Under the pieces are notes generated by a model, which saw only the letters and a list, made by a program, of their open reading frames with translations, had not been told where the DNA came from and made no database searches. Below are positions 1 to 45,975 of a DNA stretch of 45,975 bases, in pieces (positions within the stretch are counted from its first letter, which is position 1; the number at the start of each line of letters is the position of its first letter). The position numbers and the translations under genes are program-made. The stretch is taken from contig JAJFUG010000095.1 of assembly GCA_021372515.1 (NCBI GenBank), positions 1 through 45,975 of the forward strand. Reading direction: 5' to 3'. The DNA is from a bacterium (GTDB lineage: Bacteria; Gemmatimonadota; Glassbacteria; GWA2-58-10).

Positions 1-1686
1 GCCGCCGCCAGCACGATCTGGTACGATGATTTCAGCAGCGACAGGACCGAATACACCGAGAGACAGAACGATCTCGACACGCGGGTCGGGTTCGGGGGCC
101 AGGGCGGCTCGCTGCCCTGTGTCTACGACAAGGGCTCCCAGGGCACGGGCAACCGCAAGCTGTTCTTCGGCGACAGCCCCTACGGCACCACCGTGGTCAA
201 GGCCGGGGAGAAGTTCGAGGAGGTCTACTGGCGGGTCTACGTGCTGCACCAGTACGGCTGGACCGGCGGCGCCGAGGCCAAGCTCAGCCGTATCACCAGC
301 ATTGTCAACGGCAGCTGGGCCCAGGCCATGATCGATCATGTCTGGGGGTCGAGCAACGAGACCCTCACCCTCGACCCGGTGAGCTGCGTCGAGGGCGACC
401 AGGTGCTTTCCACCGGTTACAACGACTGGAACGCCATGCATTGGCTGGGCAACTCGCCCTCCGCCCAGATGAGAATCTCCAGCACCGAGGAATCGGGCTG
501 GTGGGTCTGCGTGGAGGTCCGCTGTAAGCTCAACACCCCCGGCAAATCGGACGGTGAGACGCAGCTCTGGATCGACGGCCACCTGGAGACCGAGCGCCAC
601 AACATGAATTTCCGCGGCAGCTACACCGTACACGCCCTCAACGCCCTGTTCCTGGAAGCCTACTGGAACGAGGGCTCACCGGTGAAGCAGACCCGCTGGC
701 TGGATAATTACGTCGTCTCCACCGCGCCCATCGGCCCGGTGACCACCTCGGTGAACCCCACGCTGATCAAGCGGCCCTACCACGGGCCGGGGACCCAGGC
801 GGGCTGGGAGGCGGAGCTGTCCCAGTCGCTTCAGGGCGAAGCGGTCTGGCACGGCGCGGTGCAGGGCACGGCCGACACGCTGCGCGTGGACGCGGCGACC
901 GGGCGGTTCAGCGGCGCACTGGAGGGCCGGACCGCCCTCGACCCGGGCACCCGCTACTGGGTCCGGGTGCGCCAGAGCGGCAGCGATGGAGCCTGGTCCG
1001 AGTGGAGCCGCTGGCACCAGCCTTTCGTGACCGAGGGCCAGTCCGCCACCGGCGCGCTCGACTGCGACTGGAACGGTGACGGACGCTCCACGCTGGCGGA
1101 TGTGATCTCGTTCCTGCTGTTCCGCCGCGACCACCCGACCGACACTGCCGCGGACTACGACGGCGACGGCCGTCTGAGCGTGCTCGACCCCTACCGCATG
1201 CTCAAGGACATCCTGGCCGGACGCTGCGGACTGCCCGTGCTGGCCGCGGCGTCAGCGGGCAAGGACGGTGGAACCGCCCTGGCCCCGGCCGACCGCGAGT
1301 ACGTGCTGCAGCAGATGAGCAGCCTGCCGCTCAAGGAAAACGAGCGCACCGCGCTGCTGGCCGCGCTGGATGAGGCCTCGCGGCGCTCCATCCTGCCCGC
1401 CGCGTTCAGCCTGTCCCAGAACTACCCCAACCCGTTCAACCCGCAGACTGTCATCCCTTTCAGCTTGCCGGAGTCGCAGGCCCCCGTCCGGGTCTCGCTT
1501 AAGGTCTACGACCTCCGGAACCAGCTGGTGCGCACCCTGGTCGACGGGACCAGGGAGGCCGGGGTGTACACGGTGTTCTGGGACGGTGCGGACGAGCAGG
1601 GCCGCACCCTGCCCAGCGGGGTCTATTTCTACCGTCTGCAGGCCGGCGCGCACAGCCTGACCCGCAAAATGGTGCTCTTGCGCTGA
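1..1686 (+). CDS. Secreted jelly-roll/dockerin protein with FlgD-like C-terminal domain (5' partial)
   Basis: The reading frame is open from base 1, so the start and signal peptide lie outside the window; 561 residues are visible. The first ~240 residues have the beta-rich, Trp/Tyr-rich look of a concanavalin A-like (polysaccharide lyase or lectin) domain. Residues ~240-345 resemble a fibronectin type III module. From residue 356 come two calcium loops, DWNGDGRSTLAD and DYDGDGRLSVLD, which form a type I dockerin-like pair. The end (residue 471 onward) starts LSQNYPNPFNP and finishes with SGVYFYRLQAG and a basic tail, the FlgD-like/type IX-type C-terminal domain of FCB bacteria. This implies export across the outer membrane and surface attachment. 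A role in polysaccharide binding or cleavage is inferred. It is the first visible gene of a run reaching 23.7 kb, and the next gene follows after 16 bases. Confidence 0.8.
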   Translation, partial: AAASTIWYDDFSSDRTEYTERQNDLDTRVGFGGQGGSLPCVYDKGSQGTGNRKLFFGDSPYGTTVVKAGEKFEEVYWRVYVLHQYGWTGGAEAKLSRITSIVNGSWAQAMIDHVWGSSNETLTLDPVSCVEGDQVLSTGYNDWNAMHWLGNSPSAQMRISSTEESGWWVCVEVRCKLNTPGKSDGETQLWIDGHLETERHNMNFRGSYTVHALNALFLEAYWNEGSPVKQTRWLDNYVVSTAPIGPVTTSVNPTLIKRPYHGPGTQAGWEAELSQSLQGEAVWHGAVQGTADTLRVDAATGRFSGALEGRTALDPGTRYWVRVRQSGSDGAWSEWSRWHQPFVTEGQSATGALDCDWNGDGRSTLADVISFLLFRRDHPTDTAADYDGDGRLSVLDPYRMLKDILAGRCGLPVLAAASAGKDGGTALAPADREYVLQQMSSLPLKENERTALLAALDEASRRSILPAAFSLSQNYPNPFNPQTVIPFSLPESQAPVRVSLKVYDLRNQLVRTLVDGTREAGVYTVFWDGADEQGRTLPSGVYFYRLQAGAHSLTRKMVLLR

Positions 1687-1702
1687 GCCTCGAGGAGAAC
1701 GC

Positions 1703-3262
1703 ATGCAACGACGTGAGCTGATCCGGGCCGGCGCCGCGCTGGCCCTTCTGGGCGGGACCGCCCCCGGGGTGTCCCAAGCCGAGGGGCCCTCGCACCTCTG
1801 GGAGGGCTACGATTTCGGTTCCGGCCCCCCGGCGCCCGACCGTCTGAACCAGGGCCCCTTCGGCATCGAGCAGAGCGAGGTCTGGGCCACGATCGGCAGC
1901 ACTTCACAGAGCGCGGCCCATATCCGCAATTTCGGCGTCGGGTTTGTCGGCTACGCCTGGGAGGAGGGCGGCCCGGCCCTGGCGGTGCGGCGCGGGCAGC
2001 AGAAGCTGGAGGACGCGGTTGAGACCCTGGCCGCGCTGCCGTTCAACGACGTGATCTACATCCGTTGCGACTGGCGCGACGTGCAGAGCGCCCCCGGCCG
2101 GCTTGACCTGGCCCCGGTCTGGCAGGTCTCTCTCGATGCCGCCAAGCGCCACGGCCAGCGCATCGCGTTCCGCGTGCAGATGTCCAACCCGAAGCCGGTC
2201 CCGGCCGGCTACCGCGCCCTGCCAGATTTCCTGCTCGAAAAGGTGCCCCTGGTGCCCATCGGCCCCTACCCGGGACGCGGGGACCAGATGTTCGAGCCAC
2301 GCTACGACCACCCCGAGTTCATCAAGGCTTTCCGCGAGCTGAACGAGCTTCTGGCCGCGCGATTCGATTCCAGCGGCGAGGTGGAGTTCATCGACCTGAT
2401 GATGTACGGCTGGTGGGGCGAGGGCCACACCAGCGGCGCCGGGACCCCGTTCAACGACTATTACACCGCCGAAAAGACCTTCGTGGAGCTGACTCGTATC
2501 CAGTTCGAGAATTTCAAGCGGATACCGCTGGCGGCCAACACCCAGCCGGATGGCAACCACGTGGGCAACAACGAGGTGTTGGACATGACTGTCCGCGCGG
2601 GCGGCTGGCTGCGCTCGGACAGCATCATCCACGACGAGCCGATCCAGATCGAGCGCCTGGCCCACCGTCCCCCCTGGCTGGCGGTGGTGATCGAGCAGGG
2701 CTGGGCGCGCGCCCATGCGCTGGACAAAATCCCGGTGGACGCCGCCGGGGTGAGCGCCAAGGACAAGTCCATGCTGCATGTGCTGGACCTGGGGGCCAAC
2801 TACTGGGCGCTCTGGACCGAGGGCGAGAACCTCCGCCTCTACCGCGAGCGGTTCCCGCGGGCGTTCGAGGCCCTGGAGGCCCGGATGGGCCACCGGGTGC
2901 GACCCTCCTGGCTCTGGCAGCGCGAGCGCTGGGACCGTCCCGAGCTGATTATTGGTTTCACCAACGATGGCGTGGCCGGGGCGCCGGGCTATCTGCGGGT
3001 GAGCGTGGAAAGCCGCGACGGCTCTTACCGCGCCTCGGGCTGCCTGGACGCCGGACAGCCCTACGGTGGCAAGGTGCGCCAGGCCCAGTTCGTACTGCCG
3101 GAGGACATGTTCGGCCGCGAGGTGCTGATCCGCGGCGAGATCGTGACCAACGGCGTGGCGCGGCCCTACCGCTGGTGCTGCGCCCAGCCGCTGGAGCCGG
3201 ACGGGGCTTATGCGCTTCAGTTGAAAGAGAAAGGCAAGCTGGTCTGGGGTGAGGTGTACTGA
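1703..3262 (+). CDS. Exported TIM-barrel protein, putative glycoside hydrolase
   Basis: 519 residues. The N-terminus MQRRELIRAG plus an Ala/Leu/Gly stretch resembles a Tat signal peptide, followed by a mature periplasmic or surface domain. Residues ~105-245 read like the first half of a glycosidase (beta/alpha)8 barrel: a strand ending RCDWRDVQSAPGRLD, then FRVQMSNPKP, then EFIDLMMYGWWGEGH. Glu240 in the GWWGE segment is a candidate catalytic acid, as in DUF4832/GH42-like proteins. Residues ~415-515 look like a C-terminal beta-sandwich (IGFTNDGVAGAPGYLRVSVE). The RBS GAGGAGA lies 16 bases after the previous stop. I do not recognise a characterised family, so hydrolase activity is inferred from fold-like motifs and context. 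Confidence 0.6.
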   Translation: MQRRELIRAGAALALLGGTAPGVSQAEGPSHLWEGYDFGSGPPAPDRLNQGPFGIEQSEVWATIGSTSQSAAHIRNFGVGFVGYAWEEGGPALAVRRGQQKLEDAVETLAALPFNDVIYIRCDWRDVQSAPGRLDLAPVWQVSLDAAKRHGQRIAFRVQMSNPKPVPAGYRALPDFLLEKVPLVPIGPYPGRGDQMFEPRYDHPEFIKAFRELNELLAARFDSSGEVEFIDLMMYGWWGEGHTSGAGTPFNDYYTAEKTFVELTRIQFENFKRIPLAANTQPDGNHVGNNEVLDMTVRAGGWLRSDSIIHDEPIQIERLAHRPPWLAVVIEQGWARAHALDKIPVDAAGVSAKDKSMLHVLDLGANYWALWTEGENLRLYRERFPRAFEALEARMGHRVRPSWLWQRERWDRPELIIGFTNDGVAGAPGYLRVSVESRDGSYRASGCLDAGQPYGGKVRQAQFVLPEDMFGREVLIRGEIVTNGVARPYRWCCAQPLEPDGAYALQLKEKGKLVWGEVY

Positions 3263-3291
3263 GACGTGAGAGGCGGACACTGGAGGCGTGT

Positions 3292-4404
3292 ATGTCCAAC
3301 CTGATCGGTTTTCATTTTCTGGGAGTGATGCTGGCTCTGGCCGCGCTGACTGCGGCCGGCGCGGTGCTTTCGCCGGCGCAGGCCCAGTCGGGCTCGCAGG
3401 AGCCGGCCGCCTGGCCCAAGGTGGACGCCCACGCGCACGTGATGTCCATCCGTCCGCAGGACGAGGCGGCCTGGCTGGCCGACCTGGAGCGCTGGAACAT
3501 CAAATGGCTCACGATCTGCACTGCGGTGGATGACAGCCAGCACCTGCGCCGTCAGGTCGAGACCGCCGCCCGCCTTCACGCCGCGCACCCGGAGCGCCTG
3601 GCCTGGGTGACCACTTTTCCGCTCTACGAGTGGGGCCGTCCCGGCTGGCAGGAGAAAGCCCTGGCCGCGCTGCGGGACGGGTTCGAGCGGGGCGCGGTGG
3701 GGGTCAAGGTCTGGAAGGATATCGGCATGCTGCTCAGGGACCCGGACGGCGGCTACGTGCAGATCGACGACCCGCGGTTCGGCCCGCTGCTCGACTATAT
3801 CGAGAGCCAGGGCCGCACCCTGGTGGCCCATATCGCCGAGCCGCGCAGCTGCTGGCTGCCTTTGGACAAGATGCTCAGCCCCAACGACAGCGACTACTAT
3901 GGGCAGCACCCGCAGTACCACGCTTTCCTGCACCCCGAGATGCCGGACTACTGGACCATTATCGCGGCCCGCGACCGCATGCTGGCCGCGCACCCGCGCC
4001 TGCGCGTGGTAGGCTGCCACCTGGCCAGCCTGGAGTTCGACGTGGACGAGGTGGCGGCGCGCCTGGAGCGCTACCCCAACCTGGCCGTGGACCTGGCCGA
4101 GCGGGTCTACTATCTGCAACTCCAGGACCGGAAAAAAGTGCGCGACTTTGTCCTCAAGTACCAGGACCGTATCCTCTACGGCACCGACCTGGTGGTGGAC
4201 AGCGCCGGCGACCCCACCCGCCCGCTCGCGGCCTCGCTAGCCCGCACCGACTCGGTTTACGCTCAGGACATCCGCTATTTCGCCACGGACGGGCTCCTGA
4301 CCGACTGGAAAGTGCCGGGACAGTTCCAGGGCCTGGCCCTGCCCGATTCGGTGCTGAAGAAGTTATTCTGCGACAACGCGAAGACTTGGTTTCCCGGGAT
4401 CTGA
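3292..4404 (+). CDS. Exported amidohydrolase (COG2159-type TIM barrel), copy 1
   Basis: 370 residues with an N-terminal signal peptide ending near AQAQ (residue ~32). The mature protein begins with the metal motif DAHAH (residues 45-49). It carries the further landmarks of the amidohydrolase-2 superfamily: a Lys in VGVKVWKD, HIAEP, VVGCHLAS and the C-terminal LYGTDL. These suit a mononuclear or dinuclear zinc hydrolase or decarboxylase acting outside the cytoplasm; the substrate is unknown. The start has a good RBS (GGAGG, 5 bases upstream). The next gene encodes a close paralogue with the same motifs in the same order, so this is half of a tandem duplication. Confidence 0.75.
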   Translation: MSNLIGFHFLGVMLALAALTAAGAVLSPAQAQSGSQEPAAWPKVDAHAHVMSIRPQDEAAWLADLERWNIKWLTICTAVDDSQHLRRQVETAARLHAAHPERLAWVTTFPLYEWGRPGWQEKALAALRDGFERGAVGVKVWKDIGMLLRDPDGGYVQIDDPRFGPLLDYIESQGRTLVAHIAEPRSCWLPLDKMLSPNDSDYYGQHPQYHAFLHPEMPDYWTIIAARDRMLAAHPRLRVVGCHLASLEFDVDEVAARLERYPNLAVDLAERVYYLQLQDRKKVRDFVLKYQDRILYGTDLVVDSAGDPTRPLAASLARTDSVYAQDIRYFATDGLLTDWKVPGQFQGLALPDSVLKKLFCDNAKTWFPGI

Positions 4405-4463
4405 AATTGAAGCTGTGATAGGCCCTTATGGGCATTGAAGTTAAACGGAGACGGAGGTATGAG

Positions 4464-5615
4464 ATGGCGAGCGGAAAGGTGAGTGAGAGAGGCCTGGCGG
4501 CTGTGGTGTTCCTGGGGGCGGCGCTGCTTGTCCTGTCGCTGCTGGGTCTCGGCTGCTCGGGCGGCGCCCAGCCGCAGCCCGCGGCCGCGGAGCAGGGGAT
4601 GAGCGCGGAGGAGTTGGCGGCCATGCCCAAGATCGACGCGCACGCGCATTACATGGGTGTGCTGGATGAAGAGCTGCCGCCGCTGTTCGAGTGCCTGGAC
4701 GGCTACCATATGAAATGGCTCACTATCTGCACCGTGGGCCTGACCGACTCGGCCAAGGTGGCCGCCAAGATCGCCCTGGCCGCGCGCCTTCACGAGCAGT
4801 ACCCCGAGCGGGTGGCCTGGGCCACCACGTTCCCGCTCTACAACTGGAACAATCCTGACTGGAAAGAGAAAGCCCTGGCCACGATCCAGGACGGCTTCGA
4901 GAAAGGCGCGGTGGCGGTCAAGGTCTGGAAAGAGATCGGCATGGTGCTCAAGGACCCGGACAGCAGCTACGTGATGATCAACGACCCGCGTTTCGACCCG
5001 ATCTTCGACTACATCGCCAGCCAGAACCGCACCCTGGTGGCCCATATCGGCGAGCCGCGCAACTGCTGGCTGCCGCTCGACTCCATGACCGTGAACAACG
5101 ACCGCAAGTATTTCGCCGAGTTCCCCCAGTACCACGCCTACCTGCACCCCGAGATTCCGCATTACTGGAAGCATGTCGCAGCGCGCGACAGCGTTCTGGC
5201 CCATCACCCGAACCTGCGCGTGGTGGGCTGCCACCTGGGCAGCGTGGAGTGGGACGTGGACGAGCTGGCCAAGCGCTTCGACCTCTACCCCAATTTCGCC
5301 GTGGACATGGCCGCGCGGGTCTGCCACCTCCAGGTGCAGGACCGCGAGAAAGTGCGCGCTTTCCTGATCAAGTACCAGGACCGCGTGCTCTACGGCACCG
5401 ACCTGGGCGCCGGCCGCGAATACATGCAGACCTCCATCGACAGCACCGTGGTCAAGATCAAGACGACTTACGACAAGGACTTCAAGTATTTCGCCACGGA
5501 CCAGGAGATGGAAGTCTGGGAGGTCAACGGCAAGTTCCGCGGCCTGGCCCTTCCGGCCGAGGTGCTGCGCAAGATTTTCCACGACAACGCCGTGAAATGG
5601 TATCCGGGCATCTGA
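4464..5615 (+). CDS. Lipoprotein amidohydrolase (COG2159-type), copy 2
   Basis: 383 residues from the ATG at 4464, chosen because GGAGG ends 6 bases before it; an in-frame ATG at 4428 has no RBS. A hydrophobic stretch ends in LLGLGCSGG, a plausible if imperfect lipobox, so the protein is probably membrane-anchored where copy 1 is soluble. Landmarks are the DAHAH metal motif, VAVKVWKEIGM, HIGEPRNCWLPLD, VVGCHLGSVEWDVDE and LYGTDLGAG. Long blocks match copy 1 almost residue for residue (for example DPRF.P..DYI.SQ.RTLVAHI.EPR.CWLPLD), while the C-terminal insertion before the last helix differs. Substrate unknown; paired placement suggests related substrates in the same pathway. Confidence 0.78.
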   Translation: MASGKVSERGLAAVVFLGAALLVLSLLGLGCSGGAQPQPAAAEQGMSAEELAAMPKIDAHAHYMGVLDEELPPLFECLDGYHMKWLTICTVGLTDSAKVAAKIALAARLHEQYPERVAWATTFPLYNWNNPDWKEKALATIQDGFEKGAVAVKVWKEIGMVLKDPDSSYVMINDPRFDPIFDYIASQNRTLVAHIGEPRNCWLPLDSMTVNNDRKYFAEFPQYHAYLHPEIPHYWKHVAARDSVLAHHPNLRVVGCHLGSVEWDVDELAKRFDLYPNFAVDMAARVCHLQVQDREKVRAFLIKYQDRVLYGTDLGAGREYMQTSIDSTVVKIKTTYDKDFKYFATDQEMEVWEVNGKFRGLALPAEVLRKIFHDNAVKWYPGI

Positions 5616-5663
5616 CCCGGCCGGCCTGAGCGGAGAGGTTCACTCTCAACAGGAGAAGTCAGG

Positions 5664-8126
5664 ATGCGCTCACAGTTCGGATTGTCCCTTGCGTTGCGGC
5701 TCACCTCGCTGCTCGTTGCGGCCGCGCTCTGCGGCTGCACGGCGCAGGCGGAGCAATCCGCCGCCGCGCCCCAGGCCGCGGCCGACCTAACCACCTGCGG
5801 CTGGCAGGTGATCGGCCCCGGCGGCGGCGGCGGTATTTTCAAGCCCACGGTCAGCCCGCACGACCCCAATCTAATGCTGGCCCACTGCGACATGACCGGC
5901 GCTTATATCAGCTACGACGGTGGGGACAACTGGCGCATGTTCTACACTTGCAACGTCCCCGAGGCCTTCGAGTTCGACCCGGTGGACCCGAACGTGATCT
6001 ACGTGGCCGCGCGCGGGTTCCTCTGGAGCGAGGACCGCGGCAGCGGAGTGGGTTTCCTGCTGCGCTCGGCGGACAAGGGCCGCTCCTGGCGCATTGTCTA
6101 CCCCGACATGTCGAAGGCCGACACCACTCTCAGCCTGCCGCAGAGCCGCCAGGTGCTTCCCTCCCAGGTAGTCCAGGGCACTGCGGACGCCACGATCCAG
6201 AAAGTGGAGGTCGATCCCTCCAACAACCAGCGGATATTCCTGGGCATGGCCCCGCTCGAGACCTACATGAGCCGCGGCAGTGAGGCCCCGCTGCGCCAGG
6301 CCATGCTGATGGTTTCGGACGATGCGGGCGGGTCCTGGCGCACCGCGGCCGAGTTGCCGGGCCGGAGCGTGCTGGGGCTGTACCCGGGCGCGCCGGACGG
6401 CAAGCCGGATGAGGTCCTGGTGATCACCGAAAAGTCGGGCGCCCTGGTGGATGTGGTCAAGGGCGCCGTGACCCCGCTGCCCCTGCCGGCCGAGTTCGCG
6501 GTCTGCACCGCCGGCGGCGTGGGCAAGGACGGCAGCGTGGTCTATGTGGTGGGCTACGGGCGCAAGGATGGCAAGGTCGCGGGCAGCGTGTATCTCAGCC
6601 GCGACCGTGGAAAGAGCTGGCAGGAGGCAGGCAGCGGCCTGCGCTACGAGGTGCCCGAGAACGGCGTGCCCGAGCTGCGCGGCCTGGCGGTCTGCGAAAC
6701 CCGTCCCGAGGTGGCCTACATCTCCAGCGCCAACGCGCGCGAGGCCCGCGACAAGGCGGGTGCATGGCAGTACGGCATCTTCAAGACCTCCGACAGCGGC
6801 GGCGCCTGGCAGCCGGTCTGGCTGTCCGACGACAAGGGCTACCTGACCAGGAACCACGAGGGCTCCTGGCTCGACAAGCAGTGGGGGCCCGGCTGGGGCG
6901 GCAACCCGATCGACATCGGAGTCGACCCGCACAACCCCGACCTGGTGTTCGGCTCGGACGCCGGGCGCGCCTACCGCTCGCGCGACGGCGGCAAAACCTG
7001 GAAGGAAATCGACAGCCACAACAACCCGGACGGCTCGTACTCCACCAGCGGCCTGAATGTCACCACCTGCTACGGCGTGATTTTCGATCCGTTCGACGCG
7101 AACCATTTCTTCATCACCTACACCGACATCGGCCTGTTCCACACCCTGGACTACGGCAAGACCTGGCTGCACTCGGTGAAAGGGACGCCTTTCCCCTGGA
7201 CCAACACCTGCTACTGGCTGACTTTCGACCCCAAGGTTCAGGGCCGCGCCTGGGCGGTCTGGGCCAACGCGCACGACCTTCCCCGCGACAAGATGTTCGG
7301 CCGGGACGGGCGGTTCGACCGCAACCAGGGCGGAGTGACAGTGACCGCGGACGGCGGCCGCTCCTGGAGCGTGGCCGGAACCGGGATGCCGGACAACGCG
7401 GTCTCCACTTGCGTGCTGGTCGATCCGGACAGCCCGGTGGACAGCCGTCACCTCTATGTCACCGTGTTCGACAAGGGCGTGTACCGCTCGATCGACGGCG
7501 GGGCGAGCTGGAGCCTGGCCAACAACGGCCTGGGCGGCAACCTCTACGCCTGGCGTATCACCCGCACCTCCGGCGGGCGGCTGCTGCTGCTCATGACCCG
7601 CGGACGGCGCGGGCCGGAAACCGTGCCCGGCGCGCTGTATTCCAGCACGGACGGCGGCGGCTCCTGGCAGAGTGTGGCCCTGCCCGAAGGGGTGGTCGCA
7701 CCGCACGACATCCAGGTAGACCCGACGGACGACAAACGCCTCTACCTGGCCTGCTGGACCCGTCAGGGCGACAACGGCGTGGACACCGGCGGCGGCGTGT
7801 TCCGCAGCGAGGACGGCGGAGCGAGCTGGAAACGGGTGTTCGACGAGCGGGTGCGGGTGAACTCCCTGGCTGTGAGCCCGGCCAGCCCGCAAACCATTTT
7901 CATCAACACTTTCCAGAACGCGGCCTGGCGCAGCGATGACCGGGGCGAGAGCTGGAAGCGCCTGGAGGGCTACCGTTTCAAGTGGGGCCAGCGGCCCAAC
8001 ATCGACCCCCGTCGGCCGGACCTGATCTACCTGACCACCTACGGCGGCAGCGTGTTTGTCGGACCGTCCACGGGTGTGCCCGGCGCGGTGGAGGACATTG
8101 TCAACATGCCATCCGCCTGGTGGTGA
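5664..8126 (+). CDS. Asp-box beta-propeller lipoprotein, sialidase/GH74-like, copy 1
   Basis: 820 residues. The signal peptide ends ALCGC, a probable lipoprotein site. I count about twelve Asp-box signatures of the S-x-D-x-G-x-[ST]-W type spread over the whole length (for example SYDGGDNWR, SADKGRSWR, SRDGGKTWK, SIDGGASWS, STDGGGSWQ). This many, over about 780 residues, fits two tandem beta-propellers as in GH74 endoglucanases or sortilin-like proteins rather than a single six-blade sialidase. The C-terminus ends in Trp-Trp, with a block RFKWGQRPN...TTYGGSVFVGP shared with the next gene. RBS AGGAG lies 8 bases upstream. Whether it is an enzyme or a glycan-binding protein cannot be decided; no catalytic residues could be assigned. 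Confidence 0.75.
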   Translation: MRSQFGLSLALRLTSLLVAAALCGCTAQAEQSAAAPQAAADLTTCGWQVIGPGGGGGIFKPTVSPHDPNLMLAHCDMTGAYISYDGGDNWRMFYTCNVPEAFEFDPVDPNVIYVAARGFLWSEDRGSGVGFLLRSADKGRSWRIVYPDMSKADTTLSLPQSRQVLPSQVVQGTADATIQKVEVDPSNNQRIFLGMAPLETYMSRGSEAPLRQAMLMVSDDAGGSWRTAAELPGRSVLGLYPGAPDGKPDEVLVITEKSGALVDVVKGAVTPLPLPAEFAVCTAGGVGKDGSVVYVVGYGRKDGKVAGSVYLSRDRGKSWQEAGSGLRYEVPENGVPELRGLAVCETRPEVAYISSANAREARDKAGAWQYGIFKTSDSGGAWQPVWLSDDKGYLTRNHEGSWLDKQWGPGWGGNPIDIGVDPHNPDLVFGSDAGRAYRSRDGGKTWKEIDSHNNPDGSYSTSGLNVTTCYGVIFDPFDANHFFITYTDIGLFHTLDYGKTWLHSVKGTPFPWTNTCYWLTFDPKVQGRAWAVWANAHDLPRDKMFGRDGRFDRNQGGVTVTADGGRSWSVAGTGMPDNAVSTCVLVDPDSPVDSRHLYVTVFDKGVYRSIDGGASWSLANNGLGGNLYAWRITRTSGGRLLLLMTRGRRGPETVPGALYSSTDGGGSWQSVALPEGVVAPHDIQVDPTDDKRLYLACWTRQGDNGVDTGGGVFRSEDGGASWKRVFDERVRVNSLAVSPASPQTIFINTFQNAAWRSDDRGESWKRLEGYRFKWGQRPNIDPRRPDLIYLTTYGGSVFVGPSTGVPGAVEDIVNMPSAWW

Positions 8127-8143
8127 GAATGAAGGATAAGGGG

Positions 8144-10618
8144 ATGACACGCACAGAGCCGAAGCAGAACAGCGGTCCGGGGCAGGGGCTGAGACGCTGG
8201 CTGGCCGTGGGTCTGGTCGCACTGGGCCTTGCGTCCGGCGCCGGTTGCTCCGGGGCCGGGGGGGATGCAGCGAAAGAGAGCGCCTCCCCCGCGGGCTGGA
8301 AAGTGATCGGCCCGGGCGGCGGAGGCGGGCTGTTCGACCCGACTGTCGACCCGTCCGCCCCCAGCCACGTGCTGATGCGCTGCGATATGACCGCCGGTTA
8401 TTACACGCGGGATGACGGCCGCAGCTGGGGCCTGTTCAACCTCTGGACCGTGGTGACCGATTTCGAGTTCGCCCCGGCAAGCAGCGGGACAGTCTATGCC
8501 TCCACCCGAGGCTACCTTCACGACGAGGACCGCGGCTCAGGATTGAGCCTTCTCTGCCGGAGCCGGGACGGCGGCGCGCACTGGGAGATTGTCTACCCCG
8601 ACCCGCTGAAATTCAAGCCGCTGGAGAAGCTGCAGAGCCTGTCGCTGCTGCCCTCGCAGATGTCGCCCGGGCTGCCGGACCGCTCGATCGACAAGGTGCG
8701 GGTGGATCCGGCGGACTCGAACCGGATTTACCTCGGGATGTCACCCCTGACACCCTACATCCCGCTGCGCGGGGAGAAGCCCGAGGGCGAGGCTATCCTG
8801 ATGGCCAGCTCCGACTGTGGGGTTTCCTGGCGGCAGATGGCGGCGCTACCGGGCAGCAAGGTTCTGGCGCTGGTCGCTCTGTCCGGGGCTGGGCAGCCCG
8901 GCGCTCTGATCGCGATCACCGACTCGACCTGTGTCGAGGTGAAAGCGGACGGAGAGACAGTGATTCACCCGCTGCCGGCCGGGAGGGCGCAGTCCGCGGA
9001 GGGCGGCGTGGGGACTGACCGTGCGGCGGTCCTGTACGTGCTGACACGCACCCGGTACGAGGGTGACCGCCTGGAGGGCGGACTGTTCCGCAGCCGCGAC
9101 CTGGGAGCCACCTGGGAGCCGGTCAACGGCGGTATCCTGAAGACTGTCCGGAACGAGCGGGTCAAGAGCTTTGCCAGTTTCGCGGTCTGCGAGGGCGCGC
9201 CGGAGCATCTCTACCTGTCCGGGTATTCGGAGGCCGAGGACAGCGTGAGCCGCGCGGCCGGGGAGCATGAGTTCATCCTGCGCAGCCGGGACTCGGGAGA
9301 CTCCTGGAATACGGTCTACCTCGCCGATTCGCGGGCAGTGCTCTCGGGCAATTACGAGGGCTCCTGGCTGGGCCGTGACTACGGCCCCGGCTGGGGCGGC
9401 GTGCCGATCAGCATGGGGGTTTCACCCACCGATCCGGAGGTCTGCTACGGCACCGATTACGGCCGCGCCTACCGCACCCTGGATGGTGGCACGAGCTGGC
9501 GGCAGGTCTATTCGGTCAACCACCCCGACAGTTCCTGCACCGGCACCGGCCTGGATGTGATCTGCTGTTACGGCCTGCATTTCGACCCCTTCGACCCGAA
9601 ACATCTGGCGATCTCGTATATCGATGTCGGCCTGTTCCAGAGCTACGACGGGGGCGAGAGCTGGTTCCACAACATCGAGGGTATCCCCGGGGACTGGGTC
9701 AATACCTGCTACTGGGCGGAGTTCGACCCCACAGTGAAAGGCCGGATGTGGTCGGTCTGGGCCAACGTGCACTCGCTGCCGCGGCGCTCGCAGTTCGCGC
9801 CCGGACGGTTCCAGAAAGGCCTGGGCGGGGTGGTGCTCTCCGAGGACAGTGGCCGCACCTGGCGCAAGAGCTGTAATGGCCTGCCTGAGCATTCGGTGGT
9901 CACCCATATCCTGGTTGACCCGGCCAGCCCGCCCCAGAGCCGCACCCTGTATGCCTGCGTGTTCGACCAGGGGGTGTACAAGTCCACGGACGGTGGGGCA
10001 AGCTGGAACCTTTGCGCCACGGGCCTGGGCGAGCACCCCTACGCCTGGGAGACCCGTCTGGCCGGCGGACGCCTCTATTGTCTGTGCGTGCGCGGCTGGC
10101 CGGACAACGACACGGTGGTGGACGGCGGCCTGTACGTGAGCGAGGATGCCGCTGCCTCCTGGCAGAGGATGGAGCTTCCCGCCGGGGTCAACGCCCCCAG
10201 CGACCTGCTGATCGACCCGGCTGACCCCAACCGCATGTACCTGAGCTGCTGGCCGCGGACAGCGGACGGAAAGGATATCTGCGGCGGGCTTTACCGTAGC
10301 GATGACGGCGGGAAAACCTGGAAACAGACTTTCGACGAGAGCTGCCGGGTCTACGCCGCGGCCCTGGACATACAGGATCCGTCCACGGTCTATATCAACA
10401 CTTTCCAGAACGCGGCCTACCGTAGCGTCGACCGGGGTGAAACCTGGAAGCGCCTGGAGGGCTACCGGTTCAAGTGGGGGCACCGTCCCGTGCCCGACCC
10501 GCACCACCCCGGCATGCTCTACCTGACCACCTATGGCGGCAGCGTGTTCTACGGGCCGGCCGCGGGCGTGCCCGGCGACGGGGATGACCTGGCCGATATG
10601 CCCCGGGCCTGGTGGTGA
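8144..10618 (+). CDS. Asp-box beta-propeller lipoprotein, sialidase/GH74-like, copy 2
   Basis: 824 residues from ATG 8144, favoured because GAAGGA sits 7 bases upstream; an in-frame ATG at 8129 has poorer spacing and the frame's earlier codons run inside the previous gene. A basic/hydrophobic leader ends GLASGAGCSG, a likely but non-ideal lipobox. About twelve Asp boxes occur (SRDGGAHWE, SSDCGVSWR, SYDGGESWF, STDGGASWN, SDDGGKTWK and others). The protein is a full-length paralogue of copy 1: both start the mature part with W.VIGPGGGGG.F.PTV and share the last ~60 residues, ending AWW. Spacing of 17 bases to copy 1 supports co-transcription. Function is probably glycan binding or cleavage at the cell surface. 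Confidence 0.75.
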   Translation: MTRTEPKQNSGPGQGLRRWLAVGLVALGLASGAGCSGAGGDAAKESASPAGWKVIGPGGGGGLFDPTVDPSAPSHVLMRCDMTAGYYTRDDGRSWGLFNLWTVVTDFEFAPASSGTVYASTRGYLHDEDRGSGLSLLCRSRDGGAHWEIVYPDPLKFKPLEKLQSLSLLPSQMSPGLPDRSIDKVRVDPADSNRIYLGMSPLTPYIPLRGEKPEGEAILMASSDCGVSWRQMAALPGSKVLALVALSGAGQPGALIAITDSTCVEVKADGETVIHPLPAGRAQSAEGGVGTDRAAVLYVLTRTRYEGDRLEGGLFRSRDLGATWEPVNGGILKTVRNERVKSFASFAVCEGAPEHLYLSGYSEAEDSVSRAAGEHEFILRSRDSGDSWNTVYLADSRAVLSGNYEGSWLGRDYGPGWGGVPISMGVSPTDPEVCYGTDYGRAYRTLDGGTSWRQVYSVNHPDSSCTGTGLDVICCYGLHFDPFDPKHLAISYIDVGLFQSYDGGESWFHNIEGIPGDWVNTCYWAEFDPTVKGRMWSVWANVHSLPRRSQFAPGRFQKGLGGVVLSEDSGRTWRKSCNGLPEHSVVTHILVDPASPPQSRTLYACVFDQGVYKSTDGGASWNLCATGLGEHPYAWETRLAGGRLYCLCVRGWPDNDTVVDGGLYVSEDAAASWQRMELPAGVNAPSDLLIDPADPNRMYLSCWPRTADGKDICGGLYRSDDGGKTWKQTFDESCRVYAAALDIQDPSTVYINTFQNAAYRSVDRGETWKRLEGYRFKWGHRPVPDPHHPGMLYLTTYGGSVFYGPAAGVPGDGDDLADMPRAWW

Positions 10619-10650
10619 GATACGCGCTGCGTGCAATGAGGAGGCTTGCG

Positions 10651-11337
10651 ATGGGAAAACACCTGGGGCTTGCTCTGTGCACCGTGGTTTGCCTGTGCAC
10701 CGCCGCGCTGGCCCAGACTTACAGCACCCGTTTCGAGGGCGCGGAGAACCCGCTCTCCGAGGGCGGGCGCTGGCGGAACGCAGGCCTCGACTGGGCCACG
10801 TTCCGCAAGGAGGGTGGCCTCGCGTTCGGTACACAGAGCGGCGAGGAGGTGGGCGCGGCGCGGTACAATGATTCGTATGCGATCTTATCCGGGTTCCCGC
10901 CGGACCAGGAGGCCTGGGGCGAGGTCCGTATCGCCCGGCCCGACTCCACCTTCAGCCAGGAGCTGGAGATCCTTCTGCGCTGGAGCAGCTCGCCCCACCG
11001 CACCACCGGGTACGAGTGTTTCGCCCGCTGCCTGAGCGGGGCCGGCTCCTATGTGCAGATAGTCCGCTGGGAGGGCCCCTTGGGCAAGTACACCTACCTG
11101 GCCGACAAGCACGGGCCAGAATACGGGCTGAAAGACGGCGATATACTGAAAGCCAGGGTGGTCGGCAACGTGATTACGGTCTATGTCAACGGTGTGGAGA
11201 AAGCCCGGGCCGTGGATGACACCTTCAAGACGGGTGACCCCGGCATCGGGCATTTCCTGGGCGGTAAAAATGGTCACGGAAAAGGCACGAACGCCGATTT
11301 CGGCTTTGCTGGATTCACGGCGCGAAGCATTGAATGA
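10651..11337 (+). CDS. Small secreted jelly-roll (LamG/DUF1080-like) protein
   Basis: 228 residues from ATG 10651, chosen because GAGGAGG ends 6 bases upstream; the frame also opens earlier at a GTG overlapping the previous stop, without an RBS. Signal peptide MGKHLGLALCTVVCLCTAALAQ. The rest is one beta-rich domain with the hallmarks of concanavalin-type sandwiches: EILLRWSSSPHRTTGYECF, then DGDILKARVVGNVITVYVNG, then TGDPGIGHFLGG. The strand order and the GDPGIG turn resemble the DUF1080 (3-keto-disaccharide hydrolase) and LamG groups. No catalytic residue is assignable; carbohydrate binding is the more cautious reading. Confidence 0.65.
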   Translation: MGKHLGLALCTVVCLCTAALAQTYSTRFEGAENPLSEGGRWRNAGLDWATFRKEGGLAFGTQSGEEVGAARYNDSYAILSGFPPDQEAWGEVRIARPDSTFSQELEILLRWSSSPHRTTGYECFARCLSGAGSYVQIVRWEGPLGKYTYLADKHGPEYGLKDGDILKARVVGNVITVYVNGVEKARAVDDTFKTGDPGIGHFLGGKNGHGKGTNADFGFAGFTARSIE

Positions 11338-11368
11338 AAAAATTGCATGCATGAGGATTGGATTGCCG

Positions 11369-12190
11369 ATGAGAACAGCCATTATTACGTTACTGGCCGC
11401 GGCGGTTGGCTGCGCGGGCCTGCGGGCCGAGACGCCCGCCGCGCTTAGCACGGCCCTCGGCTCGCCCCAGGCCGCGGTGCGCCTTCAGGCCGTGCGCGAC
11501 CTGGCGCTTGATTACCCGCAGGAGTCGCTGCCGCTGATGCGGCAGGCAGCCGCCGCGGACACCGACCCCCTGGTGCGCGAGCGCGCGGTGCAGGCGCTGG
11601 CGCTCTCCGGTGGACACGGCTGCGAGGCGGCCCTGGACTCCGCCCTGTCCGACCCGGTCTGGTTCGTGCGCTGGCGCGCGGTGCAGGGGCTTAAAACCGT
11701 GGGCGCGCGCGGGCTGAGCGAAAGGGCCGCCGCCGAACTGGCCGCGGATGAAAGCTGGCAGGTGCGGGTTAGTCTCTACGAGCTGGCCGGTGATATCCTG
11801 ACCGGCACGCTGCACGCCGCCGCGGCCGAGTCCAGGCCGGAAAGCCCGTGGCGCGGTGTCCTGCTGGGCGGGCTCAAGGACAGCGACGAGCGGGTGCGCC
11901 TGGCCGCGGCCACGGCCCTGGCCGCGAACCACGACCCGGCGGCTTTCGAGCCCTTGACCGCACTGCTCAAAGATGGTGCGCTGTTCACCCGGGATGCCGC
12001 CGCGGTGGCCTTGGGCGTCCTGGGCGACCGTCGCGCCGCGCCCGCCCTTCTCACTGCCCTGACCGATCCGCGCAACGAATTCAGCGACGAGGGCCGCGAC
12101 TGGGCGCGCTGGGGTGCGGCCAAGGCCCTGGCAACCTTGAGCGGCAAGGATTTCGGGCTGGATGCCGCCGCCTGGCGCAAGTGGATGTAG
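11369..12190 (+). CDS. Exported HEAT-repeat protein
   Basis: 273 residues from ATG 11369; an in-frame ATG at 11351 is possible but has no RBS, while GAGGA lies 11 bases before 11369. The signal peptide MRTAIITLLAAAVGCAGLRA could be processed by signal peptidase I (after LRA) or conceivably at the internal Cys. The body is a chain of ~30-residue helical repeats of the PBS-lyase/HEAT type, with the recurring pattern D..VR..A..AL (DPLVRERAVQALALSG, DPVWFVRWRAVQGLK, DERVRLAAATALAAN, DGALFTRDAAAVALGVLG). Such scaffolds mediate protein binding. Only 8 bases separate it from the next gene. Confidence 0.7.
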   Translation: MRTAIITLLAAAVGCAGLRAETPAALSTALGSPQAAVRLQAVRDLALDYPQESLPLMRQAAAADTDPLVRERAVQALALSGGHGCEAALDSALSDPVWFVRWRAVQGLKTVGARGLSERAAAELAADESWQVRVSLYELAGDILTGTLHAAAAESRPESPWRGVLLGGLKDSDERVRLAAATALAANHDPAAFEPLTALLKDGALFTRDAAAVALGVLGDRRAAPALLTALTDPRNEFSDEGRDWARWGAAKALATLSGKDFGLDAAAWRKWM

Positions 12191-12198
12191 GCGAACCG

Positions 12199-14454
12199 GT
12201 GAAAAACTTCAAAAATCATCTTATACGGCCTGCAATGCTTGCCGCTGTTGTGTTTGCGGCCCTGGCTGCCTCCAGCGCGACCGCTGCGGTGGACCTTTCG
12301 GTCGCGCCGGTCGCGCGGCAACTCAACCCGGTGATAAAGAGCCAATCGGCTGAGTTCGAGCTTTCGGTACAGGGCGAGACCCCGCCGGTGTTCCAGAGTC
12401 TTGAGATCGAGGGCCCGGTCGACAATGTCCGTCTGCACGTGACGGGCGGCCTGGATTACAGCAGCATCGAGGCTCTGGCGCAAAGCCTCCTCCGCCCGGG
12501 TATGACCGACGAGGAAAAGGTCAAGGCCATTTTCTATTTCGCGGCCACGCACCTTTACGACCGCGGCAGCCAGGGCTGCGACGACCCCCTGGAGTACGTG
12601 AGCCTCTACGGCTACAGTTTCTGCGGCAACTTCGCACTGCTGCTCAACGCCCTCTGGCGCGCGGCCGGGTTCGAGACCGTGTTCCTAAACCCGGTGATCG
12701 GCATGCCCAGCGGGCACACGATCACGGCGGTCAAGTACGACGGCGCCTGGCACATGTACGATTCCCGGCTACGCGGCTATTTCCTTAACCGCGACAACCA
12801 CAGCGTGGCCTCGCTGATCGACCTGGACCGGGACGATTTCCTGGTGCGGCGCGGCCTGGACTACGGTTTCCGCATGAACAACCACTGGGACTATTTCACC
12901 ATCCTGACCAACTACTACAACTCCGAGTCGGACTGGTACGACGGCGAAAACGCGCATTTCGGCAACCGGAGCCTGTTTCACGCCACCTGCCCGGAGTGGG
13001 ACAGCCGCCTGACACTGCGCAAGGGCGAGCGTGTGGTCCTGGGCCGCACTGAACAGGGCCGCTGGTGGAACCGCAAGGACCTCAGCCCCCGCTGGCAGCA
13101 GCTCCACCGTAACGAGGGCGGCGAGGCGAGCACAGTGCCGCCGCTGCTCTATGCCAATGGGAAGCTGATTTTCGATATTGACCCTGCCCTGGCCGCCGTC
13201 CAGGCCGCGGCGCGCTCCGGGATCAAAGCCGCGGGCGGCGCGTTCCAGCCAGAGCGGGCCGGTGAGCCGGGCAGTGTGACCTACCGCGTGCGCAGCCCCT
13301 ATTTCATCCCCTCGATGCAGGTCGAGGCCACGGCGAATCTGGCCGGAGCAGGGGACCGGGTAACGGTGGAAATCTCCGCGGACAGCGGCCGCACCTGGGT
13401 CAGCCTGGGCGAGGCAACCGGACCGGGGGAGAAAAAGATCGAGCTGGCCAGTGATGAGACCCAGCGTTCCACCATGTACAGCACCGACAAGTACTCTTTC
13501 CTGGTGCGGTTCAGCCTGAGCGCCGCCGGCAAGCCCGCCGGCTGCCGCCTGAGCGGGGTGCGGGTCAGCGCCGACCTGTTCTACAGGCCGGAGCTGCTGC
13601 CCGAGCTCAAGGTGGGGGCGAACACGCTGGTCTGGCGCGACAGCGGCCGCGGGGGAGCGCCACGCAAGGTGAGTCTGCGCTGGCTGGAGGACACGAACAT
13701 CACGTTCTCCGAGGACCGTCCCTGCGAGGATGACAGCGTCTTTATCAGCGCGCGGGTGACCAACCGCGGGGATGAGACTGCGAAAAACGTGCAGGTCCGG
13801 TTCTGGGACGGCGACCCGGAGCAGGGCGGAGTGGAGATCGGCCGCAGCGTGATCGCCTCTCTGGCCGCCGGAACCACCGCCCGGGTTGGAGTGCCCTGGC
13901 GCGCCGAAAAGCGCCACCTGGGGGCGAGCCAGGGTATCTCGCTGGCCAGCCACGCCGGGGTGCCGGGCTACGTGCACAACACGATTTTCGTGCGGGTGGA
14001 GCCGGAAGAGGGAACCACGGAGAGTGACACGGGCAACAACACTACCAGCCGCGAGATCACGGTCTACAACAAGGCCAACCTGGTGCTGGTCGATCCCTCC
14101 TTTGTCACTTTCTCCCGCAGCGGCGACAGCGTGCGCCTGTGCGCCATGATCCGCAACCAGAACCTCTACGGCTGGCTGACCCGGGCGCGGGAGGCGCGGG
14201 ACGTGGCGGTGCGCTTCTACGACCGTCAGCCGGTCGAGGGCCGCCTGGATGCCCACCTGATCGGCGAGGCCGTAATCCCGCGGATAGAGCCGGGCGAGTT
14301 CGGTGCGGCGGAGGTGGAGTGGGATGTCAGCGGCCTGAGCGGACGCAAGCGGATTTACGTGGTGGTCGACCCGTTCGACCGCATACCGGAGGTCTGGCAG
14401 ACCCACTCCGGCCAGTACATGCAGCTCAAGAAAGATATCGACCTGCCCGAGTGA
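12199..14454 (+). CDS. Exported transglutaminase-like protein with CARDB domains
   Basis: 751 residues from a GTG at 12199, chosen because it gives a complete signal peptide (MKNFKNHLIR, then a hydrophobic core ending SATAA) right after the HEAT gene; ATG 12235 is an alternative lacking the basic n-region. Residues ~100-190 form a transglutaminase core: Cys142 in YSFCGNFALLLNALW, His173 in PSGHTITAVKYDG and Asp188 in WHMYDSR, the expected catalytic triad. Residues ~580-660 and ~675-745 are two CARDB-like modules (VTNRGDETAKNVQVRFWDGD; VRFYDRQ ... IYVVVDPFDRIPE). It may be a periplasmic or surface peptidase or cross-linker; a role with glycans is inferred only from context. Confidence 0.72.
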   Translation: MKNFKNHLIRPAMLAAVVFAALAASSATAAVDLSVAPVARQLNPVIKSQSAEFELSVQGETPPVFQSLEIEGPVDNVRLHVTGGLDYSSIEALAQSLLRPGMTDEEKVKAIFYFAATHLYDRGSQGCDDPLEYVSLYGYSFCGNFALLLNALWRAAGFETVFLNPVIGMPSGHTITAVKYDGAWHMYDSRLRGYFLNRDNHSVASLIDLDRDDFLVRRGLDYGFRMNNHWDYFTILTNYYNSESDWYDGENAHFGNRSLFHATCPEWDSRLTLRKGERVVLGRTEQGRWWNRKDLSPRWQQLHRNEGGEASTVPPLLYANGKLIFDIDPALAAVQAAARSGIKAAGGAFQPERAGEPGSVTYRVRSPYFIPSMQVEATANLAGAGDRVTVEISADSGRTWVSLGEATGPGEKKIELASDETQRSTMYSTDKYSFLVRFSLSAAGKPAGCRLSGVRVSADLFYRPELLPELKVGANTLVWRDSGRGGAPRKVSLRWLEDTNITFSEDRPCEDDSVFISARVTNRGDETAKNVQVRFWDGDPEQGGVEIGRSVIASLAAGTTARVGVPWRAEKRHLGASQGISLASHAGVPGYVHNTIFVRVEPEEGTTESDTGNNTTSREITVYNKANLVLVDPSFVTFSRSGDSVRLCAMIRNQNLYGWLTRAREARDVAVRFYDRQPVEGRLDAHLIGEAVIPRIEPGEFGAAEVEWDVSGLSGRKRIYVVVDPFDRIPEVWQTHSGQYMQLKKDIDLPE

Positions 14455-14461
14455 GAGCGCG

Positions 14462-14478
14462 GGGCGGCCCGGCCGCCC
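14462..14478. repeat. Perfect 17-base GC palindrome between genes
   Basis: GGGCGGCC, a central C, then GGCCGCCC. It lies in the 41-base gap between the transglutaminase-like gene and the UroD-family gene, 5 bases before the latter's RBS (AAGGAG). There is no T-run, so it is not a classical terminator. It could be an mRNA processing or stability hairpin. Confidence 0.5.
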
Positions 14479-14495
14479 TGTCAAGGAGCGAGAGT

Positions 14496-15659
14496 ATGAT
14501 GACTTCCCGGCAGCGCATGCTGGCCGCCCTGGAGCGACGAGTCCCGGACCGTTTGCCAGCCACCACGCACCATATCATGCCCAGTTTCCTGGAGGACCGT
14601 CTGCCGGGCCTGGACACGCAGGGTTTTTTCGACCGTTTCGGCCTGGATGCCCTCACCTGGACCGTGCCGCACCGCCCCGACCCGTCCAAAGGCCAGTATT
14701 TCGACCCGCAGCAGGGTGAGCCCGGGTTCCTGGAGAGCCGGCGGGTGGCGAGCGAAAACTGGCGGGTGCTGGAGGAGGAGGTCCCCGGCCACGAGTACCG
14801 GACCACGCGCTACCGTATCGTCACCCCGCGCGGCGAGCTCACCTGCGTGCTGCAGGGGGACCGTCACACCACCTGGGTCAGCGAGCACCTGATCAAACAG
14901 AAAAAGGACATCGAGCTGATCGCCGACTACGCCACCGCGCCGCTGTGCGATGTGGAGGCGGTGAACCGCGTGGCGGTGGAGTTCGGCGAGCGGGGCCTGG
15001 TGCGCGGCCACATCTGCTGCTTCGACATCTACGGCCAGCCGGGCTGCTGGCAGGACGCCTCCTGCCTGGTGGGCACCGAGCGGCTGATCATGGAGACTTT
15101 CGATGATCCGGAATGGGTCCACGCCCTGCTGAAAATACTCCAGGAGCGTAAGAAAGTGTTTGTCCGGTCTCTGGCCGGGGCGCGCTACGACCTCCTGGAA
15201 CTGGGCGGCGGCGCGGCCAGCAGCACGGTGATCTCGCCCGATATGTTCGAGCGGTTTGTCGCCCCCTACGACAGCGAGCTGATCGCGCTGGCCCACGCGG
15301 CCGGCCAGCGGATCGCCTACCACCTGTGCGGCGGGATCATGCCGCTGCTGGAGCTGGCCGCTGGCATGGGGCCGGACGCCCTGGAGACTTTCACCCCGCC
15401 TGAGATGGGCGCGGATGCCCGTCTGGCCGAGGCCAAGGAGCGTATCGGCGGCAAGGTCTGCATGATCGGAGGGTTCGACCAGGTGCACTTTTTCACCGGC
15501 TGCACACCCGCCGAGACCGCGGCCGAGGTGCGGCGCTGTTTCGCGGCCGCGGGCGGGGGCGGCGGATACATTCTATGTCCATCGGACCATTTTTTCGACG
15601 CCGAGCCGGAGTGCCTGCAGGCCTACGCCTCCGCCGCGGCGTCCTGCCTGTACGACTGA
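14496..15659 (+). CDS. UroD/MtaA-superfamily protein, probable corrinoid-type methyltransferase
   Basis: 387 residues; RBS AAGGAG 7 bases upstream of ATG 14496 (a second ATG follows directly). The N-terminus MTSRQRMLAALERRVPDR is typical of the uroporphyrinogen decarboxylase superfamily. Residues 276-278 (YHLCGG) give H-x-C, and Cys361 (GYILCPSDH) supplies a third ligand. Together they make the H-x-C-x(n)-C zinc-thiolate signature of methylcobamide:thiol methyltransferases (MtaA/MtbA group), which true UroD lacks. Cytoplasmic, no signal peptide. No corrinoid-binding protein is encoded nearby, so the methyl donor is unclear. Similar proteins of unknown role are common in carbohydrate clusters of uncultured bacteria. 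Confidence 0.75.
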   Translation: MMTSRQRMLAALERRVPDRLPATTHHIMPSFLEDRLPGLDTQGFFDRFGLDALTWTVPHRPDPSKGQYFDPQQGEPGFLESRRVASENWRVLEEEVPGHEYRTTRYRIVTPRGELTCVLQGDRHTTWVSEHLIKQKKDIELIADYATAPLCDVEAVNRVAVEFGERGLVRGHICCFDIYGQPGCWQDASCLVGTERLIMETFDDPEWVHALLKILQERKKVFVRSLAGARYDLLELGGGAASSTVISPDMFERFVAPYDSELIALAHAAGQRIAYHLCGGIMPLLELAAGMGPDALETFTPPEMGADARLAEAKERIGGKVCMIGGFDQVHFFTGCTPAETAAEVRRCFAAAGGGGGYILCPSDHFFDAEPECLQAYASAAASCLYD

Positions 15660-15679
15660 CAGCGGCGAGGAGGCTCCCA

Positions 15680-15808
15680 ATGCGCTGGATCGAGATGTTC
15701 TGTTATGGTTTTGTCCTCACGGTCATAGTTCTGATCGCCCGCGGGGCGATTCTGGCTTATATCGATTTTCAGCGCGGCCGTCGCCACGAAAAACAACAGG
15801 GGCAATAA
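15680..15808 (+). CDS. 42-residue single-span membrane peptide preceding the symporter
   Basis: Translation from ATG 15680 gives 42 residues: a short N-terminus MRWIEM, one hydrophobic helix (about residues 7-28, FCYGFVLTVIVLIARG then AILAYI) and a basic, charged tail QRGRRHEKQQGQ that should stay cytoplasmic. The RBS is excellent (GAGGAGG, 6 bases upstream). It follows the UroD-family gene by 20 bases and precedes the SSS symporter by 79. Small membrane subunits are known beside some SSS transporters, so an accessory role for the symporter is plausible but inferred. I do not recognise a family. Confidence 0.65.
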   Translation: MRWIEMFCYGFVLTVIVLIARGAILAYIDFQRGRRHEKQQGQ

Positions 15809-15831
15809 AAACCGACCGTGTCACGGCCCTC

Positions 15832-15850
15832 TCGGACCGCTGGTGTCCGA
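15832..15850 (+). repeat. Inverted repeat before the symporter gene
   Basis: TCGGAC and GTCCGA, separated by 7 bases, lie between the small membrane peptide and the symporter. A second short palindrome (CCGTG-T-CACGG) lies just upstream. A stem here could adjust the ratio of the two translated products; no T-run follows. Confidence 0.35.
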
Positions 15851-15887
15851 TATCCTGAATACCGGCTTAAAATAACCTGGAGAAAAG

Positions 15888-17543
15888 ATGATCGGCGGCT
15901 ATGACATTGCGATAATTTTCGTCTGGCTGGCCCTGATGTTGGCCCTGGGCAAATACCTGGCGCGCAGTGTGTCCAACACGGATGATTTCTACCTGGCCAA
16001 CCGCGCTATGCCGGTGACCCTGGTGATCTGCGCCCTGGGCGGCTGCAACCTGGGGATGTACAATTTCCTGGCCGAGGCGGGCAACGCCGCCCAGCAGGGC
16101 GTGAGCATCATCTGGCACGAGTGGACCGGCAACATGGCGTTCGCTTTCGCTGGGCTGTTCATCCTGCCGGCGTTCCGGCGGCTCAAGCTGACCACCGTGC
16201 CGGAGTTTATGGGCCTGCGCTACGGCCCCAAGGCCCACACGCTGACCGCTTTCATGTACTCGCTCAAGAGCGCCGCCAAGCTGAGCACGATGATGTACAT
16301 GGGCGCCTACGCCGCCTCCATCATCATCCCGCAGCTCAATTTCTATGTCTGGATCTGCATTTTCGCGCTGGTGGTGGGGGTCTACACCTACGAGGGCGGG
16401 ATGGTCAGCCTGATTTTCACCTCCGCCGCCCAGTTCATCATGATCCTGGTCGCCTCGCTGATCGGCTACTCCTTCATCGCGGCCAAGGTGGGCGGGCTGC
16501 CCGGGATAGTGGAGAAGCTGCCCGCGGAGATGATGAATTTCGTGCCGGCCCAGGGCAAGTTCGACTTCAAGTTCATCCTCGCCATCCTGTTCCTGGGGGT
16601 GAACGCCTGGACCTGCGACCAGAGCATGCTGCAGCGCTCGTTCGGCTCCAAGAACGTCAAGACCCTGGTGCGGGCCATGGTGCTGACCGGCATCGTGCTC
16701 ACGCCGATCAACCCGTTCCATTTCTTCTCCGGCCTGGCCGCGCGCATCCTGGTTCCCGAGGCGCCCTCGATGAGCGTGGACGCGATCATGATCCAGCTCT
16801 ACACCAGCCTCATCCCCACGGTATTCCTGGGCCTGTTCATCGCCGGGCTTCTCTCCGGGCAGCTCTCTGTGATCGGGGCCGAGCTGAACGCCGGAGCCAC
16901 GGTCCTGGCCCAGGACATCTGGCAGCGCTGGCGCCGGACCGCGCCCAGCCCGCAGCAGAAACTGCGTTTTTCGCGCCTGATGACCCTGCTGATGACCGGC
17001 CTGATGCTGCTCGGCTCGATCCTGGTGCTCAAGGTCGGTTCGGTGGTGGATGTGTTCCTCTCGATCATCGGCATTTTCGACACACCGATTTTCGTGGTCG
17101 CGATCCTCTACGGTCTCAAAGTAAGGCGGATCAACCAGGCCGGGGCCATCGCCGGGTATCTGGGCGGAGCGCTCTGTGGCGGCGTGGCGCGCTGGGCCTG
17201 CACGGCCTACAACCTGCCGGACTACCTGTGGTGGACCACTGTCTCGGCGTTCTTGGGCGCGGCGATAATCGCGCTGGTGGTGAGCCTGTTCTTCGCCCCG
17301 CCCGACCGCGCCAAGATCGACGCCCTGTACGAGCGGGAGCAGGAGGAGGACGCGGACTGGTACCATATCATCCCGCGCTCGCTGCTGGGCAAGTGCACCC
17401 TGGGCCTGATTATAATCGGTGCGGCGCTGTTCTTCGCCGGGATACTGATCGGCGGGATGGGCGGGGCGCACGCCTCGCTGCTGGCCGTGGGCGGGATGGT
17501 CGTCTATTTCGTGGGTTGCGGAACACGTCTTCTTTTCGAGTAA
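15888..17543 (+). CDS. Sodium:solute symporter (SSS family)
   Basis: 551 residues, almost entirely hydrophobic helices (about 13-14 spans) with no signal peptide. The beginning MIGGYDIAIIFVWLALMLALG and the motif SNTDDFYLANRAMP are the SSS hallmark of helix 1 and the following loop. AGLFILPAFRRLKLTTVPEF and the later GLLSGQLSVIGAELNAGATVLAQDI match the family's conserved core, the latter carrying the Ser-rich sodium-site helix. Length is normal for glucose/galactose-type (SglT-like) members. RBS GGAG is 5 bases upstream. Sandwiched between a membrane micropeptide and an alpha-galactosidase-like gene, it most likely imports the sugar released by the operon's hydrolases. Confidence 0.88.
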   Translation: MIGGYDIAIIFVWLALMLALGKYLARSVSNTDDFYLANRAMPVTLVICALGGCNLGMYNFLAEAGNAAQQGVSIIWHEWTGNMAFAFAGLFILPAFRRLKLTTVPEFMGLRYGPKAHTLTAFMYSLKSAAKLSTMMYMGAYAASIIIPQLNFYVWICIFALVVGVYTYEGGMVSLIFTSAAQFIMILVASLIGYSFIAAKVGGLPGIVEKLPAEMMNFVPAQGKFDFKFILAILFLGVNAWTCDQSMLQRSFGSKNVKTLVRAMVLTGIVLTPINPFHFFSGLAARILVPEAPSMSVDAIMIQLYTSLIPTVFLGLFIAGLLSGQLSVIGAELNAGATVLAQDIWQRWRRTAPSPQQKLRFSRLMTLLMTGLMLLGSILVLKVGSVVDVFLSIIGIFDTPIFVVAILYGLKVRRINQAGAIAGYLGGALCGGVARWACTAYNLPDYLWWTTVSAFLGAAIIALVVSLFFAPPDRAKIDALYEREQEEDADWYHIIPRSLLGKCTLGLIIIGAALFFAGILIGGMGGAHASLLAVGGMVVYFVGCGTRLLFE

Positions 17544-17568
17544 GTACGGGCAAGGAAAGGATCGGGAA

Positions 17569-19662
17569 ATGGATTTCAAGACGACACGCACGGAAAACGG
17601 CCTGCGCATAATGAGCGGCTCGCTGCGCCTGGACATAGACAACGCCCTGGCGCTGCGTCCGGCCCTGGCGGATGGAAACGGAGGCTGGCTCTGCCCGGTG
17701 ACCGCCGAGACCCCGCTCGCCCCGGCGTTCTACCTTCAGCTCGAGGGCCTGGCGGTGACCGCTTTCCGCTCCGACTGGGAGCGGACAGAAGTCTGCCAGG
17801 TGGGCTCCAGCCTGGGGCCGGGCAAACGGGTCGTGCTGCACGGCGCGGCCGATCAGTACGGCCACCCGCTGTACCCGGGCCTGAAAATCGGCGTGAAACT
17901 GGAGCTGGAGTTCTACGATCGATACCCCTCGGCCTTTGTGGGCGCGGCCGAGTTCACCAACCTGGGCCGCCGCACCTACCGTGTCGACCGTCTGGCCGGC
18001 AGCCACTACCGCCTGGACCGCCGCCTGCTGGAGCCCGAGGCCGCGCCCTGGGCTTTCGCCTCCTACCACGGGGCGGCCTGGCGCTGGGGCACGGACTACG
18101 AGGTGGTCTGGCTGGACAGCCGTTTCAGCCGTCAGAATTTCATGGGCCTGGGCGAGTTGACCGGCTCGGGCGGCGAGGGCGGCGGCACCCCGCTGGTCGA
18201 CCTCTGGTCGCCGAAAGTCGGCCTGGCCGTAGCCAGCGCCGAGCCGCGTCCGGAGTGGATCAGCCTGCCGGTGAGCGCCGGGCGTGACGGCCTGGTGGAG
18301 CTGTGCGTGGAGGAGGCGCCCGAGGCGCGCCTGGGCCAGAAAACAACCCTCGGCCCCGGCGAGAGCCTGCGCACGATCCGCTCGCTCACCGTGCTGCACA
18401 AGCTGGATTTCCACGACGCCCTGCGCACCTACGCCGACATCCTGCGCTCGCAGGGCGTGGCGATACCGCTCAACTCTCCCGCGGCCTGCCACGAGCCGTA
18501 CTGGAAAAGCTGGGGTTTCGGCCTGGATTTCACCCAGGAGCAGATTTTCGGCGCCCTGCCGGAGCTTAAGGAATTCGGCATCCGCACCGCGCTGCTGGAT
18601 GACGGCTGGTTCGTGCATTACGGCGACTGGGAGCCGCACCCAGCGCCGGGCAAGTTCCCGGGCGGCGAGAAAGACCTCCAGGAGTTCACCCGGCGCATGC
18701 AGGCCGAGGGGTTCAAGATCGGCCTCTGGTGGTATCCGCAGGGGGTCAGCCCCGACAGCCGCCTGGCCGCCGAGCACCCGGACTGGCTCGTGCGTCGGGA
18801 GGACGGCTCTTTCCCCACCTGCCAGCGCGGCCTCTACTACCTGTGCGCCGACTGCCCCGAGGCGGTGGAATACGTGCGCGGCCTGACCACAAAGATCATG
18901 GGCGACTGGGGCTTCGACTCGCTCTACCTCGACACCACCGGCCTGAGCGCCGCGCCGCCCTGTTTCAACCCGGCCCACGCCCACAGCTCGCCCCTGGACA
19001 GCTACCGCAACCAGTACAAGCTGTTCCGCGCGATCTACGAGACCGCCCGGGAGCTGAAAAACGGCTGCATGATCGAGATGTGCATCTGCGGCATCCCGCA
19101 CGACCCGTTCAAGATGCCCTACTACAACCTGGCCAACGCCTCCGACCCGGTGAACCTGAACCAGGTCCGCCGCCGGATCAAGGTGGAGAAAGCTTTTCGC
19201 GGTCCCGCGTTCGCCGTGGGCGACTGCTACCAGATCCCGATCCACGAGTGGGAGGGCTGGTCGTGCCCGGAGTCGTTCGAAAGCGCGTTGGGCGCCGGGG
19301 CGCAGGCCACCACGCTGTACTCGAAGCTCAGCCCCGAGCAGATGGAAAAATGGAAACACTGGTTCGGCCTGTACCGTGAGCTGGGCCTGTCCAGCGGCGA
19401 GTACCTGAACCTCTACGACCTGGCCTGGGACAAGCCCGAAGCGCACGTGGTGAAAAAGGGCGATCGCCTTTATTATGGATTTTTCGCCGAACGCTGGAGC
19501 CGGGCCACGCCGCTTGAGTTGCGCGGCCTGGAGCCGGGCCGGGTCTACCGAGCGCGGGATTACGCCGCCGGGCGCGACCTGGGCACTGTGAGCGCGGAAA
19601 AATCCGTTCTGGCCGTGGCTTTCCGGGAGAGCCTGCTGGTGGAGTTGACCCCGGAGCCGTAA
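17569..19662 (+). CDS. GH36-like alpha-galactosidase
   Basis: 697 residues, no signal peptide, so cytoplasmic. Residues 1-280 form the N-terminal beta-sandwich. The barrel follows with YWKSWGFG, ALLDDGWF (341-348, the family DDGW motif), GLWWYPQGVSPDS and the nucleophile strand DSLYLDTTG, where Asp455 is the expected nucleophile. Asp526 in LANASDPVNLNQ is the likely acid/base, matching the S-D motif of clan GH-D. A small C-terminal beta domain ends the protein. Length agrees with GH36. RBS AAAGGA is 7 bases upstream. It would hydrolyse alpha-galactosides (or alpha-N-acetylgalactosaminides) imported by the symporter just upstream. Confidence 0.8.
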   Translation: MDFKTTRTENGLRIMSGSLRLDIDNALALRPALADGNGGWLCPVTAETPLAPAFYLQLEGLAVTAFRSDWERTEVCQVGSSLGPGKRVVLHGAADQYGHPLYPGLKIGVKLELEFYDRYPSAFVGAAEFTNLGRRTYRVDRLAGSHYRLDRRLLEPEAAPWAFASYHGAAWRWGTDYEVVWLDSRFSRQNFMGLGELTGSGGEGGGTPLVDLWSPKVGLAVASAEPRPEWISLPVSAGRDGLVELCVEEAPEARLGQKTTLGPGESLRTIRSLTVLHKLDFHDALRTYADILRSQGVAIPLNSPAACHEPYWKSWGFGLDFTQEQIFGALPELKEFGIRTALLDDGWFVHYGDWEPHPAPGKFPGGEKDLQEFTRRMQAEGFKIGLWWYPQGVSPDSRLAAEHPDWLVRREDGSFPTCQRGLYYLCADCPEAVEYVRGLTTKIMGDWGFDSLYLDTTGLSAAPPCFNPAHAHSSPLDSYRNQYKLFRAIYETARELKNGCMIEMCICGIPHDPFKMPYYNLANASDPVNLNQVRRRIKVEKAFRGPAFAVGDCYQIPIHEWEGWSCPESFESALGAGAQATTLYSKLSPEQMEKWKHWFGLYRELGLSSGEYLNLYDLAWDKPEAHVVKKGDRLYYGFFAERWSRATPLELRGLEPGRVYRARDYAAGRDLGTVSAEKSVLAVAFRESLLVELTPEP

Positions 19663-19685
19663 GCCGCCCGCACGTTAACCATCTG

Positions 19686-19702
19686 GCCGGACCCACTCCG
19701 GC
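19686..19702 (+). repeat. Hairpin immediately upstream of an RBS
   Basis: GCCGGA, 5-base loop, TCCGGC. The purine-rich RBS (GGGAGAGAG) of the lipoprotein at 19715 starts right after the 3' arm. The hairpin could modulate its translation. Confidence 0.3.
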
Positions 19703-19714
19703 GGGAGAGAGAAA

Positions 19715-22339
19715 ATGCCCTGGCGTATCCTGTGTGTGATCGCCATCCTGACAGTCGCATGTGGCCGGAGTGCGCCGCCCGCGGAAAAGACCCCGCCGGC
19801 ATCAGCTGCGGGAGACATTTACGACGGCCGGGTGTTCGGTATCTACAAGCCGCTGGAAGCGGTGGAGAAAGACGGCCGGATAACGGTGAGCGGCGAGACT
19901 TTCGCCTGGACGTTCGACTGCGCCAGCGGCCAGGTGATCTCGGCCCGCGCCCTGGGGGATGAGTTCCTGGCCGCGGGGGCGAGTTTCCCCAATCCGTACG
20001 TGGGGCTGTTCCCGGCCAGCGACCCCGGGGCCAGTGTGGACGGCACGGCGGAGAGCCGCCCGCGCTACGGTTTCGAGAAAGCCGTGGCGATCCGGCCGAC
20101 TCTGTTCTCCGGCGGCCTGACCAGCGCTGTCCGCCTGGAGAGCATCGCCAGCGACAGCGTGACCACCCGCCTGGTCTCATCCGCGCCGGAGAATGTAGAG
20201 ATCACCTCCAACGGCCGCTATCTGGACGAGGCCGGCCAGCCCACCGGGCTGCGCTGGGAGGTGGGCTACCGGATCGACGTGGACGGATTCATGAAAGTGA
20301 CCGTGCGCCTGAGCACGGAACGCAAGCTGATGTTACGCTGGCACTGCTACAACCACACCATGTTCGACCGCCGCAGCGTCCGTTTCATGGCGCGGGACGA
20401 GGACCCGGGCGCTCCGCCGTTCAACATCCGCCAGGCCCCGACCGTATCGCTGGAGGGCCTCGCCGAGGGTGCTCCCGTGCTGGAGTCGCACTTCAACACG
20501 CTGTTCCACCTGGGCAACCCACTCACCGGCATCGAGTTCACCAAGGAGGAGTTCTCCGAGCGCCTGAGCGGCTACCGTGATTCCGCAGTGCGTCTGCCGG
20601 ACGGCAAGGTGGCGGACACCGGGTCGGTGGAGACAACGGACGGCAAGGTGCTGGAGGGCTGGGACTCGCGCGGCCGCCAGGACATTTTCACCCAGATCTA
20701 CAACCGCCCGGCCGGACTGGAGCTGGAGGAGTTCGATGTCCGCAACACCACGGTCCCGCTTAACCCCGGCGAGACCCGTGAGCGCTCGTTCTACGTGCAG
20801 CTCACCCCGCCCAAGCTGCCCCGCGCGGAGCTGGCCGGGGCGCGCATTGTCTGGCCGGGGCCGCACCAGATACGCATGGCGGGCTGGAAAGGCGACAGCG
20901 CCGCCTGGGAGCCGCCCTCGGATGAGCAGGTGCGCCAATGGGCGCAGATTGGTGTGAACCTGATCGTGGGCGGGGCGAACTATTTCTCGGGCGACTACGC
21001 CCGGCCCGACCAGCCCGAGAAAATCCGTCATTTCCTGGAGACCGCCCACGGCCTGGGTCTGCGGGTGATCCCCTATGTGACCACCTCGGACTGGGATTTT
21101 TCGGCCCCCGGCTACCAGGAGCACGCCGCCGACTGGATGAGTTCCAAGGACATCGAGTTCATCACCGAGACCAGCCTGATGTGTTTCGGGGCCGAGGGCT
21201 GGCGCAAGCACGTGGAGGGCCAGTGCGACACCCTGCTGATGAATTTCCCGTTCGACGGCCTGTATGTCGACAACTGGTTCATCACCCGTCACTGCACCAA
21301 CGCCCGCCACGGCTGCGGCGGCTACCTGGGGCGCTACGTGACCGACGGGTACCATGATTTCGCCCGCCGTCTGCGCCGCGTGGTCGCCCGTCACACCGGC
21401 GGCAAGGGGATCATGCTGTTCAACACGGACAATGTCTCCTGTTCCACCAGCCTGGCCTGGTTCGACCTGCGGCTTTCGGGCGAGAACAACAACCCGCTGC
21501 GCCTGGCCGGCGAGACCGTGCTCAGCACCTGGAACGGCAAGCGCCAGGGGGTGCAGTCCGTGGCGATGTGGCGCGAGGGTCAGGACCCGCTGGACATGCT
21601 CAATTTCTGCGCCCGCTACGGTTTCTCGTTCCGACTGATAGGCGGCCGCCGGGAGAGTGACATGCTGGAGCGCTGGAGCGCGGCAGCCTCACCCGACACG
21701 CCGCTGGGCTTCAACCGCCTGTACTGGGACATCGAACGTTTCTTCGGAGTCGGCGCGGCGCAGTGTTTCAGCGCGTTCGACAGCCGGGACGTGCTGAACG
21801 TCTCCGGCGAGGGCTCCACTGTGACCGCCTATGCGCGTGACGGCCGGGTGCTGCTCTGCCTGGGCTGTCTGCCCGGCGGCGCAGCGGTCGCATCCCGCGC
21901 CCCGCGCGGCGAGACCCTGAGCCTCAGGCAACCCGAGACCCTCGGCCTCGATCCGGCCGCGCGCTACCGTCTGGTGGACCTGGTTGCCGCGGCCTACCTG
22001 GAGAAAGGCCGCACGTTCAGCCTGACCGACCTGGCCGCCCTGAAACTGGCTCTCACCCCCGGCCGGACCAGTTTCCTACTGCTGGAGCCGGCCAGTGAGG
22101 GGCCGCGCCTGGTGTTTTTCCGCGGGGCGGACGGGGCAGCGGTCGAGGCTGCGGGTGACACCCTGAAAGTGACCCTGGAGGCGCCCGAGGGCGCGCCGCT
22201 CGGCCTGTACCTGGACCCGGACGGCGGGACTTACCAGTCCCTCACCCCGGAGGTGCAGCCCACCGCGGGTGCTTCTCTGGCCGCGTTCAGCGGGTCTGTG
22301 CCCGCCGGTCGGCAGGTGCTTTTATTGCTTAAGCGCTGA
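19715..22339 (+). CDS. Large lipoprotein, putative TIM-barrel glycosidase
   Basis: 874 residues. The N-terminus MPWRILCVIAILTVACGRS is a lipoprotein signal (TVAC). Residues ~30-380 are beta-rich, resembling the galactose-mutarotase-like sandwich that precedes many glycosidase barrels. Residues ~380-700 read as a TIM barrel: GARIVWPGPHQIRMAGW, GLRVIPYVTTSDWDF, FPFDGLYVDNWF (Asp in a strand-4 position like the nucleophile of clan GH-D), GIMLFNTDNV. The last ~150 residues are a beta domain. I cannot assign a family with confidence (DUF6259-like is possible). The preceding gene also encodes a barrel glycosidase, so the two may act in series, this one outside the cytoplasm. Confidence 0.6.
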   Translation: MPWRILCVIAILTVACGRSAPPAEKTPPASAAGDIYDGRVFGIYKPLEAVEKDGRITVSGETFAWTFDCASGQVISARALGDEFLAAGASFPNPYVGLFPASDPGASVDGTAESRPRYGFEKAVAIRPTLFSGGLTSAVRLESIASDSVTTRLVSSAPENVEITSNGRYLDEAGQPTGLRWEVGYRIDVDGFMKVTVRLSTERKLMLRWHCYNHTMFDRRSVRFMARDEDPGAPPFNIRQAPTVSLEGLAEGAPVLESHFNTLFHLGNPLTGIEFTKEEFSERLSGYRDSAVRLPDGKVADTGSVETTDGKVLEGWDSRGRQDIFTQIYNRPAGLELEEFDVRNTTVPLNPGETRERSFYVQLTPPKLPRAELAGARIVWPGPHQIRMAGWKGDSAAWEPPSDEQVRQWAQIGVNLIVGGANYFSGDYARPDQPEKIRHFLETAHGLGLRVIPYVTTSDWDFSAPGYQEHAADWMSSKDIEFITETSLMCFGAEGWRKHVEGQCDTLLMNFPFDGLYVDNWFITRHCTNARHGCGGYLGRYVTDGYHDFARRLRRVVARHTGGKGIMLFNTDNVSCSTSLAWFDLRLSGENNNPLRLAGETVLSTWNGKRQGVQSVAMWREGQDPLDMLNFCARYGFSFRLIGGRRESDMLERWSAAASPDTPLGFNRLYWDIERFFGVGAAQCFSAFDSRDVLNVSGEGSTVTAYARDGRVLLCLGCLPGGAAVASRAPRGETLSLRQPETLGLDPAARYRLVDLVAAAYLEKGRTFSLTDLAALKLALTPGRTSFLLLEPASEGPRLVFFRGADGAAVEAAGDTLKVTLEAPEGAPLGLYLDPDGGTYQSLTPEVQPTAGASLAAFSGSVPAGRQVLLLLKR

Positions 22340-22346
22340 ATAATGT

Positions 22347-22374
22347 TTGACAACGGACGTCTTTTGATTAAAGT
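22347..22374 (+). promoter_or_regulatory. Candidate sigma-70-type promoter before the Gfo/Idh/MocA gene
   Basis: A perfect -35 TTGACA (22347-22352), a 16-base spacer and TAAAGT as a 4-of-6 -10 box lie in an AT-rich 84-base gap just after the lipoprotein stop. This gap is the largest in the operon and could give the last gene its own transcript. The match is by eye only. Confidence 0.35.
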
Positions 22375-22423
22375 ATGGTTTTCCACGATGAACTAATTTT
22401 TTTGTAAGCAAGGATGGAGGAAG

Positions 22424-23698
22424 ATGATGGAAGATAAACAGAAAGAGACAGGCCTCAGCCGCCGGGATTTCATCCTCAAAGGCGCCGGGGCCGCCGCGGT
22501 GGCGGTGGCCGGGCTGAGCGCGCTGGGCGCTCCGGCGATCGTGCGCGGCCAGAACCTGAACAGCAATCTCAACGTGGGCGTGATCGGCACGGGCAGCCGT
22601 GGCTGCTACCTTCTGCGTATCCTGGCCGCCCAGCCGCAGGTGATCATCTCGGATGTCTGCGACATCTACCCGCCGAACCTGGAAGAGGGCAAGAAAGACT
22701 CGGGCAACCCCAAGGTCCGCGCCTGGGAGGACTGGCAGAAGATCATCGAGCAGAAGGACGTGGACGCCGTGGTGGTGGCTCCGCCGCTGTTCCTGCACGT
22801 GCCGTGCAGCGTGGCCGCCCTTGAGGCGGGCAAGCACGTGTTCAGCGAAAAGAGCATGGGCCTGACGGTCAAGCAGCTCAACGAGGTGGGCGCCGCGGTC
22901 AAGGCCCACCCGGACAAGGTCTACCTGGTGGGCTACCAGAGCCGGATGATGGACTCGTTCAACGACGCCAAGAAACTGGTCCAAGGCGGCTCGCTGGGCA
23001 AGTTAGTCCAGTTCTACGTCCACTACGACAACAACCGCACCTGGCGCAAGGACGATGTCGATCCGAAATGGGAGCGCGTGCTCAACTGGCGCCTGTACAA
23101 GGAATACTGCGGCGGCATCCTGACCGAGCTGCTGACCCACGAGATCGACATGGTCCTGGATATCCTGGGCACCATGCCAGTATCCGGCTCCTGCACCGGC
23201 AAGATCCAGGTCTACCAGGACGGGCGCGAGCACTGGGACAGCCTGATGGGCCACTGGGAGATGGAGGACGGGGTGATCGGCGTGGCGAGCGGCGGGCTGG
23301 CCAATGCCCGCTGGGGGAGCTCCTGGGCCATCCACGGCACTTTCGGCACCCTGGAGTTCACCGGCAGCGCCTACCGTATTTTCTGGGAGAAAGAGACCCG
23401 CCACCTCCAGCAGCTCGGGCTCAAGCACAAGTTCAGCCAGATCAAGCTGGGCCAGTCGCTCAACGTGAGCGACGCCCCGATGACCGAGCCGGACAAGGTG
23501 GTCGACTACCGCGACAACACCGAGGACGGCAGCACGCGGGCGGTGCAGAATTTCTTCGAGTGTATCCGCAACGGCGGCCAGCCGGTGATGAACTACGACA
23601 CCTGCCGCCGTCCCTCCATCGCCGCGCTGATGCTGTACGAAAGCTCGTTCGACGGCGGGCGCAAGGTCACCCGCGAGGAGATCGAAGCCCAGGGCTGA
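22424..23698 (+). CDS. Tat-exported Gfo/Idh/MocA-family oxidoreductase
   Basis: 424 residues. LSRRDFILKG is a canonical Tat motif, followed by an Ala/Gly hydrophobic stretch. ATG 22427 may be the real start, because GGAGG ends 6 bases before it and only 3 before 22424. The Rossmann motif VGVIGTGSRG (residues 51-60) binds NAD(P), and AGKHVFSEKSMGLTVKQ is the family's EKP-type segment with Ser in place of Pro. ELLTHEIDMVLD holds the usual catalytic His region. Residues ~200-400 form the C-terminal beta-sheet domain. Tat export fits folding with cofactor before transport. It probably oxidises, reduces or (as in GH109-like relatives) cleaves a sugar derivative in the periplasm. Last gene before the terminator. 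Confidence 0.85.
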   Translation: MMEDKQKETGLSRRDFILKGAGAAAVAVAGLSALGAPAIVRGQNLNSNLNVGVIGTGSRGCYLLRILAAQPQVIISDVCDIYPPNLEEGKKDSGNPKVRAWEDWQKIIEQKDVDAVVVAPPLFLHVPCSVAALEAGKHVFSEKSMGLTVKQLNEVGAAVKAHPDKVYLVGYQSRMMDSFNDAKKLVQGGSLGKLVQFYVHYDNNRTWRKDDVDPKWERVLNWRLYKEYCGGILTELLTHEIDMVLDILGTMPVSGSCTGKIQVYQDGREHWDSLMGHWEMEDGVIGVASGGLANARWGSSWAIHGTFGTLEFTGSAYRIFWEKETRHLQQLGLKHKFSQIKLGQSLNVSDAPMTEPDKVVDYRDNTEDGSTRAVQNFFECIRNGGQPVMNYDTCRRPSIAALMLYESSFDGGRKVTREEIEAQG

Positions 23699-23725
23699 GG
23701 GCAGGGCAGCCGCAAAGGAACCGTC

Positions 23726-23757
23726 AAGGGGCGCGCATCCCGCGCCCCTTTTCTTTT
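23726..23757 (+). terminator. Rho-independent terminator closing the 23.7-kb gene run
   Basis: GGGGCGCG, 5-base loop CATCC, CGCGCCCC, then TTTTCTTTT, 27 bases after the oxidoreductase stop. Two As before the stem can pair with the first Ts. This is the first classical terminator in the window. Confidence 0.9.
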
Positions 23758-24022
23758 GCCGGGAGCCCGGACAGCCTTATTTTCCTGAAACCTTAGCCTG
23801 CCCTGCGTGGTCATAAGATTGTAACTCTCCCTTTTGCGGACTGCTTCGGGTTTTAGCTTGTATATTGTCCCGCCGGGTATTAGTTTTTCGGCGTGAAATA
23901 ATGTTCTTCACGGTTTTTCGGGCTTGCCGCACTTGACTGACGGTCGGAGAGCCTCTAAATTGCCTTTTCGCAAGGTTTTGAACGTGGTCTGCAAGGCGAC
24001 TTCAACTACCCGCGGTTGAGCG
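23758..24022 (+). other. Leader region of the histidine kinase gene
   Basis: This AT-richer stretch has no gene that I can support. It holds TATATT (23861-23866), a possible -10 element without a convincing -35. An inverted repeat CGCCG / CGGCG follows (23871-23893). Next comes a 6-bp hairpin CGTGAA / TTCACG (23892-23912) followed after one base by five Ts (23914-23918), which looks like a weak terminator or attenuator. The kinase ATG at 24023 has no visible RBS. Confidence 0.4.
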
Positions 24023-26287
24023 ATGAGCGCCAGAAAGCCGACATACGAGCAATTGGAGCAGCGTATCCTGGAGCTGGAGGAGAACGCGCGCCGCGGCGCC
24101 CTGGCCGAGCGCTCCCTGCACAGCATCGAGAGAAGCTACGCCGAGACGCTGAAGAACCTGGACAAGATGTGCCGGGAGATATACTCGATCCGCTCTATGG
24201 TCGGGATGCCGCAGATCTACCTGGACGAGAACTGGAATATCGTGGGCTACTCGGCGGACGCCCCGCTGCTCAGCCGCCGGGTGGTACGTTACACCCGCGA
24301 GCGCCGCAACATCCGCGAGTTTTTCCAGGAAAGCGATTTCGAAAAGATTTCCCGTCACCTTCAGAAAATCGCCTCACTGGAAAACCTGCCCTACGACGAG
24401 GGCCGCGAGTGGAAGCTGGCCTATGCCGGCCCGGCCGCGCCGGATGATCTGGAGCGGAACTGGATCATCTACCGTCACACCGAAAACTGCCATTGGAAGG
24501 TGCTGCCGCGCGAGGGCGGAGGGTTCAAGATCTACCATGCCCCGCACACCGATGATTACCTCGACTGTTGCCTGATGTCGGTGAGCGAGTTCGGCAGCGA
24601 GTTCGAGGACATCCGCCTGGTCTACACTATCCGCACCTCGCAGCGCAGCGAGGATATCCGCGACCTTTCCACGATCCTCTCGGGCTCCTCCGGGCTGGAG
24701 GCGGTCACCCCGGACATGTTCGGCTACACGGTCTGCCTGGGTTCGAATTACAACTCCGAGGGCCGTATCCAGAAACACGGCGCCAATGTGATCACCCGAC
24801 CCGAGTCGCTGGACACCGGCTCCGAGTACCGGGTGGTGATCGAGCGCGTGGGCGGCTGTGTCCGCCGCTGGGTGACCAACACCGCCACGGGCAGCGAGAT
24901 TCCGCTGCTGGAGTTCATCGACAGCAACGCGGTCTATTTCGGCCAGAACCACATCGGGTTCTACACATTCAGCGGTGAGGCCGAGTTCTACGACCTCCAG
25001 GTCTACACCCGCCAGTCGCGTTTCGAGCTGGAGCAGTTCCGCATCCCGATCGATATCGAGGTGGGTCTGCGCGACGATAAGCTGCGCGACAACGTATTCC
25101 GGCTCAAGTACGCCAAGAACGAGATCATGGGCAAAACCCTGCACACCCTGATGCTCGAGGATATCACCAAGCGCAAGGCCGATGAGGAGGCGCTGCGCGA
25201 GAGCGAGGAAAAATACCGCCGCCTGTTCGAGGAATCGCGGGTCGCCCTGAGCATCACCACCCCGGAGGGCCGTTTCCTGGACGTGAACCTGGAGATGACC
25301 AACCTGTTCGGCTACACCCACGAGGAGTTCATGCGCCTGCCGGCGGATGACCTGTATATCAACGTCGAGGACCGGATCATCTATCTGGGCGTGCTGGAGC
25401 GCAAGGGCTACGTGCGCGACTACGAGCTGCGGATGAAGCGCAAGGACGGCTCGATGGTGGAATGCCTGATCACCTCGACCGTGCACCGCAACCGTGACGG
25501 CTCGGTCTATTGCATCCAGGGCAGCATCCAGGACACCACCGAGCGCAAGCGGATGGAGGCCCAGATCAAGGAGTCGCAGCGCATGGAGGTGATCGGGCGG
25601 CTGGCCTCGGGCGTGGCCCACGAGGTGCGCAACCCGCTGAACGCGATCCTGGCGATCACCGAGGCCCTGTTCCAGGACATCGGGGACAACCCGGAGTACA
25701 GTCCCTACCTGGAGCACATCCGCACCCAGGTGGACCGTCTGGCCCTGCTGATGAAAGATCTCCTGGAGCTGGGCAAGCCGCTCAAGCGCGAAAGCTTCGT
25801 CCGCGACTCCATCCGCTCGATCTGCTCCGAGGCGATCGAACTGTGGAAACAGTCCTCCAGCCTGGGTGCGCGCAAGGTGCGCCTGGTGGTCGGCGCCGAG
25901 GGCGGGCGGCTGGAGGTGTTCGGCAACGGCAGCAAGCTCAAGCAGGTGGTGATGAACCTGCTGGAGAACGCGGCCCAGCACAGCCCCGAGGAAAGCGAGA
26001 TCGTGGTGGAGGTCGGCCTCGGCCAGAGCGGCATGCTCTCGGTCAAGATCCGCGACCGCGGCACCGGCATCTCGCCGGAGCTGCTGCCCGAGGTGTTCAA
26101 GCCGTTTTTCACCACCCGCAACCGCGGCGCCGGGCTCGGGCTCAGTATAGTAAAAAGCATAATCGAGACTCACGGCGGCCAGACTGAGCTGTTCAACAAC
26201 GACCCCGGCCCGGGACTGACAGTGGAAGTGACTTTGCCCCTGGCTCAGGAAGACGGGAATGAAGAAAAATATACTGCTGGTGGATGA
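24023..26287 (+). CDS. Soluble hybrid-sensor histidine kinase: PAS, jelly-roll insertion, PAS, HisKA, HATPase
   Basis: 754 residues with no signal peptide or membrane span, hence cytoplasmic. Residues 7-50 are predicted coiled coil. Residues ~60-115 look like the first half of a PAS domain (QIYLDENWNIVGYS). Residues ~155-330 are a beta-rich block resembling LamG/concanavalin sandwiches (EDIRLVYTIRTSQRS; YTVCLGSNYNSEGRI; GSEYRVVIERVGGCVRRW; HIGFYTFSGEAEFYDLQVY). A PAS-like ending follows (TLMLEDITKRK, ~375-385), then a second PAS (396-510). The HisKA H-box is SGVAHEVRNPLNAI with His533. The N-box (MNLLENAAQHS), G1 (DRGTGIS) and G2 (GAGLGLSIV) of the ATPase are intact. No SD before the ATG. It overlaps the activator gene by 29 bases, so the two form a cognate pair. 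Confidence 0.88.
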   Translation: MSARKPTYEQLEQRILELEENARRGALAERSLHSIERSYAETLKNLDKMCREIYSIRSMVGMPQIYLDENWNIVGYSADAPLLSRRVVRYTRERRNIREFFQESDFEKISRHLQKIASLENLPYDEGREWKLAYAGPAAPDDLERNWIIYRHTENCHWKVLPREGGGFKIYHAPHTDDYLDCCLMSVSEFGSEFEDIRLVYTIRTSQRSEDIRDLSTILSGSSGLEAVTPDMFGYTVCLGSNYNSEGRIQKHGANVITRPESLDTGSEYRVVIERVGGCVRRWVTNTATGSEIPLLEFIDSNAVYFGQNHIGFYTFSGEAEFYDLQVYTRQSRFELEQFRIPIDIEVGLRDDKLRDNVFRLKYAKNEIMGKTLHTLMLEDITKRKADEEALRESEEKYRRLFEESRVALSITTPEGRFLDVNLEMTNLFGYTHEEFMRLPADDLYINVEDRIIYLGVLERKGYVRDYELRMKRKDGSMVECLITSTVHRNRDGSVYCIQGSIQDTTERKRMEAQIKESQRMEVIGRLASGVAHEVRNPLNAILAITEALFQDIGDNPEYSPYLEHIRTQVDRLALLMKDLLELGKPLKRESFVRDSIRSICSEAIELWKQSSSLGARKVRLVVGAEGGRLEVFGNGSKLKQVVMNLLENAAQHSPEESEIVVEVGLGQSGMLSVKIRDRGTGISPELLPEVFKPFFTTRNRGAGLGLSIVKSIIETHGGQTELFNNDPGPGLTVEVTLPLAQEDGNEEKYTAGG

Positions 26288-27575
26288 CGATCCGGGCATC
26301 CGGTTCGGCTACACCAAGTTTTTCACACGCAACGGCTACAACCTCACCGCGGTGGCCTCGCTGGGCCAGGCCCGCAGCGCCGTGGCCGCGAACCGTTTCG
26401 ATGCGGCCCTGCTGGACATGGTGCTGCCCGACGGGAACAGTTTCGACTGGATTGAGGAACTGCGTCGCGACCATCCCGACATCGCCCTGGTGGTGATCAC
26501 AGGCCACGGCGATATTCCCACCGCCGTGGAGGCGATCCACCGCGGGGCCGATAATTTCCTGACCAAACCGGTGAGCCTGGAGGAGCTTTCGGTCATCCTG
26601 CAGAAAAGCCTGGAACTGGGCAGCCTGCGCCGCCGGCAGCTCACCACCCAGCAGCTCGGGCGAAACGGCGGCGCGTTTTTCGGCGAGCACCCGCTGATGC
26701 AGAAAGTGATGGAGCTGGCCGCCCTGGCCGCCGAGAACGATTCCCCGGTCCTGCTCCAGGGTGAGACCGGCACCGGCAAGGGGGTGCTGGCGCGCTGGAT
26801 CCACGACAACGGGGTCTGGAGCAGCAACCCCTACGTGGATATCAACTGCTCCAGCCTGAAAGGCGACCTTTTCGCCAGCGAGCTGTTCGGTCACGCCCGG
26901 GGGGCGTTCACCTCGGCCAACCAGGAAAAGCCGGGGCTGATCGAGGTGGCCGACGGGGGGACGCTGTTCCTGGACGAGATCAGCGACATGCCGCCCGGGG
27001 TGCAGGCCGAGTTCCTCAAGGTGATCGAGGAAAAGCAGTACCGCCGTCTGGGCGAGGTCCTGGTCCGGCGCAGCGAGTTCCGCCTGATCTGCTCCTCCAA
27101 CCAGAACCTGATGAAAAAGGTGTCCGAGGCCACTTTCCGCCAGGACCTCTTTTTCCGGATCAACGTGTTCCCGATCCAGTTGCCGCCGTTGCGCGCCCGC
27201 CGGGACGATATCCCGGCCCTGGCCCGCAGCATCCTGATCTCCCTGGGCTCCAGCACCGAAAACCTGAGTCCCGAGGCGATGGACCTTCTGGTGGCCCATT
27301 CCTGGCCCGGCAACATCCGCGAGCTGCGCAACGTCCTGGAGCGCGCCATCCTGCTTAGCCGTAACGGCCGCCTGACCGCCCGCCATCTGTCCGGCCTGGG
27401 CGGCGGCTCTCTGCCCGAGAGCGAAAGTCAGCCGGTCGGGCTGGAGGAGATGGAAAAAAGCCACATCAGCCAGATTCTCGACCGCTTCAACGGCGACACC
27501 CGCAAGGCCGCCGAGGTGCTCGGGATTTCGCTGGCCACGCTCTACCGCAAGATAAAAAAACTCCGAATCGGCTGA
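26259..27575 (+). CDS. NtrC-family sigma-54-dependent response regulator
   Basis: 438 residues. Receiver domain 1-120 has acidic pocket residues VDDD (8-11), phospho-acceptor Asp53 in [10 protein letters not shown] and Lys in FLTKPVS. AAA+ domain ~138-365 has Walker A GETGTGKG (168-175), the sigma-54 contact loop GAFTSA (215-220, Ser replacing the second Gly of GAFTGA) and Walker B GTLFLDEI. The C-terminus holds a Fis-type HTH ([19 protein letters not shown]). RBS AGGAAG is 6 bases upstream. It overlaps the kinase gene, so it is the probable partner and would activate sigma-54 promoters; I found no clear -24/-12 site in this window. Confidence 0.93.
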
Positions 27576-27634
27576 TCTGGCTCCCGGCCCTGTGCTGAGA
27601 GTCTTTGCTGACGATTGGGGTAGCGCCGCGGACC

Positions 27635-27673
27635 ATTCTCAGAAAAGTAGCTTTTTTTTACGATTTTGAGAAT
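27635..27673. repeat. Imperfect inverted repeat downstream of the activator gene
   Basis: ATTCTCA-G-AAAA and TTTTGAGAAT, with one bulged G and a T-rich loop, lie 60 bases after the activator stop in an unusually AT-rich stretch. It could be a weak first terminator or a protein-binding site. Confidence 0.4.
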
Positions 27674-27715
27674 CGACGCTCCGGTGACAGATAGCCTAAC
27701 TTGTTGAAAACAAAT

Positions 27716-27750
27716 AAAGATGCCACGCTCAACGGCGTGGCATCTTTTTT
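27716..27750 (+). terminator. Rho-independent terminator between the two regulators
   Basis: GATGCCACGC, 6-base loop, GCGTGGCATC, then six Ts; AAA before the stem extends it by pairing with the first Ts. It lies 141 bases after the activator gene and 38 bases before the single-domain regulator, separating the two transcripts unless read through. Confidence 0.88.
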
Positions 27751-27787
27751 GTCTTATACGTATCGAACCTTTCTCCCGCGGGGCGTG

Positions 27788-28204
27788 ATGACACCGAAAA
27801 GAATCCTTCTTGTGGACGACGAGACTGCGGTTTTGTTCGCCTACAAAAAAGTCCTCCAGCGCACTGGTTTGCTGGTTGACGCGACGGATTCCAAGAAGGA
27901 AACGATCCGGCTGCTGGAGCGGCATGCCTACGACGTGGCGATCTTGGACCTGAGGCTCAGCGGCGGGACCTGCGAGGAAGGCTTCGAGCTGATGTCGGTC
28001 ATCAAGAGCAAGGCGCCCTCCACCAAGATCATGCTGATCACGGCTTACGGCAATCCCGAAATACAGGACAAAGCCACCCGGCTGGGGGCGGATTTCTATT
28101 TCGAAAAGCCTGTCTCCACCAAGTTCATCCAGGAGGCGCTGCGCCTGGCCGGTGTGCCGATCCAGGATGACGAGATTTCGAAAGTGATCTGGAAGTTCAA
28201 TTGA
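27788..28204 (+). CDS. Single-domain response regulator
   Basis: 138 residues from ATG 27788, chosen because the receiver fold begins there (MTPKRILLVDDE); the same frame opens upstream inside the terminator hairpin, which I regard as non-coding. The RBS is weak. The acidic pair is Asp10/Asp11, the phospho-acceptor is Asp54 in AILDLRLSGG, the switch Thr lies in MLITAYG and the conserved Lys in YFEKPVS. After the receiver only a ~20-residue tail (IQDDEISKVIWKFN) remains, so there is no output domain. It probably relays phosphate or acts by protein contact, perhaps with the nearby kinase, which has no receiver of its own. Confidence 0.85.
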   Translation: MTPKRILLVDDETAVLFAYKKVLQRTGLLVDATDSKKETIRLLERHAYDVAILDLRLSGGTCEEGFELMSVIKSKAPSTKIMLITAYGNPEIQDKATRLGADFYFEKPVSTKFIQEALRLAGVPIQDDEISKVIWKFN

Positions 28205-28274
28205 TGTGCGGGCTGCCCGCGGCGGGGCGGCCGTGCTTGCTTGTCTCAAGGATGAGCTGGTTTGCGCTGTCTGG

Positions 28275-28298
28275 TTCGAGTGGTTTTAAGAACTCGAA
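28275..28298. repeat. Inverted repeat upstream of the TonB-dependent receptor operon
   Basis: TTCGAGT, 10-base spacer, ACTCGAA, perfect 7-base arms, ~110 bases before the receptor start. It overlaps a second possible pairing, GTTCGA (28274-28279) with TCGAAC (28302-28307). It may be an operator or part of a structured leader. Confidence 0.5.
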
Positions 28299-28407
28299 GA
28301 GTCGAACTGAAACCTTAACGTGAGGTCCGGGAGGTGCTGCCTATGGAGTGACCGTGACTTTTGTCCGCTTTCATGTTGCTCCGTTCCAATTTCAATTGGG
28401 GGATTAC

Positions 28408-31400
28408 ATGCAACACAGAATCTCACTCGTACACGTGTCGCGGATGCTGGCGCTGGCGGCGACGCTGGTGCTGGTGAATGCGGCGCTGATCCTGGCCCAG
28501 CTCAGCACGGCGAAGGTCGAGGGTGTTGTCCGTGACAAAGATACGGGCAAGCCCTTGCAGGGTGCGCAGGTCACCATCGAGGGCACCCGATTGGGTAACG
28601 TGACCAATGCAGATGGTTACTTCTTTATCCTGAACGTGCCGCCCGGACGCCAGTCGATCACCTTCACTTTCACCGGTTATCAGAAGATGACGGTTGCCGA
28701 CCAGCTCCTGCTGGCCGGCCAGACCGCGACTGTCAACGGCACCATGAGTTCGACCGTGGTGGAGATGCAGGGGATTACGGTCGAGGGTGAAGCCGAAGTG
28801 CTTGTCCCGCGCGACAACACGGTGACCAAGCAGCGTATGACCTCCGCGGATGTCAAAGAGACCCCGGCGACCAAGCTTGAGGACATGATGGTCCTGCAGG
28901 CCGGCGTCCAGGTCGGTGGCCGTGACGCCGAGGCGCGCGGTCTCCGTATCCGCGGCGGCCGTCTGGGTGAGGAAGGTATGGTGGTGGACGGCGTGATGGT
29001 GCGCAACTACACCGCCAACCCCTTCCAGAGCGGCCAGGGCTGGATTTTCGAGACTGAAATCGGTTCCCAGGGCGAGGACACCACGCCTCTGGAGATTTCG
29101 TCCGACGCCGTGGAGCAGGTGGATATCATCACCGGCGGCTTCCAGGCCGAGTATGGTAACGCGCAGTCCGGTATCGTCAACATCGTCACCAAGGAAGGCG
29201 GCGCGGACTATCGCGGGAGCGTGCGTTTCACCACCGACCAGCAGCAGCCCCGCACCTCGGACTGGGGTTACAACCAAGTCCAGACAAGTGTCGGCGGGCC
29301 GGTGCCCCTGGTCAAGAACATGTATTTCCACGGTTCGGGAGAAATCCAGGGCTTTGCCGACCGTATCGCCACTCACGCGGATGAGGGTTTCCGCGGGGTC
29401 AACCAGGACTTCGTCGACCGCCTGAACAATGCGGTGCGCAACGACCCGGTCCTGGGCGAGCGCGGCACTCCTTACACTCTGGAAATGCTCAAGACCGGCC
29501 ATGAATTCTATGCCAGCCACACCGGGGGGTTGGAATCGCTGTTCTCCCCGCCCAATCCGGTGCGCCTGCCCGGCAACTGGCAGGACCGCACCCTGGCCAC
29601 CGGCAAGATGACCTATTCACCGATGGACGGCGTCAAGCTGCTGGCCATCGACAGCTGGTCGCGCAACCAGCAGTCCTATCCCACCGGCTACACGGCTGAG
29701 GGTAACTATTTCCAGACCGGTGTCGTCGACCGGACCACCGATTTTTACAAAAATTACCTCAGCACGTACTGGGACCTCAGTCCCTGGTGGACCAAGGGCT
29801 ACGACAGGTTCTACGTGCCGCAGGGCTACGGTCGCCGCACAAAGACCAACGTGCTGACCCTGGGCGCCGATTACGATTTCTGGCGCAGCACCCAGCGCAG
29901 CGCCACCCTGCAGCTCCGCTACTGGAAAATGTCCTCGCAGGACATCAACACCGCCAGCCTGAAGACCAACTGGGAACGGGACACGTTCCTGAGCTGGTCT
30001 CCGCACGACATCCAGTTCGAGGTCGAGACCTGGCCGGGCAAGGAAGGTCTGACCACGGATGACATGAAGCGCGCCTACCTGCCCGACGGCGCCACCGGCT
30101 GGAAGCAGTACGTGCCGTTCGAGGGTCCCTTCGGCGTTGAGGAGGAGACCTTCTACTACATGAACTACGGCTATCTGTCCGAGCACCAGAACAACTACAA
30201 GGCCGACCTCGACCTGCAGATCGACCGGCGTAACCGCGCCAAGATCGGGTTCCAGTCGACCTACATCAACAACAACGTTTTCCGCACCAACTACACCACC
30301 GAGAAGCGCGATCCGCGCAACGAGTTCCGCTACAAGCCCCTGATTTATGCGGTCTATGCGCAGAACCGCACCGATCTCGGCGATTTCGTGTTCGACTATG
30401 GCCTGCGGTATGACGGGTTCCAGCACAACCGGAACTGGGGCATCACCTCGCTGGACGCCTGGGGTGAGACGGTCAACCCCCGCACGCTGCACGAATGGTC
30501 GCCGCGTTTCGATGTCGCTTTCCCGGTGACCGACAAGTCGCAGATGCGTTTCAGCTACGGCGTATTCACCCAGCTGCCCAGCCTGGACATGATGTATGCC
30601 GGATCCAGCGGCGGCTCGCCGTTTATGAACCCCGGTGGCCTGGAATTCAGCCGCACGGACGCTTTCGAGTCCGGCCTGAGCTATCTGGTGACTCCCGACA
30701 TGGTCCTCGACGTCGTCGCCTTCTACCGCGATGTTGACGGCAACGTGGCCACCAAGGCTTATTTCCGTGACTACTACGCCTGGCATCGCCAGGAGCGTTT
30801 CCGTGAGTGGAACCAGGGCTATGTCAACCGCGACAACGGCAACATCAAGGGCGTGGATTTCAAGCTGCAGCGCCGCTTCTCCAACAATTTCTCCTATAAC
30901 CTGATGTACACCCTGCAGTACAGCCGCACGACCGGCAGCTCCTACAACAGCAGCCAGGGCGTCGGCGACTTCGACGCCACGTCGAACGAGCTGTTCGTTC
31001 CGCCCGATGAGTTGCGTCCGATCGACGGTGACCGTTCGCACAAGCTGACTGCCCAGTTCAACTATCTCGTTCCGCAGGATTTCAAGGCCGGGACGATCTA
31101 CAACAAGATTCTGGGCAACGTGAGTGCTTACGCGGTGTTCCAGCTGCTTAGCGGCGAGCCTCTGCTCAGCCGCAACGGTTCCTCGTACACCGGCAGCGAG
31201 AACTCGAGCCTGACCGATCAGTGGGGTGGCTACAACTTCTTCCGCGGCCGCTGGTACACGAACATCGACACCCGCTTCTCCAAGCGGTTCACCATCGGTG
31301 GCTCGCGCCAGTTGTCAGTGTTCGGCGAGGTTTACAACCTGTTGAACCGCAAGAACAATACTCCGTATCCTCATCCGCGTTCCTATGAGGATGCTTCGCA

Positions 31401-31620
31401 CATCACCGGCGGCGAAGATGTAAGCTGGGATGGGATTGCCAATGAACCCAGCAACCGCACCCATGTGCGTTTCAACGCGGATTTCAACGGCGACGGGATC
31501 CTGACAGTGGATGAAGCCGCTTTGGGCGCCATTGCCGAGGACTTCGTGACCTCGACCATGGACAAGCGTCTCTGGGGCACTGCGCGCCAGATTCGCATGG
31601 GGGTCGATTTCTCCTTCTGA
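28408..31620 (+). CDS. TonB-dependent outer-membrane receptor with carboxypeptidase-like N-terminal domain
   Basis: 1070 residues from ATG 28408 (GGGGGA upstream; the first hydrophobic signal starts there). A signal peptide ends near ALILAQ. Residues ~36-105 are a CarboxypepD_reg/CNA-B-like sandwich (VEGVVRDKDTGKPLQGAQVT; NADGYFFILNVPPG), as in SusC/Oar-type receptors. The plug follows (~130-265; LRIRGGRLGEEGMVVDG; EYGNAQSGIVNIVTKEGG). The rest is an aromatic-rich beta-barrel ending in Phe (RMGVDFSF), the outer-membrane insertion signal. A canonical EF-hand loop (DFNGDGILTVDE, 31480-31515) sits in the last part of the barrel. No SusD gene is adjacent; the next genes are a secreted type IX-like protein and a PorV-like barrel. 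Confidence 0.92.
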   Translation: MQHRISLVHVSRMLALAATLVLVNAALILAQLSTAKVEGVVRDKDTGKPLQGAQVTIEGTRLGNVTNADGYFFILNVPPGRQSITFTFTGYQKMTVADQLLLAGQTATVNGTMSSTVVEMQGITVEGEAEVLVPRDNTVTKQRMTSADVKETPATKLEDMMVLQAGVQVGGRDAEARGLRIRGGRLGEEGMVVDGVMVRNYTANPFQSGQGWIFETEIGSQGEDTTPLEISSDAVEQVDIITGGFQAEYGNAQSGIVNIVTKEGGADYRGSVRFTTDQQQPRTSDWGYNQVQTSVGGPVPLVKNMYFHGSGEIQGFADRIATHADEGFRGVNQDFVDRLNNAVRNDPVLGERGTPYTLEMLKTGHEFYASHTGGLESLFSPPNPVRLPGNWQDRTLATGKMTYSPMDGVKLLAIDSWSRNQQSYPTGYTAEGNYFQTGVVDRTTDFYKNYLSTYWDLSPWWTKGYDRFYVPQGYGRRTKTNVLTLGADYDFWRSTQRSATLQLRYWKMSSQDINTASLKTNWERDTFLSWSPHDIQFEVETWPGKEGLTTDDMKRAYLPDGATGWKQYVPFEGPFGVEEETFYYMNYGYLSEHQNNYKADLDLQIDRRNRAKIGFQSTYINNNVFRTNYTTEKRDPRNEFRYKPLIYAVYAQNRTDLGDFVFDYGLRYDGFQHNRNWGITSLDAWGETVNPRTLHEWSPRFDVAFPVTDKSQMRFSYGVFTQLPSLDMMYAGSSGGSPFMNPGGLEFSRTDAFESGLSYLVTPDMVLDVVAFYRDVDGNVATKAYFRDYYAWHRQERFREWNQGYVNRDNGNIKGVDFKLQRRFSNNFSYNLMYTLQYSRTTGSSYNSSQGVGDFDATSNELFVPPDELRPIDGDRSHKLTAQFNYLVPQDFKAGTIYNKILGNVSAYAVFQLLSGEPLLSRNGSSYTGSENSSLTDQWGGYNFFRGRWYTNIDTRFSKRFTIGGSRQLSVFGEVYNLLNRKNNTPYPHPRSYEDASHITGGEDVSWDGIANEPSNRTHVRFNADFNGDGILTVDEAALGAIAEDFVTSTMDKRLWGTARQIRMGVDFSF

Positions 31621-31653
31621 GCCGGTTCTGGCAGACGCTCAGAAGACAGTGTT

Positions 31654-31683
31654 CTGCTTAATTATGCGTAAAATAAGCAGGAG
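31654..31683 (+). promoter_or_regulatory. Hairpin overlapping the ribosome binding site of the secreted-protein gene
   Basis: CTGCTTA (31654-31660), 13-base AT-rich loop, TAAGCAG (31674-31680). The RBS AGGAG occupies 31679-31683, so its first two bases are in the 3' arm. ATG 31690 follows 6 bases later. The geometry suits translational control by masking the RBS. Confidence 0.5.
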
Positions 31684-31689
31684 ATCATT

Positions 31690-34600
31690 ATGATACGAAA
31701 AGGCATTCTGCTGGTTACCCTTGCGGCGCTGGTCGGCCTGCTGGCATCACCGGCCTCGGCCGAGCGGCTCGCGCAGCGGATATCCCGCGGAAACAACGTG
31801 GGAATGGGACTGATGACCGGTTGGGCCATGCCGTGGATCACCGCGACCTGGTCTGGCAACACCCTTCAGTTCCCGAAGGGTTCAGGTAACTTAATAGGGA
31901 ACGACTGCTGGACATTCGGTATAGCCACCGCCCGCGATTTCAACGGCGACGGTCTGGCTGAAGATACTCTGGTACTCGGTTCCGGCGGTCGTGACAACAT
32001 GGCCGGCTACTGCTCGCCGTTCCCTTGGGCCGAGCAGCTCATCAACGCGGAAGGCGCGGTGGAGCCGAACATGGAAGGTCACATGGCCGAGCTGGAGTTC
32101 AACCGTATCTGGACCAGTCTGGACGCGCAGGAGCTGGCCGACTGGCCGCGGGAAGGGCGCGAAGGCTTCGCGGCTGACGGCGCCCCGATCCTGCACGGCG
32201 CCGAGACCATGTTCACCCACTCGGGCGATGTGTTCAACTCCTGGGGCGGTCCGACCAACGGTTTCTACATGGCCTGGAGCATGTATTTCCTGGACTTCGC
32301 CGAGAGCAACAACATGGTCTATGTCCATGTGTTGACCAGTAACGTCACCATGTACGAAAAGTACAACCCGACGTACGGTGGAGCCTCCGCCGCCAAACCG
32401 GACCCGCGTTGCGTGGCCAACCCGGACGGCTGGGACTGGAAGGGCATGGTCCTGTTCGAGAACCGCCGCGGCTGGGATTACGGCTGGACCGGCAACGGTG
32501 CGGCCTGGGCTTACCATCCGGAAAAAGAGATCGTCACTTTCTGGAGCCGTCAGCCCACTATCTCCAATTTCACTCCCAACACCCCCGCGCTGATGGGCGG
32601 CAAGATGCTGAAAAAGCCCATGCTGCGCGGCCAGGTGGCCGAGATGACCAACCTCTGGAACACCACGGACGACAGGTATCCAGAGTTCGGGTTCTCGGGT
32701 GCGGGCAACCTGCTGGCCTCCGGTCTGCCTCTGAGTGTGCAGTACCAGTGCGGACGGGGCACCTACCCGTTCTTCAAAGGTATGATCAGCCCCCTGACCG
32801 GCCGCGAGGTTATGGGCTGGCCGGGCGTGCTCTATCCCAGCGACAGCCGCTATCATCAGTGGGTTTGGGGTGGACGCGGTAACTGGCAGACCTATACCTT
32901 CTGGAGCGAGCTGACCGATGTCGCCCCGCGTGACACGTTCTCCTTCGATTACGTGATCATGTTCTCGCCCTCCGGCGTGACTCCGCTGGTGGCTCCGACC
33001 TACGACATCGCCAACATCGACGCCCCGATGATGCAGGAGGCTTTCGCCCCGCAGGCGCATTACGCCGACGTGGCGCAGGGCGTGTTCGACGGCGGGTTCG
33101 TCACTCCGGCCACGCCGGTTCCCCCGCTGATGACAATCGTCCCGGGCGATCGCGAGGTGACTATCACCTGGAGCGATGTCAATCTCCAGACTCCGGATCC
33201 ATACGCCTTGTTCCTGGAGCAGAATCCGGAGCTGGACCCGGAGCACCTCTACCGGAAGTTCGATTTCGAAGGCTACCGCCTGTACCGCAGCTTTGTCGGC
33301 CCGAACGACTCGCACAGCGAGATGATCTACAAGTGCAGCCTGACGGACGGCAACCTGACATTCTTCTATGTCGACAAGCTGGAGAGCGACCAGCCCTATT
33401 TCCGCATGCGTAACGGGATGAAGGTCTGGTACGCTCTGGTGCCTTACGACCGCAACTACGATCCGGCCACCGGAGCGGCGTTCAGCCTGCCCGATCCGAC
33501 CAGCGGCAAGGCCTGGAACCGTGCGGGCGAGTCCGGCCTGTACAACGTGATCCCGCGCAGCGACGCCAGCGATTTCAGGGTCGCTTCGATGGGCAACGTG
33601 GCTTTCAGCCCGGCGACAGCCGCCAATTACCTGGAAGGCCCGACCGTTAACCTGACCGGCGATGGCAACGGGAAGCTGACTGAGGCTCCGAAGGTGATAA
33701 TGCCTTCGATCAAGGAAGTGAAGTTCCTTCCGGTCAACAACGAACGTATCACCTCCGACATGACAGTCAACCTGGTCTGCACGGACCAGGGCGTCTGGAG
33801 CGTAAGCTGCGGCGGTAACCGTATGCAGGGCACCCGCACGATGCAGATCGTGGAAGGGGCGAAGAGCGGTATCGGCCAGGACCTGATCGGCGGCAGCGAC
33901 AACGAGCAGACCCTGACCTACCAGGGCCCGGCGGATGCCGAGGGCATCAACTACGCCTTCGATGTCACCTTCCAGGGTATGCAGCAGTCCGGGCAGTATC
34001 AGTCATACTACTATGATATGGATCCCGGAACATACACCGGCGGCGAGATCGACCTGCCGACCGCGCGTTCCTGCGGCTCGGACTCCAAGCCGGGCACCTC
34101 GCCCAGCAACGTGGCGATGGCCAAGGCCGGTCGTTTCACCATCACCTGGAAGGACGCCGGTGGCGGTAAGATGACGGTCGAGGTGAAGGACATAGTGCGT
34201 GGTATCACCATACCGCATGTCGACTATCCCGACCAGTACGGCTGGGGCTTCCAGACCAAGGAAGGCTTCGGAGCCGATATCGGTTCCGCAGGCAATCGTG
34301 GTGTGTATTATGACGAGGCCTTCTCCAATCAGGTGCCGGTCAGCCAGCGTACGGTGAAGATGCCGGAGACCATATCGGCCGACAACACCGAGCATTTCGG
34401 CCTGTGGCTGAACGGTGGCCTGTGGCGTATCTCCTCGGGCGGCGGCGATGGCATCACCATGCCGACAGCCGGCACGGTCTGGACCGCCACCAACGCCTTC
34501 GGCAGCTGGAACGGCGATGGGACGGTCTTCACCCAGGTGCCGGACCTGCCCTGGCTGGGCGACAAGTGGACGATCGAGATCAAGAAGAGCACGCTGGACG

Positions 34601-34989
34601 CCAAGGATGCCGACCTGAGCAAGATCAAGGTCGTCCCGAACCCGTACATCGCCAGCTCGTTCCTCGACCTGTCGGCCACGCAGCGCCGTGTCGATTTCGT
34701 CAACCTGCCCGATCGTTGCACCATCCGTATCTATACGTTGGGCGGCAACCTGGTCAACGTGCTGAACCATATCGGGTCGAACCGTTCCGGCTGGGGCAAT
34801 TACACCGACTGGGACCGTCTGACCCTGAGTGAACCCAAAGTCATGACCGGCTACGACAACCACAGCGGCACCGAACCGTGGAACCTGAGAAACCGCTTCG
34901 GCCAGACGATCGCCAGCGGTCTCTATTTCTACCACGTGACGGATACGCGAGGGAAGACTTACACCGGCAAGTTCTACGTCATCGACTGA
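31690..34989 (+). CDS. Very large secreted protein with type IX-like C-terminal domain
   Basis: 1099 residues. The signal peptide MIRKGILLVTLAALVGLLASPASA is textbook. Residues ~25-470 are a Trp/Gly/aromatic-rich region of unknown family with an aspartate-rich turn DFNGDGLAEDT. Residues ~480-620 look like a fibronectin/Ig module (REVTITWSDVN ... WYALVPYDRNYDP). The end begins KVVPNPYIASS and closes with GQTIASGLYFYHVTD ... GKFYVID, the FlgD/Por-type C-terminal domain that directs type IX-like export in FCB bacteria. It lies between a TonB receptor and a PorV-like barrel, both outer-membrane proteins, so surface display and a joint role are likely. Its function is not recognised. Confidence 0.8.
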   Translation: MIRKGILLVTLAALVGLLASPASAERLAQRISRGNNVGMGLMTGWAMPWITATWSGNTLQFPKGSGNLIGNDCWTFGIATARDFNGDGLAEDTLVLGSGGRDNMAGYCSPFPWAEQLINAEGAVEPNMEGHMAELEFNRIWTSLDAQELADWPREGREGFAADGAPILHGAETMFTHSGDVFNSWGGPTNGFYMAWSMYFLDFAESNNMVYVHVLTSNVTMYEKYNPTYGGASAAKPDPRCVANPDGWDWKGMVLFENRRGWDYGWTGNGAAWAYHPEKEIVTFWSRQPTISNFTPNTPALMGGKMLKKPMLRGQVAEMTNLWNTTDDRYPEFGFSGAGNLLASGLPLSVQYQCGRGTYPFFKGMISPLTGREVMGWPGVLYPSDSRYHQWVWGGRGNWQTYTFWSELTDVAPRDTFSFDYVIMFSPSGVTPLVAPTYDIANIDAPMMQEAFAPQAHYADVAQGVFDGGFVTPATPVPPLMTIVPGDREVTITWSDVNLQTPDPYALFLEQNPELDPEHLYRKFDFEGYRLYRSFVGPNDSHSEMIYKCSLTDGNLTFFYVDKLESDQPYFRMRNGMKVWYALVPYDRNYDPATGAAFSLPDPTSGKAWNRAGESGLYNVIPRSDASDFRVASMGNVAFSPATAANYLEGPTVNLTGDGNGKLTEAPKVIMPSIKEVKFLPVNNERITSDMTVNLVCTDQGVWSVSCGGNRMQGTRTMQIVEGAKSGIGQDLIGGSDNEQTLTYQGPADAEGINYAFDVTFQGMQQSGQYQSYYYDMDPGTYTGGEIDLPTARSCGSDSKPGTSPSNVAMAKAGRFTITWKDAGGGKMTVEVKDIVRGITIPHVDYPDQYGWGFQTKEGFGADIGSAGNRGVYYDEAFSNQVPVSQRTVKMPETISADNTEHFGLWLNGGLWRISSGGGDGITMPTAGTVWTATNAFGSWNGDGTVFTQVPDLPWLGDKWTIEIKKSTLDAKDADLSKIKVVPNPYIASSFLDLSATQRRVDFVNLPDRCTIRIYTLGGNLVNVLNHIGSNRSGWGNYTDWDRLTLSEPKVMTGYDNHSGTEPWNLRNRFGQTIASGLYFYHVTDTRGKTYTGKFYVID

Positions 34990-35051
34990 GGCCCGTTTAT
35001 GATCGCGAGCTTGAACGGAAACTTTCCCCGCAGCCTTTATGGAGGTTTGAT

Positions 35052-36263
35052 ATGATAAGGAAGACGGCCATACGAGCCATGCTTACGGCCTGTGCGGTCC
35101 TGTCGCTGGTGGCGGTCAGCCTGCATGCGCAGGGGGTAAGCCGGCAGGACTACACGGGACTGGACAAATACCTGGAACAGGGCCGGATGGACAACTCCTC
35201 GTTTGTTGGAGTCCGCGCGGCTGAGTTCCTGACGATCCCGGTGGGTGCACGGGGCATCGCCCTGGGCAGCGCCTACGCGGCGATTACGGACGACATCAGC
35301 TCGATCTGGTGGAACCCGGCCGGTTTGGGTTTCATGCGTAACCGCGAGGTGATGCTGAACGTGGTCGACTACACCCTCGACCTGACCTACAGCTATGCCG
35401 CCGCCGCGTTCCCGATGAGCGACGGTAAAATAGTGGTGGGCGGGTTCTTCGGCTATCTCGACATCCCGGATATCGAGATCACCACAGTCAGTTCGCCCGA
35501 GGGCACCGGATCGACTTTCAACGCCTATGATTTTCAGATGGGCGGCAGCTTCGCCTACAACTTCAGCGACCGTTTCATGGGTGGCATGAGCTTGAAGTAC
35601 GTGCACCAGGACATGTGGGGCAACATGGGCGCCAACGCTTTCGCCATTGACGCCGGTGCGATCTACCACACCGAGTTCATGGACCGCGAGATCCGCTTCG
35701 CTTTCGCGATCCAGAACCTGGGCACGAACATGACGTTCAGCGGCCCGAACCTGCTGACCGATATCGGCCCGCAGGGTGAGGACGGCAGTTTCCCCGGTGG
35801 GTACAACGATTTCAGCACCGATCCCTACGCGATCAGCCGTCGCTCCTCGCGTGAGGTCATGATGCGCACCCACACCTACCGTCTGCCGACCACGATGAAG
35901 ATTGCGTTGGCCTACAACCTGTACACCAGCGAGAAGGTCAACTGGCTGGCCTCCGCCGAACTTTGGCGCCCCAGCTACATCCCCATCTCCTATGCCACCG
36001 GCACCGAGCTGAACTACAACTTCAACCCGACCATTTCCGCTGCCCTGCGGATGGGTTGGCAGATACAGACCGACGAGTACACCGAGGACAAGGATCAGTT
36101 CGGGTATGATTACCTGGGCGATGATCCGACCTGGCGCGGCCTGAGCTTCGGCGGCGGCATCCAGCGCAGCTTCGGTGACAAGACCCTGCGTTTCAACTAT
36201 GCCTACAAGAACAAGGGAAGACTGTCTGCGGACAACTTCTTCTCCATGTCCTTCGGCTTCTAA
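35052..36263 (+). CDS. PorV/PorQ-like outer-membrane beta-barrel (UPF0164-type)
   Basis: 403 residues from ATG 35052 (GGAGG 6 bases upstream). The signal peptide ends VSLHAQG. Soon after, the family landmark appears: FLTIPVGARGIALGSAYAAI then DDISSIWWNPAGLGF, typical of PorV-like FadL-superfamily barrels of FCB bacteria. The remainder alternates polar and aromatic residues in strands and ends in Phe (SMSFGF), an outer-membrane insertion signal. PorV is the shuttle protein that hands type IX substrates to the surface. It lies 62 bases after a protein with the matching C-terminal domain. The terminator after it closes the triad. Confidence 0.88.
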   Translation: MIRKTAIRAMLTACAVLSLVAVSLHAQGVSRQDYTGLDKYLEQGRMDNSSFVGVRAAEFLTIPVGARGIALGSAYAAITDDISSIWWNPAGLGFMRNREVMLNVVDYTLDLTYSYAAAAFPMSDGKIVVGGFFGYLDIPDIEITTVSSPEGTGSTFNAYDFQMGGSFAYNFSDRFMGGMSLKYVHQDMWGNMGANAFAIDAGAIYHTEFMDREIRFAFAIQNLGTNMTFSGPNLLTDIGPQGEDGSFPGGYNDFSTDPYAISRRSSREVMMRTHTYRLPTTMKIALAYNLYTSEKVNWLASAELWRPSYIPISYATGTELNYNFNPTISAALRMGWQIQTDEYTEDKDQFGYDYLGDDPTWRGLSFGGGIQRSFGDKTLRFNYAYKNKGRLSADNFFSMSFGF

Positions 36264-36286
36264 GGCTGGACGCAGAGCCGGTACTG

Positions 36287-36320
36287 AAGGCGCCCCCGGT
36301 CCGCCGGGGGCGCCTTTTTA
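36287..36320 (+). terminator. Strong terminator after the PorV-like gene
   Basis: AAGGCGCCCCCGG, 4-base loop, CCGGGGGCGCC, then five Ts. It begins 24 bases after the stop and marks the end of the receptor/secreted protein/PorV transcription unit. Confidence 0.92.
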
Positions 36321-36461
36321 TTGCCCGTCTGAAACAGGGTGGTTGCGGGGCAGGCCGGTTCCCTCTATCACATTTCTGCTTTGATCCTTATTCAGGGCTA
36401 AACCCGCCTTTCTATATTAACTCATCCCTCGGACACAGGGACTTTCAGGGCTTGGCGGTCC

Positions 36462-36486
36462 ATCCCCTCATCGGTTGCATGGGGAT
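36462..36486 (+). repeat. Short inverted repeat upstream of the isomerase-like gene
   Basis: ATCCCC and GGGGAT with a 13-base loop, 60 bases before the next start, in a 226-base gap following the terminator. Otherwise that gap shows no gene and no convincing promoter. Confidence 0.3.
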
Positions 36487-36546
36487 AGGCTTGTCTGTCA
36501 GGCCCGGCTGTCGAACACTAACTGAAGAAAACAGGAAAGACCTGGA

Positions 36547-37500
36547 ATGAAAATCAACCGGACCGGTCACGCCCTCGGGGCAGTGCCGGAAAAAGTCCTC
36601 AACGGCCGGGCCAGGCTGGGTTTCTCGACAATGGTCCTGGCGGAATACAAGCTGGCCGATGCCCTGGAACGGATGTCGTCCCAAGGGGTCAGGAATGTCG
36701 AGCTCTGGGCCGACATCAGCCATCTCGACCCGCGCAACAGCTCCGAGAACGCGGCTGCGGCCGCCCGTCAGGTCTTCGACAGCGGGATGCGGGTGCTCTC
36801 GATCCACGCGCCTTTCACGGTGCGGCCGGACGATCCGCTGGAAAAGCAGCTCCTCGACTGGGAGGTGCTGGCCTGCCAGACCATCGCCCGGGCGGATTAT
36901 CTGGGCGCCTCGATCGTGGTGCTGCACCCGATGACCGATGCGCTCGATGAGAGTAACCCGGCCTACACCCGAGTGGTCCGGCATACCACCAACGCCCTGT
37001 ACCGCCTGTCCGACATCGCGGCGGTCCTGGATGTCCGGCTGGCCGTGGAGAATATGCCCTCGGCCGGGGGCGGACGGTTCGGGCGTTCCCTGGAGGAGCT
37101 TTTTCTGCTGGTCGAGTCGAGCGGGCGGGACAACCTGGGCCTCTGCCTGGACACCGGCCACGTGGTGGTCAACGGCGGCAGCCTGACCCGCAGCGTCGAG
37201 GCGGTCAGCGACCGCCTGTTCTCGATCCACCTGCACGACAACCTGTACGGCCAGCCGGATGATCTGCATCTCATCCCGGGCCAGGGCGAAATCGACTGGG
37301 CCGGCCTGTGTGACACGCTGGAGGCCATCGGCTACAGCGGCAACCTGGTGCTGGAGCTGGACGGCAAGAAAAATGCTTTGGAAGTGTTCTCGGAAGGGGT
37401 CAGGTTTGCCTGCGATTTTTTCTCGAACGGACAGACAGTTCCGCAGGGACGGCGCGAAAAAGCCCTGACCGAGACCGCGGGTGGAAACACCAACCTCTGA
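36547..37500 (+). CDS. Sugar phosphate isomerase/epimerase-like TIM barrel
   Basis: 317 residues, cytoplasmic. It belongs to the xylose-isomerase-like/AP endonuclease 2 superfamily. Barrel strands carry the expected metal ligands: HAPFTV (early His), VVLHPMTD, LAVENMPS (Glu), GLCLDTGHVVV (Asp and His), FSIHLHDN (His-x-His) and the final LVLELDG (Glu). The first ~25 residues precede the barrel. A sugar epimerase/isomerase role suits the carbohydrate theme; the substrate is unknown. It lies downstream of a strong terminator, so it has its own promoter. A 51-residue gene follows after 12 bases. Confidence 0.8.
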   Translation: MKINRTGHALGAVPEKVLNGRARLGFSTMVLAEYKLADALERMSSQGVRNVELWADISHLDPRNSSENAAAAARQVFDSGMRVLSIHAPFTVRPDDPLEKQLLDWEVLACQTIARADYLGASIVVLHPMTDALDESNPAYTRVVRHTTNALYRLSDIAAVLDVRLAVENMPSAGGGRFGRSLEELFLLVESSGRDNLGLCLDTGHVVVNGGSLTRSVEAVSDRLFSIHLHDNLYGQPDDLHLIPGQGEIDWAGLCDTLEAIGYSGNLVLELDGKKNALEVFSEGVRFACDFFSNGQTVPQGRREKALTETAGGNTNL

Positions 37501-37512
37501 GGAGGGAAAACG

Positions 37513-37668
37513 ATGTTCGACTATCGGCCGCTCGAGTTCGAGACCTCGCTTATCGCGATGCTCAAAGCCGTGCCCTGGCAGTCGATGTGGGAAAAGCTGA
37601 AGCGGGTCCTGCGCCGCGGCGGTTACCCGGTGGTCGCCGGTGGAGCGGCCGCCGCGATCGAACAGTAG
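37513..37668 (+). CDS. Small protein of 51 residues
   Basis: ATG 37513 is preceded by GGAGGG, 7 bases upstream and directly after the isomerase-like stop, an ideal RBS. The product begins MFDYRPLEFETSLIAMLKAV, continues with a Trp-containing basic amphipathic segment (PWQSMWEKLKRVLRR) and ends in an Ala-rich tail (GGAAAAIEQ). The middle could form a membrane-surface helix. No family recognised. It is probably co-transcribed with the isomerase-like gene; the convergent rtcB ends 55 bases downstream. Confidence 0.55.
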   Translation: MFDYRPLEFETSLIAMLKAVPWQSMWEKLKRVLRRGGYPVVAGGAAAAIEQ

Positions 37669-37723
37669 GATCCCGGCCGGTCTGAGCTTGAAAGCGGTCG
37701 GCGGGGCCACTCTCCGGTGGCGG

Positions 37724-39157
37724 TCAGCCCTTGACCACGCCCACGGGCAGCATGCGGGCCACCTTGCGCCCCAGCCCGGAGGCGTGCACCACCCGCACCA
37801 CCTCGTCCACGTCCTTGTACGCCTCCGGCATTTCCTCGGCCAGGGTGTTGCGCTCGCGGCTGAGCACCCGGATGCCGCGCGCCTCCAGCTCCCGCGCCAG
37901 GTGCCGTCCCGCCGACTGGCGGATCGCCTGTTTGCGCGACATCAGCCGTCCCGCCCCGTGGCAGCAGCTCCCGAACGACTCGTCCATCGCTTTCTGCGTG
38001 CCGGCCAGGATCCAGCTGGCCGTGCCCATGCTCCCCGGCACCAGCACCGGCTGGCCCACCGCGCGGCAATCGGCGGGCACCTCGGGCCGTCCCGGCCCGA
38101 ACGAGCGCGTGGCGCCCTTGCGGTGCACCCAGACCTCGCGCTCGCGGCCCCCGACACGGTGGCGCTCCAGCTTGGCGTTGTTGTGGCCGATGTCGTAGAC
38201 CAGGCGCGCCCGCAAGGTGGAGGCCGAGACTTTCAGCGTGGCCTGGATGGACTTGACCGCCAGGTGCATCAGCATCTGACGGTTGGCCCAGGCGTAGTTG
38301 GCCGCGGCGCTCATGGCCGCGATGTAGCCGCGTCCGGCCTCGCTGCGGATGGGCGCGCAGGCGAGCTGGCGGTCGGGAAGGTTGAGGCGGCTGTGGGCGG
38401 CCTCGCGGTTCATGATTTCGAGGTAATCCTCGCACACCTGGTGGCCCAGGCCCCGCGAGCCGGAGTGGATAAACAGCAGCAGCTGACCCTCGGCCAGCCC
38501 GAAAGCGGCCGCCGCCGCCGGGTCGAACACCCGCTCCACCTGCTGCAGCTCGATGAAATGGTTGCCACTGCCCAGGGTGCCCAGTTGGTCGGCGCCGCGC
38601 TTGCAGGCCCGGTCCGAGACCCTGGCCGGGTCGGCCCCGGCCAGGCAGCCGTTCTCCTCGCAGCGCTCCAGGTCGGCCTCGGAGCCCCAGCCCTGTTCCA
38701 CCATCCAACGCGCCCCCTGGCGCAGCACCCGCTCCAGCTCGCGCCGGGCGAGGGTCAGCTCGCCACCCTGGCCCACTCCGCAGGGCACGTCGCGGAACAG
38801 GCCGTCCACCAGCCCGGCCAGCCGCTCCCGCACTTCGGCGAAAGCCAGCCCCGTTGCCACCACCCGCACGCCGCAGTTGATATCGTAGCCCACGCCGCCG
38901 GGGCTGATCACCCCCTCCTCGGGGTCCATCGCCGCCACCCCGCCGATGGGGAAGCCGTAGCCCCAGTGGATGTCGGGCATGGCCAGGGAGGCCCCGACTA
39001 TGCCGGGCAGCCAGGCCACGTTGGCCACCTGCTCCAGGGCGTTGTCGGCCCGGATGCGCTCCAGCATGGCTGCGGAGGCCCAGATACGCCCCGGCGCCCG
39101 CATGCCCTCGCGGGCCGGAATCTCCCAGCGGTATTCATCCAGCGGCTTGAGTTCCAT
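37724..39157 (-). CDS. rtcB: RtcB-type RNA 3'-phosphate ligase
   Basis: 477 residues on the minus strand, with AGGGAG upstream of the ATG. RtcB joins RNA 2',3'-cyclic-phosphate or 3'-phosphate ends to 5'-OH ends using GTP and Mn2+. All landmarks are present: YDINCGVR (Asp92, Cys95), GSGNHFIE (His200), HSGSRGLGHQ (His231), YDIGHNN (His325) and CCHGAGR, where His400 is the residue that becomes guanylylated. It is longer than the roughly 400-residue E. coli enzyme, within the range of long RtcB forms. No archease or RtcA/RtcR gene is adjacent, so it stands alone here. Confidence 0.95.
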   Translation of the reverse strand: MELKPLDEYRWEIPAREGMRAPGRIWASAAMLERIRADNALEQVANVAWLPGIVGASLAMPDIHWGYGFPIGGVAAMDPEEGVISPGGVGYDINCGVRVVATGLAFAEVRERLAGLVDGLFRDVPCGVGQGGELTLARRELERVLRQGARWMVEQGWGSEADLERCEENGCLAGADPARVSDRACKRGADQLGTLGSGNHFIELQQVERVFDPAAAAAFGLAEGQLLLFIHSGSRGLGHQVCEDYLEIMNREAAHSRLNLPDRQLACAPIRSEAGRGYIAAMSAAANYAWANRQMLMHLAVKSIQATLKVSASTLRARLVYDIGHNNAKLERHRVGGREREVWVHRKGATRSFGPGRPEVPADCRAVGQPVLVPGSMGTASWILAGTQKAMDESFGSCCHGAGRLMSRKQAIRQSAGRHLARELEARGIRVLSRERNTLAEEMPEAYKDVDEVVRVVHASGLGRKVARMLPVGVVKG

Positions 39158-39277
39158 TCACGGCTCCCTGAAAAACCACCTTCTGAATCATGCGCAGCGG
39201 CGGGCGGAAAGTCAAACCCCTGCCCCAAGGAAGAACACTCCGTGCAGCAGGGGCTGGATATCCGATGGAGAAGAGTC

Positions 39278-39823
39278 TCAGGCCTGGACCGGCTTTGCGG
39301 TCGAGAATAACTGACGGGTCCGGCCTTTCAGCAGGTAGACTGTCCAGAGCGCGTGCCAGATCAGGCCGGTGACCGCGGCGCCGATCACGTGCAGGTTGCG
39401 GGCATCGGCAAACCACGCCTCGAACGACAGTTGCGCGGTCCAGACTGTCCCGGCGGCGGCCACGACCAGAGCGGCCAGGTAGCCGGGCAGGCGCAGGCGC
39501 CAGAGCTGGCGGCCGATCAGAAGGAAAAGCAGCACCGCCGCGGGCAGGACATACAGCAGGGAGGCGTCGTTCCAGATGAGGAGGTTGTAGTCCCAGCCGC
39601 GCGCGACTTTCACTCCCACGGTGATCAGGGCGTTCAGCACCGCGATCAGCGGCAGAACGTAGCCGTAGACCACGCCGAAGAACGATACCCCAATGGGCCG
39701 CAGGCGCCAGAGTTCATCCTTGTGGTGGTTGCGCTGATAGACGATGTAGGCGAGGAGAAGTCCGAAAAAGCTGACCCCATAGGCCAGGCTCATGCCCAGG
39801 ACCACGCTGAAACCCTTGTTCAT
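39278..39823 (-). CDS. Multi-span membrane protein of unknown function
   Basis: 181 residues from the ATG at 39823, chosen because GGAGG lies 7 bases upstream; the frame opens further upstream without an RBS or hydrophobic start. About five hydrophobic helices are visible: FSVVLGMSLAYGVSFFGLLL, a segment around GVSFFGVVYGYVLPLIAVL, a segment around LLYVLPAAVLLFLLI, LAALVVAAAGTVW, and one near VIGAAVTGLIWHALWTVYLL. Loops are basic (RNHHKDELWRLR). No family recognised. It follows rtcB upstream on the same strand with a 120-base gap, so co-transcription is possible. Confidence 0.6.
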   Translation of the reverse strand: MNKGFSVVLGMSLAYGVSFFGLLLAYIVYQRNHHKDELWRLRPIGVSFFGVVYGYVLPLIAVLNALITVGVKVARGWDYNLLIWNDASLLYVLPAAVLLFLLIGRQLWRLRLPGYLAALVVAAAGTVWTAQLSFEAWFADARNLHVIGAAVTGLIWHALWTVYLLKGRTRQLFSTAKPVQA

Positions 39824-40004
39824 CGGGCCGCCTCCGGCTGGAAGGCTTGAATTTGAGAGGCTGGAATGAAACATTAAAGTAAAGCCTGGCCAGGCCTTTG
39901 TCAACGGAGAAAGCCTTGTCCGGGCCGCTCGATGGAGCTAAATTCCACCTTCTCCGGTTTCCGGTCGGTGAGGACGGAGCCGCCTGTGTGCGGGAGAGAG
40001 GAAA

Positions 40005-40724
40005 ATGGAAGGGAAGGAGTCGCGTACAATGCTTTTGCAGAGAATGATCGGATTGTTCCGGCGTCAGTTCACCTCGGGCCTGCTCATCATGGTCCCGCTC
40101 ATCACCACGATCTTCGTGGTAGTCTGGTTTTTCCGGGCGCTGGACCAGATCCTGGGCCGCTATTTCGCCAAGCTGCTCGGGGATTACATCGTCGGGGTGG
40201 GATTTGTCAGCCTGATCCTGCTGATCTGGGTGGTGGGGGTGCTCGGACGGACCTACATCGGCAGCAAGCTCAACCAGCTCAAGGATTTCCTGATCGAGCG
40301 CATCCCGCTCATCGGCTCGGTGTTCGCCTCGGTGAAGAAAGTGAGCGACGGCCTGCTGGAGATGAACACGGGCAGTTTCGAGCAGGTGGTGCTGGTGGAG
40401 TATCCGCGCCAGGGGCTCTACGCCATCGGCTTCGTCACCAGCCGTCAGCCGAGCCAGGTCCACAGCTACCCCGGGGGCGTGCCCGAGGGCCGGATCGCCC
40501 ACGTGTTCGTGCCCTCGGTGCCCAATCCCACCTCGGGCTATATCCTGCTGGTTCCGGAGGAGCAGCTGCACCGGCTGATGCTGAGCGTGGAGGACGCGAT
40601 GAAGCTGATCCTGAGCCTGGGCATGATCAGCCCCTCCGAGTACAACCTGAAAAAGTTCAGCTTCGACTCGGTCCCGGCGACCCGGACCGCGGCTCTGAGC
40701 CGCGGCGGGGGCGAGAACATCTGA
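40005..40724 (+). CDS. DUF502 family membrane protein
   Basis: 239 residues. Two N-terminal spans (FTSGLLIMVPLITTIFVVVW and a second around VGVGFVSLILLIWVVGVLG) are followed by a soluble domain. Family landmarks are FxxGLLIxVPxxxT at the first helix, IPLIGSVFASVKKVSD after the second, FVTSRQP and VFVPSVPNPTSGYILLVP, then a C-terminal helical part. The function of DUF502 proteins is unknown; they are widespread in bacteria and plants. ATG 40005 follows GAGAGG; ATG 40029 with AAGGAG is an alternative. It is convergent with the PKD lipoprotein gene, the two stops lying 10 bases apart. Confidence 0.85.
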   Translation: MEGKESRTMLLQRMIGLFRRQFTSGLLIMVPLITTIFVVVWFFRALDQILGRYFAKLLGDYIVGVGFVSLILLIWVVGVLGRTYIGSKLNQLKDFLIERIPLIGSVFASVKKVSDGLLEMNTGSFEQVVLVEYPRQGLYAIGFVTSRQPSQVHSYPGGVPEGRIAHVFVPSVPNPTSGYILLVPEEQLHRLMLSVEDAMKLILSLGMISPSEYNLKKFSFDSVPATRTAALSRGGGENI

Positions 40725-40734
40725 GACGGGTGCG

Positions 40735-42822
40735 TTACGGCCTGATGGTCACGCTGACCGTGTCGGCGCGCTGGGCGCCCATGTCGTCGGTCACGGTGTA
40801 GGTGATCAGGAACGTGCCCGCATTGTGGTAGTAGCGGTATCCCGGCACCGAGATCGTGTCCGCGGCGATCCCGCTTCCCGCCCCGTAGTTCCAGGCCCGC
40901 GAGACAATCCGCCCGCCGGGGTCGGAATCCAGCCCGATCACGGTCACAGTGTCGTTGCGCGCGAAGACCTCGCCGGTCATCGGCGAGAGTATCTCGGCGT
41001 TGGGACGGTTATTGGTCAGCACGGTGATGATCAAGGTGTCGGCTTTGACCGCCCCGCGGTTGTCCATGACGCTGTAGACCACCGGGTATGTCCCGTCGAT
41101 GGTGAAAGCCCGTTTTCCCGCCGCGGCCGAGGTGTCGCTCGGAGCGGCCGCCACCGCGTTGCCGAAAGTCCATTTCCGCGAGACGATGGCGCCGTCCGGG
41201 TCGGAATCCTGGGCCAGGAAATTCAGATTGACCCAGGCGCCGGCCGTGGTGTCGCGCGTGGGGGTGATGATGTAGGCGAGGGGCATCTGGTTGGGTGAGC
41301 CGGCCAGGACGTTGATGTTCAGTGAATCGGCGCTGCGGGCGCCGCTGTTGTCGGTGACCCGGAAATACAGACGGTAGGCCCCGGCCGCGGTGATACGGAG
41401 CCAGAGCGGGGGAGAGGACACGTCCAGCGTCTCCAGGCTGCCGTCCGGATGGCGCAGGGTCCATTCGCGCCGGGTGATGTTGCCGTCCGCATCACTGGCG
41501 TTGCCCCCCACCGGGAGCCGCTCGCCCGAGGTGATCGTGGTGTCGCCGGACAGGGTGTTGATGTGAGCGGTGGGGAGCTGGTTGGGCGTGACCGTCACCT
41601 GCACCGAGGCGCTGGCCTGGACCCCGTTGGCCCGAGAAACCGTGTAGCGCACGGTGAAAACCCCCACCTCCATGAAAACCTTCTCACCCGGCGTGGCGGT
41701 TACATCCCCCGTGCTGTCCAGCCCGCTGCCCTCACCCCAGGACCAGACCCGGCGCACTATTCCACCCCAGGGGTCGGAATCCGAGGCCCGGAAATTCACC
41801 GGAGCGCCCCGGGCCACGGTGGTGTCCCGCGACGGGGAGAGGATGGCCGTCTGCGGGGCGGCGATGGTGTCGACCACGCTGACCGTGACCGTGTCGGCGC
41901 TGCTCAGGCCCAGCTTGTCCCGCACGCCGTAGATGATCTCGTATGTCCCCGGCCGCGCGAAACGCCGCCAGCCGGCCACGGCCACCCGGTCGTGACCGTT
42001 GTTCAAGCCGCTGCCAGCAGGCCAGACCCAGGCGCGGCTGCTCACCTTGGCCGAGGTCTCGATCTCCAGCGCCTCGAAAAACAGGCTGTCCCCCACATCC
42101 ACGGTGGTGTCGGCCGCGGGCGAGATTATGGCCACGTAGGTGGGGGTGGCGTTCTGAACCACCTCGACCTGCACGGTGTCCGCGGCCAGCCGTCCCCGGT
42201 TGTCCACGATCTGGTAGACCATCTCGAACACTCCGGGCTGCCGCCAGGTGACAGTGCCGGGGTCCTGTCCCTGAAAATCGGCGAGGCCGCTGCCCGGGCC
42301 GAAACTCCAGAGCCGCCCCTCCACCGTGCCGTCAGCCGGCAGGAACTCCTCCACCACGGGGTGGAAGCTGGCGCCGAGGATGACCGCGGTGTCAGCGGGG
42401 GGGAAATCGATCACCACCCCGAACGCCGGGGCGGGCAGAATGATGAGGCTGAATGTCTCCGCGCCGCTGCGTCCGCTGGAGTCCTGCACGGTGACAGTGA
42501 TCCGGTGCGTTCCGGCCGGAAGGTCGGAGCGGCTGAAAGTCAGGCTGTCCGAGAGCGGCCCGGCCAGGCTGGAGCGCCAGACCGCCGAGCGCAGTGCCAC
42601 GCCCTGGTCGTCGAACGCGGTCGCGGCCGAGACCCGGAAAGTCACGGGCTGGCCCTGACGGAACACGGAACTGTCGGCCGGGGCGTCGACCGTCACGGTC
42701 AAAACCTCGGTCAACGGGTCGTAGGGGTTGTCCCGCGGAAGGTCGCGGCAGGCGGAAAGCCACGCCAGCAGAAGCAGCGCCGCAAGACGGACGGCTGTGA
42801 CAGTGGTCCTCAGAACTCGCAT
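40735..42822 (-). CDS. PKD/Ig-repeat surface lipoprotein
   Basis: 695 residues. A signal peptide ends WLSAC, a good lipobox. The mature part is about seven tandem PKD/Ig-like repeats of ~90 residues. Each opens with a segment like ILSPSRDTTVARG or IITPTRDTTAG, carries a conserved Trp (SRAWVWPAGSGL, RRVWSWGEGSGL, SRKWTFGNA, SRAWNYGAGSGI) and closes with a strand such as YTVTDDMGAQRADTVSVTI. Nothing follows the last repeat; there is no enzymatic domain. It is probably an extended stalk or adhesin-like spacer on the cell surface. Its start overlaps the end of the upstream gene (42810-43682) by 13 bases, implying coupled translation. Confidence 0.85.
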   Translation of the reverse strand: MRVLRTTVTAVRLAALLLLAWLSACRDLPRDNPYDPLTEVLTVTVDAPADSSVFRQGQPVTFRVSAATAFDDQGVALRSAVWRSSLAGPLSDSLTFSRSDLPAGTHRITVTVQDSSGRSGAETFSLIILPAPAFGVVIDFPPADTAVILGASFHPVVEEFLPADGTVEGRLWSFGPGSGLADFQGQDPGTVTWRQPGVFEMVYQIVDNRGRLAADTVQVEVVQNATPTYVAIISPAADTTVDVGDSLFFEALEIETSAKVSSRAWVWPAGSGLNNGHDRVAVAGWRRFARPGTYEIIYGVRDKLGLSSADTVTVSVVDTIAAPQTAILSPSRDTTVARGAPVNFRASDSDPWGGIVRRVWSWGEGSGLDSTGDVTATPGEKVFMEVGVFTVRYTVSRANGVQASASVQVTVTPNQLPTAHINTLSGDTTITSGERLPVGGNASDADGNITRREWTLRHPDGSLETLDVSSPPLWLRITAAGAYRLYFRVTDNSGARSADSLNINVLAGSPNQMPLAYIITPTRDTTAGAWVNLNFLAQDSDPDGAIVSRKWTFGNAVAAAPSDTSAAAGKRAFTIDGTYPVVYSVMDNRGAVKADTLIITVLTNNRPNAEILSPMTGEVFARNDTVTVIGLDSDPGGRIVSRAWNYGAGSGIAADTISVPGYRYYHNAGTFLITYTVTDDMGAQRADTVSVTIRP

Positions 42823-43682
42823 GTCAGGCTCAGGTCGATCCTTCCGTTCGTGTCGCCCGGGGAGAGCGCCAGGTTCGGCCGCGGCAGGAACAGGAAATGG
42901 TCGGTCACGTTGAACGCATAGAGCCCGGCGGTCCCGGCCAGCAGCCAGACCGACAGGTTCCGCCGGTCATCGGAGCGGGAGAGCAGGCGGTCGAACTCGC
43001 TCTGCGGGCTGCCGGCGGGCAGGGCCCGGTAGTCGTCACGCAGTGAATTGTAGCTGTTCCGGGCCCAGAGGCCCGAGGCGGCGCAGCCGGCGGTGAGGCC
43101 CAGCATCAGGCCGCCGCGCCAGCGCTGGCCCACTTTCATCCGGCTCGCGCCGGGGATGAAAGCCCAGGCCGCACCCACGGCTGGGACCTCGCGCTGCACT
43201 CTGAACTTTTGGCCGCCGTTCTTTTTCTGCTGCATGGAGGTTGCCGCCGACTCCTCCGGCCGCACCTCGGCGATACCGGCCTCCAGGGTCTGGCGCACGT
43301 TGTCCAGTTTCTGGCTCACCTGGTCCACCCGCTGGTTCAGGTTCTCGATCTGCGTCTCCAGATGCCCCACCTCGGCGGTCGAGGGGCCGGCCTGCTCCAG
43401 GCGGGCCAGCTTGGCGAACAGCCAGGCCTCGCGGCCCTTGTAGACGATCCGGAACCAGCCGGGACGGGTGGCGGTGACCGGGAAACGGTCGCCGGCCAGG
43501 GCGCGTCCCAGGCGCTTGAACTTGGTGCCCGGTCCGCTGCGGAGGTTGGCGTAGCTGTTGGTTATCACGGCCTGGCCCTGCACCTGGGCGAACGAGACGG
43601 CCGGTGTGAACGCGCATAGAGTGGCGGCCAGGGCCAGCGCCAGGCCCAGTCCGTGTGGGAATAACCTTCCGGTCGGCAGCAT
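42810..43682 (-). CDS. Exported SH3-domain/coiled-coil protein with DUF5683-like C-terminus
   Basis: 290 residues from the ATG at 43682, which gives a clean signal peptide (MLPTGRLFPHGLGLALALA, cleaved near SFAQ). An in-frame ATG at 43733 would add 17 residues but has no RBS; the RBS for 43682 is itself weak. Residues ~35-95 form a bacterial SH3 domain (NSYANLRSGPGTKFKRLG; WFRIVYKGREAWLF). A coiled coil follows (HLETQIENLNQRVDQVSQKL). The end has two hydrophobic segments (GGLMLGLTAGCAASGLWARN; SVWLLAGTAGLYAFNVTDH), resembling DUF5683 proteins. It could bind peptidoglycan and anchor partners. Its 13-base overlap with the PKD lipoprotein gene marks a two-gene operon. Confidence 0.72.
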   Translation of the reverse strand: MLPTGRLFPHGLGLALALAATLCAFTPAVSFAQVQGQAVITNSYANLRSGPGTKFKRLGRALAGDRFPVTATRPGWFRIVYKGREAWLFAKLARLEQAGPSTAEVGHLETQIENLNQRVDQVSQKLDNVRQTLEAGIAEVRPEESAATSMQQKKNGGQKFRVQREVPAVGAAWAFIPGASRMKVGQRWRGGLMLGLTAGCAASGLWARNSYNSLRDDYRALPAGSPQSEFDRLLSRSDDRRNLSVWLLAGTAGLYAFNVTDHFLFLPRPNLALSPGDTNGRIDLSLTCEF

Positions 43683-43920
43683 GGTCGATGAGTCCCTGGC
43701 GGAGAGTAAGAGTGGTTTGTGCTGTGTTTTCATTTGGAGGAAGAATCCATAATTAATTGAATGATAAGATATTACGGAACGGCTGGCCCGGAGTTTCCCC
43801 GGTCGGACAGTGTTGCCGTCCAGCCGGCAATGAATGCCTTTATGCATATTCCGGGCCAGGACTGACGCGGGCTGCGGACATGCACCTGTAAGTTCAGCGG
43901 AATAACTGCAAGAAAAGAGT

Positions 43921-43937
43921 ATTTGTTGTTTACAAAT
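43921..43937. promoter_or_regulatory. Operator-like palindrome
   Basis: ATTTGT, 5 bases TGTTT, ACAAAT: a 17-base symmetric site in the AT-rich part of the divergent region. The size and symmetry suit a dimeric HTH repressor or activator. No regulator gene lies next to it. Confidence 0.4.
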
Positions 43938-44020
43938 CCGTTGCAACAGTCCATATTTCACGCTATTGGGCAAGTCAGTCCGGACAGGACGGGAGCCGGG
44001 TCAGTCAGGCAATCCTTCCA

Positions 44021-44165
44021 GGGCGGAGGGCTGCCGGCAAGGTTTCCGCCCTCCGGCCGGAGGAGTCCGAGGCAAGCTTTGAAACCCGCCAAAACGCCTT
44101 GACAGTCTGTGAGATAGAGGCCGAACGAAGCAGGCGATCTGCCACCGGGAAAGCTCTTCGGTGGC
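44021..44165 (+). promoter_or_regulatory. Candidate structured 5' leader of the cstA-like gene
   Basis: Two stems are visible: GGGCGGA / TCCGCCC (44021-44027, 44045-44051) and GCCACCG / CGGTGGC (44141-44147, 44159-44165), the second extendable by two G-U pairs and ending 14 bases before GGAGG. In the first, GGAGGG (44025-44030) could alternatively pair with CCCTCC (44049-44054), so two exclusive folds exist. I could not match it to a known riboswitch class. Confidence 0.35.
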
Positions 44166-44195
44166 CTACTCTGCTCAACGGAGGTAAAGGAAAAG

Positions 44196-45941
44196 ATGAA
44201 TGTTCTTATCTATCTGGCAGTCCCTATAATTGCTTTCGTCCTGGCGAGTAAATTATACGGAAAGTACGTTGCGCGGATTCTCGGTGAAGATGCGGGCAAA
44301 CCTACCCCGGCGGTTACGATCAACGATGGGCGGGATTATGTTCCGACCAAGCGCTATGTGGTTTTCGCCCATCATTTTTCAGCCATCGCCGGAGCCGGTC
44401 CCATTATCGGCCCGACCATGGCGGTGCTCTACGGATTCGTTCCCGCGTGGATGTGGGTGGTAGTGGGAGGAATTTTCTTCGGAGCGGTGCATGATTTCTC
44501 AACGATGTTCATCAGCATGCGCGAAAAGGGGAAATCCATCGCCGAAGTTGCGCGGAACACGCTGGGCAAGACAGGTTTCAACCTGATGATCTCGTTTACG
44601 ATCATGATGCTGCTGCTGGTGTGCTCGTCGTTTCTCAGCGCCACGGCGATCTCGCTGACTTCGCTTTGGCCGCTCGCCAAGCTTGGCATAGTCGAGGGCG
44701 CCGACTCGATCCTGAAAACCGTTACGACCGACGGAGTCACTTACGGCCGGATCGGCGGCATCGCGTCGACATCCGTCATCATCATAACGCTGTGCGCTCC
44801 CTGTCTCGGCTGGCTCATCCACAAGAAAGGGATCAGGACGCTTTACGCGTACCTGCTGGCTTCCTTCATCTGCATCGTGTCCATCCTCGCCGGTATAGCA
44901 TTGCCTGTTTCCATGCAGCCTTTTCACTGGATGATCATCATATCCGTATATGTCCTCTTCGCGTCCGGGATGCCGGTCTGGCTGATCCTTCAGCCGCGTG
45001 ATTTCATCAACGTGCAGATTCTGTACGGCGGGATTCTTCTGCTTGTGGTCTCGCTGGTATCTGTCGGCTTCGGCGGCGTGGCGATCTCGCTCCCGAGTGT
45101 GAATGTCGCCGAGGGCGCGAAAAGCCTCGGCATGATCTGGCCGATGATGTTCATCACGATAGCCTGCGGCGCGATATCGGGGTTTCATTCGCTTGTCGGC
45201 GGGGGCACGACCTGCAAGCAGTTGAGCCTCGAGACGGATGCGCGGAAAATCAGTTTCAATTCGATGCTCCTCGAATCGCTGCTGGCGGTCTGCGTCCTTC
45301 TCGCTCTGGGCGTGGGCTTGAATTTCGTGGATTATAAATCGATCGTCTGGCCATCGGACCCGCATGTAAAGTCGAACCCCATCCTGGGTTTTTCGCTGGC
45401 GGCGGGTAATCTGTTCCACCTGGGCCTGGGGATTCCGGTCTCGCTCGGAACCGTTTTCGGTATCCTGCTGGTCGAGGGCTTTGTCGTTACGACACTGGAT
45501 GCCGCGGTGCGGCTGAACCGGTACCTGTTCGAGGAATTGTGGACCATCCTTTTCAAGTCGCCCAAGCCGCTGTTGAAGAACTACTGGTTCAATTCTCTCC
45601 TGACTGTAATCATAATGTTCATCCTCAGCTATTCGAACGCCTTTTCGGTGCTGTGGCCCATCTTCGGCACGGCAAACCAGCTTCTGGCCGCACTTGCCCT
45701 GATAACGGTAGCGAGCTGGCTGGCGCTCAGAGGCAGAAAATATGTCTTTGCGCTGTATCCGGCGCTTTTCATGCTCGCAACGACCATTACCGCGCTGGTG
45801 TTGCTGCTGAAAGGATATATAGCCAAGGGCAACTATATCCTGCTGGCCGTCGATCTGCTTCTGCTGATTCTTTCCATAGGCGTTGTAGCGCTTTCCATCC
45901 GGGTATTTCTCAAGAGGAAGGCGGAGCGGGTCAGCGCATAA
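44196..45941 (+). CDS. cstA: CstA-family carbon-starvation transporter (peptide/pyruvate)
   Basis: 581 residues, about 15 hydrophobic spans. CstA-family landmarks: DGRDYVPTKRYVVFAHHFSA followed by IAGAGPIIGPTMA, GAVHDFSTMFISMR, QPRDFIN, SGFHSLVGGGTTCKQL and SLGTVFGILLVEGF, then LWPIFGTANQLLAALAL. CstA relatives import pyruvate or peptides during carbon limitation. It is shorter than the ~700-residue E. coli CstA but in the range of shorter homologues. Codon third positions are visibly less GC-rich (GTAAATTATACGG, CCTATAATTGC) than in neighbouring genes, suggesting a different origin. RBS: GGAGG at 44180-44184, with AAAGG closer. The small YbdD-type partner is not seen, but the window ends 34 bases after the stop. 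Confidence 0.88.
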   Translation: MNVLIYLAVPIIAFVLASKLYGKYVARILGEDAGKPTPAVTINDGRDYVPTKRYVVFAHHFSAIAGAGPIIGPTMAVLYGFVPAWMWVVVGGIFFGAVHDFSTMFISMREKGKSIAEVARNTLGKTGFNLMISFTIMMLLLVCSSFLSATAISLTSLWPLAKLGIVEGADSILKTVTTDGVTYGRIGGIASTSVIIITLCAPCLGWLIHKKGIRTLYAYLLASFICIVSILAGIALPVSMQPFHWMIIISVYVLFASGMPVWLILQPRDFINVQILYGGILLLVVSLVSVGFGGVAISLPSVNVAEGAKSLGMIWPMMFITIACGAISGFHSLVGGGTTCKQLSLETDARKISFNSMLLESLLAVCVLLALGVGLNFVDYKSIVWPSDPHVKSNPILGFSLAAGNLFHLGLGIPVSLGTVFGILLVEGFVVTTLDAAVRLNRYLFEELWTILFKSPKPLLKNYWFNSLLTVIIMFILSYSNAFSVLWPIFGTANQLLAALALITVASWLALRGRKYVFALYPALFMLATTITALVLLLKGYIAKGNYILLAVDLLLLILSIGVVALSIRVFLKRKAERVSA

Positions 45942-45975
45942 AAGATTCAGGCTGGTTGATCTTTCAGTGGGGGGA

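Follow-up and report, generated by a model that had tools for sequence, protein, structure and literature searches.

The window analysed here, a 45,975-nucleotide stretch of DNA, is contig 95 of the genome of an uncultured member of the Glassbacteria (phylum Gemmatimonadota; 4.87 Mb, 99.5% complete, 222 contigs). Three consecutive, co-directional genes in this window, separated by intergenic gaps of 69 nt (TBDR-SEC) and 62 nt (SEC-PORV) and followed by a closing terminator, encode a TonB-dependent receptor (TBDR), a secreted protein (SEC) and an outer-membrane barrel (PORV). All of these features lie where the original prediction had placed them, and the regulators it had reported just upstream are also found: a PAS kinase precedes TBDR together with two response regulators, one of the sigma-54 type and one with a single domain. 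The features of the trio are as follows.

28408..31620, + strand: TBDR, TonB-dependent receptor of 1070 aa (ORF, domain matches and structure model)
31480..31515, + strand: EF-hand loop DFNGDGILTVDE of TBDR, residues 1025-1036, preceding the final barrel strand
31690..34989, + strand: SEC, secreted protein of 1099 aa with a signal peptide without lipobox and a type IX-related C-terminal domain (CTD)
31768..33099, + strand: variable N-terminal domain of SEC (N-domain), residues 27-470, which co-diverges with the receptor barrel
34615..34986, + strand: CTD of SEC, residues 976-1099, PorZ-type with an insertion of ~25 residues; most conserved part of SEC
35052..36263, + strand: PORV, PorV/PorQ-family outer-membrane barrel, with a PorQ score above its PorV score (NCBIfam)
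36289..36319, + strand: intrinsic terminator with a perfect 11-bp GC stem, a TCCG loop and TTTTT, read directly from the letters

Genomic setting of the trio

The genes surrounding the trio in the window are the following.

15888..17543, + strand: SSF sodium:solute symporter
17569..19662, + strand: melibiase-like (GH36-type) enzyme
19715..22339, + strand: DUF6259 protein
22424..23698, + strand: GFO/IDH/MocA oxidoreductase
24023..26287, + strand: PAS sensor histidine kinase
26259..27575, + strand: sigma-54-activating response regulator (NtrC type), overlapping the kinase gene
27788..28204, + strand: single-domain response regulator immediately upstream of the trio
36547..37500, + strand: sugar isomerase/epimerase-like TIM barrel (AP_endonuc_2)

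Judged from its gene content, the region from 15.9 to 37.5 kb (~22 kb) looks like one sugar-use locus. Specifically, positions 15888-37500 combine sensors and regulators, glycan enzymes and a TonB transporter, and thereby constitute a PUL in the functional sense, without the canonical susCD marker. The response regulator at 27788-28204, which has no output domain, recurs in the same place, after the sigma-54 regulator and ahead of the trio, at five other loci (L009, L011, L014, L017 and L021), and a 14-bp hairpin with a T run at 27716-27747, between the sigma-54 and the single-domain regulators, likely separates two transcripts. Because an NtrC-type regulator adjoins, a sigma-54 promoter would be expected before the trios; the best sites upstream of the trios at 23 loci are no better than those in shuffles.

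Genome-wide, the barrel, SEC and the receptor give 25, 24 and 32 matches, respectively, with several matches coming from some genes. Twelve close trios are complete, with identities to the window copy of 49-70% for the receptor, 44-56% for SEC and 62-84% for the barrel, and three complete divergent trios (on C61, C16 and C113) bring the complete same-order total to 15. Further copies are cut by contig ends (C148, C44, C124, C174, C139, C27, C83, C165 and C140), and the true trio number may exceed the count since contig breaks often fall inside trios. Because the same order recurs about 15-20 times in the genome, the arrangement is far beyond chance. No partner-less copy with intact flanks is found in this genome except a decayed barrel on C57 (L027:6553-7227), a frame-broken PORV remnant without receptor or SEC that is a relic of a trio and adjoins a GH2 exo-glucosaminidase and a sensor/regulator pair. 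Additionally, four more distant PorV-family genes lie outside trios (on C50, C30, C204 and C99).

Most of the expanded copies have sugar enzymes as neighbours, as well as ROK regulators and sensors of the PUL type, a genome-wide background rate being available for ROK and melibiase only. Four of the genome's eight ROK genes lie directly upstream of a trio receptor. The regulators flanking close trios comprise, besides ROK, Reg_prop kinases and a Reg_prop/Y_Y_Y sigma-54 activator, and the flanking enzymes comprise GH2, GH28, GH36-like, DUF4832/GH42-like, pectate-lyase-like beta-helix and acetyl-xylan-esterase-like proteins, together with a NagB-like protein and SSF symporters; kinase/NtrC/response regulator sets flank many Glassbacteria copies. 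Melibiase genes as such do not cluster significantly with the trios (2/7 close). Two close trios (L014 and L020) have regulators or unrelated genes only in their flanks, and the neighbouring genes scanned at the divergent trios L024, L025 and L035 include no sugar genes. Beside the trio of L020, a pair on C33 (L020:4-6318) lacks PORV and couples a 914-aa receptor to a downstream protein of 1119 aa whose T9SS tail is canonical.

Families of the receptor, the secreted protein and the barrel

TBDR consists of a CarboxypepD_reg-like (CPD) domain (residues 37-125), a plug (residues 135-255) and a Cir/BtuB-type barrel. Its plug and TonB-type beta barrel, together with TBDT fold neighbours at E-values down to 3e-21, place it among the TonB-dependent receptors, and the trio receptors match the PF07715 plug in 12/12 copies and the PF00593 barrel in 6/12. 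The structure model of TBDR is of low confidence (pLDDT 51) and is used for coarse neighbours only, i.e. for assignment to TonB-dependent receptors of the Cir/FepA/BtuB type; its fold neighbours are Cir, PirA, FepA and BtuB, and the top 50 contain no SusC/RagA. Nor do the NCBIfam matches of TBDR up to E 0.01 include the SusC/RagA family model (OMP_RagA_SusC). We therefore drop the label 'SusC-like' that the receptor had been given and describe it as Cir/BtuB-like. The EF-hand loop, which TBDT topology would place in the last extracellular loop, occurs 44-46 residues from the C-terminus in all 26 Glassbacteria trio receptors checked, and is found at that position neither in five other receptors of the genome nor in the trio receptors of other families.

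SEC matches no Pfam family over its 1099 residues; it carries a signal peptide, and no lipobox is found in its copies. An EF-hand-like loop is also present in its N-domain (residues 83-92), of a kind seen in 21 of the 22 close SEC copies. No solved-structure relatives of SEC are found. AlphaFold2 run on 15 SEC sequences gives a pLDDT of 66, mostly 60-90 in the N-domain and below 40 in the CTD, and the fold search returns weak matches to carbohydrate-enzyme beta-supersandwiches (E ~1e-3, TM about 0.2 or less, rmsd > 9 Å), which are too weak for us to claim a GH94/GH15-type (glycoside phosphorylase/hydrolase) fold for the N-domain. At the C-terminus of SEC, residues 975-1098 match the T9SS PorZ model with E 6.6e-4, the one model that recognises this domain; it matches the CTD in 14/14 copies. 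By hhalign, the CTD aligns, apart from its ~25-residue insertion, with canonical type A CTDs of the same genome (prob 93, E 3e-7), and TIGR04183 matches the SEC tails below cut-off (2/14 marginal), with no close SEC copy among the 33 TIGR04183 tails of the genome that exceed it. From these comparisons, the type IX-type CTD ascribed to this protein appears to be type IX-related but divergent.

PORV matches the PorV/PorQ family model NF033709 with E 3.5e-45 and 155 bits against a curated cut-off of 90, as do 12/12 copies. Of the equivalogs, PorQ (NF033711) scores 85.5 of 220 and PorV (NF033710) 59 of 250, neither reaching its cut-off; the PorQ model is matched by 12/12 PORV copies with a better best E-value than the PorV model, and the only solved relative of PORV is the T9SS PorV. 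The barrel had been called PorV-like, of which the PorV/PorQ family membership stands and the affinity to PorV does not, and by these scores PORV probably represents a separate subfamily nearer PorQ. The genome also encodes T9SS core components, as judged from SprA (over cut-off) and the PorU sortase (586 bits); PorU lies beside a separate PorV on C30, which scores higher with PorV than with PorQ, opposite to the trio barrel.

In P. gingivalis, PorQ directly binds PorZ and appears to anchor it at the surface (PMC5562754), and the PorZ CTD remains uncleaved (PMC10202324). Because the CTD of SEC is PorZ-type and PORV leans to PorQ, we infer by analogy that SEC may likewise retain its CTD and be held by its own PORV. 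The original prediction had SEC delivered by its own dedicated PorV; with a pair closer to PorZ/PorQ, a permanent anchor is likelier than a delivery shuttle, and delivery of SEC would still need the shared T9SS, i.e. SprA, PorU and the separate PorV encoded elsewhere.

Conservation, SusD and co-divergence

A profile search with SEC in public genomes returns 14 relatives, all in three MAGs (two Ca. Glassbacteria and one labelled Gemmatimonadales), and the 12 relatives with intact flanks all sit in the full trio, or beside the adjoining receptor part where a contig end truncates the receptor. In the phylum at large, SEC matches occur in 101 of 395 Gemmatimonadota genomes; outside the family of the window genome, these matches are distant, the alignment being confined to an internal stretch and the C-terminal portion of SEC, mostly in proteins of about 1050-1500 aa. 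Distant loci were fetched from these SEC matches and chosen regardless of neighbours, and 17 of the 18 with readable flanks hold the trio in the same order, while two more have SEC and the barrel with the receptor side cut off. The three-gene adjacency thus holds in 15/15 cases in this genome where flanks allow, in 12/12 in other Glassbacteria and in 17/18 across the phylum. Rare adjacency of the homologues would have refuted the original prediction, and on this point the outcome is strongly in its favour. Because the distant loci keep the same order, the trio is old in the Gemmatimonadota. Core-type trios are few per genome, and the close type is amplified in the window genome's family, with 15 close trios here, about 4-7 in four relatives and none in a fifth. 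In other families, a genome typically yields a single core trio, beside which no sugar genes are seen. In several Gemmatimonadota families, a GWxTD-domain protein then follows the core trio (L079:8848-10239 and 10 further loci). We also considered the core-trio neighbours as a key to the ancestral function; they are the GWxTD protein and an M24 peptidase or small barrel, and are uninformative.

SusCD pairs are the textbook outer-membrane route for large glycans, and SusD homologues are the usual PUL marker. A survey found susCD PULs to be widespread in Gemmatimonadota (PMC10469786). In line with this, 320 of 395 Gemmatimonadota genomes have SusD (PF07980), against 0/6 in the window genome's family. 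The window genome itself has no PF07980, the one model with which SusD was searched. The six SusD-less genomes form one lineage and represent roughly one event. SusD and a core trio occur together in many genomes of other families and are not mutually exclusive, so the distribution appears to be a lineage-level replacement pattern rather than exclusion.

We compared pairwise divergences over 22 complete trios from four genomes. The SEC N-domain (residues 27-470) and the receptor barrel diverge in step (r 0.76; 0.61 as a partial correlation given PORV; p 0.0002), where PORV is an imperfect control and co-inheritance can partly contribute. The equally variable middle of SEC (residues 630-970) shows no significant correlation with the receptor barrel (r 0.13), and the periplasmic CPD domain of the receptor does not covary with the N-domain (r 0.04). 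Nearest neighbours among the 22 trios show that the N-domain, the receptor barrel and PORV keep cross-genome orthology, whereas the middle is homogenised within each genome, which explains why the N-domain tracks the barrel and the middle does not; for the middle, 18/22 nearest neighbours are from the same genome, as by domain swapping or gene conversion. This pattern would fit a specificity block common to the SEC N-domain and the receptor barrel.

A candidate outer-membrane uptake unit

In the reading we lean towards, the trio serves a PUL-like carbohydrate locus as its uptake unit at the outer membrane, and SEC is a lid on a TonB transporter, exported by the T9SS and anchored by a barrel. 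In this mechanism, TBDR would be the TonB-driven transporter, and SEC would be exported through the cell's shared T9SS, would keep its PorZ-type CTD rather than have it cut off, and would be held at the cell surface via this CTD bound to its own PorQ-like barrel, PORV. The variable N-domain of SEC would then lie over the mouth of TBDR, capture a specific glycan and pass it to the barrel. SEC may thus act like SusD on SusC or BtuG on BtuB, with the T9SS route and a protein anchor replacing the lipid anchor. Both contacts, SEC-PORV and SEC-TBDR, are deduced from the family assignments and divergence patterns above, as is the glycan substrate from the gene neighbourhoods; for the window copy, the melibiase-like gene suggests perhaps an alpha-galactoside. 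No sugar neighbours are seen beside the core trios of other families or beside L024, L025 and L035, and glycan uptake should therefore not be generalised to all trios.

The proposed unit resembles several known systems. Like SusC/SusD of Bacteroidota PULs, a TonB transporter adjoins a surface-protein gene, many divergent copies occur per genome, and local regulators with Reg_prop sensors and glycan enzymes lie nearby; unlike them, the receptor has no SusC match, and SEC is neither SusD nor a lipoprotein, is presumably exported by the T9SS and comes with an extra PorQ-like barrel. The vitamin B12 complex BtuB/BtuG (PMC10404256) sets a precedent, since its BtuB-type barrel bears a lid, and shares with the trio a Cir/BtuB-type barrel with a surface lid, presumed for the trio, but BtuG is a surface lipoprotein of a different lid family and has no barrel anchor. 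With PorZ/PorQ of the T9SS attachment complex (PMC5562754), the trio shares the PorZ-type CTD, the PorQ-leaning barrel and, putatively, a T9SS-exported protein held at the surface by its own barrel; however, SEC matches PorZ in the CTD only, and the trio is tied to a TBDR, is present in many copies and is not part of a single attachment complex. In type B T9SS cargo with cognate PorP/SprF (PMC10202324), a cargo gene likewise clusters with its own barrel gene, but the CTD type and the barrel family differ. We find no published description of the trio in the open-access literature.

The alternative closest to this reading is that SEC is an ordinary T9SS-secreted glycan-binding or -degrading surface protein that is merely co-regulated with the receptor and presented by PORV, with no lid complex. 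The genome has at least 33 other T9SS-tailed proteins, the weak fold matches of the N-domain are to glycoside phosphorylase/hydrolase beta-sandwiches, and the pair on C33 shows a receptor and a secreted protein together without a barrel. Such a cargo would, however, hardly account for the near-perfect linkage across the phylum despite strong divergence, for co-divergence of the N-domain alone with the receptor's membrane part alone, or for a PorZ/PorQ-type pairing that differs from the genome's ordinary T9SS cargo, and we regard this explanation as unlikely. Less probable still is that the trio serves envelope maintenance or signalling, as a surface sensor for the kinases or in outer-membrane assembly, with sugar genes incidental to the expanded copies. 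Core trios elsewhere, usually single, followed by a GWxTD protein or small outer-membrane barrel and without visible sugar genes, would be in keeping with such a role, as would the kinase/NtrC/response regulator sets beside many Glassbacteria copies; yet the receptor retains its CPD domain, plug and TonB-type barrel, the expanded copies have diverse sugar genes next to them, along with ROK or Reg_prop regulators, and ligand diversity fits the variable N-domain and loops. That PORV is its own FadL-like transporter of small hydrophobic compounds, unrelated to SEC, is very improbable: a sub-threshold match to Toluene_X/FadL is outweighed by the far stronger NF033709 match, the T9SS PorV is its only solved relative, and PORV follows SEC in every complete trio.

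The uptake-unit reading bears on the suggestion that the trio is a SusCD alternative. Three findings strengthen this idea, namely that the family lacks SusD (0/6), the sugar loci and the co-divergence of the N-domain with the barrel; it loses the SusC-like receptor and, with a PorQ-like third gene, the PorV; in this revised form it is now well motivated. More tentatively, and with a little less than even confidence in the whole, the trio could be a three-part TonB machine in which a T9SS-exported lid, attached through its retained CTD to its own PorQ-like barrel, replaces SusD across the class; it would have arisen from an ancient trio found throughout the phylum by amplification in genomes lacking SusD. 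If the trio does the work of SusCD, SusD-based surveys miss Glassbacteria PULs, the assembly of uptake complexes becomes a further role of the T9SS, and many unexplained PorV/PorQ-family paralogues gain a function as dedicated anchors.

Elsewhere in the window, the protein encoded at positions 1-1686 ends in a canonical T9SS type A tail, and two adjacent sortilin/VPS10-type BNR repeat paralogues at 5664-10618 are preceded by an amidohydrolase gene and its paralogue.
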